Positions 1-64,000 of a DNA stretch of 64,000 nucleotides are shown piece by piece. Made by a program: the position numbers and the translations under genes. Position 1 is the first letter of the stretch; each line of letters starts with the position of its first letter. The stretch spans positions 310,001-374,000 of the forward strand of contig NZ_CP136962.1 of the NCBI RefSeq assembly GCF_002863305.2, given 5' to 3'. The notes beneath the pieces are model-generated. The model searched no databases. It was not told where the DNA came from and saw nothing but the letters and a program-made list of their open reading frames with translations. Source of the stretch: Neisseria perflava. Lineage in GTDB: Bacteria; Pseudomonadota; Gammaproteobacteria; Burkholderiales; Neisseriaceae.

Positions 1-897
1 CATGATATTTTCTTCACCGGCTTTCAGCTGCTCCGCAACATCGCGCGCTACATCCATTTGTTTGCGGAAGTCTTTACGGCTGTTGGCATGGCTGCAGTCT
101 ACCATCAGTTTGCTGCTCACGCCGGCTTTTTGAAGCTGCGCAACCGCGTCTTTAACGTGTTCTGCGCTGTAATTAGGCTCTTTACCGCCACGCAAAATTG
201 CATGGCAGTCAGGGTTGCCGCTGGTGTGGACAATTGCGGAATGACCGGCTTTGGTTACAGACAGGAAGTGGTGCGGATGATTGGCGGCGCCGATGGCGTC
301 GATGGCGATTTTCAGATTACCGTCCGTACCGTTTTTAAAACCGACAGGGCAGGAGAGTCCGCTGGCCAATTCGCGGTGTACCTGGCTTTCAGTCGTGCGC
401 GCACCAATCGCGCCCCAAGAAATCAGGTCGGCGTAGTATTGCGGCGTAATCATGTCCAAGAATTCAGTCGAAGCAGGCATGCCCATTTCGTTCAAAGTCA
501 GCAACAACTGACGCGCTTGGCGCAGGCCGTAGTTGATGTCAAACGTACCGTCCAAGTGCGGATCGTTAATCAGACCTTTCCAGCCAACGGTTGTACGCGG
601 TTTTTCAAAATACACGCGCATCACAATCAGCAGCTCTTTCTCATATTTTTTGCGCAAAGGCAGCAATTTTTGCGCATATTCTACCGCCGCCTTAGTATCG
701 TGAATCGAGCATGGGCCGATGATAACCAGCAAACGGTTGTCGCGGCCGTGAACCAAATCCGAAATCTCATGACGTGTTTTATAAACCAAATTGGCAACGT
801 GAGGCGTAACAGGCAGCTCATACAAATGTGCGATTGGAGGGAGTAACTCTTTGACTTCTTTGATTTTAATGTCATCGGTAGGGTGGTGTTGGGACAT
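1..897 (-). CDS. aroG: 3-deoxy-7-phosphoheptulonate (DAHP) synthase, C-terminus outside window
   Basis: Class I DAHP synthase, which condenses phosphoenolpyruvate and erythrose-4-phosphate in the first step of the shikimate pathway (cytoplasmic). The minus strand reads from ATG at 897 (MSQHHPTDDIKIKEV) through 299 codons to the window edge without a stop. Seen motifs include VIIGPCSIHD (about residues 58-67), VYFEKPRTTVGWKGLIND, and a C-terminal MVDCSHANS. Family members are about 350 residues, so roughly 50 are missing. The feedback type (Phe, Tyr or Trp) cannot be decided from this part. Confidence 0.93.
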   Translation of the reverse strand, partial: MSQHHPTDDIKIKEVKELLPPIAHLYELPVTPHVANLVYKTRHEISDLVHGRDNRLLVIIGPCSIHDTKAAVEYAQKLLPLRKKYEKELLIVMRVYFEKPRTTVGWKGLINDPHLDGTFDINYGLRQARQLLLTLNEMGMPASTEFLDMITPQYYADLISWGAIGARTTESQVHRELASGLSCPVGFKNGTDGNLKIAIDAIGAANHPHHFLSVTKAGHSAIVHTSGNPDCHAILRGGKEPNYSAEHVKDAVAQLQKAGVSSKLMVDCSHANSRKDFRKQMDVARDVAEQLKAGEENIM

Positions 898-1109
898 GAT
901 GAACTCTCTTGTTTATTTTTGATACAGATTACAGGTTTTAGCAGAATTAAACAAGGCTTAGTTTTTTGTTTTAGCAATTTTATTCTAAAATTTCTTTATT
1001 TTAATTATTTTATAGAATTTAAAATCAGTTTGTTTATAAAAATTAATATTTAATGCTATTAGAAAATTTCATTCATATAATAAAGGGCTTTGAGTTTTTA
1101 TCAAAATAC
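898..1109. other. AT-rich intergenic region upstream of aroG
   Basis: About 210 bp of AT-rich DNA between the aroG start and the terminator of the DUF2459 gene. Nothing coding is seen. It presumably holds the aroG promoter on the minus strand; no convincing -35/-10 pair was assigned. Confidence 0.4.
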
Positions 1110-1136
1110 AGGCCGTCTGAAAATTTCAGACGGCCT
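1110..1136. terminator. DUS inverted-pair terminator
   Basis: AGGCCGTCTGAA and its reverse complement are separated by about 3 bp, forming a GC-rich hairpin just downstream of the minus-strand DUF2459 gene. Paired uptake sequences commonly serve as terminators in Neisseria. Confidence 0.8.
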
Positions 1137-1175
1137 GAAGTTTTACATAGACCCATAAATTGAGAAGCGTGAAGG

Positions 1176-1853
1176 CTATCGGTATTGTTCCAGCAAGGGC
1201 GAAGAGAAAGGAGTCCAATACACGCCTTTAAGGCCGCTTTCAACCAATTTGTCATTCAGCCAAGTGTTACAAGTATTGAATAAATGATAGCGTCCTTTGG
1301 CTTCGTAAAAAGCATCGTTAGACTGATGATGGATTCCTTTTAGCAAGATGGGGTGCCCATTTTTTTGTTGAAAACCGGCCAAGAGCGATTTTGTTAAATT
1401 TCTGTATTGCTCAGGCGTGACCAAAAATTTGACGACGTAGCTATTTTCTCGTGGTTCAAAAGGATAATAAGTAACATGAATCAACGTACGGTTCAGCCCG
1501 CTTAATGCACTTAAAGCATTGGAGAAAGTCAAATCTTTCCACTCAGGCGTGTATAAATAAAAATTGCGCTCCCCCCAGCCTAAACCAATATGCGTTATCT
1601 GAGGATCAGCAGTGAGCGTGTCTTTTGGATTGACGACATCCGACCAATCAAAAATATCATTCTTCAGTGGCATGACTACATCAGTATGCACGCCGTTACT
1701 GACTAAAAATAAAGTAATTTCCCCTTTGGGCTGCTCTTCATTAAGCGGCAATGAAGCCATCATCCAAGCAGACAAAAAATACAATAGGGCAAAAATAGGG
1801 ATGATCAGCGCTATTTTGACGATTTTTTTGAGGATGTGAAGGAAGGAACGCAT
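1176..1853 (-). CDS. DUF2459 (TIGR02117) family membrane-anchored protein
   Basis: Unknown function. An N-terminal hydrophobic segment (about residues 10-32, ALIIPIFALLYFLSAWMMA) anchors a soluble domain that probably faces the periplasm. The pattern LVSNGVHTDVVMP, GWGERNFYLYTPEW and a C-terminal NTCNTWLNDKLVESGL is characteristic of DUF2459/TIGR02117; the NTCNTW cysteine and the VHTD histidine look like conserved polar sites. I chose the ATG at 1853. An in-frame TTG at 1871 would add six residues, but neither start has a strong Shine-Dalgarno. Confidence 0.8.
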   Translation of the reverse strand: MRSFLHILKKIVKIALIIPIFALLYFLSAWMMASLPLNEEQPKGEITLFLVSNGVHTDVVMPLKNDIFDWSDVVNPKDTLTADPQITHIGLGWGERNFYLYTPEWKDLTFSNALSALSGLNRTLIHVTYYPFEPRENSYVVKFLVTPEQYRNLTKSLLAGFQQKNGHPILLKGIHHQSNDAFYEAKGRYHLFNTCNTWLNDKLVESGLKGVYWTPFSSPLLEQYR

Positions 1854-1871
1854 TCGTTTTTTTAAAGGCAA

Positions 1872-2153
1872 TTAAGTTTGAAGGTGTGTATTTTCCATTA
1901 AATTTGTACTTTTTTCATTAGAAATGAGTGGGCGGTATAGTTATTAAAAAATAGTTAGATTTAGAAGTTGATTCACGCAAATTTCTTAAAAATTTAATTG
2001 GAGAGAGTTTTAAGGTTTGTTGATAAGGGGATTAAAATCAACTGGATTTATTACCTTTCAGACGGCCTTTTTTCCATTTATCCCATTCGCTTTACCATCG
2101 GCATAATTCAAGTTAATATATCAAATTCATTGTTATTCTAAAATTGTCTCGTC
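1872..2153. other. Intergenic region before vgrG, with one DUS
   Basis: About 280 bp, AT-rich, with a single DUS in reverse orientation near 2057-2069 and no recognisable gene. It forms the left boundary of the type VI secretion island. Confidence 0.5.
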
Positions 2154-4511
2154 ATGACCGCCCGCCAATCCTACCACCTTACCTTTGCCCGTTTCTCCCC
2201 CTCACTTTCAGTTCGCTCTTTCAGCGCATCCGAAGCGGTCAATACCGCCTACCGTGTTGAAATCACCGCTACCTCGACCGATTCCACACTGCCGCTGTCT
2301 TCCTACCTCAACCAGCGCGCAGCATTTGAGATTCGTCCGCAGGAAGGCTTACTGTCGGAAGTGGCCGGGGCATTCGGGTCTGCTTCAGACGATCCCCCGG
2401 CGAAGCAATGGCAGGGCATTATCACCTCATGCGAGAAGTTGTCGGTTTCCAAGGATGAAACCGTTTACCGCTTTGTTTTAGAGCCGCGCTTCGCGGCTTT
2501 AAAACATTTCCAGACTTCCCGGCTGTTCCAATACCAAACCGTCCCCGACATCGTTGCCGCCGTCTTCAAACATCACGGCTTCTCCGGTGTCGACTACCGT
2601 TTCCAAAAGAGCCGCAACTACACCGTACGCGAGTATGTCACCCAATATCTCGAAAGCGACTTCGACTTTATCAACCGTCTGTGTGAAGAAGAAGGCATCT
2701 GGTATGCCTTCGAACAGCATGAACAACATGGCGACGTAGTCGTCTTCGGCGACAGTCCCGCACACTATTGGCGCAGCCAAGGCTTACCCGTTTCCTACCG
2801 ACCCCATGCCGGATTGGAGAGTGTCGGTACCGAAGCACTCTTCAACTTAAGCATCCGCCACAACCCCATCGTCGAAGGCATACGCACGGCCGACTACAAC
2901 TACCGCAGTGCCGATACCGACCTTTTTGCCGAAACCGACAACAAACAGTCCGAAGAATCAGCCGACAATACCGTCTTATTGGGCAAACAGCAGCACTGGG
3001 GCCTTCATCCCAAAACAACCGACGAAGCCCAAGTTCAGACGACCCTGTTGAACGAAGCCAACCTCTGCCGCCAAACCATCGCCAACGGTAGCGGCAACGT
3101 CGTCTCCATGGCACCGATGAAAGTGTTCCAAACCGATACTGCCTTCCCCGAAGCACCCGACGGCTGGCTGGTACTTTCCATGGAACACAGCGGCAGCCGA
3201 GATACCGCCTACAGCCATACCTTTACCACCATCCCCGCCCAACTCGCCTACCGTCCCGAACGCATCACCCCGCGTCCGCATATCGACGGTACCTTACCGG
3301 CACGGGTAACCGCGGCTGAGAACTGCACCTACGCCTATATAGACGATATGGGCCGTTACCGCGTCAAATTACCGTTTGATTTGGACGAATGGAGTCCGGG
3401 CGGGGAAAGCCGTCCCGTCCGACTGGCCAAACCCTATGCCGGTCCCGAATACGGCATCCACTTCCCCTTACACGAAGGCACCGAAGTGATGCTGTCCTTC
3501 GTACAGGGTAATCCCGACCGTCCGTATATCTCCGGCGTCATGCACGACAGTGCCCATACCGACCACATTCCTGCAGACTGGAACACAAGAAACGTCATCC
3601 GTACCTGGGCGAACAACAAACTCAGGATGGAAGACCTGCAGGGACAGGAACACATCAAACTCGCCACCGACTATCAGAAATCCCAACTCAACCTCGGCCA
3701 CATCGTCGACTCAAACCGCAACAAACGCGGAGAGAATGGCGAAGGCTTCGAACTCAGAACCGACGGTTGGGGTGCCGTACGGGCAGGTAAGGGCATACTC
3801 GTCAGCGCACAAAACCAGGATGCCAACGGCAAAGTACTGGATATGGACGATGCCATCGCACAGATCGAACAGGCACTCTCCCTGGCCAAAAGCCTGAACA
3901 AAGCCGCCCAAACCGCCAACAACCACAACACCGATGAAGAAACCCAAAGAGGCCGTCTGAAAGACGCCCTTAAAGACCTGAAAGAGGCCGGTTTAATCCA
4001 AACCGCTCCCGCCGGCATTGCCACCGCAACAGAACAAAGCCAACTTCACACCGCCAATGAAAACATCCACCTGGTCAGCGGCAACCATACCGACATTACC
4101 GCCGGCCAAAGCCTGACCGCCCATGCGGCAGAGAGCGTTAACCTGTTTGCGCAAAGCAGCGGCATCAAGATGCAGGCCAATCAGGGCAAAGTGGAAGTGC
4201 AGGCACAGAATGACGAATTGCAGCTGAATGCCTTAAAGGACGCAACGTTAACCAGCAGCGCAGGGAAAATCACCATAGCGGCGAAGGAAGAGATACTGAT
4301 TACCTGCAAGGGGGCGTATATCAAGTTGAGCAACGGGGAGGTCGAGATCGGGAGTCCGAAGGTGGTACGGGTGAGGGCGCCGATGGTGGTGAATGGGGCG
4401 AATAGTTTAGATAAGCCACTACCGGTATTTTTTAAAAATAAAATTTGTTTAGATTGTTTGAAACGGGCTGCACAATCGCGTAGTCCAATAGCAATTAATA
4501 TTAAGGAATAA
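2154..4511 (+). CDS. vgrG: Type VI secretion tip protein VgrG
   Basis: Trimeric spike that tips the Hcp tube and carries effectors in type VI secretion. The 785 residues show the VgrG/gp27-like N-terminal half, including YVTQYLESDFDFINRLCEEEGIWYAFEQ around 155-185. A gp5-like OB region follows near 375-470, with YIDDMGRYRVKLPFD and GTEVMLSFVQGNPDRPYISG. A C-terminal DUF2345 beta-helix follows, with repeated polar strands around 630-760. The last 30 residues include CLDCLKRAAQSRSP, probably the effector/adaptor interface. Codon use is GC-rich, unlike the AT-rich genes that follow. The DUF4123 adaptor starts 5 bp downstream. No T6SS structural genes occur in the window, so this is an orphan VgrG island. 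Confidence 0.95.
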   Translation: MTARQSYHLTFARFSPSLSVRSFSASEAVNTAYRVEITATSTDSTLPLSSYLNQRAAFEIRPQEGLLSEVAGAFGSASDDPPAKQWQGIITSCEKLSVSKDETVYRFVLEPRFAALKHFQTSRLFQYQTVPDIVAAVFKHHGFSGVDYRFQKSRNYTVREYVTQYLESDFDFINRLCEEEGIWYAFEQHEQHGDVVVFGDSPAHYWRSQGLPVSYRPHAGLESVGTEALFNLSIRHNPIVEGIRTADYNYRSADTDLFAETDNKQSEESADNTVLLGKQQHWGLHPKTTDEAQVQTTLLNEANLCRQTIANGSGNVVSMAPMKVFQTDTAFPEAPDGWLVLSMEHSGSRDTAYSHTFTTIPAQLAYRPERITPRPHIDGTLPARVTAAENCTYAYIDDMGRYRVKLPFDLDEWSPGGESRPVRLAKPYAGPEYGIHFPLHEGTEVMLSFVQGNPDRPYISGVMHDSAHTDHIPADWNTRNVIRTWANNKLRMEDLQGQEHIKLATDYQKSQLNLGHIVDSNRNKRGENGEGFELRTDGWGAVRAGKGILVSAQNQDANGKVLDMDDAIAQIEQALSLAKSLNKAAQTANNHNTDEETQRGRLKDALKDLKEAGLIQTAPAGIATATEQSQLHTANENIHLVSGNHTDITAGQSLTAHAAESVNLFAQSSGIKMQANQGKVEVQAQNDELQLNALKDATLTSSAGKITIAAKEEILITCKGAYIKLSNGEVEIGSPKVVRVRAPMVVNGANSLDKPLPVFFKNKICLDCLKRAAQSRSPIAINIKE

Positions 4512-4516
4512 CTCTA

Positions 4517-5392
4517 ATGGGTATCCATTATCTCCAATCTCAGAATCAGCCAGATTTACAACAGGAAATCAAAAATTGGCTAGGTACTTTTTCAAAAGAT
4601 TCATCCTTCTTGCTCATATTAGATGGCGCGGTACTTAACTATAGTGAATATTTAAAGTACCAAGATTTTAGCCTTACAAATTTATATAAAAATACTGATT
4701 TTGAAACAATGGGAAGTTATGGAATTCAGGTATTATATTTTAAACTGGATGAGTGTCAGGAGGAAGATCTTAATAGGGCTATTAAGTATTATGTTAAAAT
4801 TAGTAATAGAAAACCAACTTTCAGTATAGTAAAATTAAATAATTCATTTAATATAGATTTTTGGTTATGGTTATTAGATATTTATATAGAAAATGATTCT
4901 CAACGTTATATTAATCGTTTTGCTGATACTCACACTTTGGCTAATTTTTATAAAATTCTAAATAATTTTCAGAGAAGTCATATTGGTAAATATATTGTTG
5001 AGTGGGGAATTAAAGATAGAGATGGAAACTGGAAAATTTTATTTTTTGATAATGAAAAAACTAATAAAGAAATCGAAACTGCCCTTATTCTATCAGAACA
5101 ACAGGCTGATAATTTATTCGATCTAAGTGAAGTAGATATGATATATGCTGAATTAAGTAAAAATAGAGAACTAAAAATGCACTTCTCTCTTGCTTCTAAG
5201 ATATATGAGCATATAAATATATTAATTAGAATAATTATTGAAACAAAGATAGAAAATTATATAGATAAGTTATTTTTTATTGAAAAGTTTATTGAATATT
5301 CTCCTGCTATTTTTGATAATAATGAAGTTAGAAGAAAATTGCCGTTAATATCTAGTAAAGATGATATAGAAAGTATTTTAAATTGGTCTTAA
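4517..5392 (+). CDS. DUF4123 T6SS adaptor/chaperone
   Basis: DUF4123 proteins (Tap/TEC) load effectors onto VgrG. This 291-residue protein lies 5 bp after vgrG and has the N-terminal LILDGAVLN strand, the DUF4123 hallmark RFADTHTL at about residues 134-141, and WGIKDRDGNWKIL-type strands before a helical C-terminus. It is very AT-rich compared with vgrG, typical of the swapped cargo part of such islands. It most likely serves the Tle1-type lipase at 5975. Family assignment rests on motif and context. Confidence 0.78.
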   Translation: MGIHYLQSQNQPDLQQEIKNWLGTFSKDSSFLLILDGAVLNYSEYLKYQDFSLTNLYKNTDFETMGSYGIQVLYFKLDECQEEDLNRAIKYYVKISNRKPTFSIVKLNNSFNIDFWLWLLDIYIENDSQRYINRFADTHTLANFYKILNNFQRSHIGKYIVEWGIKDRDGNWKILFFDNEKTNKEIETALILSEQQADNLFDLSEVDMIYAELSKNRELKMHFSLASKIYEHINILIRIIIETKIENYIDKLFFIEKFIEYSPAIFDNNEVRRKLPLISSKDDIESILNWS

Positions 5393-5433
5393 GTAAGCGA
5401 TTTAGTTTATTGTGTTAAAAAGGATGATCTTAA

Positions 5434-5904
5434 GTGAAACAAAGAACTAAAGGATTATTAATTATAGTAGCTTGTATAATATCTATCTTGATCATTGGTT
5501 TATATTATAATAAGCCTTTAACTAAAACTTATTCAATGGAGGTATATAGTTATACGAAAGAGGCTGCTACGGTAATGTTAGGAGAGGCGGATGATAGAGT
5601 TATAATGGATGCATTGCCATATAATGGAGGAGGAGCAGTCGTTTGTTGTGTATCTATCAAGGTTGGTAAACCAGTTCCTGTAACATTAACTATTCTAAGA
5701 GAAGAACCAGATAAATGGGAGCATATAAATATGGAGGTTCCTATTGAATATGTTGGAGATAGTGAAGCTTATATACAGGCACATATTTTACCTGGGCATA
5801 AGGTTAGAGTTTTTGTCACAGGATATTCACGAATGCATCCTAAGCACCCTATGAATGCATATTATGAACATATTCTTGCTAAACAAGATACTTATGAAAA
5901 GTGA
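5434..5904 (+). CDS. Membrane-anchored DUF3304-like protein, candidate T6SS immunity protein
   Basis: 156 residues starting at GTG (AAGGA lies about 12 nt upstream). Residues 7-24 form one N-terminal membrane segment, so the rest would be periplasmic. NGGGAVVCCVSI (about 64-75) resembles the GGG...CCVSLP core of DUF3304 proteins, which often sit beside DUF2235 effectors. Its position immediately before a predicted phospholipase effector fits an immunity protein that protects the periplasm. There is no lipobox, unlike many DUF3304 lipoproteins. The family call is moderate and the immunity role is inference. Confidence 0.55.
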   Translation: MKQRTKGLLIIVACIISILIIGLYYNKPLTKTYSMEVYSYTKEAATVMLGEADDRVIMDALPYNGGGAVVCCVSIKVGKPVPVTLTILREEPDKWEHINMEVPIEYVGDSEAYIQAHILPGHKVRVFVTGYSRMHPKHPMNAYYEHILAKQDTYEK

Positions 5905-5974
5905 GAAGAATTGTAAAGTATGATTAGTCTATATGTATGATTAATTTCTTAATAGAGAATAGGATAAAAAAATA

Positions 5975-7726
5975 ATGCAAGCATATTTAGCAAATAATGC
6001 ACAAAAATGGAAACAAGATAATATTGAAAATAAAAATCATGAAGATGCTTTAAAAGAGTTGCTTAAATGTACTAACCCTCGGCAAACCTGTGCAAAGAAC
6101 ATCATGATCAGTATCTTTTTTGATGGCACAGGGAATCATAAGGAAAGAGATTTTTCTAAGGGGGCACATACTAATGTTGCGCGGCTACATGCATTACATA
6201 ATTCTAAAGAAACAGAAGGCTTTTTCTCAATATATCTGCAAGGAGTTGGAACTCCTTTTAAAGAAATTGATGATGATGGTCCATTTGATTTATTACGTGG
6301 AGCTGCATTGGGACGAGGAGGTATGAGGCGAATAAATTACGCCTATGTTGAAATCATAAATCGCATTTCACGTTTTGTTGCGGGAGTGAATGTAGTAGAG
6401 TTTATGAAAGTTATGAATGAAGGGAAGAACAATATTAGACGCCACTCGAGCAGTACTATAAATACGGCCTATGGAGTAAGAAGTAAGGAAGAGTTTGATA
6501 AATTGAAAAAAGATTCTAAAAAATTCCTTGATCAGAATATAACAATTGACTTAGAGAATAATTTTTTAGATGCTAGGAATGCTTCTATTATAGTAGAAAG
6601 ATTAAAGAAAACTATTGGGGATAAAAAGGCAAAATTAGGAACAATTAATTTGGCCGTATTTGGTTTCTCTCGCGGAGCGGCAGAAGCCCGTGCGTTTCTT
6701 AATCATTTTCAGTCAGTTTTTCCTAATAATAAAATTGGAGACTTCTTTGTAAATATCTATTTTGCAGGTCTTTTTGATACTGTATCTTCAGTGGGTCTAG
6801 TTGATATTTTTGATAGTAATACCAAGAGCTTGGATGGCTTCTATTCTTGGGCAAAAAAGGCAGAGGTGACACCTAAACATGTAAAAAAACTATATCATTT
6901 TGTTGCACTAAACGAAGTACGAGCTTGTTTTCCTTTAACTTCTCTTTCAGGCTTCCCTACACAATATGCTTATCCTGGAGCACATTCAGATATTGGAGGA
7001 GGGTATGGAGATTGCAAACGGTTTAATACTGGGGTCAATATGTATAATGGGACTCAAGGTAAATACGACATATCAATTATTCCAGGTAGGCATATGTACT
7101 TTTTGGCAAGAAAGGCTGGAGTACCTCTTTTGAATTTAAGTAAGGCAAAGAATCATCAGTCTTTTCTAGTAAGGGATGCAGCAGATGCTTATTTGGATAC
7201 AAAATATGATTCAGCATTTGATAAATTTCTTTTAGAGATATCAAAAAATGGATTTCCTCAAGGAAAACCGCATAGTTTAATTGCACTTAGTAATCTCGCC
7301 CATATTGAATATTTGAAACATCGTGGTATCATCTTAAATGATTTCGAAACTCGTGACTTTTATAAGCATTGCTCCTCACGTGAGCAACAACAGCAATTAT
7401 CAACAGTTAATAATCATATAAGAACACTTTTATTTAATCATAAAAGCGCATATGTTCGTGCAAAGACTGCAAACGATAGTATATGGAAAACAAGAAAATT
7501 TATATCAGAAGAAGTTTTTTTGAGTAATATAAATCCTTTACTTAATTTAGTGAGTGAGTATTCTAAGAAAAAACAACATGATTTAAAACCTAGTGAAGTA
7601 GTATTCCATAAATTTTTTAGTGACTACGTTCATGATTCTGTTGCTTCTTTTATTGGAATGGGAGTAAATGAAACAGTGGTTAATGGTATGGGTATTTTAA
7701 AATTTAGAAAAATCTATAATTATTAA
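5975..7726 (+). CDS. Tle1-family (DUF2235) T6SS phospholipase effector 1
   Basis: Predicted alpha/beta hydrolase secreted by the T6SS to attack phospholipids of rivals. 583 residues with the DUF2235 opening strand ISIFFDGTGNHKE (about 45-57), nucleophile elbow GFSRG (230-234, Ser232), HSDIGGGY (337-344, candidate catalytic Asp339) and YVHDS near the C-terminus (His553). These form a complete Ser-Asp-His set, so the enzyme looks intact. It is AT-rich and follows the adaptor and DUF3304-like genes, consistent with a VgrG-delivered cargo. A second DUF2235 gene lies at 10298. Confidence 0.85.
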   Translation: MQAYLANNAQKWKQDNIENKNHEDALKELLKCTNPRQTCAKNIMISIFFDGTGNHKERDFSKGAHTNVARLHALHNSKETEGFFSIYLQGVGTPFKEIDDDGPFDLLRGAALGRGGMRRINYAYVEIINRISRFVAGVNVVEFMKVMNEGKNNIRRHSSSTINTAYGVRSKEEFDKLKKDSKKFLDQNITIDLENNFLDARNASIIVERLKKTIGDKKAKLGTINLAVFGFSRGAAEARAFLNHFQSVFPNNKIGDFFVNIYFAGLFDTVSSVGLVDIFDSNTKSLDGFYSWAKKAEVTPKHVKKLYHFVALNEVRACFPLTSLSGFPTQYAYPGAHSDIGGGYGDCKRFNTGVNMYNGTQGKYDISIIPGRHMYFLARKAGVPLLNLSKAKNHQSFLVRDAADAYLDTKYDSAFDKFLLEISKNGFPQGKPHSLIALSNLAHIEYLKHRGIILNDFETRDFYKHCSSREQQQQLSTVNNHIRTLLFNHKSAYVRAKTANDSIWKTRKFISEEVFLSNINPLLNLVSEYSKKKQHDLKPSEVVFHKFFSDYVHDSVASFIGMGVNETVVNGMGILKFRKIYNY

Positions 7727-7939
7727 GATGTTTTAATTTTTAGTTTATATAAAAATTCCTTTATGTCTTAATAAAAATATAACGTTTCCTGGGTATAGTA
7801 GATAGAATTTTCAGTATCGCTAATGTTTTATACTTGAATATTATAAATAATTTCTTAAAATATAAAAATATAAAATAGAAATTAATAGATTTCAATATAT
7901 TTTGAAATATAAAATAGTCGTTTCAAGTTTAAACAGACG
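7727..7939. other. AT-rich gap between tle1 and the IS
   Basis: About 210 bp of very AT-rich DNA. No open frame, start codon with Shine-Dalgarno, or hairpin is visible. It may be remains of whatever preceded the IS insertion. Confidence 0.4.
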
Positions 7940-9146
7940 GATACCTTTGCAAAATCCCCTAAATTACCACTAAGACATTTAGGGGATTTTCCATGACCAC
8001 CTTCTTCCAGCAAACCGCCCAAGCCATGATCGCCAAACACATCGACCGTTTCCCACTATTGAAGTTGGATCAGGTGATTGATTGGCAACCGATCGAACAA
8101 TACCTGAATCGTCAAAAAACCCGTTACCTCCGAGACCACCGCGGCCGTCCTGCCTATCCCCTGTTGTCCATGTTCAAAGCCGTCCTGCTCGGACAATGGC
8201 ACAGCCTCTCCGATCCCGAACTCGAACACAGCCTCATCACCCGCATCGATTTCAACCTGTTTTGCCGTTTTGACGAACTGAGCATTCCCGATTACAGCAC
8301 CTTATGCCGCTACCGCAACTGGCTGGTGCAAGACGACACCCTGTCCGAATTGCTGGAACTGATCAACCGACAATTGACCGAAAAAGGCCTAAAAGTAGAG
8401 AAAGCATCCGCCGCCATCATTGACGCCACCATTATTCAGACCGCCGGCAGCAAACAGCGCCAGGCCATAGAAGTCGATGAAGAAGGACAAGTCAGCGGCC
8501 AAACCACACCGAGTAAAGACAGCGATGCCCGTTGGATAAAGAAAAACGGCCTCTACAAACTCGGTTACAAACAACATACCCGTACCGATGCGGAAGGCTA
8601 TATCGAGAAACTGCACATTACCCCCGCCAATACCCATGAGTGCAAACACCTGTCGCCTTTGCTGGAAGGGATAGCCAAAGGTACGACCGTCTATGCCGAT
8701 AAAGGCTATGACAGCAAGGAAAACCGGCAACATCTGAAAGAACATCGGTTGCTGGACGGCATTATGCGCAAAGCACACCGCAACCGTCCGCTGACGGAAG
8801 CCCAAACCAAACGTAACCGATATTTGTCGAAGACTCGTTATGTGGTCGAACAAAGCTTCGGTACGCTGCACCGTAAATTCCGCTATGCGCGGGCAGCCTA
8901 TTTCGGACTGATTAAAGTGAGTGCGCAAAGCCATCTGAAGGCGATGTGTTTGAACCTTTTGAAAGCCGCCAACAGGCTAAGTGCGCCTGTTGCTGCCTAA
9001 AAGGCGGCCGGATGCCTGATTAATCAGGTATCTAAGGGGGATTAAGGGGGGATTTGGGTAGAATCAGTGGATATTTGAAATAAAAATAGCCGAAAACCTA
9101 TGTTTAGGTTTCGGCTGTCGGGAAAAAGGAATTTTGCAAAGGTCTC
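7940..9146 (+). mobile_element. IS5-family insertion sequence (IS1106-like)
   Basis: About 1.2 kb element with one transposase. The left end reads GATACCTTTGCAAAAT and the right end, reverse complemented, reads GAGACCTTTGCAAAAT, an imperfect terminal inverted repeat. Inside the right end are two palindromes (CCTGATTAATCAGG near 9016, and an AGCCGAAA...TTTCGGCT stem near 9090-9116). No clear target duplication is seen. A deletion derivative of the same family lies at 12226-12489. Confidence 0.85.
7993..9000 (+). CDS. IS5-family transposase (DDE)
   Basis: 335-residue transposase of IS5/IS1106 type. The N-terminal DUF772-like region includes PAYPLLSMFKAVLLGQWHSLSDPELE (about 53-78). The DDE catalytic core shows AAIIDATI (first Asp, about 142-149), TVYADKGYDSKENR (second Asp, about 232-245) and TRYVVEQSFGTLHRKFRYARA (Glu, about 282-302). 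Full length and uninterrupted, so probably functional. The start lies in the left terminal region of the element, as is usual for this family. Confidence 0.92.
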   Translation: MTTFFQQTAQAMIAKHIDRFPLLKLDQVIDWQPIEQYLNRQKTRYLRDHRGRPAYPLLSMFKAVLLGQWHSLSDPELEHSLITRIDFNLFCRFDELSIPDYSTLCRYRNWLVQDDTLSELLELINRQLTEKGLKVEKASAAIIDATIIQTAGSKQRQAIEVDEEGQVSGQTTPSKDSDARWIKKNGLYKLGYKQHTRTDAEGYIEKLHITPANTHECKHLSPLLEGIAKGTTVYADKGYDSKENRQHLKEHRLLDGIMRKAHRNRPLTEAQTKRNRYLSKTRYVVEQSFGTLHRKFRYARAAYFGLIKVSAQSHLKAMCLNLLKAANRLSAPVAA

Positions 9147-9174
9147 AAGTGGAAATATTAAGTCTAAGCTGTGA

Positions 9175-9309
9175 AAAGATATCAATAATGAATTAGGAAA
9201 AGAAGATATTAGTTCCTCATTATTTTTAATAAATGAATTTATTAGCGATATTCTCAGTCATTACCAAATAAGTTGGAATAATAGAAGAATTTTTTTAGAT
9301 AGATTTTAA
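9175..9309 (+). pseudogene. Orphan 3' end of a gene cut off beside the IS
   Basis: Directly right of the IS is an open frame of about 44 codons ending at TAA 9307-9309. It reads KDINNELGKEDISSSL and then FLINEFISDILSHY, finishing ISWNNRRIFLDRF. It has no start codon, and its frame is closed by TGA at 9172. Composition matches the island's AT-rich cargo genes. It looks like the C-terminus of an effector or immunity gene whose front was lost around the insertion. The family is not recognised. Confidence 0.4.
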
Positions 9310-9345
9310 TATCAGAAATTGTTTAGAATATTTTAAAGGATAACA

Positions 9346-10308
9346 ATGAACATTTATCTTTTTTCATTTGCTTTGTTTCATGTTTTTATTTTAATGCTTT
9401 TAATTTTGATTGTTATTGTAATCCTACCTAAATTTGCTCGTATTCGTAAAAAGTCTAGAATTTTTCTGGCTATACTCTTAATAGGTGGTGTACTGTTTTT
9501 TGTTCCTATTTTCTTCCTTGATACTTATAGCGCATCACTATCCGGGCCAAACGGAAGAACTGTGTGGGAGGATGGTTATCAAGAATTAAAGAATGTAGCT
9601 GTACAAGAAATTAAAAATAAAGAAAGTGTTAACGTATCAATTACCCCTATTAATTATTATGCGGATCGTTATATTAATTATAAATTATATAATATAAGTG
9701 ATAAACCTTCTTCTAATATTTCAGCTTATGAGCCGTTAGAATTAAAAGGCTATTTTGCAGTTGATGCTGGGCATAATATTAAACCTTTGCAGATAGAAGG
9801 AAAAAAATGTTGTATACAAGTCTTTAAAGATAACAGTAAAAAAAATCATTTTTTATTAAAATGGGAAGAAAAAAAGGTTTCAGAAAATATCCCTAGTCAA
9901 TATTATAGTCAAGAATTTATTCTATCTGATAATCTTCAGTATGATGATATATATATGGTTTTTTTAGAAGGTCATAGAACAGAATTAAGGATAAGAAGGA
10001 ATAAGGAAGATCATTCATTGTCATATGATAATCCCCTAATGGTATGCTTGAGTCGACATAATAAGGCATTTTGTTATAAGAATTTACCACATTATGTTAA
10101 TAATGATGACAATATTGCAAAACAAAATAGAATAAGATGCCGAGTATTGCAAAATATGAAAGAAAAAAACAATAAATATTATGATTTATGGACTTATCAA
10201 GACTGTTTAAACTGGCAGAAAGAATGTCTTAGTCAAAATTGGAAATGGAATGTAAGTAACAAAAAAATGTGTGAAATTAATTGGCGCTCGCCAGAGTATG
10301 GAGAATGA
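9346..10308 (+). CDS. Two-TM protein coupled to the second Tle1, unknown function
   Basis: Not recognised. 320 residues: two hydrophobic segments at about 5-30 and 39-61 separated by the basic stretch RIRKKSR, then a large soluble part, then a cysteine-containing tail (YQDCLNWQKECLSQNWKW, then CEINW). With this topology both the N-terminus and the large domain would be on the same side of the membrane. It overlaps the start of the downstream DUF2235 gene by 11 bp, so translation is probably coupled. A cognate immunity or accessory protein for that lipase is the most economical reading, but this is inference. Confidence 0.6.
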   Translation: MNIYLFSFALFHVFILMLLILIVIVILPKFARIRKKSRIFLAILLIGGVLFFVPIFFLDTYSASLSGPNGRTVWEDGYQELKNVAVQEIKNKESVNVSITPINYYADRYINYKLYNISDKPSSNISAYEPLELKGYFAVDAGHNIKPLQIEGKKCCIQVFKDNSKKNHFLLKWEEKKVSENIPSQYYSQEFILSDNLQYDDIYMVFLEGHRTELRIRRNKEDHSLSYDNPLMVCLSRHNKAFCYKNLPHYVNNDDNIAKQNRIRCRVLQNMKEKNNKYYDLWTYQDCLNWQKECLSQNWKWNVSNKKMCEINWRSPEYGE

Positions 10309-12193
10309 AATTGCAATTTTCAAATTTGCAGATAATTGTTCTAAGGACCCATTTGATTTGTCTAAAGAACAAATCAATATTATTAAATCTCGTAAAAAAC
10401 TACAGCCGGGAGGTAAAGATAACAAAGGTCGAGCTTGCCCAACTTGTGCGAAGTATGCTCATATTGGGATTTTTTTTGATGGGACCAATAACAATAAATA
10501 CTTTGATATAGCGAGTCAAAGTCATAATAATGTAGCAAGGTTATATGACATATTTCCTGGACAGGGTATTTTAACTCCAGAACAGATTAGGCAAACAGCA
10601 ACGGTTTATTATGACAGTGAATGGGAAAATAGAGCTATTCCTGTATCACAAATGAAATTTGCTATTGATAAAGATCCAGAATATTTTCCTGAGGCTCTTG
10701 CATATCAAAGTATGTATCGAAAAATTTATATACCTGGGGTTGGTACGCCTTTTAGGCAAGTTGGAGATAATAATGCTGATAAAAATAGTAATCAAATGGG
10801 GGAGGCTTTAGCAAACCTTGGCGATGCACGTATTATCTGGGCAATGTTACAAGTGTTAAATCTTTTGATGGTAATGAGTGGTAATTCAGAAATCCCTGCA
10901 AATACACTGAATCTTATGGCGCGAAGAGTAGATGGAAGTAAAACAAAATTTCTCCAAGAGCTGTACCCTTACACTGATAGATTACAAAATAATAAGCAAC
11001 CCAGAATTGAAGCAGTTAATCTTTATGTATTTGGTTTCTCTCGAGGGGCAACGGCTGCACGTTCATTTTGTACACGTATGAATACTTATTTGGCAGGACT
11101 AAGTATCAAATTTCGAATAAATATCAAATTTCTTGGTTTATTTGATACTGTTGCTTCGGTAGGAAGCGCGCGTTCATCTCGTTTACTGACTATATCTGGC
11201 GGAGAAGACGGTCATCATTCTTGGGCTGCAATGAATTTGATGTTTCCTTCGGGAATAGATAAAACAGTACATTTGGTTGCAGCCCATGAAGCGCGCGGAT
11301 CGTTTCCAATTACGTCGATAGCAGGAATGAAAGGTGAAGAAATCGTTTTTCCTGGAGTGCATTCGGATGTGGGTGGTGGTTATGCTAAAACAGAACAGGG
11401 GAAATCTGTAAATGTAGATCCTGATACAGGCAAATTATCACAAATTCCCTTATCTGTTATGTATCGGAAAGCTATCATAGCAGGTGTCCCATTTTTGCTT
11501 CCTTCGGAATGTAAAAGTCAAGCAATTAAAAACATAATGAAAGTTGATCCTATTTTAATTAGGGATTTTAACAATTACCGTGAGAATACCGATATAAGTG
11601 GAAAAAACTTGAGAGATATGATCCGCAAACAGTATGCATTCTATATCCGCTGGCGGAAAATGCGGTATGGGATGCTAGAAAAAGTCATGAGTGCAAATTT
11701 GTCCAAAGTTGAAACCAAAAGGATGAAGAAAAGGGATATTGATGACTTGAGGGATGCAGAAAAAAGGTTGGAGCTGGAATTGCGATTTTTAAACGGCCTC
11801 CGAGATCATACGCTAGGATATTTCGCAAAGGAAAAATTGAGCGGTGAAAATGCATTATTAGGAGGAACCATCCAGATGAAGGAAAAGATCGAGCAGTGGG
11901 AAAAAGAAGGTATCAAAGAAATTTGGAACGACAAAGCACCTCCGCAGGCGGCCATCAAAATGTTTGAGCAGTATGTACATGATTCTATCGGTTGGTTTAG
12001 AGTGGAGCCTGCCACATCGTGGGGGTATCTGAGATGGCGGACGGTACTGCCATTGTCGCATATTGAAAGAGCCGAAGCAGAAGCAATGAAACAGGCACAA
12101 AAAGAGAAAGACCAACGAATAAAAAATATGCAGAATAATTTTCCGAATAATGTGAATGTAAACGATATTATTCGTCAAGCAACTTTCAACTAA
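10298..12193 (+). CDS. Tle1-family (DUF2235) T6SS phospholipase effector 2
   Basis: Second predicted T6SS phospholipase (631 residues from ATG 10298). Motifs: HIGIFFDGTNNNKYFD (about 50-65), nucleophile elbow GFSRG (246-250, Ser248), GVHSDVGGGY with the candidate catalytic Asp, and YVHDSIGWF near 565 with the candidate His. The C-terminal third is rich in charged helices (about 450-545). It shares architecture with the lipase at 5975 but is clearly diverged. A GTG at 10271 is in frame, but the ATG just before the upstream stop gives a normal overlap arrangement. Confidence 0.85.
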   Translation: MENEIAIFKFADNCSKDPFDLSKEQINIIKSRKKLQPGGKDNKGRACPTCAKYAHIGIFFDGTNNNKYFDIASQSHNNVARLYDIFPGQGILTPEQIRQTATVYYDSEWENRAIPVSQMKFAIDKDPEYFPEALAYQSMYRKIYIPGVGTPFRQVGDNNADKNSNQMGEALANLGDARIIWAMLQVLNLLMVMSGNSEIPANTLNLMARRVDGSKTKFLQELYPYTDRLQNNKQPRIEAVNLYVFGFSRGATAARSFCTRMNTYLAGLSIKFRINIKFLGLFDTVASVGSARSSRLLTISGGEDGHHSWAAMNLMFPSGIDKTVHLVAAHEARGSFPITSIAGMKGEEIVFPGVHSDVGGGYAKTEQGKSVNVDPDTGKLSQIPLSVMYRKAIIAGVPFLLPSECKSQAIKNIMKVDPILIRDFNNYRENTDISGKNLRDMIRKQYAFYIRWRKMRYGMLEKVMSANLSKVETKRMKKRDIDDLRDAEKRLELELRFLNGLRDHTLGYFAKEKLSGENALLGGTIQMKEKIEQWEKEGIKEIWNDKAPPQAAIKMFEQYVHDSIGWFRVEPATSWGYLRWRTVLPLSHIERAEAEAMKQAQKEKDQRIKNMQNNFPNNVNVNDIIRQATFN

Positions 12194-12225
12194 ATCAATG
12201 TAGAATTAAAAAGATAAGAGTAGTA

Positions 12226-12489
12226 GAGGTCGAAACCTTTTTAAATACTCTCTTCAATTAACAGCAGAACCACAAACATAGGTTTCGGCTGTTTCCGTTA
12301 CACATTTCCCTCTTTTATTTTCTTTAGATACCTGATAATCGGGTATCTAAACTACCTTCCAGACGACAACAGAGGGAAACGGTCGATGTATTTGGCAATC
12401 ATGGCTTGGGCGGTTTGCTGAAAGAAGGTGGTCATGGAAAATCCCCTAAATGTCTTGGGGGGAATTTAGGGAAATTTTACAAAGGTCTA
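12226..12489 (-). mobile_element. Internally deleted IS5-family remnant (MITE-like)
   Basis: In reverse orientation this carries the left end of the 7940 element, including the first codons of its transposase (MTTFFQQTAQAMIAKYID at about 12435-12380). These are joined directly to the right end (GGTATCTAA and the AGGTTTCGGCT stem). The outer end AAATTTTACAAAGGTCT is a degraded inverted repeat. About 900 bp of transposase is missing, so it could only move in trans. It bounds the T6SS island on the right. Confidence 0.75.
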
Positions 12490-12607
12490 GGTCTTTTTAT
12501 AATTTTGATGCTATCTAGAAAATATTTTTGGTGGCATTCAATGTTATGATGATGCATTATTGAATATGTCAGCGGCTATAAGACCGTCTGAAATATAAGG
12601 ACAACTG

Positions 12608-13540
12608 ATGATAAACATTGAAAATCTGTATTTTCATTACGATGAACAGCAAGTGCTGCATGATATCTCGGTACAGCTTCCTCAAGGCAGTATTACAGGG
12701 CTAATTGGGCCGAATGGCGCGGGCAAATCGACGCTGATGCGATGTATGGCTGGTTTGGAGAATCCAAGTAGTGGGAAGGTTCTTTTAGATGGGCAACCTG
12801 TTTTAGAAAATCCTCGAGAGAGTTATGCCAAATTAGGCTATTTGCCTGATATTTTTGGATTGCCGCAGGATCTTACTGTTTTGGAATGTTTGACTTATGC
12901 TGCCAGTTCGCGCGGGGTTCCAGAGAAAAATTTGCCTGAAATTTTGAGTGAAACTGTCCAACTTTTGGGTTTGGAGGATAAGCTTGGTAGTTTTATCAGT
13001 GAGCTTTCGCGAGGTCAAAAGCAACGCGTAGGTATTGGGCAGGTCATTATTCACAAGCCGAAATTTTTATTGTTGGATGAACCTGCTAGCGGCCTGGATC
13101 CTGAAGCACGGCATGAGTTGTCGTTATTGCTGCTTAAATTGCAGAAGGAAGGTATGACGATATTGGTATCCAGCCACATTTTGTCTGAATTGGACGAATA
13201 TTGCAGTCATATGCTTGTTATTAAGCAAGGCAGAATTCAGGCGTTCCAGGCGTTGCAGGATGAAAATACTGATCGTCAAACTGTGCGCCTGTGTTTTGCA
13301 ACTGAGGAAATCAGTGGTGCGGCAGGTGTATTGCAAGGATTGGATTACGTTTATGATGTAAAAGTAGATGATTCTGCATTGTTGGTATTAATTGATTCAG
13401 GCGATGAGGCACGTGTACGGCTTATCCGTGATGTTGTGTTGAGGGATTTGGCGTTGAGTGGGGCTGATATTGTGAAAACTACTTTGCTGCAAAGTTATCA
13501 AAACAGTTTGCAGGTCAAAAAACAGGGAGAGGCTGCATGA
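12608..13540 (+). CDS. ABC transporter ATP-binding protein
   Basis: Nucleotide-binding subunit of an ABC-2 type exporter (310 residues). Walker A GPNGAGKST at 34-42, signature LSRGQKQRVG at about 134-143, Walker B KFLLLDEPASGLD at about 154-166, and the H-loop in VSSHILSE. The C-terminal extension of about 80 residues is typical of drug, bacteriocin or gliding-type exporters. It overlaps the permease gene by 4 bp (ATGA). Substrate is unknown. Confidence 0.9.
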   Translation: MINIENLYFHYDEQQVLHDISVQLPQGSITGLIGPNGAGKSTLMRCMAGLENPSSGKVLLDGQPVLENPRESYAKLGYLPDIFGLPQDLTVLECLTYAASSRGVPEKNLPEILSETVQLLGLEDKLGSFISELSRGQKQRVGIGQVIIHKPKFLLLDEPASGLDPEARHELSLLLLKLQKEGMTILVSSHILSELDEYCSHMLVIKQGRIQAFQALQDENTDRQTVRLCFATEEISGAAGVLQGLDYVYDVKVDDSALLVLIDSGDEARVRLIRDVVLRDLALSGADIVKTTLLQSYQNSLQVKKQGEAA

Positions 13541-14667
13541 ATCGTATCAAACCGCCAAAAATCATGGTAAACGCAGAGTTCCAACGATTGCTATGGTTGA
13601 ATTTAAACTGGGGTATGGCTGCCGGTATATTTATTTTGTATGGACTGTTTGCTATAACCAAACGAGAAGGTACTGAATGGTCAGAGTATTTAATCATAAC
13701 GAGTGGGTTTGGTTTGGCTCTGTCAGCTTTGGCCGGTTATATTTTGATAGAAAGGAGTTTTAAACAAGATATATCTTCCAATGCATTTGACCAGTTACGA
13801 ATGTCTTCTTTATCGGCATGGCAAATGGCTTATTCACGAGTTTTGGCTGCGCCCATTTTGGCATGGGTGGGGTTTGCGATAGGATGGTTGGTATTGGGTT
13901 TGGGAGTACTACTCGATAGTGGAGAAACTCCTCAATTACTGTATTCCTTTGCAACTATCCCATTTACTGCATGGACGGTTGCCTGTTTGATCGTTGTCAA
14001 CGCGTTACAGTTTGGGCGCGGTCCACGGCAATATACAGGCTCAATACTGCAGCTAATCCTACTGTATATCGTATGCATGGTTTTCTTCTCTGATTTTTCA
14101 AGCGAAGCATCAGAGGCATTTTACTCTGAGGGAAATCGTAGCGAATTTCACAGTGCCCTTATGAATTATGATATTACAAACATGCCTTTGGAACTTTTAA
14201 TTTCAGCAGGCATGGGTGCAGTTTTCTCAGCGATAGCAGTATATGCCGCTATGGCATGGAAACTTTACTTGCAATCTCCAAGGCGCGTGTTCCTGATTTT
14301 GACAGTTTTATCGCCTATTTTATATTGGTGGGCTTTAGCAGATAAAAATGTATTTTGGTGGATGGCATCCGTCAATTATTCAGGTTTGGCTTTAGTTTCT
14401 TTGGTTGTACAGGATTTTCGGTTTCAATCGTTAAGTAAGAAAGCTCGATGGTATGACATCCCTGCCTGGTGGGTATTGTTGCCCCTGGCGATCATATCCT
14501 CGTTTATGTTGGCTGGTGGTGTACTGTTGATACCGTTTATACAAATCGGTTGTTTGGTTTGTATACTATTAATTTGCTGCAATATGAGAGCAACTCGCTT
14601 TAATAGTATTACACTGGGGTTATCTGTGTTTTTGTTGGCCCGTTCGCTGTGGGCACTTGCATTTTAG
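13537..14667 (+). CDS. ABC transporter permease
   Basis: 376-residue integral membrane protein with about ten hydrophobic segments, paired with the ATPase at 12608 through a 4-bp overlap. It presumably forms the export channel in the inner membrane. No substrate-specific motif is recognised. Confidence 0.8.
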   Translation: MNRIKPPKIMVNAEFQRLLWLNLNWGMAAGIFILYGLFAITKREGTEWSEYLIITSGFGLALSALAGYILIERSFKQDISSNAFDQLRMSSLSAWQMAYSRVLAAPILAWVGFAIGWLVLGLGVLLDSGETPQLLYSFATIPFTAWTVACLIVVNALQFGRGPRQYTGSILQLILLYIVCMVFFSDFSSEASEAFYSEGNRSEFHSALMNYDITNMPLELLISAGMGAVFSAIAVYAAMAWKLYLQSPRRVFLILTVLSPILYWWALADKNVFWWMASVNYSGLALVSLVVQDFRFQSLSKKARWYDIPAWWVLLPLAIISSFMLAGGVLLIPFIQIGCLVCILLICCNMRATRFNSITLGLSVFLLARSLWALAF

Positions 14668-14681
14668 AAATACTGACAAGA

Positions 14682-14731
14682 GCTTTGCAAAATTCTCTAA
14701 GTATCTTGGTAGAAGTTTAGGGGATTGTAGA
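14682..14731. repeat. Degraded ends of an IS5-family element (about 50 bp)
   Basis: AGCTTTGCAAAATTCTCTAA followed by AGTTTAGGGGATT closely follows the left end of the IS at 7940 (ACCTTTGCAAAATCCCCTAA ... CATTTAGGGGATT). It finishes with GTAGAAAGATCTT, similar to the opposite inverted repeat. It appears to be two IS tips with almost nothing between them. Confidence 0.45.
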
Positions 14732-14739
14732 AAGATCTT

Positions 14740-14778
14740 AGGCCGTCTGAAAACCTGATTCAGGTTTTCAGACGGCCT
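14740..14778. terminator. Bidirectional DUS-pair terminator
   Basis: Inverted AG-DUS pair extended by AAACCTG/CAGGTTT into a stem of about 18 bp, followed by T residues. It lies between the convergent ABC permease (+) and pgmB (-). Confidence 0.88.
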
Positions 14779-14796
14779 TTTTACTTCCTTAGAATT

Positions 14797-15462
14797 TTAT
14801 CTGCCCGACTGTTCCCACACGTTTTGCAAGTAGGCGTAGGTCAGCTCGGCGGTATCGGACACCAGCGCGATGTCGCTGCCCAAGTCTTCGGCTTTGCCCA
14901 CGCCGATGGGTAAGGCGTCGGCGGCTTTGATGGCGGCGACGCCGGCTGCGGCGTCTTCAATGCCGATGCAGCGGCGGATGTCCGCGCCCACGCCCTCGGC
15001 GGCGGCGAGGAAGATGTCGGGGGCGGGTTTGGAATGCGCGACGGCGGCAGGGTCGGCAATGGCGTCGAAGAAGTGGGTCAGCCCCATGCGTTCGAGCAGG
15101 AACGGGCCGTTTTTACTGGCGGACGCGAGGGCGATTTTTTTGCCGTTTGCTTTCAATGTTTCCAGCAGGGGCAAAATGCCGGGGTATACGTCTTCGGGTT
15201 TGACTGCCTGAATCATCTCGACGTAGTTGTCGTTTTTACGGCGGGTCAGTTCGGCAAACTCGACTTCGCTGACGGTTTTGCCGCCGTGCGCGAGGATGCG
15301 TTTGAGCGAATCGTCGCGCGATACGCCTTTGAGCTGCTCGTTAAACTTGCGGTCGATGCTGATGCCCAGTTCTTCGGCAAGCTTTTTCCATGCGCGGTAG
15401 TGGTATTCGGCGGTGTCGGTAATGACGCCGTCGAGGTCAAATAGGACTGCGGTAAAAGTCAT
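14797..15462 (-). CDS. pgmB: Beta-phosphoglucomutase
   Basis: HAD-superfamily enzyme converting beta-glucose-1-phosphate, the product of maltose phosphorylase, into glucose-6-phosphate. 221 residues. Motif [11 protein letters not shown] carries Asp9 (nucleophile) and Asp11. ALASASKNG and [15 protein letters not shown] are the later HAD motifs. AAGG(A)GG precedes the ATG, and the start lies 12 bp after the maltose phosphorylase stop, so the two are co-transcribed. Confidence 0.93.
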
Positions 15463-15474
15463 TTTGTGCCCTCC

Positions 15475-17733
15475 TTATTTTTCCAACGCGACAGTGTGGC
15501 TGCCGTTGAGCGTGATGTCTTTACCGTACACCTGCAAATCTAGCGGCTCGCCTTTGAGCAGGGTGAAGACGACGTTTTCTTTGCCGACGGCGACTTTAAT
15601 CAGACGGCCTCGGTAGTTGATATGGAAGGCGTAGCCGGTCCATGCGCTCGGCAGGAACGGTGCAAAGCTGAGTTTGCCGCCCCAGGTTTTCATTTGGGCG
15701 AAACCTTGGACGATGGCGAGCCACGATCCGGTCATAGAAGTAATGTGCAGGCCGTCTTCGGTGTCGTTGTTGTAGTTGTCCAAGTCCAGTCGGGCGGTGC
15801 GCTGGTACATTTCCACGGCTTTTTCTTCTTTGCCCAGTTCGGCGGCGAGGATGGCGTGGATACAAGGCGACAGCGAGCTTTCGTGCACGGTCATCGGTTC
15901 GTAGAAGTCGAAGTTGCGGCGTTTTTCGTCGATATTGAAACGGTCGCCGAAGAAGTAGATGCCTTGCAATACGTCCGCCTGTTTGATGAAGGGCGAACGC
16001 AGGATTTTGTCCCACGACCATTTCTGGTTGAGCGGCAAATCGTCAGGCGAAAGCGCGGACACGGGGCGGATGTCTTTGTCGAGGAAGCCGTCGTGCTGCA
16101 CGAATACGCCGAGTTCTTCGTCATGCGGACGGTACATATTCGCGCTGATGTCTGCCCATTTTTCCAACTCGGCGGCACTCACGTTCAAATCCGGACGCGG
16201 GTATTTCGCTAGGGCTTCGCGGGTGTAGTCCAATACCCATGCAGCGAGGGTGTTGGTGTACCAGTTGTTGTTGATGTTGTTTTCGTATTCGTTCGGGCCG
16301 GTTACGCCGTGAATCATGTATTTGCCGTTGCGTTTGGAGAAGTGGACGCGGTCCGCCCAGAAGCGGGATACTTCGACCAAGACTTCCAAGCCTTCTTTGG
16401 CAAGATAGCTTTCGTCGCCGGTGTAGTTGGTGTAGTTGTAGATGGCGTAAGGAATCGCGCCGTTGCGGTGGATTTCCTCGAAGGTGATTTCCCATTCGTT
16501 GTGGCACTCAATGCCCGTAAACGTCACCATCGGATAGAGTGCGCCCGCCAAGCCTTGTTCGCGCGCGTTATGTTGCGCCTGCGGCAGTTGGTTGCGGCGG
16601 TATTGCAGTAGGTTGCGGGTAACTTCGGGTTCTGCCAGTGCGAGGTAGAGCGGCACGGCGTAGGCTTCGGTATCCCAATAGGTTGCGCCGCCGTATTTTT
16701 CGCCGGTAAAGCCTTTGGGGCCGATGTTCAGTCGCGCGTCTTCGCCGTAGTAGGTGGAGAACAGTTGGAACAGGTTGAAGCGGATGCCCTGCTGTGCTTC
16801 GTCGCTGCCTTCGATGACCACGTCGGCGATTTCCCAACGGTGCAGCCAGCCTGCTTTGTGCGCGTCCAGCAAGTTTTCAAACGCAACGCCTGCGATTTTT
16901 TCCGATAAGGCGCGACCGGCGGCTTTCACTGCTTCCAAGCCCTGATAATCGCGGCTGGTGGTAATAATCACGCGTTTTTCAAAGGTTTCGGGCGTGCCGC
17001 CGACTTCGGCTTCAAAAGAATTGGAGACCTGCCAGTCGGTTTGGCTGCCGTCGAGGGCTTTGAAGCCGCCGGCGAAGGTTTGCTCGGCGTTGACGATGAA
17101 TTGTTCCACGCCGAAAGGATTGGCGACGGTTTGGGTGGCAATGTATGAGCGGTCGTCTGAAACGCCTTTGTCCAATACCTGCCAGAATTTTTCTTCGTAG
17201 TTGGAGTCTTCGTTTTTCACGTCGGCGTCGATGATGGAATCGATGCGGACTTGGTGGGTTTTGCCGTCAACGGATACGGCTTCCCAGCGGATAACCGCCA
17301 GCTCTTTTTGCGCGACGGACAGGAATTTGCACACATCGAAACGCACGCCGAACACGGTGAACGAGCGGCGCAACACGCCGTGCTGCATATCGAGTTCGAC
17401 GGAGAAGCCGGTAACGTCGTTTTTCGCCAAGTCCACTTCCTGCCCGTCAATAAAGATTTTGACTTTGCTGAAATTGAGCGCATTGATGGCTTTGCCGAAA
17501 TATTTGGGATAGCCGTTTTTCCACCAGCCGACACGGGTTTTGTCGGGGAACCACACGCCGGCGATGTAGGTGCCCAAGTGGCTGTCGGCGGAGTAGGTTT
17601 CCTCAAAGCTGCCGCGCATACCCATATAGCCGTTGCCCAAGCTGGTCAGGCTCTCTTGCAGCCGTTTGTGTTCTTTTTCCAGTTTTGCCGAACGCAGCGT
17701 CCAAGGGCTGATTTCCATGATTCTTGTGTACAT
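15475..17733 (-). CDS. mapA: Maltose phosphorylase (GH65)
   Basis: Phosphorolysis of maltose to glucose and beta-glucose-1-phosphate. 752 residues, the usual GH65 length. Visible features: N-terminal beta-sandwich with [14 protein letters not shown] (about 31-44), the catalytic (alpha/alpha)6 barrel with [10 protein letters not shown], and GVTGPNEYE, whose Glu at about 482 is the presumed general acid. The ATG at 17733 has AGGAGC 8 nt upstream. It is part of a permease-mapA-pgmB operon, also known from N. meningitidis. Confidence 0.94.
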
Positions 17734-17807
17734 TTATGAAGCTCCTGTTATTAAAATTGTAAGTTCGGCAAAGGTTTCAGATGGCCTTTGCCGATGGTAT
17801 TGATGGA

Positions 17808-19160
17808 TTATTCGCCGTGGGTCTCTTTAATCAGACATACTGAGAAGGCTCCAAGCAGCAAGACTGCGCCTGCAACCAAGAACATGGTTGCCTGATGGCT
17901 GCCCAGCATAGGGAAGAGGATAAAGCTCAGCAGAGAGGCGACGATCTGAGGCATACAGATAGAGCCGTTAAACAGACCCAAATAAGTACCCATGTGTTTG
18001 CCTGAGAGGGCATTGGTTACAATCGTCAAAGGATAGGTAATGATGCCTGCCCACGCGATGCCGATTAAGGTATAAGACAACACCAAGGCGTATTGATTGC
18101 TGATGAAGAAAACGGAGAAGAAACCGAGCGCACCCAAAGCCAAGCAACCGAAATAACCGACTTTATGGTATTGATTCGGTACTTTTGCCAGAATAAACGA
18201 GCAGATAACGGCAGCAATGGATTGTACCGCCGCCAAAACGCCGTACCAGTTGCCTGCTTCTTGGTAGCCTACGGAAGAGGCATCGGTTGTCTGCCAAACG
18301 TTTTCTGCAATCGCGCCTGCCGAGTAAGTCCACATATATTGGAAGGCGAACCAGCAGAAGAATTGCACCAAAGTGACCGTCCAAAACGCTTTAGGTGCGG
18401 TTTTTAAGAGTTCAAACCAGTTGGCTTTTTCCTGATTCGCAGCGACGTCGATGCCGTGGTAGCGGGCGTAGGTTTCCGGATCATATTCTTTGACTTTGAA
18501 GATGGTGAACGCACTGGTAATAATCAGTAAGGCTGCACCCACATAGAATGCTACGACTACGGTTTGCGGAATAACGCCTTTTTCTGCCGTGTTTTCCAAA
18601 CCGATATAGGCAAAGACGAATGGCAAGATGGCGGCGACGACAGCACCTGTATTGGCTAAGAAACTTTGAATGCCGTAGGCGTAGCTTTTCTGCTCCTCGT
18701 TGACCATGTCGCCGACCATCATTTTAAACGGCTGCATTGCCATATTGGAGGATACGTCCAACAGCGCAATCATCAGTGCGCCAAATGACAAAGCCGCCAA
18801 GGAAGCGTAGCCAAAACCGAAGCTGCCCGAGTTCGGCATCAGAATCATGACGATAACCGCAATCAGCGTACCGTAAAGTAGATAGGGCAGACGACGACCG
18901 CCCAAGCGCGGCATCCAAGTGCGGTCTGAGTAGTAGCCCACAATCGGCTGAACCAACATACCGGCCAATGGGGGCAGAATGAAAAACCAGCCCAAACTGT
19001 GCGGGTCAGCGCCTAAAGTTTGAAAAATTCGGCTCATTTGTGAGCTTTGCAGGGTAAAGGCCGTCTGAACGCCGAGATAGCCGAAGCTCAGCATCCAAAT
19101 CGTACTTTTTGCCAGTGACGGCAAACCTTGTTTTGCTGTTTTTTGCGTATGTTCTGACAT
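17808..19160 (-). CDS. MFS sugar permease, probably for maltose
   Basis: Twelve-helix major facilitator (450 residues from ATG 19160, MSEHTQKTAKQG), similar to GPH/SLC45-like disaccharide transporters. AGMLVQPIVGYYSDRTWMPRLGGRRLPYLLYG (about 58-90) contains the cytoplasmic loop 2-3 motif. A longer frame to 19259 has no conserved sequence and is rejected. Located 74 bp upstream of mapA on the same strand, so it most likely imports the maltose that mapA cleaves. Substrate is inferred from context. Confidence 0.85.
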   Translation of the reverse strand: MSEHTQKTAKQGLPSLAKSTIWMLSFGYLGVQTAFTLQSSQMSRIFQTLGADPHSLGWFFILPPLAGMLVQPIVGYYSDRTWMPRLGGRRLPYLLYGTLIAVIVMILMPNSGSFGFGYASLAALSFGALMIALLDVSSNMAMQPFKMMVGDMVNEEQKSYAYGIQSFLANTGAVVAAILPFVFAYIGLENTAEKGVIPQTVVVAFYVGAALLIITSAFTIFKVKEYDPETYARYHGIDVAANQEKANWFELLKTAPKAFWTVTLVQFFCWFAFQYMWTYSAGAIAENVWQTTDASSVGYQEAGNWYGVLAAVQSIAAVICSFILAKVPNQYHKVGYFGCLALGALGFFSVFFISNQYALVLSYTLIGIAWAGIITYPLTIVTNALSGKHMGTYLGLFNGSICMPQIVASLLSFILFPMLGSHQATMFLVAGAVLLLGAFSVCLIKETHGE

Positions 19161-19501
19161 GAGGTAAATCCTTATTTTAAAAGTATTTGTATTGGGAAAT
19201 CTGAAATTGTTTTTAGCGCGGTGTTTCTTTGTCGTTATTATTTGTTTATGTACTTTCAAGGATATAGGCGCATTTTATGGAGCGTATCGAATATTGGCAA
19301 CGTTTGTTCAAAGATAAACTGGCTTAAATCAAATTTTTTACGGTTTCGTGTTGAAAATTTTGGAGAATGAAAGCATTGGTTCGGCTTTGCTGCATATTGT
19401 GATGCTGATTTCTATTTTCAGACGGCATTTGAACAAGCAAGTATTTGAGCAATCGGTTAAAATGGGCCGTCTGAAATTTGTTTGACGGAAACGAGAAAAC
19501 T
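19161..19501. promoter_or_regulatory. Divergent intergenic region, maltose operon / ettA
   Basis: About 340 bp between divergent genes with DUS copies near 19421-19432 and 19469-19480. It must contain both promoters, but none could be assigned with confidence. A 16-codon frame at 19277-19327 is present (see rejected items). Confidence 0.4.
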
Positions 19502-21178
19502 ATGTCCCAACAATACGTCTATTCTATGCTGCGCGTGAGTAAGGTTGTGCCGCCGCAAAAAACCATTATTAAAGACATTTCCCTTTCATTTTTCCCTGGT
19601 GCAAAAATTGGTTTGCTCGGTTTGAACGGTGCGGGTAAATCTACTGTACTGCGGATTATGGCTGGTGTGGATAAGGAATTTGAGGGCGAAGCCGTGCCGA
19701 TGGGCGGCATTAAAATCGGCTACCTGCCGCAAGAGCCTGAGCTTGATCCTGAAAAAACCGTGCGCGAGGAAGTGGAAAGCGGTTTGGGCGAAGTAGCTGC
19801 GGCGCAGAAACGCTTGGAAGAAGTGTATGCCGAGTACGCCAATCCTGATGCGGATTTTGACGCGTTAGCGGAAGAACAGGGCCGCTTGGAAGCGATTATT
19901 GCGGCTGGTTCGTCCACGGGCGGCGGTGCGGAACACGAATTGGACATCGCTGCCGACGCGCTGCGTCTGCCTGATTGGGATGCCAAAATCGGCAATCTGT
20001 CCGGTGGTGAGAAACGCCGCGTCGCTTTGTGCAAACTCTTGTTGAGCAAGCCCGATATGCTTTTGCTGGACGAGCCGACCAACCACTTGGATGCGGAATC
20101 GGTCGAATGGCTGGAGCAATTCTTGGTGCGCTTCCCCGGTACAGTCGTTGCGGTAACGCATGACCGCTACTTCTTGGACAATGCCGCCGAATGGATTTTG
20201 GAACTCGACCGCGGACACGGTATCCCGTGGAAAGGCAATTACTCGTCTTGGCTGGAGCAGAAAGAAAAACGCTTGGAAAACGAGGCGAAATCCGAAGCCG
20301 CGCGCGTGAAAGCGATGAAGCAGGAATTGGAATGGGTGCGCCAAAATGCCAAAGGCCGTCAAGCCAAGTCCAAAGCGCGTTTGGCGCGTTTTGAAGAAAT
20401 GAGTAACTACGAATACCAAAAACGCAATGAAACGCAGGAAATCTTCATTCCCGTCGCCGAGCGTTTGGGTAACGAAGTGATTGAATTTGTGAACGTTTCC
20501 AAATCGTTTGGCGATAAAGTGTTGATTGACGATTTGAGCTTCAAAGTGCCTGCGGGCGCGATTGTCGGCATCATCGGCCCGAACGGTGCGGGTAAATCGA
20601 CGCTGTTCAAAATGATTGCGGGCAAAGAGCAGCCCGATTCCGGCGAAGTGAAAATCGGGCAAACTGTGAAAATGAGCCTGATTGATCAAAGCCGCGAAGG
20701 TTTGCAAAACGACAAAACCGTGTTCGACAACATCGCCGAAGGTCGCGATATTTTGCAGGTCGGACAGTTTGAAATTCCCGCCCGCCAATATTTGGGACGT
20801 TTCAACTTCAAAGGCAGCGACCAAAGCAAAATCGCAGGTCAATTGTCAGGCGGCGAACGCGGACGTTTGCACTTAGCAAAAACCTTATTGAGCGGCGGCA
20901 ATGTGTTGCTGCTGGACGAACCGTCCAACGACCTCGACGTGGAAACCTTGCGCGCGTTGGAAGACGCATTGCTGGAATTTGCCGGCAGCGTAATGGTGAT
21001 TTCGCACGACCGCTGGTTCCTCGACCGTATCGCTACGCATATTTTGGCTTGTGAAGGCGACTCTAAATGGGTGTTCTTCGACGGCAACTATCAGGAATAC
21101 GAAGCCGACAAGAAACGCCGTTTGGGCGAAGAGGGTGCCAAACCGAAACGTATCCGTTACAAACCGGTAACACGTTAA
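19502..21178 (+). CDS. ettA: Energy-dependent translational throttle protein EttA (ABC-F)
   Basis: Ribosome-associated ABC-F ATPase that gates the first elongation step according to ADP/ATP ratio. From ATG 19502 the protein has 558 residues, matching EttA. Two ATPase domains: Walker A GLNGAGKST (about 39-47) and GPNGAGKST, with signatures LSGGEKRRVAL and LSGGERGRLHLA and Walker B LLLLDEPTNHLD and VLLLDEPSNDLD. The linker contains the charged PtIM arm (about 245-300). The TTG upstream at 19478 is not needed. Confidence 0.95.
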   Translation: MSQQYVYSMLRVSKVVPPQKTIIKDISLSFFPGAKIGLLGLNGAGKSTVLRIMAGVDKEFEGEAVPMGGIKIGYLPQEPELDPEKTVREEVESGLGEVAAAQKRLEEVYAEYANPDADFDALAEEQGRLEAIIAAGSSTGGGAEHELDIAADALRLPDWDAKIGNLSGGEKRRVALCKLLLSKPDMLLLDEPTNHLDAESVEWLEQFLVRFPGTVVAVTHDRYFLDNAAEWILELDRGHGIPWKGNYSSWLEQKEKRLENEAKSEAARVKAMKQELEWVRQNAKGRQAKSKARLARFEEMSNYEYQKRNETQEIFIPVAERLGNEVIEFVNVSKSFGDKVLIDDLSFKVPAGAIVGIIGPNGAGKSTLFKMIAGKEQPDSGEVKIGQTVKMSLIDQSREGLQNDKTVFDNIAEGRDILQVGQFEIPARQYLGRFNFKGSDQSKIAGQLSGGERGRLHLAKTLLSGGNVLLLDEPSNDLDVETLRALEDALLEFAGSVMVISHDRWFLDRIATHILACEGDSKWVFFDGNYQEYEADKKRRLGEEGAKPKRIRYKPVTR

Positions 21179-21194
21179 TTAGGTTTGAACCAAA

Positions 21195-21236
21195 AGGCCG
21201 TCTGAAACTTTTAATGTTTCAGACGGCCTTTTATTT
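21195..21236. terminator. DUS-pair terminator, ettA / mtrR
   Basis: Inverted AG-DUS pair with T-rich tail between convergent ettA (+) and mtrR (-). Confidence 0.85.
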
Positions 21237-21243
21237 TTGATGT

Positions 21244-21903
<660 letters not shown>

Positions 21904-21914
21904 TTATGGTTCGG

Positions 21915-21958
21915 ATTATAAAAAATTACTTCTGAACATGCAAGAATGTATGTATAAT
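21915..21958. promoter_or_regulatory. Overlapping mtrR and mtrC promoters with candidate MtrR operator
   Basis: Minus strand: -35 TTGCAT (21943-21938), 17-bp spacer, -10 TATAAT (21920-21915), driving mtrR. Plus strand: -35 TTCTGA (21930-21935), 17-bp spacer, -10 TATAAT (21953-21958), driving mtrC. The two overlap. ACATGCAAGAATGTATGT at 21936-21953 resembles the ACAT...ATGT operators of AcrR/TtgR-type repressors and is the candidate MtrR site. Confidence 0.6.
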
Positions 21959-21968
21959 TCAATTTAAT

Positions 21969-21998
21969 ATTATATAGTGTTTCTCAACACTATATAAT
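21969..21998. promoter_or_regulatory. 13-bp inverted repeat in the mtrC leader
   Basis: ATTATATAGTGTT at 21969-21981 and its perfect reverse complement at 21986-21998 flank a 4-nt TCTC loop. It lies just downstream of the predicted mtrC -10, so it would form a hairpin at the 5' end of the mtrCDE mRNA or serve as a dyad operator. A weaker hairpin (GCCTGTTTT / AAAAGCAGGC) follows at about 22001-22023. Confidence 0.6.
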
Positions 21999-22105
21999 CA
22001 GCCTGTTTTTCACAAAAGCAGGCAATTTCTGCTTATGAAATATGAAATTAAAGTAATCAATTTTTAATTAGTCAAACCCTTATTTATCATAGAGATAGGA
22101 AAATT

Positions 22106-23374
22106 ATGGCTCTTTATGCTTCTAAAATGATGCGTGTCGCGGCGATTGCGGCGGCTACTGCATTGGCGCTTTCTGCTTGCGGCAAAGGCGATGAGAAGGC
22201 AGCCGGCCAACAGGCGCAAGGCAGTCAGCAACAGCAAAAACAACCTGCGCCTGAAGTTCGCGTGGTCACTGTACATCCGGAAACCGTTGCGTTGACAACC
22301 GAGTTGCCGGGCCGTCTGGAATCATTGCGTACTGCGGAAGTTCGCGCCCAAGTCGGCGGTATTCTGCAAAAACGCCTGTTCCAAGAGGGCAGCTATGTGC
22401 AAGCCGGTCAGCCTTTGTACCAAATCGACAGCTCAACTTATGAAGCAAATTTAGAAAGCGCACGCGCCCAGTTGGCGAGTGCGCAAGCGACTTTGGCCAA
22501 AGCGAACGCCGACCTGGCCCGCTACAAACCGCTGGTTGCCGCCGATGCCATCAGCCAACAAGAATATGATGCGGCCGTAACGGCCAAGCGTTCAGCAGAG
22601 GCAAGCGTCAAATCCGCTCAAGCAGCCATCAAATCTGCCGGTATCAGCCTGAACCGATCCCGTATTACTGCGCCGATTTCCGGCTTTATCGGTCAATCTA
22701 AAGTTTCTGAAGGTACGCTGCTGAATTCCGGTGATACTACTGTTTTAGCTACGATCCAACAAACCAATCCGATGTATGTCAATGTTACCCAGTCTGCGAG
22801 TGAGGTCATGAAACTGCGTCAACAGGTTGCCGAAGGCAAATTGTTGGCGGCAAACGGCGCGATTGCAGTAGACATCAAATTTGATGACGGTACGGTTTAT
22901 CCTGAAAAAGGCCGTCTGCTGTTTGCAGATCCGACTGTCAACGAAACGACCGGTCAAATTACCTTGCGCGCCGCCATTCCTAACGACAGAAATATCTTGA
23001 TGCCGGGCTTGTATGTGCGCGTGTTGATGGAGCAAGTGGCAGTGGATAATGCATTTGTGGTACCGCAACAAGCAGTTACCCGCGGTTCGCAAGATACTGT
23101 GATGGTGGTGAATGACAAGAGCGAAATGGAAGCGCGTGTCGTGACCGTAGCCCAACAGCAAGGTACCAATTGGGTTATTACAGACGGCCTGAAAGACGGC
23201 GACAAAGTGATTGTTGAAGGCATCAGTATCGCCGCTATGTCGGGTGCTAAACAGGTAACGCCGAAAGAATGGACGCCGCCTGCAAACGCTGCGGCAGCAA
23301 CACCAGCAGTTTCAGACGGCAAGGCTGCATCCGAGACCAAGCCTGAAGCTAAAGCTGCATCTGAAGCCAAATAA
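22106..23374 (+). CDS. mtrC: RND efflux periplasmic adaptor lipoprotein MtrC
   Basis: Membrane-fusion protein linking MtrD to MtrE. 422 residues. Lipoprotein signal with lipobox LSAC (Cys about 25), then lipoyl/beta-barrel domains (VTVHPETVALTTELPGRLESL, about 54-74) flanking an alpha-hairpin (about 115-185). The C-terminus is low-complexity Ala/Lys/Glu-rich. 11 bp separate it from mtrD. Confidence 0.96.
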   Translation: MALYASKMMRVAAIAAATALALSACGKGDEKAAGQQAQGSQQQQKQPAPEVRVVTVHPETVALTTELPGRLESLRTAEVRAQVGGILQKRLFQEGSYVQAGQPLYQIDSSTYEANLESARAQLASAQATLAKANADLARYKPLVAADAISQQEYDAAVTAKRSAEASVKSAQAAIKSAGISLNRSRITAPISGFIGQSKVSEGTLLNSGDTTVLATIQQTNPMYVNVTQSASEVMKLRQQVAEGKLLAANGAIAVDIKFDDGTVYPEKGRLLFADPTVNETTGQITLRAAIPNDRNILMPGLYVRVLMEQVAVDNAFVVPQQAVTRGSQDTVMVVNDKSEMEARVVTVAQQQGTNWVITDGLKDGDKVIVEGISIAAMSGAKQVTPKEWTPPANAAAATPAVSDGKAASETKPEAKAASEAK

Positions 23375-23385
23375 GGAACGCGTGA

Positions 23386-26300
23386 ATGTCTAAGTTTTTT
23401 ATTGACCGCCCCATTTTTGCATGGGTGATTGCGATTTTTATCATCGCAGCGGGTATTTTCGGCATTCAAAAACTGCCGATTTCCCAATATCCGTCCGTTG
23501 CTGCACCGACCATTACTTTGCGCGCTACTTATCCGGGCGCTTCGGCTCAGGTAATGGAAGACAGCGTACTGGCCGTTATCGAACGTAATATGTACGGTGT
23601 GGAAGGTTTGGACTATATGACGACTTCTGCCAATTCCAGTGGCAGCGGCAGCGTCAGTCTGACGTTTGCACCGGAAACCAATGAAGATTTGGCGCAGGTA
23701 GACGTGCAGAACAAATTGTCGGAAGTGTTGTCCACATTGCCGTCTACCGTACAGCAATATGGTGTAACCGTATCTAAAGCGCGTTCCAACTTCTTGCAAG
23801 TGGTCATGCTTTCTTCTGAAAAGCAATCCATTGAGGAAATGAACGATTACGCCCAGCGCAATATCATTCCTGAACTGCAGCGTATCGACGGCGTAGGGCA
23901 GGTACAATTGTTTGGTGCGCAACGCGCCATGCGTATTTGGGTTGACCCGAAAAAACTGCAAAACTACAACCTGTCTTTTGCAACGGTAACCAATGCGCTT
24001 GCGACACAAAATATCCAAATTTCTGCAGGCTCTATCGGTTCTTTGCCGGCGGCTGCAGGTCAGACTATTTCAGCAACTGTGACGGCGCAAGGTCAGCTGA
24101 GCACTGCTGAAGAGTTTGGCAACATCATTTTGGTATCCAATACCGATGGTTCTAATGTCTATCTGAAAGACGTTGCCAAAGTCAGCTTGGGTATGCAGGA
24201 CTATTCTACTTCCACACGTTTGAACGGCGTGAATACCACCGGTATGGCAGTGATGCTGTCCAACAGCGGTAACGCTTTGGCAACGGCGACTGCCGTGAAA
24301 GAAAAAATGGCAGTTTTGCAGAAGTATTTTCCAGACGGCATGAGCTGGAAAGTTCCTTACGATACTTCCAAATTTGTGGAAATTTCGATTGAGAAAGTGA
24401 TCCATACGCTTTTGGAAGCCATCGTATTGGTATTCTTAGTGATGTATCTCTTCCTGCAAAACATCCGCTATACGCTGATTCCGACCATTGTTGTACCGAT
24501 TTCCCTGTTGGGCGGTTTTGCCTTTATCTCATACATGGGTATGTCGATTAACGTATTGACCATGTTTGCGATGGTATTGGTGATCGGTATTGTGGTCGAT
24601 GACGCGATTGTGGTCGTTGAAAACGTTGAGCGTATTATGGCGAGTGAAGGTCTGTCGCCTAAGGCTGCAACCAAAAAAGCGATGAGTCAGATTTCCGGCG
24701 CGGTGATCGGTATTACTGCCGTGTTGATGTCCGTATTTGTGCCGCTGGCAATGTTTAGCGGTGCAACCGGTAACATTTACAAACAGTTTGCCCTGACCAT
24801 GGTGGCATCGATCGGCTTCTCCGCATTCCTTGCTTTGACGCTGACTCCGGCATTGTGTGCCACCATGCTCAAGCCGATTCAGAATGGTCATCACGAAGAG
24901 AAAAAAGGTTTCTTCGGTTGGTTTAACAAGAAATTCGACAACTGGACACACGGCTACGAAGGCTGGGTAGCCAAAGTCTTGCGCAAGACTTTGCGCATGA
25001 TGGTTGTCTATATCGGTTTGACTGTTGTGGGCGTATTCCTGTTTATGCGTCTGCCGACTTCCTTCTTGCCGACTGAAGACCAAGGTAACTTGATGTTGAG
25101 CGTACAGCTGCCTGCCGGCGCGACCAAAGAGCGTACCGATGCAACTTTGGCTCAAATCACTCAACTGGCGAAATCTGTACCTGAGATCGAGAACATTGTT
25201 ACCGTTTCCGGCTTTAGTTTTAGCGGTTCCGGCCAAAACATGGCTTTGGGCTTTGTCATTCTGAAAGACTGGAGCGAACGTACTGCTCCGGGCAGCGATG
25301 CGACTTCTATTTCCGGTAAGTTGACCGGCATGATGATGGCTACGCTGAAAGACGGTTTCGGTTTGGCGATTGTGCCTCCTGCCATTATGGAATTGGGTAC
25401 AGGCTCCGGCTTGACGATTTACCTGCAAGACCGTAACAACAGCGGCCATGCCGCATTATTGGCCAAGCGCAATGAGTTGATTGACAAAATGCGCAAAAGC
25501 GGTTTGTTTAACCCAAGTACCGTTCGTGCGAGCGGTTTGGAAGATGCGCCGCAGTTGAAAATCGACATCAATCGCTCTGCCGCAGCTGCACAAGGTATTT
25601 CGTTCTCTGACATCCGTACTGCTTTGGCTTCTTCTTTGGGTTCGTCTTATGTAAACGACTTCCCGAATCAAGGCCGTCTGCAACGCGTGATGGTACAAGC
25701 TGATGCGAGTGCCCGTATGCAGCCTGCCGATATTCTGAACTTGACCGTGCCGAATAAATCCGGTGTTGCCGTACCGCTTTCTACCATTGCTACTGTTTCT
25801 TGGGAAAACGGTATGGAACAAAGCGTCCGCTTCAATGGTTATCCTGCAATGGAGCTTTCCGGCTCGCCTGTTAATGGCGTGTCTTCCGGTCAAGCCATGG
25901 CTGCGGTACAGCAAATGGTTGATGAAATGGGCGGCGGTTACAGTTTGGAATGGGGCGGTCAGTCTCGTGAAGAGGCCAAAGGCAGCTCGCAAACAGTCAT
26001 GTTGTACGCATTGGCCGCTGCCGCTGTATTCTTGGTATTGGCTGCTTTGTACGAAAGCTGGTCTATCCCGTTGGCGGTTATCCTTGTGATTCCGTTGGGC
26101 TTGATTGGCGCGGCATTGGGCGTGACCGGCCGCAACATGTTTGAAGCGCTGCTGGGCAGTATTCCGGCATACGCCAACGATATCTACTTCCAAGTCGGTT
26201 TCGTTACGGTGATGGGTTTGAGTGCGAAAAACGCGATTTTGATTATCGAGTTTGCCAAAGACCTGCAAGCGCAAGGCAAGAGCGCGCTTGAAGCTGCGCT

Positions 26301-26598
26301 TGCCGCCGCACACTTGCGTTTCCGTCCGATTATCATGACTTCGTTTGCCTTCATCTTGGGCGTGGTACCGCTTTATGTTGCCAGCGGTGCCAGCTCCGCC
26401 AGCCAACGTGCGATTGGTACGACCGTGGTCTGGGGTATGTTGATCGGTACGATTCTGTCTGTGTTCCTTGTGCCTTTGTTCTATGTGGTTGTGCGCAAAT
26501 TCTTTAAAGAAACCGCACACGAGCATGAGATGGCCGCCAAACACGCCGCTGAAGCCGGCATGATTGAAGACGGTAAACACGATTCAGACAAGTATTAA
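23386..26598 (+). CDS. mtrD: RND multidrug efflux transporter MtrD
   Basis: Proton-driven inner-membrane HAE1 transporter for hydrophobic antimicrobials. 1070 residues (family about 1050). N-terminal FFIDRPIFAWVIAIFIIAAG is the first TM helix, proton-relay Asp residues lie in VIGIVVDDAIVVVENVER (about 398-415), and periplasmic porter/docking domains follow each first TM helix of the two halves. Co-transcribed with mtrC and mtrE. Confidence 0.97.
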   Translation: MSKFFIDRPIFAWVIAIFIIAAGIFGIQKLPISQYPSVAAPTITLRATYPGASAQVMEDSVLAVIERNMYGVEGLDYMTTSANSSGSGSVSLTFAPETNEDLAQVDVQNKLSEVLSTLPSTVQQYGVTVSKARSNFLQVVMLSSEKQSIEEMNDYAQRNIIPELQRIDGVGQVQLFGAQRAMRIWVDPKKLQNYNLSFATVTNALATQNIQISAGSIGSLPAAAGQTISATVTAQGQLSTAEEFGNIILVSNTDGSNVYLKDVAKVSLGMQDYSTSTRLNGVNTTGMAVMLSNSGNALATATAVKEKMAVLQKYFPDGMSWKVPYDTSKFVEISIEKVIHTLLEAIVLVFLVMYLFLQNIRYTLIPTIVVPISLLGGFAFISYMGMSINVLTMFAMVLVIGIVVDDAIVVVENVERIMASEGLSPKAATKKAMSQISGAVIGITAVLMSVFVPLAMFSGATGNIYKQFALTMVASIGFSAFLALTLTPALCATMLKPIQNGHHEEKKGFFGWFNKKFDNWTHGYEGWVAKVLRKTLRMMVVYIGLTVVGVFLFMRLPTSFLPTEDQGNLMLSVQLPAGATKERTDATLAQITQLAKSVPEIENIVTVSGFSFSGSGQNMALGFVILKDWSERTAPGSDATSISGKLTGMMMATLKDGFGLAIVPPAIMELGTGSGLTIYLQDRNNSGHAALLAKRNELIDKMRKSGLFNPSTVRASGLEDAPQLKIDINRSAAAAQGISFSDIRTALASSLGSSYVNDFPNQGRLQRVMVQADASARMQPADILNLTVPNKSGVAVPLSTIATVSWENGMEQSVRFNGYPAMELSGSPVNGVSSGQAMAAVQQMVDEMGGGYSLEWGGQSREEAKGSSQTVMLYALAAAAVFLVLAALYESWSIPLAVILVIPLGLIGAALGVTGRNMFEALLGSIPAYANDIYFQVGFVTVMGLSAKNAILIIEFAKDLQAQGKSALEAALAAAHLRFRPIIMTSFAFILGVVPLYVASGASSASQRAIGTTVVWGMLIGTILSVFLVPLFYVVVRKFFKETAHEHEMAAKHAAEAGMIEDGKHDSDKY

Positions 26599-26603
26599 AG
26601 CAA

Positions 26604-26632
26604 AGGCCGTCTGAAAAATTTTCAGACGGCCT
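26604..26632. terminator. DUS inverted pair between mtrD and mtrE
   Basis: AG-DUS hairpin with a short spacer inside the mtr operon, 23 bp before the mtrE start. Because transcription must reach mtrE, this may attenuate rather than stop it, or serve mainly as an uptake signal. Confidence 0.6.
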
Positions 26633-26654
26633 CAAAATGCTAAAGGATTCTAAA

Positions 26655-28061
26655 ATGAAGAAGATTACATTCAAACCTGTACTGACCGCCGTTGCCGCCG
26701 CTGTGGCTTTGTCGGCCTGTACCATGATGCCGAAATATGAGCAGCCTCAAGTTGCCGTGGCCGATACGTTTAAATACGATACTGTTGACGACGGTATCCG
26801 TGCCGCTGAATTGGGTTGGCAAGATTACTTTGCCGATCCGCGCCTTCACCGTCTAATCGACATCGCATTGGAACGCAATACCGATTTGCGTACAGCCGCG
26901 CTGAATGCGGAAATCTACCGCAAGCAATATATGATTGCGCGTAATAATTTGTTGCCAACCGTCAATGCCAGCGGTACAGGTTCGCGTCAAGGCAGTTTGA
27001 GTGGCGGCAGCGTTAGCAGCCAATACAGCGTGGGTTTGGGCGCAGCCTCTTATGAGCTTGACCTCTTCGGCCGTGTCCGCAGTACCAGTGAAGCCGCGTT
27101 GCAAGGTTATTTCAATGTGGCTGCCAACCGCGATGCCGCCCATCTGACCCTGATTTCTACCGTTGCCAAAGCCTATTTTAACGAACGCTACGCCGAAGAA
27201 ACCATGGCATTGGCACAACGCGTATTGCAAACCCGTGAAGCGACTTACAAGCTCTCGCAATTACGCCATAAGGCCGGTGTGATTTCTGCCGTTGATTTGC
27301 GCCAACAGGAAGCGCTGATTGAATCGGCCAAAGCCGATTACGCATCCGCGGTAAAAAACCGCGAGCAAGCGCGCAATTCCTTGGCTATGCTGATTAATCA
27401 ACCTTTGCCTGAAGATTTGCCTGCCGGTCTACCTTTGAGCAAGCAGTTCAAATTGACCAAACTGCCTGCCGGTTTGAGTTCGGACGTGTTGCTCAATCGT
27501 CCGGATATCCGTGCGGCCGAACACGCGCTCAAACAAGCCAATGCCAATATCGGCGCGGCACGTGCGGCGTTTTTCCCACGCATCAGCCTGACCGGTTCTG
27601 TCGGTACCGCTTCCGGCGAGTTGAGCGGCCTGTTTAAGAGCGGCACGGGTATTTGGGCTTTTGCACCGTCAATCACTCTGCCTATCTTTGACTGGGGTAC
27701 CAACAAAGCCAATCTTGACGTAGCCAAACTGCGCCAACAGGCACAAATCGTTGCTTATGAAGCTGCTGTTCAATCCGCATTTAAAGACGTTTCTAATGCT
27801 TTGGTTGCACGCGAACAGCTGGATAAAAGCTATGCCGCTTTGAGCAAACAAAGCCGTGCCTACAACGACAGCCTGCGCCTCATCAGCCTGCGTTACAAAC
27901 ATGGCGTATCCAGCGCATTGGATTTGCTGGATGCCGAGCGCAGCAGTTACGGCGCAGAAACTGCTCTTTTGGCTAATCAGCTGACCCGTTTGGAAAACCT
28001 TGCCGACTTGTATAAAGCACTTGGCGGCGGTTTGAAACGAGAGACCAAAGCTGCTGAATAA
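26655..28061 (+). CDS. mtrE: Outer-membrane efflux channel MtrE
   Basis: TolC/OprM-type channel completing MtrCDE. 468 residues from ATG 26655 (MKKITFKPVL). Lipoprotein signal with lipobox LSAC (Cys about 21), then two OEP repeats, the second with LNRPDIRAAEHALKQANANIGAARAAFFPRISLTGSVG. The ATG at 26637 overlaps the DUS hairpin tail and adds six residues; the inner ATG matches known MtrE starts. Confidence 0.95.
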   Translation: MKKITFKPVLTAVAAAVALSACTMMPKYEQPQVAVADTFKYDTVDDGIRAAELGWQDYFADPRLHRLIDIALERNTDLRTAALNAEIYRKQYMIARNNLLPTVNASGTGSRQGSLSGGSVSSQYSVGLGAASYELDLFGRVRSTSEAALQGYFNVAANRDAAHLTLISTVAKAYFNERYAEETMALAQRVLQTREATYKLSQLRHKAGVISAVDLRQQEALIESAKADYASAVKNREQARNSLAMLINQPLPEDLPAGLPLSKQFKLTKLPAGLSSDVLLNRPDIRAAEHALKQANANIGAARAAFFPRISLTGSVGTASGELSGLFKSGTGIWAFAPSITLPIFDWGTNKANLDVAKLRQQAQIVAYEAAVQSAFKDVSNALVAREQLDKSYAALSKQSRAYNDSLRLISLRYKHGVSSALDLLDAERSSYGAETALLANQLTRLENLADLYKALGGGLKRETKAAE

Positions 28062-28079
28062 GTATTTGCTAAGATTAAA

Positions 28080-28118
28080 AGGCCGTCTGAAACATTTGGA
28101 TTTCAGACGGCCTTTTTG
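28080..28118. terminator. DUS-pair terminator, mtrE / GTPase
   Basis: Inverted AG-DUS pair with T tail between convergent genes mtrE (+) and the GTPase (-). Confidence 0.85.
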
Positions 28119-28131
28119 TTATGCGGCAATT

Positions 28132-29469
28132 CTAAGCTTTTAATTTCTCGCTTAAAGTGGCGGCATAGGCTGCGCGTTCGTTACGGCTGGTTTCGGGCTG
28201 GCGTGTGTTAAGCGAAGACCATTTGCGGTTACTGCGCGCTTTGTTGAGTTCGCTTGGTAATTTTGCCGCATTCCATGGCGCTTTGCGTTCTTTTAGCTCG
28301 ATATGCGATTGAGCCGCGTGGCCGCGCGTTTGCAAGACGTGCAACAAATCCAGTGCGCGTGCGGCGAGCAGGGTAAGGGTTTCCGGATCAGTATGCAGGG
28401 TTTGTCGGCCGTTGATTTTGTCCGTGATGTCTTGGGCATTGGGCAAAATGCCGCCCAACAGTCCGCCGATGGCTGTGCCCAAACCAAGCGAGCCGCCAAG
28501 CGTGGCAATATCCAAGCCTAAGCCGATGAGTGCACCTGCGGTTGCACCGGTACCGGTACGGATGCCGTAATGTTTGAGCAATTCGCTGTCAAACGGATCT
28601 TGTTTGAAGGCTTTGGGCATCCATGTGCTGTCACTGCCGACTTCGTCGTGATAGAAGCGGTAAAGTGTGAACAGGCGTTGTTGCATTTGCCGCTCAAGTT
28701 GGCGGATTTCCGATTGCATGACTTCCAAAGTCGAGGCCGGGTCGTCGTTTTCGGCAATTTCTTGGGTGAATGCGGCGGCATCCAGTAGAAAATCGGCAAT
28801 TTCACGGCGCGCTTCCGTATCCAGCCGTTGCCACTCGCGACGGCGCATATTGATGAGGCGGTCGAGGATGTCGCGCTTGGGTAACATGGTGGCGAGGTTG
28901 TCCCACAATCGGATTTCGCCTTCAAAGTCGAAGGCAACGGTATCGAAACCGGCGTAAACATGCAGGTTTCTGCGGGCGAGCATATTGGTCCAAGCGGTCA
29001 GGTCTTGATTTTGGGTGAAGTTGAACACGGGCATGATGGGCTTGGCGCACCAAGACAAAATAGTCAGCTCATCTTTGTATTTGTCGAGGACGGGTTCCCG
29101 CGCATCGATGACATACATGGCCATATCGCTTTGCATGACTTGGCGCAGCACTTTGGCCTCTTGGTTAAACTCGTGATGCGCTTCATGGTTGCTGAGGAAT
29201 TGCTGGATGCGTTCGATACCGTCATCGCGTGCGGATGTATGGGTTTCCAGCCAGTCCAACACGCCGCCGGCATCTTCAAGGCCGGGTGTATCGTAGAGGT
29301 AAACCAAGCTGTCGTCGCCGTCGTTGATAAGGGCTTCTTCGACATGGCGCGTGGTAGAGGGCGCGTTTTTCACTTCGCCGAAGGTACTGTCGCGCAAAAG
29401 CGTACGTAAGAGCGAGGTTTTGCCTGTGTTGGTATGGCCGACAACAGCAAGGGAAAGTGGGGTGGTCAT
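28132..29469 (-). CDS. GTPase with DUF3482 C-terminal domain
   Basis: Era/Der-like G domain followed by DUF3482; 445 residues. P-loop GHTNTGKTS at 11-19, switch/G2 STTRHVEE, G3 DTPGLED. A glycine-rich hydrophobic stretch (about 320-355, GLGLDIATLGGSLGLGTAIGGLLGG) suggests membrane association. Cellular role is not established. Confidence 0.85.
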   Translation of the reverse strand: MTTPLSLAVVGHTNTGKTSLLRTLLRDSTFGEVKNAPSTTRHVEEALINDGDDSLVYLYDTPGLEDAGGVLDWLETHTSARDDGIERIQQFLSNHEAHHEFNQEAKVLRQVMQSDMAMYVIDAREPVLDKYKDELTILSWCAKPIMPVFNFTQNQDLTAWTNMLARRNLHVYAGFDTVAFDFEGEIRLWDNLATMLPKRDILDRLINMRRREWQRLDTEARREIADFLLDAAAFTQEIAENDDPASTLEVMQSEIRQLERQMQQRLFTLYRFYHDEVGSDSTWMPKAFKQDPFDSELLKHYGIRTGTGATAGALIGLGLDIATLGGSLGLGTAIGGLLGGILPNAQDITDKINGRQTLHTDPETLTLLAARALDLLHVLQTRGHAAQSHIELKERKAPWNAAKLPSELNKARSNRKWSSLNTRQPETSRNERAAYAATLSEKLKA

Positions 29470-29654
29470 GGTCTTTGGGTCGGGTTGATATGGACTATGA
29501 ATGTGTGAGTATGGAGCCGTTTATCTTTAGTGGCAATATATGTTTCATACGGCCCTAAATTTTTTTCATATATGGGCGAAAATAGCAAGAAAAAGAGGGG
29601 AATAGCGGATTTGTTGTTTTTTGGCAAAATGCTTGAAAATAGGCAGGAAAACAG
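29470..29654. other. Intergenic region before the sRNA pair
   Basis: No gene seen. Contains a C/T-rich to A/T-rich stretch and one isolated DUS-like remnant (TTTCATACGGCC near 29540). Confidence 0.4.
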
Positions 29655-29689
29655 TTGACAGGAGGGTAGAAGGCTAGGATAATTCGCGC

Positions 29690-29777
29690 CGTTGAGTTGC
29701 TTGATGCAGCTTGATTTTTCTCCTCTATTTCTCCTTTGTAGACTTGGCGCATATCAAAACGGTATGCGCATTTTTTT
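29690..29777 (+). ncRNA. Sibling small RNA 1 (NmsR-type)
   Basis: About 88 nt. Consensus promoter upstream: TTGACA at 29655-29660, 17-bp spacer, GATAAT at 29678-29683. The core TTTCTCCTCTATTTCTCC is rich in anti-Shine-Dalgarno CUCCU motifs. It ends in a Rho-independent terminator, stem GCGCATA/TATGCGC plus T run (29747-29777). Tandem sibling sRNAs of this kind (NmsRA/NmsRB; NgncR_162/163) are known next to lrp in pathogenic Neisseria and repress metabolic mRNAs with Hfq. Family assignment is from memory of that arrangement. Confidence 0.78.
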
Positions 29778-29885
29778 ATCTACATTGAAATATGATTACA
29801 TTTAAGATCTGTTAATTGAATAATTAAGAAACTTTACAAGAAAAATACTTGCGCGGTTGAAGCTCTTGTTGCATAATTCGTTTCG

Positions 29886-29976
29886 TTAGCTGGTTCGAGT
29901 AGTCAGTTAATAGTTTCTCCTCTATTTCTCCTTTGTAGACTTGGCACACATTCTGTCGGATGTGTGCATTTTTTTT
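29886..29976 (+). ncRNA. Sibling small RNA 2 (NmsR-type)
   Basis: About 91 nt. Promoter TTGCGC at 29851-29856, 17-bp spacer, CATAAT at 29874-29879. It shares the TTTCTCCTCTATTTCTCC core and the following TTTGTAGACTTGGC with sRNA 1. Its terminator stem differs: GCACACAT/ATGTGTGC plus eight T (29944-29976). The 5' parts differ, so the pair probably has overlapping but not identical targets. Confidence 0.78.
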
Positions 29977-29991
29977 GCCTATTTAAAATAA

Positions 29992-30026
29992 AGGCCGTTT
30001 GAATGTTGTAATCTTTCAGACGGCCT
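29992..30026. terminator. DUS-pair terminator of the lrp gene
   Basis: Inverted pair, one arm with a single mismatch (GGCCGTTTGAA). It lies between sRNA 2 (+) and the lrp stop (-). Confidence 0.7.
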
Positions 30027-30043
30027 TTGTTTATCGAATAGAA

Positions 30044-30529
30044 TTAGATGTCTAATACTACTTCTTCTTTGACTTCTTCCATGACAACATAGCTGCGGCT
30101 TTCGGCTGCAGCCGGCAGTTGCAGCAGGATATTGCCGAGCATATCGCGATAGGCGGACATATTGGGCAGGCGGACTTTGATAAGGTAGTCGTATTCGCCA
30201 GAGACCAAGTGGCATTCTAGAATTTGCGGAATCTTCAGCACTTCGCGTTTGAAGTCTTCAAAAATATTGCCGGATTTGGAGCGCAGTTTTAGCTCGACAA
30301 AGACCAAGAGGCTTTGGCCTAAAGCATGAGGATTCAGATGGGCGTGATAGCCGGTAATGAGGTTGTCGCGTTCCAAGCGACGGACGCGTTCGGTTACCGG
30401 CGTGGTGGAGAGGCCGACTTTTTCAGCCAATTCAGTCATGGGGATACGTGCGTTTTGTTGTAGGAGCTTGAGAATTTTTAAGTCGGTTTTGTCGAGTTCT
30501 TTCATGGCCTTGATGTCTGTCGTTTTCAT
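30044..30529 (-). CDS. lrp: Lrp/AsnC-family transcriptional regulator
   Basis: N-terminal HTH (LDKTDLKILKLLQQNARIPMTELAEKVGLSTTPVTERVRRLE) and C-terminal RAM ligand-binding domain (about 75-150). 161 residues from ATG 30529; an inner ATG at 30505 (MKELDKTDL) is also possible. A feast/famine-type regulator of amino-acid metabolism by family. Adjacent to the two sRNAs, as in other Neisseria. Confidence 0.9.
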   Translation of the reverse strand: MKTTDIKAMKELDKTDLKILKLLQQNARIPMTELAEKVGLSTTPVTERVRRLERDNLITGYHAHLNPHALGQSLLVFVELKLRSKSGNIFEDFKREVLKIPQILECHLVSGEYDYLIKVRLPNMSAYRDMLGNILLQLPAAAESRSYVVMEEVKEEVVLDI

Positions 30530-30721
30530 TTGGATTGAATCATAACCTTAAAACAGCCTGAGAAGAAGCATAAATGCCTAAAGGTGCGCATGAGTTCTAA
30601 AATATGAATAGATTATTCTTGTGTATTTCATGGAATCCTGTGTAGTTTTTGACCTATAATATTTACTTCAAAGTAATAGGGCAGGCCGTCTGAAACGGAA
30701 TGCCGATAAGAGGAATACATT

Positions 30722-31780
30722 ATGCGTCCGCTCAATGCGCAAATCCGTTTGGATAATTTACGTCAAAATTATCGTTTTCTCAAAGAGTTGCATGGCAATA
30801 AATTGTTGGCCGTGATTAAGGCCGATGCTTACGGGCATGGTGCGGTCAGATGTGCACACGCGTTGGCGGATATTGCCGACGGCTTTGCGGTGGCAACGGT
30901 AGATGAAGGCGTGGAATTGCGTCAAAACGGCATTAAAAATCCGATTGTTTTGTTGGAAGGCGTGTTTGAGGCTGCGGAATATGCGGATGTTGACCGTTAT
31001 GATTTGTGGCCGGCAATCGGTAGCCAATGGCAGTTGGAGGCGTTTGTGCATCATGAGTGGCAACGTCCGACGACCGTATGGCTGAAAATGGACTCGGGTA
31101 TGCACCGTGCCGGTTTCTTTCCGCATAACTATGCCGCCGCCTATACTGCATTGAAACAATCCGAATCGGTTGAAAACATTGTGAAATTCAGCCATTTTGC
31201 CTGCGCGGACGAACCGGAAAACGGCATGACCGAAATGCAGCTTGAAGCGTTTGATTTGGCGTGTGAGGGTTTGGAAGGCGAAGAGAGCTTGGCGAATTCC
31301 GCCGCGATTTTGAACGTGCCTGAAGCGCGGCGCGATTGGGGACGTGCCGGTCTGGCCTTGTATGGTATTTCGCCTTTCGGCGGCGTGGATGAGCGTTTGA
31401 AACCTGTTATGCGCCTGACTTCCCGTGTTTTCGGCGAGCGCGTGTTGCAACCGCATTCTCCGATTGGCTACGGCGCAACGTTCTACACCAGCAAATCTAC
31501 CCGTGTCGGTTTGATTGCCTGCGGCTATGCCGACGGTTATCCGCGTCGCGCTTCCACTAATTCCCCTGTGGCAGTGGATGGCAAACGCAGCCGTATTATC
31601 GGCAGGGTATCTATGGATATGATTACGGTTGAGCTGGAAGCATCGAAAGAGGGCTTGGGCGCGGAAGTCGAGCTTTGGGGCGATGTGATTAATATCAATG
31701 AAGTTTCCGAAGTTGCCGGTATGATTCCGTACGAAATTCTCTGCAATATCAAACGTGCGAAGTTTACTTATATCGAGTAA
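30722..31780 (+). CDS. alr: Alanine racemase
   Basis: PLP-dependent interconversion of L- and D-alanine for peptidoglycan. 352 residues. PLP lysine in AVIKADAYGHG (Lys33), ALYGISPF near 217, and CGYADGYPR near 267. A possible TATAAT -10 lies at 30655-30660, and a DUS sits in the leader (30684-30695). Confidence 0.95.
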   Translation: MRPLNAQIRLDNLRQNYRFLKELHGNKLLAVIKADAYGHGAVRCAHALADIADGFAVATVDEGVELRQNGIKNPIVLLEGVFEAAEYADVDRYDLWPAIGSQWQLEAFVHHEWQRPTTVWLKMDSGMHRAGFFPHNYAAAYTALKQSESVENIVKFSHFACADEPENGMTEMQLEAFDLACEGLEGEESLANSAAILNVPEARRDWGRAGLALYGISPFGGVDERLKPVMRLTSRVFGERVLQPHSPIGYGATFYTSKSTRVGLIACGYADGYPRRASTNSPVAVDGKRSRIIGRVSMDMITVELEASKEGLGAEVELWGDVININEVSEVAGMIPYEILCNIKRAKFTYIE

Positions 31781-31793
31781 GCAGTAAAAGATG

Positions 31794-31829
31794 AGGCCGT
31801 CTGAAATGTGTTTTCAGACGGCCTTTTTA
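31794..31829. terminator. DUS-pair terminator, alr / pseudouridine synthase
   Basis: Inverted AG-DUS pair plus T run between convergent genes. Confidence 0.85.
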
Positions 31830-31839
31830 TTAGCTGCAA

Positions 31840-32583
31840 TTAAAACGATTCGTCAGCGCGTAGATAACGCCATTTGCCCGGCGGCAGTCTGCCGAGTTTG
31901 ACTTTACCCATGCGGATGCGTTTCAAACCGACGACACGCAGGCCGACCAGTTCGCACATGCGGCGGATTTGGCGTTTTTTGCCTTGTCGCAAAATAAAGC
32001 GCAACTGGTCTTCGTTTTGCCATTCGACTTTGGCGGGGCGCAATTTTTCTCCGTCCAAACTCAAGCCGTGGTTGAGTAGGGCGAGGCCTTTATCGTCCAG
32101 TTTGCCACGGACGCGGACAAGGTATTCTTTTTCGCTGCTGCTGTTTTCACCAATCAGTTGTTTGGCAATGCGGCCGTCCTGAGTGAGTACTAACAATCCG
32201 ACGGAGTCGATATCTAAGCGGCCGGCAGGGGCTAAGCCGAATTTGTGTTTTTCGCTGAAAGGGATATGGCTGTCATCGCCTTCCCAATGGTTGTCGGCTG
32301 TGATGAGTTCGGCGGCGGATTTATAGCCTTTTTCTGCCTGCGCGCTGACGTAGCCGACGGGCTTGTTCAGCAGGATAGTTACGCGCGCGGCTTGTTTTTC
32401 ATGGGCTTGTTTGTCGAGGTCGATGCGGTCGCGCTCGGTGACTTTTTGACCGAGTACGGCGGTTTGGCCGTTGACTTTGACCCAGCCTTGCTCGATGTAG
32501 CTGTCTGCCTCGCGGCGCGAGCATAAGCCTAATTGCGCCATGCGTTTGGAGAGGCGCATGGTTTCGGAATCGTTGTTTTGCAT
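31840..32583 (-). CDS. RsuA/RluF-family pseudouridine synthase
   Basis: rRNA pseudouridine synthase, 247 residues. N-terminal S4 RNA-binding domain ([31 protein letters not shown]). The catalytic motif [17 protein letters not shown] contains the active Asp at about 122. RQIRRMCE near 208 is typical of the RsuA/RluB/E/F group. Sequence most resembles RluF; the exact target nucleotide is not certain. Confidence 0.85.
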
Positions 32584-32915
32584 GGTATGGCAATATAGAA
32601 GAAATGGGAATGTCGGATTATAGCATTGACCGTTTATCAGGCCGTCTGAAAACTGAATTTTTGGGTTTTCAGACGGCCTTGCGTTTGCTATATGTTAAGG
32701 AATATTTGGATTTGAAGTAAAAAATGAAGGGTATATTGTCTGTTTGTGTTAACCTTACGGGCGAACTAATCATTTTGTTTTTTGTCGAATTCGGGTTGAA
32801 ATGACATTTCACTCATAAAATCTATAAAGACTAAAATGATTGGTCTTTCTAAAGCGCATGAAGGCAGTTTGTTGCTAAAACCAGCTTTCGTGTATCACGT
32901 TTTAAGGATAAATCA
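32584..32915. promoter_or_regulatory. Divergent intergenic region, pseudouridine synthase / cstA
   Basis: About 330 bp with an inverted DUS pair at 32639-32679, then AT-rich sequence that should hold the cstA promoter. No promoter was assigned with confidence. Confidence 0.45.
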
Positions 32916-34997
32916 ATGAAATCGCTCAAATCATTTTTGATTTGGGGCATTGTGGTTTTGGTAGGCCTGGCCTCCTTTACCACTTTGGCCCTCAGTCGCG
33001 GCGAGCAGGTCAGTGCGATTTGGATGGTTACGGCCGCCATTTCGGTATACTGTATTGCCTACCGTTTTTACAGTCTTTACATTGCCAACCGTGTGATGCA
33101 GCTTGATCCTAACCGTCTGACTCCGGCTGAACGCCACAATGACGGCTTGGACTATGTGCCCACACATAAAGGCGTACTGTTCGGCCACCACTTTGCCGCG
33201 ATTGCCGGCGCAGGTCCTTTGGTCGGTCCTGTATTGGCAGCACAAATGGGTTATCTGCCCGGTACTTTGTGGATTATCTTCGGCGTGGTGTTTGCCGGTG
33301 CCGTACAGGATATGATGGTCTTGTTCGTCTCCATGCGCCGTGACGGTAAGTCTTTGGGCGATATCGTGAAACAAGAACTCGGTACTGTTCCCGGCGTGAT
33401 TGCGTCCATCGGTATTTTGATGATTATGGTCATCATTATGGCAGTGTTGGCGCTGATCGTTGTGAAAGCATTGGTTCACAGCCCTTGGGGTACGTTCACC
33501 ATCGCAGCAACCATGCCGATTGCCCTGTTTATGGGTATTTATACCCGTTATATCCGTCCGGGCAAAATCGGCGAGATTTCCATCGTCGGCTTTATTTTGC
33601 TGATGTTGGCCGTGATTTACGGTGAAGATGTTGCCCGCAGCTCCTTTGGTCACTGGTTCGACCTTGATGGCATTCAGCTGACTTGGGCGATTATGATTTA
33701 CGGTTTCGTGGCTTCCGTATTGCCGGTTTGGCTCTTGCTGACTCCGCGCGACTATCTGTCTACCTTCCTGAAAATCGGTACGATTGCAGCTTTGGCTTTG
33801 GGTATCGTTATTGTTAACCCGACTCTGCAAATGCCTGCAGTTACCCACTTTATTGACGGTTCAGGCCCAGTATTCTCTGGTGCGTTGTTCCCATTCTTGT
33901 TTATTACCATTGCTTGTGGTGCGGTTTCAGGCTTCCATGCGCTGATTTCTTCCGGTACTACGCCAAAAATGGTGGAAAACGAAACCCACGTCCGCATGAT
34001 CGGTTACGGCGGCATGATTATGGAAAGCTTTGTGGCCATTATGGCGCTGGCTGCCGCCGCTTCGCTTGATCCAGGCGTGTACTTCGCGATGAACAGCCCG
34101 GCTGCGCTGATTGGTACAGATGCCAACACTGCTGCCGAAGTCATCACCACCAAACTGAATTTCCCTGTTGATGCCGCAACCTTGTTGCACACTGCTAAAG
34201 AAGTGGGCGAAAACACCATTCTGTCCCGCGCAGGCGGCGCGCCAACCCTCGCAGTCGGTATGGCGCACATCATGAGCCGTCTGATTCCGGGCGAAGCCAT
34301 GATGGCGTTCTGGTATCACTTTGCCTTGCTGTTTGAAGCCTTGTTCATCCTGACCGCCGTTGACGCCGGTACGCGCGTTGCCCGTTTCATGATTCAAGAC
34401 TTGGGCAGTATCTTCTACAAACCATTCGGTAACACCGACTCTATCCCTGCCAACCTGGTTGCCACATTCTTTGCAGTGGCATTGTGGGGTTACTTCCTCT
34501 ATACCGGCGTAACCGACCCTCTGGGCGGCATCAACTCGCTCTGGCCTCTGTTCGGTATCGCCAACCAAATGCTGGCAGGCGTAGCGTTGATTATGTGTAC
34601 CGTTGTATTGGTGAAAATGAAACGCGACCGCTATGTTTGGGTAACCTTGGTTCCTGCTGTCGGCGTATTGTTCGTAACCTGCTATGCCGGTTTGCAAAAA
34701 CTGTTCCACAGCGACCCACGCGTCAGCTTCTTGGCTCACGCAGGCAAATACCGCGATGCCTTGGCTTCAGGCGAAGTCCTTGCTCCAGCTAAAGACATTG
34801 GCGAAATGTCACAAATCATCTTCAACGACCAAATCAATGCCGGTTTGACCGCTTTGTTCTTGGCAGTTGTCGTGATTGTCGCCGTGTACGGTTTCCGTAC
34901 CGCCATGAAAGCCCGCAAAGTCGGTTGGCCAACTGCTAAAGAAATTCCAGCAGTGTACCGCGACGGTAAACAGCCGGAGGCTCAAAGTGAAGCATAA
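32916..34997 (+). CDS. cstA: Carbon starvation protein A (pyruvate/peptide transporter)
   Basis: Multi-pass inner-membrane transporter of the CstA family, 693 residues with about 16-18 hydrophobic segments. HHFAAIAGAGPLVGPVLAAQMGYLPG (about 90-115) is the strongly conserved family signature. Family members import pyruvate and have been linked to peptide uptake. It overlaps the next small gene by 11 bp. Confidence 0.94.
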   Translation: MKSLKSFLIWGIVVLVGLASFTTLALSRGEQVSAIWMVTAAISVYCIAYRFYSLYIANRVMQLDPNRLTPAERHNDGLDYVPTHKGVLFGHHFAAIAGAGPLVGPVLAAQMGYLPGTLWIIFGVVFAGAVQDMMVLFVSMRRDGKSLGDIVKQELGTVPGVIASIGILMIMVIIMAVLALIVVKALVHSPWGTFTIAATMPIALFMGIYTRYIRPGKIGEISIVGFILLMLAVIYGEDVARSSFGHWFDLDGIQLTWAIMIYGFVASVLPVWLLLTPRDYLSTFLKIGTIAALALGIVIVNPTLQMPAVTHFIDGSGPVFSGALFPFLFITIACGAVSGFHALISSGTTPKMVENETHVRMIGYGGMIMESFVAIMALAAAASLDPGVYFAMNSPAALIGTDANTAAEVITTKLNFPVDAATLLHTAKEVGENTILSRAGGAPTLAVGMAHIMSRLIPGEAMMAFWYHFALLFEALFILTAVDAGTRVARFMIQDLGSIFYKPFGNTDSIPANLVATFFAVALWGYFLYTGVTDPLGGINSLWPLFGIANQMLAGVALIMCTVVLVKMKRDRYVWVTLVPAVGVLFVTCYAGLQKLFHSDPRVSFLAHAGKYRDALASGEVLAPAKDIGEMSQIIFNDQINAGLTALFLAVVVIVAVYGFRTAMKARKVGWPTAKEIPAVYRDGKQPEAQSEA

Positions 34998-35181
34998 GCT
35001 CGCATCTTGGTGGAAAACCATCAAGTTGACAGCGAACTTGATGGCCGGTGTCCCAGATTATGAAAACTACGTTGCCCGCCAGCGCAAACATAATCCCAAC
35101 GCGCCGGTCATGACCGAGCTGCAATTCCAAGACTACTGCCGCAAACGCCGTTGCGGCGGCAACGGCGGACGCTGTTGTTAA
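34987..35181 (+). CDS. YbdD/YjiX-family small protein (DUF466)
   Basis: 64 residues from GTG 34987, with GGAGG upstream inside the cstA end. YENYVARQRKHNPNAPVMTELQFQDYCRKRR is the family core. The C-terminus is Cys/Gly-rich (CGGNGGRCC). These proteins are encoded directly after cstA/btsT genes and are probably required for transporter activity. Confidence 0.88.
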   Translation: MKHKLASWWKTIKLTANLMAGVPDYENYVARQRKHNPNAPVMTELQFQDYCRKRRCGGNGGRCC

Positions 35182-35194
35182 TGAAGGCATAAAA

Positions 35195-35228
35195 AGGCCG
35201 TCTGAAAATATTTTCAGACGGCCTTTTA
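35195..35228. terminator. DUS-pair terminator after cstA operon
   Basis: Inverted AG-DUS pair with T tail, downstream of the YbdD-like gene. Confidence 0.85.
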
Positions 35229-35298
35229 TTGTGAAATATCAATAAACATCAAAAACTTTGTCTTGCCATCAATATTTAAGCGAACAACTTGCTAATAT

Positions 35299-35589
35299 TT
35301 ACTCTTCTTCGAGCAGTACCAGCGGACGCTGTATTTTTCTGAGTTCTTCCACCTCGTCCAACAGCCGCATAATCAGCCCCAATGCGGGAATGCCGGCTTC
35401 AAAATCACGGCTTAAGCGTTGTGCGCGACGGATGCGGGCAAGATGAAAACCACTGAAGGTGCTTTTTTCGGGCGCACCATCGATGCTGATGATGTCTTCT
35501 GCTATAAGTTCCAACAGCCAATCGCGACGGCAGCGGCTGGCGGCAACAATTTCTTCAAAAGTAAGGGTAACATCGGAGGACTGAATCAT
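35299..35589 (-). CDS. cbpM: Chaperone modulatory protein CbpM
   Basis: 96 residues, MerR-like small protein that binds and inhibits the J-domain of CbpA. LTFEEIVAASRCRRDWLLELIAEDII and the following helices match the family. It starts 15 bp after the cbpA stop on the same strand. Confidence 0.85.
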   Translation of the reverse strand: MIQSSDVTLTFEEIVAASRCRRDWLLELIAEDIISIDGAPEKSTFSGFHLARIRRAQRLSRDFEAGIPALGLIMRLLDEVEELRKIQRPLVLLEEE

Positions 35590-35604
35590 AATTTATCCTT
35601 TCTC

Positions 35605-36564
35605 TTATGCTTGTTTCGCGGCAAAGTGTTCGGCCAATTTTTCCCATGCGGCACGGTCGGCTTCGCTCTCTACTGGCGGAACATTAATGCGGATATTGAG
35701 ATAAAGGTCTCCGGCTTCTTTTGCAGGAATACCTTTGCCTTTGAGGCGGATGCTTTTACCGCTTTGGCTGTTGGCAGGCAGATTGACCTGTAAGCGGCCT
35801 GAAGCGGTAGGGACGATGATTTTGCCGCCCAATACGGCTTCCCAAGGTTTGACATCTATTGTTTGATATACGTCTTTCCTGTTTTTGACGTATAAATCAG
35901 GTTGGTCGTGGAACTTGATTTTTAAGTACAAGTCACCGTTTTCTCCACCGTTATATCCCGGCAAACCTTGACCGGCCAAACGGATTTGTTGGCCTTCTGC
36001 AATGCCTTTGGGGATTTTGACGTTGAGGGTTTTATTTTGATAAACCGCACGTCCGTATTCGTCTAGAGTCGGCACATTCAAAGTCATGCTACGTTCTGCG
36101 CCAACATACGCTGCGTAAATATCAATACTCAATTCAGCATGTTGATCTTCGCCTTTTATTGGGCCGCGGGGTTGCTCGGAACGAGTGTGGGATTGGCGGA
36201 ATGATGAAAACAGATCTTCAAAATTGAAGTCTCCCGCTCCGAACGGTTCGCCTTCATGACGTTCATAGTGGAAGCCGCCACCGTTAAATCCATTGCCAAA
36301 CGGATTGCCGCCTTGACCGAACGGATTGCCTCCGGCGCTGCGTCCGTAAGGATTAACCAACATTTCATCGTATTCGGCCCGCTTTTCTTTGTCGGAAAGC
36401 GTTTCGTAGGCACGGTTGATTTCTACCGTACGTTCGGCTGCGTCAGGTTCTTTGCTGACATCGGGGTGGTATTTGCGCACCAGTTTTCGGTAGGCTTTTT
36501 TGATTTCGGCCTCATCCGCATCTTTGGCAACGCCCAGTATTTCATAATAGTTTTTTTCTGCCAT
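35605..36564 (-). CDS. cbpA: DnaJ-like co-chaperone CbpA
   Basis: Class B J-protein, 319 residues from ATG 36564 (MAEKNYYEILGVAK). J-domain 1-70 with HPD in RKYHPDVSKE, a Gly/Phe-rich linker (about 78-115), and two C-terminal substrate-binding domains. No zinc-finger region, so CbpA rather than DnaJ. The frame extends to 36636, but those 24 residues are unlike any family member. Operon with cbpM. Confidence 0.93.
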   Translation of the reverse strand: MAEKNYYEILGVAKDADEAEIKKAYRKLVRKYHPDVSKEPDAAERTVEINRAYETLSDKEKRAEYDEMLVNPYGRSAGGNPFGQGGNPFGNGFNGGGFHYERHEGEPFGAGDFNFEDLFSSFRQSHTRSEQPRGPIKGEDQHAELSIDIYAAYVGAERSMTLNVPTLDEYGRAVYQNKTLNVKIPKGIAEGQQIRLAGQGLPGYNGGENGDLYLKIKFHDQPDLYVKNRKDVYQTIDVKPWEAVLGGKIIVPTASGRLQVNLPANSQSGKSIRLKGKGIPAKEAGDLYLNIRINVPPVESEADRAAWEKLAEHFAAKQA

Positions 36565-36720
36565 GTTATTCCTTTGACTGCTCATATACAAAATTCTTAT
36601 AGTTTTAATAATTGAGGGTGGATATTCTAAAATCAAGGGCGTTGGAAATAAAATTCTCTATTTCTGACAATGATTAATGGATAATTTATTTCTTTGTTTC
36701 TAGAGAAATAGAAAATATAA

Positions 36721-36757
36721 AGGCCGTCTGAAATACGGTTTTTCAGACGGCCTTTAT
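36721..36757. terminator. DUS-pair terminator
   Basis: Inverted AG-DUS pair downstream of the minus-strand secreted protein gene at 36772. Confidence 0.75.
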
Positions 36758-36771
36758 ATCAAATTGGGGTT

Positions 36772-37221
36772 TTATTTGTCTTGAGCATTTTTTTGTTCGC
36801 GGACCACCCATTGGGCAATATCTGAACCCAATACTTTAGAAGTGCGGTTCAAGACGGCGCAAGAGCTTTTATAAGCGCCAAACATGCCGCCGGAAGAGTT
36901 GCGGGTAAAGGTTTTTTTGCCGACTTGTTTACCGTCAACATACAAAGTAGCAGAAACAGCCATCCCTTTGGCGTGGCCGATAAAGGCATTGCCTGCACTC
37001 ATGGCGGAAGTAATGGCGATATCTGCGTATGTACCTTGTTTTTTACCGTCACGGACAACCGTTACATCGCTTTTGGCTGCAGTTTCTTGCAAAGATTTGG
37101 ACATGATGCTGCCCACTTCTAAACACTCGGAAACAATACGGGTATCGATTTCTTCTTTATCGCGGTAAGGAATGCTTTCATCAATATGGACATCCGCGCT
37201 GGCAAATGCAGATGCAAACAA
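36772..37221 (-). CDS. Predicted periplasmic protein with unclear or lost start codon
   Basis: Function unknown. The frame encodes a mature protein beginning ADVHIDESIPYRDKEEID, preceded by a clear signal-peptide-like stretch RILATAFLFASAFASA. The only conventional start in frame is a TTG at 37221, in the middle of that hydrophobic stretch. Upstream codons run CCT AAC CGT ATC with no ATG, GTG or TTG. A one- or two-base change at about 37249-37254 may have removed an ATG. A plausible -10 (TATACAAT) lies upstream near 37285. The protein has two cysteines (CLEVGS and SSCAVLN). Confidence 0.6.
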   Translation of the reverse strand: MFASAFASADVHIDESIPYRDKEEIDTRIVSECLEVGSIMSKSLQETAAKSDVTVVRDGKKQGTYADIAITSAMSAGNAFIGHAKGMAVSATLYVDGKQVGKKTFTRNSSGGMFGAYKSSCAVLNRTSKVLGSDIAQWVVREQKNAQDK

Positions 37222-37366
37222 GAATGCGGTTGCAAGGATACGGTTAGGACACCTGAAATGGAATGTTAAAAAGAGTTGTTATTGTATAACGGCGTTTACA
37301 CTCAATCAACATAAGTTAAATAGGAAAAGATTTTGTTGAAATAGCTGTTATAGCAAGATAATCAAA

Positions 37367-37405
37367 AGGCCGTCTGAAATAATAGTATTTCAGACGGCCT
37401 TTTGA
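37367..37405. terminator. DUS-pair terminator
   Basis: Inverted AG-DUS pair downstream of the NlpD-like gene (-), followed by T residues. Confidence 0.75.
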
Positions 37406-37413
37406 TTGGGACA

Positions 37414-38118
37414 TTAATTTGTTCTGGTCAAATAAGGCAGGGGATCGACTGCTTTGCCGTTTAGACGAACTTCAAAATGTAGCTTGACGCTGTCTGAATC
37501 GCTGCTGCCCATGGTGGCGATAACTTGGCCGGCTTGGACTTTTTGATCTTTTTGTACTAAAAGCGTGTCGTTGTGGGCATAGGCGGTAATGGTGTAGTCG
37601 TTGTGGCTGATTAAAATCAGCTTGCCGTAGCCGCGGACTTCTTCGCCAACGTAGATGACGGTACCGGCTGCGGCAGAACGGATTTGTTGGCCTTGTGTGC
37701 CTGCAATATCTATGCCTTTGCTGGTTGTGCCGTTGTAGCGTTGGATAATGGAAGATGAGGCGTTATCGGTCGGCCATTGCAAACTTAACCGGTTGATCGG
37801 GGTAACGGCGGTCGCTTGGCGTTGCTGCGTAGCAGTATTGCGGGAGGCAACATGACGGCGGACGCGCAATACTTGACCGACTTCGATTTGTGAGGCGTTG
37901 GGAAGATTGTTCCATGCAACCAGTGTATTGACGTTTTGTCCGTAGCGTTTGGCGATTTGGGTCAGGGTATCGCCGGGGCGGACTTTGTAGTAGCCGTCGG
38001 GTACGGCGCGGTTGGAAGAGGTATTGTTGCCGGCGCAGGCTGCTAAGACGGCAATGGTGCTGATGAGGGCCAGACGTTTTAAGGCCGTCTGAAAGGTGGA
38101 AATAAAGGTTGTATTCAT
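37414..38118 (-). CDS. nlpD: NlpD-like lipoprotein (LysM and degenerate LytM/M23 domain)
   Basis: 234 residues. Signal peptide with lipobox LAAC (Cys about 28), LysM domain YYKVRPGDTLTQIAKRYGQNVNTLVAWNNL (about 44-73), and C-terminal M23 domain (about 125-230). Metal-binding residues are partly lost: the usual HxxGID is SKGIDIAG and the usual HLHFEVR is KLHFEVR, although YAHN keeps its His. That pattern fits a non-catalytic amidase activator acting at the septum. A DUS is embedded in the signal-peptide coding region (FQTALKR). Confidence 0.85.
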   Translation of the reverse strand: MNTTFISTFQTALKRLALISTIAVLAACAGNNTSSNRAVPDGYYKVRPGDTLTQIAKRYGQNVNTLVAWNNLPNASQIEVGQVLRVRRHVASRNTATQQRQATAVTPINRLSLQWPTDNASSSIIQRYNGTTSKGIDIAGTQGQQIRSAAAGTVIYVGEEVRGYGKLILISHNDYTITAYAHNDTLLVQKDQKVQAGQVIATMGSSDSDSVKLHFEVRLNGKAVDPLPYLTRTN

Positions 38119-38340
38119 GGGTTGTTTCTAAATGTATCGTTATACTGTATATGATAGATAGGAAGAGTGGAAAAAGGTTCACTCAAAAGGCATGGGATAA
38201 AATGCGGAAAGGCAATATAGTACCATTGAGAATTTGTAGATAAGGCTGAATATTTCTATATCTTTTTGATGCAAGGGGACTTTTTTGAAAAGGTAAAAGA
38301 ACGTGAAAGTTCTTTCAGACGGCATTGAATAAGGCAATAA
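38119..38340. other. Intergenic region between nlpD-like gene and ppsA
   Basis: About 220 bp. One near-DUS (TTTCAGACGGCATT, about 38308) and AT-rich sequence that should contain the nlpD-like promoter on the minus strand. No gene seen. Confidence 0.4.
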
Positions 38341-38376
38341 AAATCCCCTGCCGAGATAAACGGGCAGGGGATTTTG
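38341..38376 (-). terminator. Rho-independent terminator of ppsA
   Basis: Stem AAATCCCCTGCC/GGCAGGGGATTT with a loop of about 10 nt, immediately after the ppsA stop. Confidence 0.85.
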
Positions 38377-38388
38377 GTCTCATCAAAC

Positions 38389-40773
38389 TTATTTGTTCAA
38401 TTCGTTAGCCAAATACAGCCAAGTTTCAATCACGGTATCAGGGTTGAGCGATACGCTTTCGATACCTTCTTGAACCAGCCATTTGGCAAAGTCCGGATGG
38501 TCTGACGGGCCTTGACCGCAAATACCGACGTATTTGTTTTGTTTGCGGCAGGCAGAGATTGCCAAGTGCAACATCACTTTAACGGCAGGATTGCGCTCGT
38601 CGAAGGAATCAGATACCAAACCGCTGTCACGGTCGAGGCCGAGGGTCAGCTGGGTCATGTCGTTAGAGCCGATGGAGAAACCGTCGAAGTATTGCAGGAA
38701 TTGTTCTGCCAATACAGCGTTGCTTGGCAACTCGCACATCATGATCAGGCGCAGGCCGTTTTTGCCGCGTTCCAAACCGTTTTCTTTCAGGGCTTTGACA
38801 ACAGCTTCGGCTTCACCCAAAGTGCGGACGAATGGAATCATGATTTCGACGTTGGTCAAACCCATTTCGTCACGGACGCGTTTCAAGGCTTTGCACTCGA
38901 GTGCGAAGCAGTCTTTGAAGCTGTCAGCAACATAACGCGCTGCACCACGGAAGCCCAACATTGGGTTTTCTTCGTGCGGTTCGTAGATGCTGCCACCTAC
39001 CAAGTTAGCGTACTCGTTGGATTTGAAGTCAGACATACGGACGATGGTTTTGCGTGGATAAACCGAAGCAGCCAAAGTTGCCACACCTTCTGCGATTTTA
39101 TCGACATAGAAGTCGACAGGAGAAGCGTAGCCAGCGATGCGGCGGGTAATTTCCGCTTTCAATTCGTCGTCTTGTTTGTCAAATTCCAACAAGGCTTTAG
39201 GATGGATACCGATTTGACGGTTGATGATGAATTCCATACGTGCCAAGCCGATGCCTTCGCTAGGCAGGTTGGCGAAGCTGAATGCCAATTCAGGGTTACC
39301 AACGTTCATCATCACTTTGACAGGGGCTTTAGGCATGTTGTCCAAAGCAACATCGGTAATTTGTACGTCCAGCAGGCCGGAGTAGATGAAGCCGGTATCG
39401 CCTTCGGCACAAGATACAGTAACTTCTTGGCCTTCAGACAGCAGATCGGTAGCGTCGCCACAACCTACAACAGCCGGAATACCCAATTCACGCGCGATAA
39501 TCGCTGCGTGGCAGGTACGGCCGCCGCGGTTGGTCACGATGGCGGAAGCACGTTTCATCACCGGTTCCCAATCCGGGTCGGTCATGTCGGTAACGAGTAC
39601 GTCGCCTGCTTCAACGGAATCCATCTCGGAAGCATCTTTCACCAGGCGTACTTTGCCTTGGCCAACTTTTTGACCGATGGCACGGCCTTCGCACAAGACA
39701 ACTTTTTCGCCGTTGATGGAGAAGCGGCGCAGGTTGCGGCTGCTGTCTTCTTGGGATTTCACGGTCTCAGGACGGGCTTGCAGGATGTAGAGTTTGCCGT
39801 CCAAACCGTCGCGGCCCCATTCGATGTCCATTGGGCGGCCGTAGTGTTTTTCGATGGTCAGCGCGTAATGAGCCAACTCGGTAACTTCGGCGTCGGTAAT
39901 GGAGAAGCGTTGACGGTCTTCTTCAGGTACATCGACGTTGGTTACAGATTTACCGGCTTCGGCTTTGTCGGTAAAGATCATTTTGATTTGTTTTGAACCC
40001 ATGGTTTTGCGCAGGATAGCCGGTTTGCCTGCTTTCAAAGTAGGTTTGAATACATAGAATTCGTCAGGGTTTACCGCGCCTTGTACGACGTTTTCGCCCA
40101 GGCCGTAAGAAGAGGTAACGAAAACGACTTGGTCGTAACCGGATTCGGTATCGATGGTGAACATCACACCGGAGGCACCGCTGTCAGAGCGCACCATGCG
40201 TTGTACGCCGGCAGAAAGGGCAACGATGTCGTGTTCGAAGCCTTTGTGGACACGGTAAGAAATGGCACGGTCGTTGTACAGGGAAGCGAATACATGGTGC
40301 ATGGCTTCTTTAACGTTTTCCAAGCCGTTGATGTTCAAGAAGGTTTCTTGCTGACCGGCAAAAGAAGCATCCGGCAAGTCTTCTGCTGTTGCGGAAGAAC
40401 GTACGGCAACGGAAATGTCCGCACCGCCGGCATCGGCAACCATTTTGTTCCAAGCTGTTTCGATTTCAGCATCCAGCTGGTCAGGGAACGGAGTATTCAA
40501 AATCCATTGACGGATTTCTTTACCCACGCGCGCCAACTCGGCAACGTCTTCAACATCCAGTTGTTTCAGGGCTTCGGAAATACGCTCGCTCAGACCATTG
40601 TGAGCCAGGAAAGCACGATAAGCTTCGGCTGTGGTTGCAAAACCGCCGGGAACGCGCACGCCTTTTTCAGTCAGTTGGCTGATCATTTCGCCCAAAGAGG
40701 CATTTTTACCGCCCACTCGCTCAACGTCAGTCATACGCAGGTTTTCAAACCAAATAACGTAGTTTTCGGCCAT
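38389..40773 (-). CDS. ppsA: Phosphoenolpyruvate synthase
   Basis: Converts pyruvate and ATP to PEP, AMP and phosphate for gluconeogenesis. 794 residues from ATG 40773 ([14 protein letters not shown]). ATP-grasp N-terminal domain with [20 protein letters not shown], phosphohistidine motif [14 protein letters not shown] (about 415-428), and C-terminal TIM barrel with the catalytic Cys in [10 protein letters not shown]. The longer frame to 40881 is not conserved. Divergent from its regulator ppsR. Confidence 0.96.
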
Positions 40774-41190
40774 TTGTGTGTCCAATCCAATCCAAAAAAT
40801 GTTAAAAAAGAAACAAATCCGCCTGCTTATTGTAGCCATTCGTTTGATGGCTGTCATGTGTTTTATCTTTTTAAAAATCACAAATTCGTCTGTGATATTG
40901 TGCTTTTCAGGCGTGTAGCCTTCTGAAATGTGAATATCAGATTCTTGTTTTTACGTGTTATCTTCTTGTTAAATATGGAAAACAAAATAAGTTAATAAAT
41001 TTAATAAACAAGATTTATTTTGTAATATTAGAATAAAATTCTACAAAATGGAAAAAAATAAAATTTTATGCCAATTTAAAAATTGTTCAAATTTGTTGTA
41101 ATCCTGTGTAATCTGTCGGGAATCGCTTTATTGCAAAGGCTGTAACTGCTATGATTGCCGTCTGAAACGTTACCCTCAAGAGGATTCATT
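40774..41190. promoter_or_regulatory. Divergent ppsA / ppsR control region
   Basis: About 415 bp, strongly AT-rich from 40970 to 41110, with a short inverted repeat AGAATAAAATTCT at 41031-41043. It ends in one DUS (GCCGTCTGAA, 41158-41167) in the ppsR leader. Both promoters must be here; no box was assigned with confidence. Confidence 0.45.
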
Positions 41191-42012
41191 ATGACTGATC
41201 CACGCCAAGTCTTCTATATTTCCGACCGAACCGGCCTGACCGCTGAAAATATCGGTGAAGCCTTGCTGAACCAATTTGGCAATGTTGAGTTCAAACGCCA
41301 TACCTATCCGTTTATCGATACGCCTGAAAAAGCGCGTGCTGTTGTAGACAAAGTCAACCAGTCAGCTGAAAAATTCGGTGTGCGCCCGATTGCTTTTGTC
41401 AGTGTGGTCAATGACGAAATCCGTGAAATCATCAAGAAAGCCAATGCGTTCCATATTAATTTCTTTGAAACCTTTCTCGGTCTTTTGGAAAAGGAACTCA
41501 ATACGGAGGCAGTTGCTGCCCGGCAGGGGCACCACAGTATCGGCAATACTCAACGCTATGATGCGCGTATGGAGGCGGTCAATTTTTCACTGAATCATGA
41601 TGACGGCGTCAGCGATAAAAACCTGCAGGAAGCGGATGTGATTTTGATGGGCGTGTCCCGTTCGGGTAAAACGCCGACCTGTCTCTATCTGGCCCTGCAA
41701 TACGGTATCCGCGCCGCAAACTATCCATTGATTCCCGATGATTTGGAATCGACCGATTTGCCGCGTATGGTCAAACCTTATAAAGACAAGCTGTTCGGTT
41801 TGACCATTCAGCCTGAGCGTCTGCAGGCTATCCGTCAGGAACGCCGTCCTAATTCGACCTATGCCAAAATCGATACTTGCCGCAGCGAGATTGCTGATGC
41901 GCAAAATATGTTCAAACGCCACGGTGTACCGTTTACCAATACAACCGATAAATCAGTGGAAGAACTTGCCGTTCATATCTTGCAGGCTTGCAAGTTGAAA
42001 CGCCGTTTCTAA
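41191..42012 (+). CDS. ppsR: PEP synthase regulatory protein (bifunctional kinase/pyrophosphorylase)
   Basis: ADP-dependent kinase and phosphate-dependent pyrophosphorylase that inactivates and reactivates PpsA (DUF299). 273 residues from ATG 41191 (MTDPRQVFYISDRTG). P-loop GVSRSGKTPTC near 153-163. Divergent neighbour of its target gene. Confidence 0.95.
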   Translation: MTDPRQVFYISDRTGLTAENIGEALLNQFGNVEFKRHTYPFIDTPEKARAVVDKVNQSAEKFGVRPIAFVSVVNDEIREIIKKANAFHINFFETFLGLLEKELNTEAVAARQGHHSIGNTQRYDARMEAVNFSLNHDDGVSDKNLQEADVILMGVSRSGKTPTCLYLALQYGIRAANYPLIPDDLESTDLPRMVKPYKDKLFGLTIQPERLQAIRQERRPNSTYAKIDTCRSEIADAQNMFKRHGVPFTNTTDKSVEELAVHILQACKLKRRF

Positions 42013-42025
42013 ATGAAATGATAAA

Positions 42026-42058
42026 AGGCCGTCTGAAATTTCAGACGGCCTTTTTTTA
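42026..42058. terminator. DUS-pair terminator, ppsR / dcd
   Basis: Tight inverted AG-DUS pair followed by seven T, between convergent genes. Confidence 0.85.
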
Positions 42059-42067
42059 TTTTGTGTA

Positions 42068-42634
42068 TTAAGTCTTAGGCAGGGTAACACCGGTTTGTCC
42101 CATGTATTTGCCGTTGCGGTCTTTGTATGAAGTTTCGCAGACTTCATCGCTTTCAAAGAACAAGACTTGAGCCACGCCTTCGCCGGCATAGATTTTGGCA
42201 GGCAGGGGGGTGGTGTTGGAAAACTCAAGCGTAACGTAGCCTTCCCACTCTGGCTCAAACGGGGTAACGTTGACGATGATGCCGCAGCGTGCGTAAGTGG
42301 ATTTACCTAAGCAGACAGTCAGGACGTTGCGCGGGATGCGGAAATATTCGACTGTGCGCGCCAGTGCAAAGGAGTTGGGTGGAATGATACAGCAGTCGTC
42401 TTCGACTGTAACGAAGTTTTTCGGATCGAAGTTTTTCGGGTCGACGATGGTGCTGTTGATGTTGGTGAAGATTTTAAATTCATTAGCACAACGGATATCG
42501 TAGCCGTAGCTGGATGTGCCGTAGGAAATGATGCGTTGGCCGTTGGCCTCTTTGATTTGGTTGGGCTCGAACGGCTCAATCATGCCGTGTTCTTCGGCCA
42601 TGCGGCGTATCCATTTGTCGGATTTAATGCTCAT
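42068..42634 (-). CDS. dcd: dCTP deaminase
   Basis: Makes dUTP from dCTP. 188 residues from ATG 42634 ([15 protein letters not shown]). Family motifs SSYGYDIR (about 49-56), [11 protein letters not shown] (about 110-120) and the catalytic Glu in [20 protein letters not shown]. An upstream extension to 42709 is not conserved. Confidence 0.95.
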
Positions 42635-42759
42635 GGTGGTTGTCCTGGGGTAAGGGTTGTTTGGAAATTTTTTGAAATCAACACAACAGCCTTTAGACAG
42701 GCTTGTCAATTGATGTTTCAGACGGCCTAAAAGCCGGATAAGGTCGTCTGAAAGGCTGT

Positions 42760-43191
42760 TTATTTGGTTTTGGACGCAGATTTCTTAGCCAGTTTGACTT
42801 CTTTAATCATACCGTCTTCGCATTTCATGATGAAGACGGGTGTGCCGTTTTGGGAGGCGGTAAAGTTTCCGTGCGCCCTGCCTTTTTTGAACACGCCCTC
42901 CAGCGTCATATTGCGTAATTTGGCGCTGTTGGAGGAGAAAGGTTCGATAAAGGTTTCGCTGTTGCTGGAAACGGTATATACGCCTTTGCCGTCAAATTTG
43001 CCGTCTTTAAAGGCTCCGACATAGCTGCGGCCGTCTTGGCATTTCCATGTGCCTTTGCCGGATGGTTTGCCGTCTTTGCCGACATCGCCATCGTAAACGC
43101 AACCTTTTTCCTGATAAGGATTGATGGTTTCGGCAATGGCAGGCGTACCCAGCATGAAGGCGACGGGAAGTAGGGCGAGGTATTTCATCAT
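42760..43191 (-). CDS. Secreted MORN-repeat-like protein
   Basis: 143 residues, unknown role. Signal peptide [20 protein letters not shown], then [29 protein letters not shown] (about 45-73) with MORN-like YxGxFKDGKxxGxG spacing. Cysteines in KGCVYDG, KCQDG and KCEDG could form disulfides. The C-terminus is basic (KKSASKTK). Probably periplasmic. Confidence 0.7.
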
Positions 43192-43215
43192 TATTGTTCC
43201 TTTTTGCAGGCAGTT

Positions 43216-44001
43216 TCAGACGGCCTGATATTGGGATTCAAAAGTCAGCAAGGTTTCAGCAATACGGCGTGACAATATGGCTAAAGCGTGTTCGCGCATG
43301 GATGCAGGGATACCATGGTAGGCTTCGGCAATACTGCCGGTAATGGCTGCCAAGGTATCGCTGTCTCCGCCCAGGGAAACCGCCAGTCGGATGGCGTGTT
43401 CAAAATCATCGCTTTCAAGAAAGGCAGTAATCGCTTGAGGTACGGTTTCCTGGCAGCTTTCGTTGAAATGATAATGCGGGCGGATTTGGTCGCAACTTTG
43501 GCTCAAGTCGTAGCCGAATTGCCGTGTAATGTTTTCTTTGATTTGCGCTTTGCCTATACCGGTACGCGCCCAAAATATGGCAGCAGCTACAGCTTGTGCA
43601 CCTTTAATGCCTTCCGGGTGGTTATGCGTTACGATGGCGGATTGTTCGGAAAAATGCAGGGTTTCTTCCAATGTTGCAAATGCCCAACCAACGGCAGAAA
43701 CACGCATGGCCGAGCCGTTGCCCCAGCTATTATAAGGTTCTGGATCTTTCCATTCTATCCATTGTGAGAAGCGGCCGCCATATGCGCCTTTTGGACAGGG
43801 ATATGCCCTACACCAGCCTTGTAAAATAGAGGCTAAATTATCGTTGCAGCCTTGTAAAACCCAATCGGCAATGGCAGCAGTGCAAATCGTGTCATCTGTA
43901 AAGTTGCTGTCGGGGCTGAAAATGTCAAAATCGGTATGACGGTAGTTGTCAAACTCGAATCGTGATCCGGCAATATCGCCGATGACTGCGCCCAACATCA
44001 T
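43216..44001 (-). CDS. ADP-ribosylglycohydrolase family protein
   Basis: 261 residues. DraG/ARH fold with metal-binding motifs: GAVIGDIAGSRFE (N-terminus), FTDDTICTAAIADW (about 36-49) and GGDSDTLAAITGSIAEAYHG (about 208-227). Likely removes ADP-ribose from a protein, nucleic acid or small-molecule target; the substrate is unknown. Confidence 0.88.
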   Translation of the reverse strand: MMLGAVIGDIAGSRFEFDNYRHTDFDIFSPDSNFTDDTICTAAIADWVLQGCNDNLASILQGWCRAYPCPKGAYGGRFSQWIEWKDPEPYNSWGNGSAMRVSAVGWAFATLEETLHFSEQSAIVTHNHPEGIKGAQAVAAAIFWARTGIGKAQIKENITRQFGYDLSQSCDQIRPHYHFNESCQETVPQAITAFLESDDFEHAIRLAVSLGGDSDTLAAITGSIAEAYHGIPASMREHALAILSRRIAETLLTFESQYQAV

Positions 44002-44030
44002 GACATCCTTTCTGATACTTCTATTTATAT

Positions 44031-44072
44031 TTCAGACGGCCTTTGATATTCCCAATCGAAAGGCCGTCTGAA
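44031..44072. terminator. DUS pair between rdgC and ADP-ribosylglycohydrolase
   Basis: Two DUS in inverted orientation separated by about 18 bp, downstream of rdgC (-). Confidence 0.65.
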
Positions 44073-44075
44073 AAA

Positions 44076-44975
44076 TTACTCTTGCCAGCCGCCCAAATAA
44101 GAAACCAGTTCTTCTAACATGGTGCTGATGGCTTCAGTCATCAGGATTTGCGAGGCAAAGGCGAGGCTGGCAGCATCGTCGCCGTTGCTTTCGGCTTCTT
44201 CTTGCAACACGTCCAGATACTGGATGCGTTTGAGCGTAAAGTCTTGGGTGAGGATGAACGCGATTTGTTCGCGCCATACCAAGCCAAGTTGGGTAACGGT
44301 TTTGCCATTTTTGACGTGTTGTACCACTTCATCGGCGGTCAGGTCTTGTTTGGAAACTTTGACGACCGGGACAACATCGCCTACGCCTTTGAGTTCGCAG
44401 TCGCTGTCTAATTCAAAACCGCCTTCGCAATGGCCTTGCAGCAGCCAGCTGGTCATCAGGGAGGAGGGCGATTGTTTGGTGTTGGGCAGGGCTGCTTCCA
44501 AACCGCCCAAGGCTTCGCGCAGTTTGGTCAGGATATTTTCCGCTTTGGCAGATGCGGCATTGTTGACCAAAAGATAACCATGGCGCACGTCGAAAATCGC
44601 CTGTGTGCGGCTGCTGCGCGTAAAGGCACGGGGCAGCAGGTCGTCAGTAATCTGTTCTTTCAGCTCTTGTTTTTCCTTACGGCCGACATTGCGCGCTTCG
44701 TTGTTTTGGATTTCCAAAACCTTTTCATCCAAAATATCGCGGATAACGCCGGCAGGCAGGACTTTTTCTTCTTTTTTCAGAGCAACGCGCCAAGTGTAAT
44801 CGGCAGGGAAAACCAGCTCGGGCGAAAAGGAAACCGGAGTGGCAAAGCCTTCGCTAAACCAGTCCAAACCCTGACAATGGGCAAATTCGGATTGCGCCAA
44901 TTTGTCGGCAAGGACTTCCAATTCGGGCAAATTGTCTTTGTTGAGCGGATAAAAACTGATTTGCTTAAACCACAT
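44076..44975 (-). CDS. rdgC: Recombination-associated protein RdgC
   Basis: Ring-forming DNA-binding protein that modulates RecA; in Neisseria it is linked to pilin antigenic variation. 299 residues, normal length. N-terminal MWFKQISFYPLN and the FTRSSRTQAIFDVRHGYLLVNNAASAKAE region are family-typical. Confidence 0.95.
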   Translation of the reverse strand: MWFKQISFYPLNKDNLPELEVLADKLAQSEFAHCQGLDWFSEGFATPVSFSPELVFPADYTWRVALKKEEKVLPAGVIRDILDEKVLEIQNNEARNVGRKEKQELKEQITDDLLPRAFTRSSRTQAIFDVRHGYLLVNNAASAKAENILTKLREALGGLEAALPNTKQSPSSLMTSWLLQGHCEGGFELDSDCELKGVGDVVPVVKVSKQDLTADEVVQHVKNGKTVTQLGLVWREQIAFILTQDFTLKRIQYLDVLQEEAESNGDDAASLAFASQILMTEAISTMLEELVSYLGGWQE

Positions 44976-45064
44976 GGCGAGTTTTCCTTTTTATTAAAAC
45001 CAGCATTATACAGGGAAAATAACATACGGAAATCGGCAGCATCTTTAAAAATGCAGTAAAGGCG

Positions 45065-45093
45065 TTGACAGAAGAAAAGGCTTTCTGTATAGT
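45065..45093 (+). promoter_or_regulatory. Promoter of tRNA-Glu
   Basis: Perfect -35 TTGACA (45065-45070), 17-bp spacer and -10 TATAGT (45088-45093), with a GC-rich discriminator GTTCGCGC immediately after, as expected for a stable RNA promoter. Confidence 0.85.
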
Positions 45094-45108
45094 TCGCGCT
45101 TCGGTTAC

Positions 45109-45184
45109 GCGCCCATCGTCTAGAGGCCTAGGACACTGCCCTTTCACGGCGGCAACCGGGGTTCGAATCCCCGTGGGCGTGCCA
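45109..45184 (+). tRNA. tRNA-Glu (anticodon TTC)
   Basis: 76 nt including encoded CCA. Acceptor GCGCCCA pairs with TGGGCGT (first pair G-U). Anticodon stem-loop CTGCCCTTTCACGGCGG carries TTC. T-arm CCGGGGTTCGAATCCCCG. Single copy here, with its own promoter and terminator. The CRISPR island starts downstream. Confidence 0.97.
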
Positions 45185-45191
45185 AAATTCT

Positions 45192-45231
45192 AAAAATCCC
45201 TTACTGTGTACTATGTACAGTAAGGGATTTT
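45192..45231 (+). terminator. Terminator of tRNA-Glu
   Basis: Perfect stem AAAATCCCTTACTGT / ACAGTAAGGGATTTT with an 8-nt loop and T residues. Confidence 0.9.
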
Positions 45232-45234
45232 TAT

Positions 45235-45713
45235 TTTGTCTGTTGAATCAAGAGATTTATCTATTTCTAGTCATTTATTTCAATAAAATATATCTAAATA
45301 ATCTATTTCTATCAAGTTGATTTATTTGATTGCCATTTGCTATTTAATTCTAAAATTTTATGATTTAACCATATTGAGTGATTAAAAAGTTTCTTTGTAA
45401 TTAAACTATTCAGCTGCATACTCAAGTAAAGTCTTAGCAAGAGTAGATAAAATCAAGTGTCAGTAGTTCACCGGTTTCTTGGTGGCTTTACTATTATTTC
45501 TTTTTTATCAAAGATCACTTCGGTTTTTAAAATAAGTATTGGGTAGTTCGAGAATTTTTTTGTCTAAAGAAAATAGGCAATCTATTCAATTATTAGATAA
45601 AAGTTTTTAGTATTTGGATAGGTAATTTATATTTACAAATTTGTGCATGATGCAAAGTTTAATTATTTCTGATATAAAAGTAACTTGCTGATTGAATAAC
45701 AAAGGATAAGAAA
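45235..45713. other. AT-rich left edge of the CRISPR-Cas island
   Basis: About 480 bp with no gene and no DUS, clearly more AT-rich than the flanking core genes. It should contain the cmr promoter; GATATAAAAG at about 45670-45679 is a possible -10. A short hairpin CACCGGTTTCTTGGTG lies near 45470-45486. Confidence 0.45.
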
Positions 45714-46967
45714 ATGGCTTTGCTAATCCCCGATTTCGCACCAACGGAAAAATTGCCTGAAAGCAAGGAAAAATGGCAGGAAATTCACTGTGAGCTTATT
45801 ACGCCTATTTATGGCGGTGGTATTCAGGCTACTGTGCCTGATGTTTTGATGCCCATTCGTGCCACAGCGATTCGTGGTCAGTTACGCTTTTGGTGGAGGT
45901 TATTGGCACGGCAAAAATGGAATTTGAAAGAAAAAAATTTGCGTGAGGCGGAGTTTCGTTTGTGGGGAGGTATCGGTGAAGAAGCTGCTGCGAGTTTGGT
46001 GTTTTTGCGTGTGCTTGATGTATTAAATGTTAAACAGATTTCTTATTTTAAAGGCAGCTTGGATTCGTCTCTACCTTCAGATAAAAAAGTACGTTCGAAG
46101 AGTAAGAGTGATGATTTAAAACCTTATGCTTATGTTTTGTTTCCAATGGATAGTGAGGAAAAACGTGAAAAAACGTTATTGATTAAAGAGGGTTTGACTT
46201 GGACCTTGCAATGGCGTTTGAGCGAAAAGGCAAACGAAATAGATAGGCAACAGGTTTTGGAAACCTTACGCTGGTGGGTAAATTTTGGAGGGATTGGTGC
46301 ACGTACCCGACGCGGATGCGGTGCATTTATGGTTAAGGACAGTTCTAATCCTGTTTTCAAGCAGCCTTTGAGTATTGATGAGGTAATGCAGGCGGGTTGC
46401 AAGCTGGTATTACGCTCAAGTACTAATCATGCTTTAGTAGCTTGGAAAGACGCAGTTCAACGATTGCGTGATTTTCGGCAAGGTGTAGGTGTTGGGCGGA
46501 ATCATCCTTCATCTGATACGACGAAACCTGCCGGTCGCAGCCGTTGGGCGGAACCTGATGAAATCCGTCGTATAACGCGAACACATTCTGACCGGCACAG
46601 GCCGGAACATCCTGCCGGAGATTTATTTGCGCGTGGCGTATTCGGTATGCCGATTATTTTTCATTTTGTTGGCAGTGATGAGCCAGCAGATACAACGTTA
46701 CAGCCTAAATATAAGGAACGTATGGCCAGCCCTTTAATTATTCGCCCTGTTGGGGATGGCAAGGGAGGTTTTCAGGCTGCCGCATTGAGTCTCCCTTTGG
46801 ATAAGGTTTTAAATGTTTCTGTTGAGTTATTAGAAAAAAAACAAAAAAAGGGAAGTGGACATTCAGTAACATTGTGGTCAGAAAGTAAGGCGCGGCAGAT
46901 TAGGCCGTTAAGTGAAAATGGTGGTGGTAATCCAATTGATGCGTTTTTGAATTATTTTGCGAAATAA
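45714..46967 (+). CDS. cmr1: Type III-B RAMP protein Cmr1
   Basis: Caps the 3' end of the Cmr effector complex and contacts the target RNA. 417 residues. N-terminal RAMP with the family signature RATAIRGQLRFWWR at about 49-62, and a second RAMP-like part with FGGIGARTRRGCGAF (about 185-199), a glycine-rich loop. First gene of a six-gene operon, 19 bp before cmr2. Confidence 0.93.
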   Translation: MALLIPDFAPTEKLPESKEKWQEIHCELITPIYGGGIQATVPDVLMPIRATAIRGQLRFWWRLLARQKWNLKEKNLREAEFRLWGGIGEEAAASLVFLRVLDVLNVKQISYFKGSLDSSLPSDKKVRSKSKSDDLKPYAYVLFPMDSEEKREKTLLIKEGLTWTLQWRLSEKANEIDRQQVLETLRWWVNFGGIGARTRRGCGAFMVKDSSNPVFKQPLSIDEVMQAGCKLVLRSSTNHALVAWKDAVQRLRDFRQGVGVGRNHPSSDTTKPAGRSRWAEPDEIRRITRTHSDRHRPEHPAGDLFARGVFGMPIIFHFVGSDEPADTTLQPKYKERMASPLIIRPVGDGKGGFQAAALSLPLDKVLNVSVELLEKKQKKGSGHSVTLWSESKARQIRPLSENGGGNPIDAFLNYFAK

Positions 46968-46986
46968 AAAAAAGAGGAAAACTGAA

Positions 46987-48843
46987 ATGACTCAATATGT
47001 TTTAACCCTATCCATCGGTCCTGTGCAGGGATTCATTGCTTCGGCTCGACGGAGTCGGGATTTATGGAGCGGTTCTTGGTTGCTGTCAGAAATAGCAAAG
47101 GCAACTGCAAAGAGTTTGTTTGAAGCCGGAGCGCAGATGGTGTTTCCGTTTGTGGACGAGGCGACCAAAGACCGTTTAGAACCTTGTGACAGGATGGATG
47201 ATAATTTTTCAGTCGGCAACAAAATTCAAGTGCAAGTTGATGCAGTTGATGATGCCGCAGTACGCGGTTTGGTTGTACAGGCAAAAGCAGCGGCGCAGTC
47301 ACGGTTTGAAACCATCGCGCGTCAGGCGCGACAAGATTTGAACGCAGCTTTACGCGATGAAATTTGGCAGATGCAAATTAAGGATTATTTGGAAATCCAG
47401 GCTGCATGGGCAAAGATAACCGAAAAAGGTTATTCGGATGCAAGCCAACATACAGCATCAGCTTTGGCAGCGAGAAAAGCAACACGCGATTTTACGCCTG
47501 TGCATGCGGCTGATGCTTGGGATAAGCGGTTTATGTTGCCTAAATCCTCACTGGATGGCGCACGTGAAACCGTATTGCTGGAAAAAGTAAACGGCGATGC
47601 CGACTTGTCTGATGTGGCAAGACGCAAGCTTGGCTTGAGCCTATCCGAGCAGTTGGATTGTGTAGGGATTATGAAGCGTTTGGGAGGAAATAGCGAGCAG
47701 TTTACGCCTGTTACACGCGTGGCAGCAGATGCTTGGCTGCAAGATTTGCCTGAAAATGAGTTAAGCCAACTTCGTGATACATATGAGCCGTTGATTGCGC
47801 TGAATTTAGCAACACGCGTAAAAGGCAATCAAGGTGTTTATGCAGATTTTCCGTTTGACGCACAACTGCTGTACCGAAACCGTTTGGATGCGATTTTGTC
47901 GGACAATAAAAACAGCGCGGATGCATCGAAAAAATTATCAGATTTGAAAAATGTCCTAAAACCGATTTGGCACAAATATGGTGAACCATGCAGCTACTGG
48001 GCGATGTTGCTGGCAGACGGCGACCGCATGGGCGAGTTGCTGGATAGGGCAAAGACAATTGAAGAACATCAAATGATTACCGAGGCGTTGTCTTCATTTG
48101 CTGAAAGTGTACCTGCAAAAATGCGTGACTTTCAGGCGCAATGCGTATATGCAGGCGGCGACGATGTATTGGGCTTTGTTGCGCTGGATAAGGCGGTTGA
48201 TTGCGCGGATGCATTACGGCAAGCATTTTCAGACAGCCTGAAAAAAGTGTCAGATGTTTTGAAAGCAGAAAAAACGCCAACCTTGTCCGTTGGACTGGCC
48301 ATTTGTCACATCAGTACCCCCCTTGGCAATGTACGCCGTTTGGCAAAACACGCAGAAAAAGTGGCAAAAGGCGACAATTATCCTGCCAATCGGCAGCGTA
48401 ATGCGCTGGGCATTACCCTGTCCGTGCGTTCAGGTTCGGACAGCGATTGGCGTGTGCAATGGAGTGATGAAGCAGGTTTGGCAACATTTAAAAAATGGCA
48501 AAACCGGTATCAGAAGAAAGAAATCAGCAGCCGTATTGCCTACGACAGTCGCGATATCTTTATGCGTACGGATTTTCCGAAATCCGCTGATTTAACCTCC
48601 GAACTGCACCAAAATATCCGCCAAGCCGAGTTTACCCGAATGCTGGATAGGGCGCGGAATATGTCGGGTGGTGAATTGAAAGACGATGTAAAGAAAGAGT
48701 TGAAAGCCCGACTGGATGAGTTGCAACGACAACTTGGCAGCGAACACGCCGGCGCACTCAATATCTTCGCCACCGAGTTAATTATTGCCCGCTGGCTTGC
48801 AGCTAAAACACAAAACGATTTAGGACAGGAGGCGCAATCATGA
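46987..48843 (+). CDS. cmr2: Cas10/Cmr2 without HD domain, GGDD cyclase intact
   Basis: Large subunit of the III-B complex, predicted to make cyclic oligoadenylates on target binding. 618 residues from ATG 46987 (AGAGGA upstream), much shorter than typical Cmr2. It begins directly with the first palm domain, TLSIGPVQGFIASARRSRDLWSGSWLLSE (about 6-34). An N-terminal HD nuclease domain is therefore absent. The second palm carries YAGGDDVLGF with GGDD at 390-393, preceded by LLADGDRMGELLD. It overlaps cmr3 by 4 bp (ATGA). Confidence 0.94.
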   Translation: MTQYVLTLSIGPVQGFIASARRSRDLWSGSWLLSEIAKATAKSLFEAGAQMVFPFVDEATKDRLEPCDRMDDNFSVGNKIQVQVDAVDDAAVRGLVVQAKAAAQSRFETIARQARQDLNAALRDEIWQMQIKDYLEIQAAWAKITEKGYSDASQHTASALAARKATRDFTPVHAADAWDKRFMLPKSSLDGARETVLLEKVNGDADLSDVARRKLGLSLSEQLDCVGIMKRLGGNSEQFTPVTRVAADAWLQDLPENELSQLRDTYEPLIALNLATRVKGNQGVYADFPFDAQLLYRNRLDAILSDNKNSADASKKLSDLKNVLKPIWHKYGEPCSYWAMLLADGDRMGELLDRAKTIEEHQMITEALSSFAESVPAKMRDFQAQCVYAGGDDVLGFVALDKAVDCADALRQAFSDSLKKVSDVLKAEKTPTLSVGLAICHISTPLGNVRRLAKHAEKVAKGDNYPANRQRNALGITLSVRSGSDSDWRVQWSDEAGLATFKKWQNRYQKKEISSRIAYDSRDIFMRTDFPKSADLTSELHQNIRQAEFTRMLDRARNMSGGELKDDVKKELKARLDELQRQLGSEHAGALNIFATELIIARWLAAKTQNDLGQEAQS

Positions 48844-50003
48844 ACAGCTATTTTTTAGACGCACTTGCGCCGTTGGTATTCCGCAGCGGCAAACCGTTTG
48901 GAGCGCAGTCGGATACCGATGATATTCAATTTCCATTACCCTCCGCAGCAGCAGGTTTGGTACGCACGCAAATCATGCGGCAAAACGGTTGCGATTGGGA
49001 CGGCAAAGCACAAGGCAATCGGGCTAAGTTATCAGACGCACAAGTCGATGAATTACGTCAAATTGCCGTACAGGGCGCCTTTTTAGCAAAACAGGACATT
49101 TCAGACGGCCTGAAAATCCTATTGCCAAAACCTGCCGACGCCTTGTATTTGAAAAACAAAGAGACAGATAAAATCGAACTTGTCCGCCTTGCGCCGCAAG
49201 CCTTTGGCAGCGATACAGCGGCGGATTTCCCTAATGCCGATTTATTGTCCGTACAAATCCAATCGCCGATTAAAGGCAAACCTCAAAGTGGGGCAACATA
49301 TTGGGATTTGGCAGACATACTGGCTTGGCATAAGGGAGAAAAGTTGGGCTTTGACGATGTAAACAAACGCGGCGCACAATCTCTGCCGATTGAAACGCGT
49401 ACCCATGTCGGCATAGACCGAAAAACGCTTGCAGCCGAAGACGGACGTTTGTTTCAAACAGCCGCTTACGACTTTGCCGAATCGGCTCAGAAGCATCATC
49501 AGGGTTGGGAAAGCTACCGCTATGGTTTTATGATCCGTACCGTAGCCGATTTACAAGATAACAGCGTAGTGCGTTTTGGCGGAGAAGGAAGACTGTCGCG
49601 ACTGAATAAAATTTCAGACGACGTGTTCAAACAGCCCGAATACGCCTATACAAACGGATTGACGCTCACCTTGCTGACGCCTGCCTTGTTTGAAAAAGGC
49701 TGGCTGCCTGGCTGGTTGGACAGCCAAACCTTAACAGGCACACTCCCGCATACCAACCTGCAAGTTAAGCTCCGTTCAGCCGCCATAGACCGTTGGCTGC
49801 CCGTTTCAGGTTGGGATTTACAGCAGCATGCCCCGAAAGCCATGCGAAAAGCCGTTTCGGCTGGCGCAGTGTATTGGTTTGAAATACAAAATGGCAACCC
49901 GGCGGAGCTTACCCAAGCCCAATGGCAATCATTTAGCGACAACGAACAAGACCGGCGCGACGGCTTCGGTATTGGATTGATCGGTCCGTGGCAGAGCATT
50001 TGA
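48840..50003 (+). CDS. cmr3: Type III-B RAMP protein Cmr3
   Basis: Binds the crRNA 5' tag and contacts Cmr2. 387 residues. N-terminus YFLDALAPLVFRSGKPFGAQSDTDDIQFPLPSAAAGLVR is typical of Cmr3. A DUS is embedded in frame at 49100-49111 (encoding part of ISDGLK). 4-bp overlap with cmr2; about 50 bp and a second DUS before cmr4. Confidence 0.92.
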   Translation: MNSYFLDALAPLVFRSGKPFGAQSDTDDIQFPLPSAAAGLVRTQIMRQNGCDWDGKAQGNRAKLSDAQVDELRQIAVQGAFLAKQDISDGLKILLPKPADALYLKNKETDKIELVRLAPQAFGSDTAADFPNADLLSVQIQSPIKGKPQSGATYWDLADILAWHKGEKLGFDDVNKRGAQSLPIETRTHVGIDRKTLAAEDGRLFQTAAYDFAESAQKHHQGWESYRYGFMIRTVADLQDNSVVRFGGEGRLSRLNKISDDVFKQPEYAYTNGLTLTLLTPALFEKGWLPGWLDSQTLTGTLPHTNLQVKLRSAAIDRWLPVSGWDLQQHAPKAMRKAVSAGAVYWFEIQNGNPAELTQAQWQSFSDNEQDRRDGFGIGLIGPWQSI

Positions 50004-50055
50004 TTTTCAGACGGCCTGATTCCCTATTTCATATTTAAAACACAAGGAAAACAAA

Positions 50056-50961
50056 ATGAATACCCGAATTTTTCACCTACATGCCTTATCCGCCCTCCAC
50101 GTCGGCACAGGTCAAGGCATCGGCGCAGTAGACTTGCCCATTGCCCGCAGCCGCGCCACCAATCTGCCACTCGTCCCCGGCAGCGCGCTCAAAGGCGTAT
50201 TGCGTGATGAAGCCAAAGAAAAATGGCACTTAAACCAAGACGACATTCAAGCTCTGTTTGGCGCAGACAGCCAAGCCGATAAAGAAAATATTCATGCCAG
50301 CGCCGCCGCTTTTGGCGATGCACATCTATTGCTGCTTCCGATCCGCTCGTTTGCAGGAACAGTCGCCTTTGCCACTTGTCCCTTTATCTTGCAACGTTAT
50401 GCTCGCGATGTACGCGGCATGTTGTCGGGAATCCCAAAAGTACCCGCTTTAAAAGATAGCGCATCCGTGCCGGAAAACACCGTATTGCGCGTTTCAAGCA
50501 GTCAAATTGCATTGGAAGATTTGGACATCGGCAGCGAAACTGGCACCGAAGCCAAACAATGGGCAGAACACATTGCCGCCGCCGTTTACCCCGAAAACAC
50601 CGCAGACTATCAAGCATGGCGCGAACAGCTCTGCCAACGCTTCATTATCCTGCCCGACAGCACATTCTCCTTCTTAGCCGATACCGCGACCGAAATCCGT
50701 ATGCGCATCAGGATTGACCGCGAAACACGCATCGTCAAAGAGGGCGCACTCTGGTCGGAAGAAAACCTGCCGGCCGAAAGCGTACTGTACGGCATTTTAG
50801 CCATCGACAAATCGCGCCACAGCCGCAATGCCAAAAGCGCAGACGAGCTTTCCGCCTTGATTCCCGCAGGCGAAACCCAAATCCAGATTGGCGGTAAGCA
50901 TACAGTCGGACGCGGCCTTTGTCGTCTCGTACTTTCAGACGGCCTGACAAAAGGGGAATAA
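50056..50961 (+). CDS. cmr4: Type III-B backbone RNase Cmr4
   Basis: Multicopy backbone subunit that cleaves target RNA every 6 nt. 301 residues. LSALHVGTGQGIGAVDLPIAR contains Asp26, at the same position as the catalytic Asp of characterised Cmr4 proteins, so RNase activity should be intact. LPLVPGSALKGVLRDEA (about 37-53) and GGKHTVGRGLCRL near the C-terminus are the RAMP motifs. Ends in a DUS (50935-50946). One base before cmr5. Confidence 0.95.
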   Translation: MNTRIFHLHALSALHVGTGQGIGAVDLPIARSRATNLPLVPGSALKGVLRDEAKEKWHLNQDDIQALFGADSQADKENIHASAAAFGDAHLLLLPIRSFAGTVAFATCPFILQRYARDVRGMLSGIPKVPALKDSASVPENTVLRVSSSQIALEDLDIGSETGTEAKQWAEHIAAAVYPENTADYQAWREQLCQRFIILPDSTFSFLADTATEIRMRIRIDRETRIVKEGALWSEENLPAESVLYGILAIDKSRHSRNAKSADELSALIPAGETQIQIGGKHTVGRGLCRLVLSDGLTKGE

Positions 50962-50962
50962 C

Positions 50963-51331
50963 ATGCAACACATCCGTTCGCAAAAATATGCACAACGCGC
51001 ATTTGGGTTGATTCAAAAAGTCAAAGACAGCAACAAGCAAGTCAAAGAATACCGTACACTTGTATTGAATTTCCCCACCATGATCCTGCAATCAGGGCTT
51101 GCCCAAGCCATCGGCTTTTTACAAGCCAAAGGCAAAGAAGAGCACCTGCTCCTATTGGCACACATTGCCGAATTGTTGGGCGAAAACAAAGACAGCCTGC
51201 ACAAAAAAATCTTAGAAGCAGACTTATCGCACTATCAACTTCTTTCCCGCCAAGCCTTGGAAGCAGCTTCCAGCCTCAAGCGCTACACCCAAGCCCTGCT
51301 GCCCAAACCCAAAGACGAACAAGGGGAATAA
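50963..51331 (+). CDS. cmr5: Type III-B small subunit Cmr5
   Basis: 122-residue all-helical subunit forming the minor filament and contacting target RNA. KVKDSNKQVKEYRTLVLNFPTMILQSGLAQAIGFLQAK is the family-typical core. Between cmr4 and cmr6 with 1-2 bp spacing. Confidence 0.92.
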   Translation: MQHIRSQKYAQRAFGLIQKVKDSNKQVKEYRTLVLNFPTMILQSGLAQAIGFLQAKGKEEHLLLLAHIAELLGENKDSLHKKILEADLSHYQLLSRQALEAASSLKRYTQALLPKPKDEQGE

Positions 51332-51333
51332 TC

Positions 51334-52455
51334 ATGACCATATCACTCATGCGGGAAAGCCTGAAAAAACTTATTCCGGACGACCTGAAAGACGCACACG
51401 CCGGTTTGCTCATGCAGCGCGGCCTGACCGAGTGGGACAAAGACGACAAACAAGCCAAAGCAGACCTGATTCAAAAAATCGTCAAAATTCCCGCGCCCAA
51501 AAAAGACAGCCTGTACGCGCTCGCCTTTACGCGCTGGGTGCAGGCCACTTCCGATACCGGCCGTTTTGCCACGCTTGCCGCCAGCATTTCAGGCAGGCTC
51601 TATACAGGCCTCAACAGCGCAGGCGCACTGGAAACAGGCATCAGCACCAGCCATACCTACGGCATGCCGCTCCTTGCAGGCTCGTCCGTCAAAGGTATCG
51701 CCCGCAGCCATGCCGAAAGCATCGGATTGGATGAATCCCATCTGACCGTATTGTTCGGCGACGACAGCGACTCAGGCAGTCTGAAGTCAGGCGCACTCGT
51801 TTGGCACGACGCATGGTTCATCCCTGCCAACACCCCGCCCTTTGCCGCAGAAATCATTACCACCCACCACCAAGACTACTACAACGGCAAACAACTTGAA
51901 GCCGACGAAATGGAATCCCCCATTCCCAACCAGCAAATCGCCACACAAGGCAGCTTTTATTTCGTCATCGAAAGCGCACCGGGCGCGCAGGCATGGGCTG
52001 TATACGCCCAAAACCTACTGATTCAAGCCTTGCGGACACAAGGCGCAGGCAGCAAAACCGCATCCGGCTACGGCTATTTCACAGAAGCAGCCGAAGAAGC
52101 ACAACGAAGCATCCGCAACATTCAAGAAGCACAAAACCAAGCCCTGGCCGCGCAACAAAAAGCCGCCGAGCTTGCCGCCATGCCCGCGCATCAGCAGTTT
52201 ATCCAAACATGGCAAGAAAGAATGGAGGAGCAACCAAACAAGATCATAGGCAACCAAGCACACGACAAACTCTATCAAGAATGGAAGGCAGCCCTACAAA
52301 CTGCCGCAGAAAGCCCCGATTTGAGCGCAGAGCAGAAAGCCGAAATCGCCGTTGCGTTTGCCGTCAAAAAGATGATGACAAAATACGCGAAATGGCTGAC
52401 CGACAAGCGCGGAAAAGATCTGAAACCCATCTTAGCGAAGCTGCGCGGCGAATAG
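51334..52455 (+). CDS. cmr6: Type III-B RAMP protein Cmr6
   Basis: Terminal RAMP next to Cmr1. 373 residues: RAMP core with GRLYTGLNSAGALETGISTSHTYGMPLLAGSSVKGIARSHAE (about 88-129) and LRTQGAGSKTASGYGYF (about 233-249, glycine-rich loop). An additional C-terminal helical extension (about 255-373, AEEAQRSIRNIQEAQNQAL...) is longer than in many Cmr6 proteins. Last gene before the leader of array 1. Confidence 0.92.
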   Translation: MTISLMRESLKKLIPDDLKDAHAGLLMQRGLTEWDKDDKQAKADLIQKIVKIPAPKKDSLYALAFTRWVQATSDTGRFATLAASISGRLYTGLNSAGALETGISTSHTYGMPLLAGSSVKGIARSHAESIGLDESHLTVLFGDDSDSGSLKSGALVWHDAWFIPANTPPFAAEIITTHHQDYYNGKQLEADEMESPIPNQQIATQGSFYFVIESAPGAQAWAVYAQNLLIQALRTQGAGSKTASGYGYFTEAAEEAQRSIRNIQEAQNQALAAQQKAAELAAMPAHQQFIQTWQERMEEQPNKIIGNQAHDKLYQEWKAALQTAAESPDLSAEQKAEIAVAFAVKKMMTKYAKWLTDKRGKDLKPILAKLRGE

Positions 52456-52508
52456 ATTTTCGTCTTTGTCTGAGCCCGAACATTTCAGACGGCCTAAAGC
52501 CGTAAAAC

Positions 52509-52709
52509 AGTTAAAAAGCGTTGTCGAATACGGAGTACACGGCTATAATTCGCAATACAAGTTTTCCGACGGATAGCGAAAAGTCTGTCTTTCGGCTGCT
52601 CTTTTTAGTTAATATTTCGTTAATTAATGTCTTTGTTTATTAAGAAAAATGCTAACATTTCTTAACTATGCAGAGCTTTGAAAATAATGAAATTTTTTAA
52701 TTGAGTGCA
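52509..52709 (+). promoter_or_regulatory. Leader and promoter of CRISPR array 1
   Basis: About 200 bp, more than 90% identical by eye to the leader of array 2. Promoter TTGTCG (52521-52526), 17-bp spacer, TATAAT (52544-52549); predicted transcript start about 52556. CAAGTTTTCCGAC at 52558-52570 is complementary to the 5' end of the repeat. The AT-rich repeat-proximal half ends AATTGAGTGCA next to repeat 1. Confidence 0.8.
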
Positions 52710-54143
52710 GTCGGAAGACTTGCCCCACTAATCGGGGATTAAGACGTAGAATACGAAACTGAAACCCGTCACTACGCGTCGGAAGACTTGCCCCACTAAT
52801 CGGGGATTAAGACTACTGGGTCAGGTACAGGGTGCGGTACGAGGTGTGTCGGAAGACTTGCCCCACTAATCGGGGATTAAGACCGCAAGCAAGACGTATT
52901 GGTTGACGACGAAGGTCGGAAGACTTGCCCCACTAATCGGGGATTAAGACACCACAGTAGAGTCATATTCAAAATCAGGATAAGTCGGAAGACTTGCCCC
53001 ACTAATCGGGGATTAAGACTCTTCGAGACGTTCTACTTCCTTGACGAGAGTGTGTCGGAAGACTTGCCCCACTAATCGGGGATTAAGACCGAGAAAGCTA
53101 AAACTTTAGCTGCCTCCTTCGGGTCGGAAGACTTGCCCCACTAATCGGGGATTAAGACGTTGGACGACTACACGTGTCATGCAAACAGCACAGTCGGAAG
53201 ACTTGCCCCACTAATCGGGGATTAAGACCTGGCAAGACATCTACATAAAGGTACCATTTTCCTGTCGGAAGACTTGCCCCACTAATCGGGGATTAAGACT
53301 TACCAGCCTTTACAGACTCCACACGTTGTACCGTCGGAAGACTTGTCCCACTAATCGGGGATTAAGACCTGAAGGAAGTTTTGGGCGCGTTGAGCTGCTG
53401 CGTCGGAAGACTTGCCCCACTAATCGGGGATTAAGACGACGTACACAGTCGAAGCAATACGCGTCGATTTGGTCGGAAGACTTGCCCCACTAATCGGGGA
53501 TTAAGACGGTAAGATGTCCTACCTTGTAGTGCACCATTGATAAGTCGGAAGACTTGCCCCACTAATCGGGGATTAAGACAGCCTACTTGCAACCAGTTTT
53601 CACCCAGTTGGATGGTCGGAAGACTTGCCCCACTAATCGGGGATTAAGACCCAAGGTTTAGGTGCTACTGCAGGAATCACTTTGGTCGGAAGACTTGCCC
53701 CACTAATCGGGGATTAAGACCGTGCCACAGTTTCGCGGCCCAGAGGTGAGTTAATCGTCGGAAGACTTGCCCCACTAATCGGGGATTAAGACGCTACGAA
53801 GAGCAGGCAAATGATGACCATCGCAATGTCGGAAGACTTGCCCCACTAATCGGGGATTAAGACAGATTACGGAATGCTTGGTAAAATGCTTTTTTAGTCG
53901 GAAGACTTGCCCTACTAATCGGGGATTAAGACACACTGGATACTTCCAATTTAGTGTCCAAGCGACCGTCGGAAGACTTGCCCCACTAATCGGGGATTAA
54001 GACGCCACGATGTTGCGCATATCCTGCGCCAAGTCCGCGTCGGAAGACTTGCCCCACTAATCGGGGATTAAGACCCGTTTTCGTTTCTCATTCGTGCGCC
54101 GCAATGCGTCGGAAGACTTGCCCTGCTAACGTTGGGGACGAGT
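52710..54143 (+). CRISPR. CRISPR array 1: 20 full repeats, 1 degenerate, 20 spacers
   Basis: 36-nt repeat starting GTCGGAAGACTTG and ending ATTAAGAC (the expected 8-nt crRNA 5' tag), with an inner CCCC-ACTAATC-GGGG stem. Full repeats start at 52710, 52778, 52848, 52915, 52984, 53054, 53123, 53193, 53264, 53333, 53402, 53472, 53544, 53615, 53685, 53757, 53828, 53897, 53968 and 54039. Spacers are 31-36 nt. Repeat 10 has one C-to-T change (CTTGTCCC) and repeat 18 another (GCCCTACT). The last copy at 54108 keeps only its first 16 nt, marking the leader-distal end. Leader on the left. Confidence 0.98.
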
Positions 54144-54147
54144 GTTT

Positions 54148-54178
54148 TTCAGACGGCCTAAAAGCAAGGCCGTCTGAA
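54148..54178. terminator. DUS-pair terminator after array 1
   Basis: Inverted AG-DUS pair directly after the degenerate last repeat; a likely stop for the pre-crRNA. Confidence 0.75.
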
Positions 54179-54219
54179 ACGGTTGGATGGTTTATCCTGT
54201 CCCTCTTGCGGCAAACAGC

Positions 54220-54254
54220 AAAATAGCCTTGATATTGCATCAAGGCTATTTTTG
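54220..54254. terminator. Bidirectional terminator between array 1 and cas2
   Basis: Stem AAATAGCCTTGAT / ATCAAGGCTATTT with a 5-nt loop, T-rich on the + side. Confidence 0.8.
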
Positions 54255-54426
54255 TTTTTTGATCGGTTTTTAGTTTTTGGTACAAAGCAGGCTGGGAATG
54301 CCGGATGGGGCCGTCTGAAAATCAGGCTCTGCTGTCGGGTTGAGGCTTAAAAATATCGGGTTGTCCATCCTTTATTTGTATTTTGTTTTTCATCAGTCGG
54401 CAGGCGGTATATAAGCAGGTTGGTGT

Positions 54427-54705
54427 TTACAGTGTGCCGAAGTTGCCCAATATGATGCCTTCGGGCAGGGCGGTTTGCCCCAAAGTATGGATGATGCTGC
54501 TGTTGGCCAGTGGGTAGAAGCGCAAGTCATCCTGTTTGGGATGGAGCATTCGGCATAGTTCTTCAAAGCATTGCCGGGCTTGTTCACGGCTGCCGATGTG
54601 CAGGAATATGCTATTTTGCAGGGGGATGGCGTGCTGGATTAGATAGCGGTGTGCTTTTTGCAGGCGGCGCGGGTCTGAGATGTCGTAGGCGATAATGTGG
54701 CGCAT
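54427..54705 (-). CDS. cas2: CRISPR integration protein Cas2
   Basis: 92-residue Cas2, central dimer of the Cas1-Cas2 integrase. MRHIIAYDISDPRRLQKAHRYL has the conserved Asp (Asp8) of the first strand, and LQNSIFLHIGSREQARQCFEEL follows. The frame is open 82 codons further upstream only because it overlaps cas1 sequence. The ATG lies 2 bp after the cas1 stop. Single-domain, no fusion. Confidence 0.95.
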   Translation of the reverse strand: MRHIIAYDISDPRRLQKAHRYLIQHAIPLQNSIFLHIGSREQARQCFEELCRMLHPKQDDLRFYPLANSSIIHTLGQTALPEGIILGNFGTL

Positions 54706-54707
54706 TT

Positions 54708-55685
54708 TTACTCCAATGTAATGAGTTCGCTTAATTGGATTTCCGGCTTGCCGCTGTATTGGGCGAGGGCGGCTAAATAATCGGTGCAGAGCCGGTGGAT
54801 GTGTTTTCTCCATTGTTTCGCTGTTTGTTCGTATGCCGGATAAAATTTGAGCCGTGCGTTTTTGTTCATCATGCAGCCTTGCGCGGTGGTGGAAAAGTCG
54901 GCAGGTGTCAGGGTTTGTTGATGAAACAGGGAAAGTACCCAGGCATCGCATTGGCCGCGCAGGTGTTCCAATAAATCGCAGGCAAGCGATTCGCGGCCGT
55001 GTTCAGGCTGGTGGTAGTAGCCGATAAAGGGATCCAAGCCGCTGAGGTAGAGGTGTTTGACGATGTCGAAGTGCAGCAGGGTGTAGGCGAGGGATAGGGT
55101 GGCGTTGACCGGGCCGCGCGGCGGACGTTTGTTTCGCCCTGAAAATTGCCAGTTTTGGGGCAGTATTGCCGCCCATGCGCCAAAATAGCGTGCCGCGGCC
55201 GCTCTTTCTATGCCACGTAAGCCGGGGATGTCGCTGATGTTTGCAAGGGTGTCGATAAGATTGGACAGGGCTTGGCTGTGCTCTTTCAAGCAATCTGCGT
55301 TCAGGCCGTCTGAAAATGCCATTTGCTGCAAATGTTGCAGTTGGGCAGATAGTTTGGCGGCGACTGTGTTTCTGGCGGCGGTAAGGCTTGCGCTTTTATC
55401 TTGCGACAGGGCATATTGTGCCATGCGCCTTTGTCCGTCCAGTTTCCAGTTGGGCAACATGAGGGCAGGGCGTTTTTGCCGTCCGCTCAATATGAGTACG
55501 CCGATGCCGGTCTCTCCCAGTTTGCCTAAAACCTTGGCCGATAGCGTTAAATCCCCGCGGATGCAGACGCGCTGTAAGATTTTCAGCGGGACGGTCGCTA
55601 CTCTTTTATCATTTTCATAGCATACCAAAGCGCTGCTGTCTGCACGCAGGGAAAGGTTTTTGCGGTCTAGGTAGAGGGTGGTCAT
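54708..55685 (-). CDS. cas1: CRISPR integrase Cas1
   Basis: Integrates new spacers at the leader-repeat junction. 325 residues from ATG 55685 (MTTLYLDRKNLSLRADS). Metal-binding set: Glu160 in GIERAAAARYFGAW, His225 in YYHQPEHGRESLACDLLEHL, and Asp237 in the same motif. No reverse transcriptase fusion. A DUS lies inside the gene at 55303-55314. The ATG is 2 bp after the stop of the upstream unknown gene, so cas1 is the fourth gene of its operon. Confidence 0.95.
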   Translation of the reverse strand: MTTLYLDRKNLSLRADSSALVCYENDKRVATVPLKILQRVCIRGDLTLSAKVLGKLGETGIGVLILSGRQKRPALMLPNWKLDGQRRMAQYALSQDKSASLTAARNTVAAKLSAQLQHLQQMAFSDGLNADCLKEHSQALSNLIDTLANISDIPGLRGIERAAAARYFGAWAAILPQNWQFSGRNKRPPRGPVNATLSLAYTLLHFDIVKHLYLSGLDPFIGYYHQPEHGRESLACDLLEHLRGQCDAWVLSLFHQQTLTPADFSTTAQGCMMNKNARLKFYPAYEQTAKQWRKHIHRLCTDYLAALAQYSGKPEIQLSELITLE

Positions 55686-55687
55686 GG

Positions 55688-56281
55688 CTATGCACTCCGT
55701 TGTTTTTTGCGCTGTTCCAAATTCAAAAACCAAGTCTGCCCTTTGTTGCCGCAACGTAGGCGAATGTGTTGCTTTAATTCGCCGGTTTGCTGGTTTAGCC
55801 GTTTGACCTCTTGATATAAATTGTCTTTTTCGGCTTTTTGTTTGTCTTTTTCTTCAAACAAGGCACGGCGGTAGGCATTGATTTGTTTCAGCTCTTCGAT
55901 GATCCGGATAATGGCTGCACGGTTTTTTTGCCCTTTGGCAAAAGCCAAATCGCGCTCCAGGCTCAATTTTTGCTGTTTGACGTTGTTGAGCATGGTGCTG
56001 ATGGACCTCAGGCTGATTCGGGCATCGTCCAAAAGCTTGTAGGCAGCATTGGCAATTTGCACTGATGAGTAGTGCATTTCCACCAAGTAATGAAAATTGT
56101 AGCTGCTTTGCGCTTGTCGGATGTGTCGCTCAATCTCTTTTCGGCGTTTCGATACGGTTTTTTCTACCGATTTGCTTTTTTTGTGCCAATCGCGCTGAGC
56201 TTGTTGTTCTTCTTCGGTGACGGAGTTATAAATCCACGCACCTACACCCACGGCAGCTAAAACTGGTAATACCCAAATCAT
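55688..56281 (-). CDS. TM-anchored coiled-coil protein, third gene of the cas1 operon, unknown
   Basis: Not recognised. 197 residues from ATG 56281 (MIWVLPVLAAVGVGAWIYNSV). One N-terminal membrane helix (about 2-20), then a long charged, probably coiled-coil body (KKSKSVEKTVSKRRKEIERHIRQAQ; RRALFEEKDKQKAEKDNLYQEVKRLNQQTGELKQHI), ending basic (EQRKKQRSA). Its stop TAG is separated from the cas1 ATG by two bases, so it is co-transcribed and probably translationally coupled with cas1. It may anchor a complex at the inner membrane; no function is claimed. Confidence 0.75.
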   Translation of the reverse strand: MIWVLPVLAAVGVGAWIYNSVTEEEQQAQRDWHKKSKSVEKTVSKRRKEIERHIRQAQSSYNFHYLVEMHYSSVQIANAAYKLLDDARISLRSISTMLNNVKQQKLSLERDLAFAKGQKNRAAIIRIIEELKQINAYRRALFEEKDKQKAEKDNLYQEVKRLNQQTGELKQHIRLRCGNKGQTWFLNLEQRKKQRSA

Positions 56282-56291
56282 GCTTTTCTCC

Positions 56292-56819
56292 TTAGATTGC
56301 AATTTTTTGAAGGTCCACGAGCGGCAAATTTTGTTTGGCTTGTTCTAATTGTCTGCCTGCATGTTGGCCCAACTCTATTGAACAACTCAAGTACTGTAAT
56401 GCCGCCTCATGCTGCAGGCGTTTCTCCTCGAGTGACGTTTCAGGGCGAAGGGCAGCCTTTTGTGTTTCCTCTGCCATTTTCATCACGGTCTGTCGTTGGT
56501 CGTGAATAGATGAGAGCTCGCGGTGCACGGCCTCGTAACACGCCATTGCTTCTCCCCTGCGGTTTGACAAATGCGCCATTTGCAGCTTGAAATTCTTGTC
56601 TATGGCATCGTGCGCGAGTCGGGCTTGCTCTTCAATCCGCAATTCTTCCATTTCCAACCGTTTGATATCGGTACGGTAGTCCAGCGTTCTGTTGTAGGAC
56701 TCGGCAATCGCTCCGATTAAGTTGGTGGCTTGTGCAAAGCCCAGCAATCTGCCGCCCGTGTTCATGGGGATCACATTATTCATTTTGCCGAAGGGTAAGG
56801 TTGGTATTTTAATGCTCAT
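56292..56819 (-). CDS. Coiled-coil protein, second gene of the cas1 operon, unknown
   Basis: Not recognised. 175 residues from ATG 56819 (MSIKIPTLPFGKMNNVIPM). Short Gly/hydrophobic part (NTGGRLLGFAQATNLIGAIAESYN, about 20-43), then helical charged sequence with a likely coiled coil (about 44-140). A 45-bp tandem duplication gives a second in-frame ATG at 56864 with the same GGAGAAAAC Shine-Dalgarno and the same first four residues (MSIK), so a 190-residue form is possible. Confidence 0.7.
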   Translation of the reverse strand: MSIKIPTLPFGKMNNVIPMNTGGRLLGFAQATNLIGAIAESYNRTLDYRTDIKRLEMEELRIEEQARLAHDAIDKNFKLQMAHLSNRRGEAMACYEAVHRELSSIHDQRQTVMKMAEETQKAALRPETSLEEKRLQHEAALQYLSCSIELGQHAGRQLEQAKQNLPLVDLQKIAI

Positions 56820-56901
56820 GTTTTCTCCGTTTCTTGAGTTGTCTTTTGGTGTTTTGATGCTCATGTTTTCTCCTTTTCTTGAGTTGTCTTTTGGGGTTTC
56901 A
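56812..56901. repeat. 45-bp tandem duplication over the start region of the coiled-coil gene
   Basis: Copy 1 at 56812-56856 and copy 2 at 56857-56901 both contain ATGCTCATGTTTTCTCC and TTCTTGAGTTGTCTTTTGG with few differences. On the minus strand each provides a ribosome-binding site and ATG. The 45-bp unit equals 15 codons, so both starts are in one frame. Confidence 0.85.
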
Positions 56902-56904
56902 GGA

Positions 56905-57312
56905 TTATTCGCGCGGTGAAGTCAACGTATGGGCGATTATTCCTCCTGCCGCACTGCCAACCGCAGCCCCTGTTCCTGCAACAACGGCTGTACCCAGCGC
57001 CATGCCGCCGCCGCCGACTGAAAGTGCGCCGCCACCCAGTGCGGCCAGCGAGGCATTGGTTGCCGCAGCACCGGACAGCGAGCTGATGGCAACGCCGGTT
57101 GTGGCCGTATTTCCCAGTACGCCTGTGCCGCCCAGTACAGTGGCAATCGTTCCTGCATTCGACCATGCCGCCATACCGCTCGTGGCTACGTTCACCGCCA
57201 GCGATGTGGCAACCGGATGCTCTTCGGCAAACTCGCCTACTGCAATGACTCCGTCCATTACACAGTCGATGCCTTCGCCTACCAAGTCAAAAATATCCTC
57301 AAAAAATCCCAT
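56905..57312 (-). CDS. Glycine/alanine-rich hydrophobic protein, first gene of the cas1 operon, unknown
   Basis: Not recognised. 135 residues from ATG 57312 (MGFFEDIFDLVGEGIDCVMDG), with GGAG upstream. After an acidic amphipathic N-terminus, residues 35-130 are almost entirely small or hydrophobic, with glycine-zipper-like runs (SLAALGGGALSVGGGGMALG, GTGAAVGSAAGGIIAH). This suggests two or more membrane-inserting helices or an oligomeric pore/scaffold. Ends TLTSPRE. It leads an operon that continues through two coiled-coil genes into cas1-cas2. Confidence 0.7.
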   Translation of the reverse strand: MGFFEDIFDLVGEGIDCVMDGVIAVGEFAEEHPVATSLAVNVATSGMAAWSNAGTIATVLGGTGVLGNTATTGVAISSLSGAAATNASLAALGGGALSVGGGGMALGTAVVAGTGAAVGSAAGGIIAHTLTSPRE

Positions 57313-57988
57313 TTTGTTCTCCTTATAAACCATTTAAAACAATGCGTTCGCAGAGCCGGATCAAATCATGGCAATCCCCATTTGGCCGAGGATAAAAGTC
57401 TCCGAAACCTTCGACATCTGATCAACGCTAAAACGCAATCACAATCTGATAAAAGCCGCTAAGTCATATTCTTTCTCCTGTTCCGTGTTGTTTGTGAATG
57501 AAGCCATTGTCTGAAATTATCTGTTTGAGTGCCACATATACAAATTTGCAGCGCTGACTTCATGGTTGAATTTGTCAATTTCATTGGGCGAGGAAAATCG
57601 GGTTCAAACCGTAATTTTTTTCCCTGCCGTAACCACAAAATGAATTCTATGCGGATGAAGAACTAAAAGCGAACACTACAAATTTGTATTTTTTTGAGCG
57701 TTGTGAAATGAGAAAAATGCGGGGATTAATAAAGGAGAAGAGTGTTTCAGACGGCCTGAAAGTCATAGCGGCCAAGTTGAAATCATGAGGATTTTTTAGG
57801 GGATAAATATCGGGAGAGAATGAAAACATCATACGCCACAGCAATTTGATTGTCTTTCCAATCAGGGCGGGGCGGATGATCAGTATCAGGAAATTTCCTT
57901 ATTCAAGCAGGGATTTTCTTATTTAAAAGGCGCACGTGGATTCAATTCGCTGCATTTTGTATTTTCAGGCCGGCAGAAACGCCGTATC
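57313..57988. other. Intergenic region between the cas1 operon and cas6
   Basis: About 675 bp between divergent units, with one DUS near 57741-57752. From 57819 an open frame in phase with cas6 runs without a start codon (FDCLSNQGGADDQY, SLFKQGFSYLKGARGF), perhaps a fossil. Promoters for both directions must lie here; none was assigned with confidence. Confidence 0.4.
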
Positions 57989-58951
57989 ATGCCATTTTTT
58001 ATTCACATATCCGTCATGAATCCGCTTGACCTTCCCTCGGAATTGCCCATAGCCCGCTATCGGTTAACCTTTACGCTGACACAAAATTTACAGCTTCCCC
58101 CTTATGCGGCTTCGACCCTGCGCGGTGTATTCGGGCATGCACTTTTGGCAGCCGCCTGCACCTGCCCCATAGACCAAACGCCGCATCTTTCAGGCTGTCC
58201 GTATGCGCAAATTTTCGAGCCGGCGCCCCGTGCCGATTTACCCAGCAGCGTGCGCCAAAATCCGCCGCCGCCTTATGTGGTCGAAACGCCGTTATTCGCG
58301 CCCACGCATTTTCCCGCCGGTGCCGATTATTCGTTTGATTTGGTACTGTTTGGACAGGCACGGCACAGCCTGCCCTTGATTGGCGCCGTATTTGCCCAAG
58401 CCTTTGCCAAAGGGCTGGGTGTAAACAATACCGGCAAAGGAGAATTAACAAGCATCGCCGTGCAACAGGCGGACGGCAGTTTTCTGATGATTGCAGGGCG
58501 CGGTGGCCTCATCGGGCAACATCATAACAGCATCAAGCTACCCGAATACTATCCTGCGCAGGCGCGTATACAGCTGCTCACCCCCTTGCGTATCCAGCAA
58601 AAAGGCAGGATTTTGCGCGAGAACGAAATGACTCAGGCAATTTTTCTGCGCCAACTTATGCGCCGCTATCTGACGCTTGCCCGGCTTTATTGGCAAAACA
58701 ACGCCGACACGGCCGAGCTGACCGTACAAGCCGCAGGACAAGGACAGTCTCCGCAGCTTTTATGGCACGAACACCGCCGCTTTTCCAACCGTCAAAAGCA
58801 AACTACGCCGTTGAGCGGCATCATCGGAACATGGCAATTGACCGACCTTTCCCCCGCTTTCGCACAAATGCTGTATATCGGGCAATGGTTGCATTTGGGA
58901 AAAGAAACGGTATTCGGCAACGGGCAGTACCGCATTATTCGGACACTGTAA
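57989..58951 (+). CDS. cas6: crRNA-processing endonuclease Cas6
   Basis: Cuts the repeat to give crRNAs with an 8-nt 5' tag. 320 residues, or 311 from the second ATG at 58016 (MNPLDLPSELP). Two ferredoxin-like halves. YAASTLRGVFGHALLAAACTC (about 39-59) and a cysteine-rich stretch (CTCPIDQTPHLSGCPY) match the longer Cas6 variants with a zinc-like Cys cluster. The C-terminal glycine-rich loop HLGKETVFGNGQYRI (about 302-316) is diagnostic. The only processing enzyme in the window, so it must serve both arrays. Confidence 0.9.
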   Translation: MPFFIHISVMNPLDLPSELPIARYRLTFTLTQNLQLPPYAASTLRGVFGHALLAAACTCPIDQTPHLSGCPYAQIFEPAPRADLPSSVRQNPPPPYVVETPLFAPTHFPAGADYSFDLVLFGQARHSLPLIGAVFAQAFAKGLGVNNTGKGELTSIAVQQADGSFLMIAGRGGLIGQHHNSIKLPEYYPAQARIQLLTPLRIQQKGRILRENEMTQAIFLRQLMRRYLTLARLYWQNNADTAELTVQAAGQGQSPQLLWHEHRRFSNRQKQTTPLSGIIGTWQLTDLSPAFAQMLYIGQWLHLGKETVFGNGQYRIIRTL

Positions 58952-58969
58952 AGATACGCCGGATACAAT

Positions 58970-59014
58970 AAAACGGCCTTGACGGAGCAAACCGTCAAGG
59001 CCGTTTTATTTTTG
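58970..59014. terminator. Terminator after cas6
   Basis: Stem AAACGGCCTTGACGG / CCGTCAAGGCCGTTT with T tail, followed by an inverted DUS pair at 59047-59079. Together these separate cas6 (+) from the end of array 2 (-). Confidence 0.85.
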
Positions 59015-59075
59015 TCCCAATGAAAAGGGTAAGACAGCGGATATTTTCAGACGGCCTTAAAGTAAGGCCGTCTGA

Positions 59076-60023
59076 AAAGCCATCAAAATTAGATGGGGCA
59101 AGTCTTCCGACTTGATGAAGAAGTGGGTTAAGAAAACGGCTGACAAGTCTTAATCCCCGATTAGTGGGGCAAGTCTTCCGACGCATTGTTTTTGAGCCAT
59201 TCTTTATCAGCAATGAGTCTTAATCCCCGATTAGTGGGGCAAGTCTTCCGACAATACGAAGGTGAGTAAGCAATGAAGAGACTACTGTCTTAATCCCCGA
59301 TTAGTGGGGCAAGTCTTCCGACGCAATCATTCTTAGAGAAACAAAAACAAATGTTAGTCTTAATCCCCGATTAGTGGGGCAAGTCTTCCGACATAACTCA
59401 AATATTGAAACACAAGTTTTTGAAGAAGTCTTAATCCCCGATTAGTGGGGCAAGTCTTCCGACGCGGTAAAGTATGCTACAAAGAACGCTTTGAAGACGT
59501 CTTAATCCCCGATTAGTGGGGCAAGTCTTCCGACTTGGAATGGAAAATTTTATGGTGACGACAAACGGTCTTAATCCCCGATTAGTGGGGCAAGTCTTCC
59601 GACCCTTGGTTAGAGAAGTATGTAGATTAAGGCATAAGTCTTAATCCCCGATTAGTGGGGCAAGTCTTCCGACGTATCCGCAAGACCATGCGAGCCAGCC
59701 GACTGGCGTCTTAATCCCCGATTAGTGGGGCAAGTCTTCCGACGCCGAGAAATTGGGCAAATAACCATCAAACCATGTCTTAATCCCCGATTAGTGGGGC
59801 AAGTCTTCCGACCTGTTCAAATCTGCTGCTTCTATAGCAGAGACTTTGTCTTAATCCCCGATTAGTGGGGCAAGTCTTCCGACTTCAACAAACGACCATC
59901 TGCAAATGCTATCAAAGTCTTAATCCCCGATTAGTGGGGCAAGTCTTCCGACGTAAGAGAAGAGTGGGTTCTGGCTGAAAGAGCTAGGTCTTAATCCCCG
60001 ATTAGTGGGGCAAGTCTTCCGAC
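59076..60023 (-). CRISPR. CRISPR array 2: 13 full repeats, 1 degenerate, 13 spacers
   Basis: Same 36-nt repeat as array 1 but on the minus strand (seen here as GTCTTAATCCCCG ... GTCTTCCGAC). Full repeats start at 59147, 59217, 59287, 59357, 59428, 59499, 59568, 59638, 59708, 59777, 59848, 59917 and 59988. Spacers are 33-35 nt. The leftmost copy (59076-59111) keeps only its last 22 or so bases, marking the leader-distal end. The full repeats look identical to each other. Leader on the right. Confidence 0.98.
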
Positions 60024-60225
60024 TGCACTCAATTAAAAAATCCCATTATTTTCAAAGCTCTGCACGGTTAAGAAATGTTAGCATTTTCTCTTAACAAACA
60101 AAGACATTAATTAACGAAATATTAACTGAAAAGAGCAGCCGAAAGACAGACTTTTCGTTATCCGTCGGAAAACTTGTGATGCAGATTATAGCTTTGTACT
60201 CTGTATTCGACAATGCTTTTTAGCT
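60024..60225 (-). promoter_or_regulatory. Leader and promoter of CRISPR array 2
   Basis: Inverted near-identical copy of leader 1. Minus-strand promoter TTGTCG (60213-60208), 17-bp spacer, TATAAT (60190-60185). The anti-repeat sequence is at 60176-60164. Ends AATTGAGTGCA next to the first repeat, as in leader 1. Confidence 0.8.
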
Positions 60226-60263
60226 GTTTCAGACGACAGTAAAGTGTTAAGGGGATTTTGATG

Positions 60264-61520
60264 TCAGTTTGTCAGGATTTTCAGCGATTCTTTGTTGACG
60301 GCGATGATGATTTGGATATTTTTGGCGGCGCAGTTGCGCTCGAATGCCGTCCATTGCTGCGGCTTTGCATTGTTTTTAATGACGGGCGACAAAATCAGGA
60401 CGCGGCGCACTTTGCCCATGTTGAGGCTTTGGTCGATCACTTGCCTTAGTGGGTCTGCCAGCTTGCTTTCGGAGCTTAAATCGGATTTGAGCTCGCAAAA
60501 AATCAGTTGGTTTTTACGGAACAGCAAAATGTCGGTTTCGTTGCCCTTACTTTCTCCTTGTATCAGTTGCAAACCTGTCTCCAGTTCTTCGTCTTTCACG
60601 CCGTTTTCTTTCAACCATGTGTAAATGAGTTGTTCAAACCAGTCGCCGCTTATCCATTTTTTCCAATAGTGAGTTTGGGTTTTGTTTTTTTTGTATTTGA
60701 TGGGTAGGATCAGTCCTTTTTCGTCTAGGCGGATTTGGTCTTGTGGGTCAATCAGGTTGATCAGCCTTTCAAGAAAGGGTTTGAGCTCGTCGGGTTGTGC
60801 AAGCCCGAACGCTTGCCATTCAAGCAGGATTTCTTTTTGGTCTTTGGGATATTTTTGTGTCCATGCGTTTTCCAATACGGGCATAACGGCGGGGAACAGA
60901 TTGCCGTTTTCAGGCTGCTTCATGTTTTGGGCGGCAAAACGCATTTGGGCAAGGGGCAGGCTGTCGGGATGCTTGATAATGGGGTTGGGGCTATGTTCGC
61001 CGATTTCGTCGGCATAGAGTTTCAAGCCGTCGCGCAGGGAAAATCGGTTGTGTAGGACGATTTCGTCCAGAAATGCCAGGTTGTCGGGATTGAGGCGGTC
61101 TATGTGGATTTGGTTGCTGCTGCGTTGGAAGGCTTGGTAGTGCATCTCCTGCCATATGCCGGTCTGGGCGGCAAGCATTTGGGACAGGATTTTTGTGCCG
61201 CCTGTGATGTTGAGTATGGCGTTTTTGGCAATGCGGTGTTCGGCGCAGTAGGCTTTGAAGACGGTTTGCAGCCAACTTTGGATTTCTTTGGTTCGTTCGC
61301 CGAAGAGCTTGCCGCCGCTTTGAAAACCGAGTTCATGGATTTTGCCGTGAAATTGCTCGCTTTGCTCCAGTGTGTTTTTGAAACGGATATGCGCGTTTTT
61401 TCCGGCCACCCAGTCGGTGACGATGAGGTGGACGTTTTGGGGCTGCAGGTGTAGGCAGGCGCGGTATTCGGCGATATTGTGTTCGGAGAGGATGATAAAG
61501 TAGTGTTGGATCTGTGACAT
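60264..61520 (-). CDS. card1: Card1/Can2-type (DUF1887) CARF nuclease
   Basis: Predicted cyclic-oligoadenylate-activated ancillary nuclease of the type III system. 418 residues. The N-terminal CARF domain (about 1-140) has the ligand-site motif LNITGGTK at 103-110. The C-terminal PD-(D/E)xK nuclease has GDWFEQLIYTWLKE (Glu296), GNETDILLF (Asp330) and FCELKSD (Glu343-x-Lys345). Known DUF1887 relatives respond to cA4 and cut single-stranded nucleic acids or nick DNA. Here it would respond to the GGDD cyclase of Cmr2. The gene lies on the same strand as, and upstream of, leader 2. Confidence 0.88.
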   Translation of the reverse strand: MSQIQHYFIILSEHNIAEYRACLHLQPQNVHLIVTDWVAGKNAHIRFKNTLEQSEQFHGKIHELGFQSGGKLFGERTKEIQSWLQTVFKAYCAEHRIAKNAILNITGGTKILSQMLAAQTGIWQEMHYQAFQRSSNQIHIDRLNPDNLAFLDEIVLHNRFSLRDGLKLYADEIGEHSPNPIIKHPDSLPLAQMRFAAQNMKQPENGNLFPAVMPVLENAWTQKYPKDQKEILLEWQAFGLAQPDELKPFLERLINLIDPQDQIRLDEKGLILPIKYKKNKTQTHYWKKWISGDWFEQLIYTWLKENGVKDEELETGLQLIQGESKGNETDILLFRKNQLIFCELKSDLSSESKLADPLRQVIDQSLNMGKVRRVLILSPVIKNNAKPQQWTAFERNCAAKNIQIIIAVNKESLKILTN

Positions 61521-61586
61521 ATGGTTTCGCTTTGCTTGAGGGTTTCAGACGGCCTGAAAAAGGTTTGCCGCGCCGGTATGTTTCTT

Positions 61587-64000
61587 TTATTTGAAGTTAA
61601 ACGGTAAACAGGCTTTTAATGCGGCAAGTAGCTTTTCTGTCTCGGCTTCGCTTTGTTGCAGGACTTGCAGGGCTGCATGAGGTGCTTGGGGAAGCTGTGC
61701 TTGCAGGCAGGCGGCTTCGGCGGCAATGGGGTAAGGGCAGGATTTGCCTAAGCCGAGCCTTTCTGCCAAAACGGCTGTTACCAGTGCAATCCATTTCAGG
61801 GTCAGGCCGTCTGATTCTTCATTTAGGGCAAGGTTAAAGGCTTCTGAGGCGATATAGTCGTTGCCTGCAAAGTGTGCCAGCCAGCCGCGCCATAGCTGGA
61901 TAAGCTGCCATGGGTGTCCTGTGTCGCTCTGCCAGTTTGCTTCGTTGTTTAAATAGGTTTTTTGTGCGGATGCGGTTTGCTGCGGATAGGCGGCAAACAG
62001 GCGCAATAATGTATGGTGGGTAAAACGGTCATCCGGGCTGACTGAGAATTTTTTGGCGGCTTTGTCTAAGTCGTTTCCGAAAACGGATGTGGCAAGCGGC
62101 TGTATATTTTCCCATTCTTCTCCTGCGTCCAATGCATTGTGCAGTTGGTACAGGCTGGTTTGACAAATGTCTTTTTGCGCTGCGGCCGGATCGGATAATT
62201 TTTTAAATGTTTCGACCGCTTGGTCGAAGAAGGATGCGGCGGTTTGGTGTTCTCCCAAAAAGGCGTATACCTGCCCCATACCTGATTGCAACCTGCCGTA
62301 TTGTTGTCGTCCGACAGCCATTTCAGACAGGGTGAGCGCGTGTTCTAAAATTTGTTTGGCGTAGTCGAATTCGTATATGTTGGTGGCGGCTACGGCCAGG
62401 CGGTTATATACCTGCGCGACTTCCGGAGCGGCTTCCTGCTTCAGGGCGTTGCCGAGGTCAAGCAGGTTTTGCACGGCTTCCATGCGCATCCTGCCTTGGT
62501 GGTTGTCGGCCGCAAGCCGGGCTGCTTGAAAACGTAGTTGTAATAGTGGCGGCAGTTTGTTTTCTGCCGGGGCGTAGGTTTGCAGCCAACCTAAGATTTC
62601 GTCCAGGTCTTGTGGACGGTAATCTTTTTCGTTCAGGCGGAGGCGGACTGTTTGTAAATAGTTTTGCCAAATTTCAGGCTGCGTTTTGCAACGTGAACCG
62701 AGTTGTTGCATGGCTTCTCGCAATAGGCTGTGTTCTGGTTCGTCTGACAGGCAGCAGACTGCTTTGAACCACTCTTGCGACGACAAGGCTGTCTTGCCAT
62801 CCAGTGCGGCGTAGATGCGTTCTAATTCGCCGCTCTCGGGCGTAAGGAAACAATGCCCTTTGAATTTGGCATTGGTCAGACGTTTTTTGGCAGAGGAGCC
62901 ACCCCAGCAGTGTGCCAGTGCATCTACATGGGCAAGATAGGGATGTTCGCCTTTTGGGACGATTTCTAGAGATAAAGTCAGTTGGCTGAAACGTGTTTCA
63001 TCTATGCTTTGTAATTCGCTTTGCAGTAAATGTTTTAAAATCTGTAAATCGGTCGCGGAGTTGAAGTCGCCGCGTTGTTCAATAAATACACTCACTTTTT
63101 TGTCGCCTTCGTTAGGCAGGGGTAATAGGCGTAAAGTAAGTTGCAACAGACGGTACACACCGCTAAACCAGCGCGGGCGGTTGAAGGAAAGCGGATCTTT
63201 GGCTGTGATACCCAGTACGCCTACCGGTTGCGAGAGAATGTTGTTGATGACTTTATCCAGCAGTTCGGGTTTTTCTTCCGCTGCGTGGAATGTTGCTGGC
63301 AGTTTGTCCAGTTTGGCTTTTCCTTTCGGAATGACCAGTGCAACGTATCGGCCTAAGCTGTGGTCGTTTATGGATAAACTTTCTGCATGTTCAAACTCTT
63401 TGCCTGTTTCGTCAATGACGATTTCCCAGTCGGCATTTACAGGAAGGTGGCGCAGGCTGTTGGGGTGGTGTTTGCTAAATTGGGGCGTTTGTACTGCACA
63501 GTCTTGTGTGTGGACGAAATTTTTTTTCTTGTCTTTTCGCTTGTTGAGTTTGCTCAGTGTGAAGGATAAGTGATCTTTGATGCGTTGGCTTAATTTTTGG
63601 TGAGTTTGTTGCTCATCAAACCAAGCCTTTAGGGATGTCTGGTCGCCTTTTTTGAACAGGGTTTCTAATTCTTGAGCCAGCAGACGGGCACGTTCTCCCT
63701 GTTGTTTACATTGTTGGGCGCGACTTGCCAATTCTTTACTGCGTTGCGCAGCGAGGTAAAGGAGCTCTTTTACTTTTTCTTGGTTGTCTTTGCTGTCTAA
63801 GCCCCATGAGGTAATTTTGAAAATTTCAAATAGCAGTGCACCGTCCTTCATACCTTCAGACGGATTGTTTGGCTGATTGGTTTGTTTTTTGGTAGAGGGA
63901 GAGGCTGCGTCCTGTTGTTTTTTTTCGGGTTGTACGAAAGAGGACAACGCGTGTTTAAGATCGATAGATTGTCGTGTTTGTCCGTCCAACCATTGTTGAG
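61587..64000 (-). CDS. Large TPR-repeat protein next to card1, N-terminus outside window
   Basis: Not a recognised CRISPR family. At least 804 residues; the frame is still open at 64000 (QQWLDGQTRQS...), so the true start is outside. The N-terminal part is polar and helical (to about 180). Residues about 188-385 contain WEIVIDETGKEF, VSVFIEQRGDF and YLAHVDALAHCWGG, spaced like the Asp/Glu/Asp strands of DUF3800-type RNase H-fold proteins. From about 470 to 740 there are TPR-like helix pairs (VYNRLAVAATNIYEFDYAKQILEHAL; YGRLQSGMGQVYAFLGEHQTAASFFDQAVETF). It stops 66 bp before card1 on the same strand, so the two are probably co-transcribed. Confidence 0.7.
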   Translation of the reverse strand, partial: QQWLDGQTRQSIDLKHALSSFVQPEKKQQDAASPSTKKQTNQPNNPSEGMKDGALLFEIFKITSWGLDSKDNQEKVKELLYLAAQRSKELASRAQQCKQQGERARLLAQELETLFKKGDQTSLKAWFDEQQTHQKLSQRIKDHLSFTLSKLNKRKDKKKNFVHTQDCAVQTPQFSKHHPNSLRHLPVNADWEIVIDETGKEFEHAESLSINDHSLGRYVALVIPKGKAKLDKLPATFHAAEEKPELLDKVINNILSQPVGVLGITAKDPLSFNRPRWFSGVYRLLQLTLRLLPLPNEGDKKVSVFIEQRGDFNSATDLQILKHLLQSELQSIDETRFSQLTLSLEIVPKGEHPYLAHVDALAHCWGGSSAKKRLTNAKFKGHCFLTPESGELERIYAALDGKTALSSQEWFKAVCCLSDEPEHSLLREAMQQLGSRCKTQPEIWQNYLQTVRLRLNEKDYRPQDLDEILGWLQTYAPAENKLPPLLQLRFQAARLAADNHQGRMRMEAVQNLLDLGNALKQEAAPEVAQVYNRLAVAATNIYEFDYAKQILEHALTLSEMAVGRQQYGRLQSGMGQVYAFLGEHQTAASFFDQAVETFKKLSDPAAAQKDICQTSLYQLHNALDAGEEWENIQPLATSVFGNDLDKAAKKFSVSPDDRFTHHTLLRLFAAYPQQTASAQKTYLNNEANWQSDTGHPWQLIQLWRGWLAHFAGNDYIASEAFNLALNEESDGLTLKWIALVTAVLAERLGLGKSCPYPIAAEAACLQAQLPQAPHAALQVLQQSEAETEKLLAALKACLPFNFK

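Follow-up and report, generated by a model that had tools for sequence, protein, structure and literature searches.

A predicted three-gene membrane cassette adjoining cas1-cas2 in type III CRISPR loci and related in part to PDC-M09

Genes and arrays of the locus

The window analysed here is the whole stretch of 64,000 nucleotides of Neisseria perflava DNA, and its relevant features are collected in Table 1 together with the other sites discussed below. Three genes, called A, B and C, lie between two CRISPR arrays and are followed on the minus strand by cas1 and cas2. The stop codon of C (55688-55690) and the ATG of cas1 (55683-55685), both read directly, are 2 nt apart, and the same distance separates the cas1 stop from the cas2 ATG (start at 54705). 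The spacing between B and C is 10 nt and that between A and B is 85 nt, or 40 nt if B starts at its upstream ATG. This second start (56864), which would give a protein of 190 aa, is the product of an in-frame tandem duplication, and homologues of both 190 aa and 175 aa are present in the protein database. Concerning A, an ATG at 57333 would give 142 aa. No terminator-like site was found on the minus strand from A to the end of cas2, and the site count of the scan was no higher than in shuffled sequences. ORFs, codons and Pfam matches agree with the sequence-only reading of this DNA, which had described a minus-strand series running into cas1 over a gap of 2 nt and then into cas2, and the two arrays between which it had placed the locus were found, with 20 and 13 repeats in convergent orientation.

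Table 1. Features of the window and sites of the B-C pair (window positions unless another record is named)
Feature	Position	Strand	Evidence and remarks
cas10/cmr2	46957-48843	+	TIGR02577 2.8e-49; cyclase motif GGDD
cmr3, cmr5, cmr6	other ORFs of 48840-52455		named by position only
cmr4	50056-50961	+	TIGR02580 2.7e-63
CRISPR array 1	52710-54074	+	20 repeats, 19 spacers; degenerate repeat next; leader end left
cas2	54427-54705	-	Pfam Cas2 1.6e-15; start taken from sequence
cas1	54708-55685	-	Pfam Cas_Cas1 3.4e-72
gene C	55688-56281	-	ORF, PADLOC; 197 aa from ATG; N-terminal hydrophobic segment, then long-helix bundle (predicted)
gene B	56292-56819	-	ORF list; predicted coiled-coil hairpin, 175 aa
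tandem duplication	56801-56890	-	45 bp, in frame, 93% identical; gives B a second start
gene A	56905-57312	-	ORF list; Gly-zipper-like hydrophobic protein, 135 aa, core TGVAISSLSGAAATNASLAALGGGALSVGGGGMALG
cas6	57989-58951	+	Pfam Cas6 4.8e-12, PADLOC 1.7e-79; divergent from gene A
CRISPR array 2	59147-60023	-	13 repeats, 12 spacers; leader end right
CARF-PD-(D/E)XK nuclease	60264-61520	-	PDLC01899 1.8e-258
site 1	N. perflava window		A-B-C-cas1-cas2; III-B locus
site 2	Methylovulum MAG NZ_JAQTZU010000031 (L004, G469)		B 1011-1553, C 1563-2186, cas6, cas1, cas2, array from 5001
site 3	G689 (L042)		A-B-C-DUF1232-cas2-cas1; III-C
site 4	G545 (L043)		B-C-DUF1232-cas2-cas1-array, 38 repeat copies; III-C
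site 5	G666 (L044)		B-C-A-cas2-cas1; III-C; C a weak match
site 6	G268 (L020)		B-C on a chromosome contig, CRISPR-free
site 7	small mobilizable Escherichia/Salmonella plasmids, 2.2-2.8 kb		B-C

Both arrays are built from one common 36-nt repeat unit, all of their spacers are unique, and an 11-nt leader end (AATTGAGTGCA) is identical at the start of the two. The III-B effector operon lies to the left of the trio, and a CARF-PD-(D/E)XK nuclease lies to its right, which is likely the cyclic-oligoadenylate effector of this locus. Beyond array 2, this nuclease is accompanied on the minus strand by a protein of 800 aa that matches TPR weakly (60264-63989 for both). In a motif scan, HD was absent from residues 1-60 of the window Cas10. 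Cas1 retains the motif residues E and H/D. DUS-like sequences (GCCGTCTGAA) are dispersed across the region, and a near-identical A is recorded under Neisseria subflava.

Protein families, predicted structures and kinship with PDC-M09

C matched the PADLOC model Unk_03 (PDLC01142) almost end to end (5.7e-27, ORF residues 8-199). The same model matched the C of the plasmids (1.6e-21) and of G689 (2.6e-20), and that of G666 at just 0.0039. Unk_03 is an unnamed candidate whose model is restricted to C; it covers neither the other two genes nor their order in the operon, the recurrence in III-C loci or the plasmid pair. A gave a partial match to PADLOC PDC-M09A (2e-10). The earlier description of the three genes as unrecognised therefore stands for B, which had no convincing family match in Pfam, NCBIfam, PADLOC or PHROGs, but not for C or for part of A. 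In Pfam, NCBIfam and PHROGs the matches of C were weak and below cut-off, those of B were next to none, and A had none; moreover, sequence searches against solved structures returned nothing convincing, and no CARF or SAVED domain was matched in A, B or C with Pfam, NCBIfam or PADLOC. A likeness of A to the interferon-induced Ifi-6-16 family found no support, as no Pfam family reached E <= 1 for A or three of its relatives.

Regarding the predicted structures, A is a Gly/Ala-rich protein of 135 aa with a strongly conserved core, the AF2 model of B is a helical hairpin (pLDDT 80, pTM 0.48), and that of C is a long-helix bundle (pLDDT 87, with the first ten residues below 50). In all seven copies of C compared, the most hydrophobic 19-residue segment is the N-terminal one, with Kyte-Doolittle means of 1.3-2.5. 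The transmembrane anchor that had been assigned to C is thus a prediction from hydropathy, with a mean of 1.52 over these 19 residues in the window copy.

Among 5.8 billion proteins, relatives at E <= 0.001 numbered 20 for C, 12 for B and 218 for A, counts that include fragments and near-identical copies; B and C are therefore rare, and the core of A is widespread. The longest contigs holding relatives of A and of B are of equal size (39063, 45920 and 205572), as are those holding relatives of A and of C (750856), and these sizes suggest that A is co-located with B and with C. One lone match among 80 relatives (L001, E 8e-4) lay within an unrelated repeat protein and was excluded from the counts.

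PDC-M09 is an uncharacterised PADLOC candidate in which the central part of PDC-M09A corresponds to the Gly-zipper core of A. With hhalign, A aligned solely to this Gly-zipper part of the PDC-M09A profile, with a Prob of 99.3 (4.2 in the reversed control). A small coiled-coil protein adjoins PDC-M09A in 6 of the 7 neighbourhoods aligned, and it appears to be a distant relative of B: the comparison gave Prob 89 and E 2.3e-6, with 21% identity over 71 columns, where reversing one side gave Prob 0.2-0.3, reversing both gave 74, and fewer sequences gave Prob 41. C against PDC-M09A reached a Prob of 1.6 (reversed, 1.0). Because of these three values (99.3, 89 and 1.6), the trio is regarded, on sequence grounds, as a split relative of PDC-M09 in two of its three parts and not as a member. 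PDC-M09A is a single chain of about 300-340 aa with the Gly-zipper in mid-chain, whereas the trio has a separate Gly-zipper protein; its helical bundle is a protein of its own, C, without detectable sequence relation to PDC-M09A, and the trio, unlike PDC-M09, stands within a CRISPR adaptation operon.

PDC-M09A proteins, with the core of A as their middle, were found in 2 of the 46 genomes of the genus; one of the genes has a small coiled-coil gene behind it and the other (G040) does not. The PDC-M09 pair is also present on plasmids of Acinetobacter, Massilia, Vitreoscilla and Leptolyngbya and in the genome G132, and no Cas1 was found around it in four plasmid neighbourhoods. Upstream of two PDC-M09A genes a small protein is encoded that looks TerB-like by eye (L026 5583-5984 and L031 436-831); the one in L026 had no match in Pfam, NCBIfam or PADLOC.

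Recurrence beside cas1-cas2 and CRISPR-free copies

Searches for the B-C pair revealed seven kinds of site; cas1-cas2 adjoins it at five, three of which also have A. This recurrence, in four CRISPR loci besides the window, two of them with A, supports the link with cas1-cas2 drawn in the sequence-only reading. At each of the five CRISPR sites the trio or pair runs in the direction of cas1-cas2; in the III-C loci it is divergent from the effector operon. Identity between the cas1 of site 1, of site 2 and of sites 3-5 is 26-35%, so that the association of B-C with cas1 is either old or has arisen more than once; within sites 3-5 it is 69-92%, and these three III-C loci are counted as one lineage. 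In the order of Methylovulum, to which the III-C sites 3-5 also belong, B is carried by 4 of 311 genomes, in every case beside cas1-cas2. Among 321 genomes drawn from the class of the Methylovulum MAG, B was found in that genome only. The scan of genome contigs, made with a single peptide pattern, found one locus and is no census.

The large subunits of sites 3-5 match Cas10c (1.9e-72 in G689, 6.1e-65 in G545 and 1.3e-74 in G666), with a Csx11 match below the model cut-off. They retain an HD near the N terminus, and none of ten variants of the cyclase motif was found in them. III-C is described as having a Cas10 without cyclase site and no known effector (PMC11229360). With the window Cas10 as query, no counterpart was found in the Methylovulum locus; however, this search is insensitive, since it found none in five carrier genomes, yet three of them have Cas10c. 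A search for A in the Methylovulum MAG and in G268, run without a positive control, gave no match. In two III-C loci a DUF1232 protein (Pfam) is encoded between C and cas2 (L043 10151-10492, L042 1571-1909). By eye, an unnamed set of genes beyond the array is common to two III-C loci (L043 16491-19501, L044 1200-5654), and three genes of this set had no Pfam match.

The pair also stands outside CRISPR loci. In the 19.9 kb read around B-C in G268, none of 13 further window proteins had a match, and no cas genes are annotated on the two plasmids read whole. C is present in 6 PLSDB records; tblastn detected B in five of them, and a profile search (6.8e-66) recovered it from the remaining one. Among complete E. 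coli genomes the DNA of the pair is present in 4 of 5426, always plasmid-borne (one record is of 4.9 kb). The CRISPR-linked C of Methylovulum and the CRISPR-free C of G268 are 60% identical. Of the locations that the earlier reading had considered for homologues, small plasmids do carry B-C; no relatives of A, B or C were found in phage records, nor of B or C in the viral contigs scanned for these two. The B-C pair of G268 is preceded on the same strand by the gene of a small protein that weakly matches the DnaJ central domain (L020 16331-16798).

The cassette is optional and sporadic. C was found in none of 46 genomes of the genus of the window host (in a search without positive control), in 1 of 398 genomes of the phylum, namely G268, and among 78 genomes of the class of G268 in that genome only. 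Four of the 46 genus genomes have a cas1 about 48-53% identical to that of the window, one of them broken, and their 18-kb neighbourhoods gave no match to A, B or C. These four trio-free cas1 are closer to the window cas1 than any trio-bearing cas1 from outside the genus. In two genus genomes cas1 is split in two and apparently broken (L024 8201-9326 in G022; C1:2060830-2061731 in G015).

Possible function of the cassette

Our best reading, held tentatively, is that the cassette of A, B and C acts as a membrane effector split over several proteins and produced together with Cas1-Cas2. In this view, an effector akin to PDC-M09 would have been drawn into the adaptation operon. The sequence-only reading had offered either a membrane module acting with the adaptation complex or the co-option of a membrane effector by the locus, and the latter fits best, given the kinship with PDC-M09 and the CRISPR-free B-C on plasmids and a chromosome. 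C is predicted to be anchored in the inner membrane through its N-terminal hydrophobic segment, its long-helix bundle lying in the cytoplasm; B would be a coiled-coil hairpin docking on C, and A a glycine-zipper hairpin inserting into the membrane. On infection, the three proteins might come together and then breach the membrane or collapse its potential. The most plausible partner would be the adaptation complex or the foreign DNA ends that it handles. A partnership with Cas1-Cas2 and pore formation by the trio are both putative.

Alternatively, the trio could be an accessory of spacer acquisition, in which C tethers Cas1-Cas2 to the inner membrane at the entry point of injected or transforming DNA, A and B shape this site, and the cell is not damaged. 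The shared direction with cas1-cas2, the divergence from the effector operon in the three III-C loci and the presence in both III-B and III-C despite their different effector chemistry speak for such a role. It nevertheless seems somewhat unlikely, as B-C stands without cas genes in the 19.9 kb read of G268 and on the two whole plasmids, the candidate defence pair that A and B resemble lacks Cas1 in four plasmid neighbourhoods, and the four cas1 relatives in the genus manage without the trio. The copies on mobilizable plasmids and on one chromosome, the closeness of CRISPR-linked to free copies and the sporadic presence would also suit an autonomous defence or addiction module that is only carried along by the adaptation operon and is functionally unconnected to CRISPR. 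This is likewise rather doubtful, since a free rider is not expected at five of seven sites beside cas1-cas2, across three such distant cas1 groups.

Known type III membrane effectors respond to nucleotides made by Cas10. Those of the Cam1, Csx23, Cap1 and CorA kind are, like the trio, small membrane proteins of type III loci, and Cam1-, Csx23- and Cap1-like ones are known (PMC10808066, PMC11014256, PMC12642688). The GGDD of the window Cas10 would allow the trio to be such a cyclic-oligoadenylate-dependent effector, fired by Cas10. However, no CARF, SAVED or other sensor domain was found in the trio, and it is linked to cas1-cas2 in the adaptation operon and not in the effector operon. The cassette also accompanies three Cas10c that lack the cyclase motif; the trigger is therefore likely not a cyclic nucleotide. 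The cassette would then probably differ from standard effectors of this type, and firing by Cas10 through cyclic oligoadenylate is a reading that we consider highly improbable. Tripartite alpha-pore-forming toxins (AhlABC, SmhABC) showed no sequence relation to the trio, with Z within the helical-bundle background, and, unlike them, the trio genes are in a CRISPR locus. Of two genomes scanned, one had a PDC-M09A with a weak match to the alpha-xenorhabdolysin A model (25.8 bits, cut-off 125), which is a lead only.

The sequence-only reading knew of no such membrane trio. In the open-licence papers searched, neither the trio nor its connection with cas1-cas2 was found described, and the same holds for its occurrence in III-C and its kinship with PDC-M09; papers elsewhere may contain such descriptions. 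What is already listed is C, as PADLOC Unk_03, and the core of A, within PDC-M09A. A membrane cassette that III-B and III-C share in connection with cas1-cas2 would mean either that an effector is, for the first time, coupled to the formation of memory or that acquisition takes place at the membrane. The PDC-M09 family would also gain a second, split architecture. A bolder version seems unlikely: that a three-part membrane weapon belongs specifically to the adaptation operons of III-B and III-C and is set off by the state of Cas1-Cas2 and not by a cyclic nucleotide. It would be the first case of a membrane effector coupled to adaptation, and would supply the effector arm that is missing from cyclase-dead III-C.

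In its minimal form, as B-C on an E. coli plasmid of 2.8 kb, the cassette lends itself to tests in a laboratory strain. On two of the 2.2-2.8 kb plasmids the pair occupies about 40-50% of the sequence (pKST23, L002 95-1253; L003 873-2031), and the only other annotated gene is that of a helix-turn-helix protein. One plasmid C is annotated as a YihA-family GTPase.
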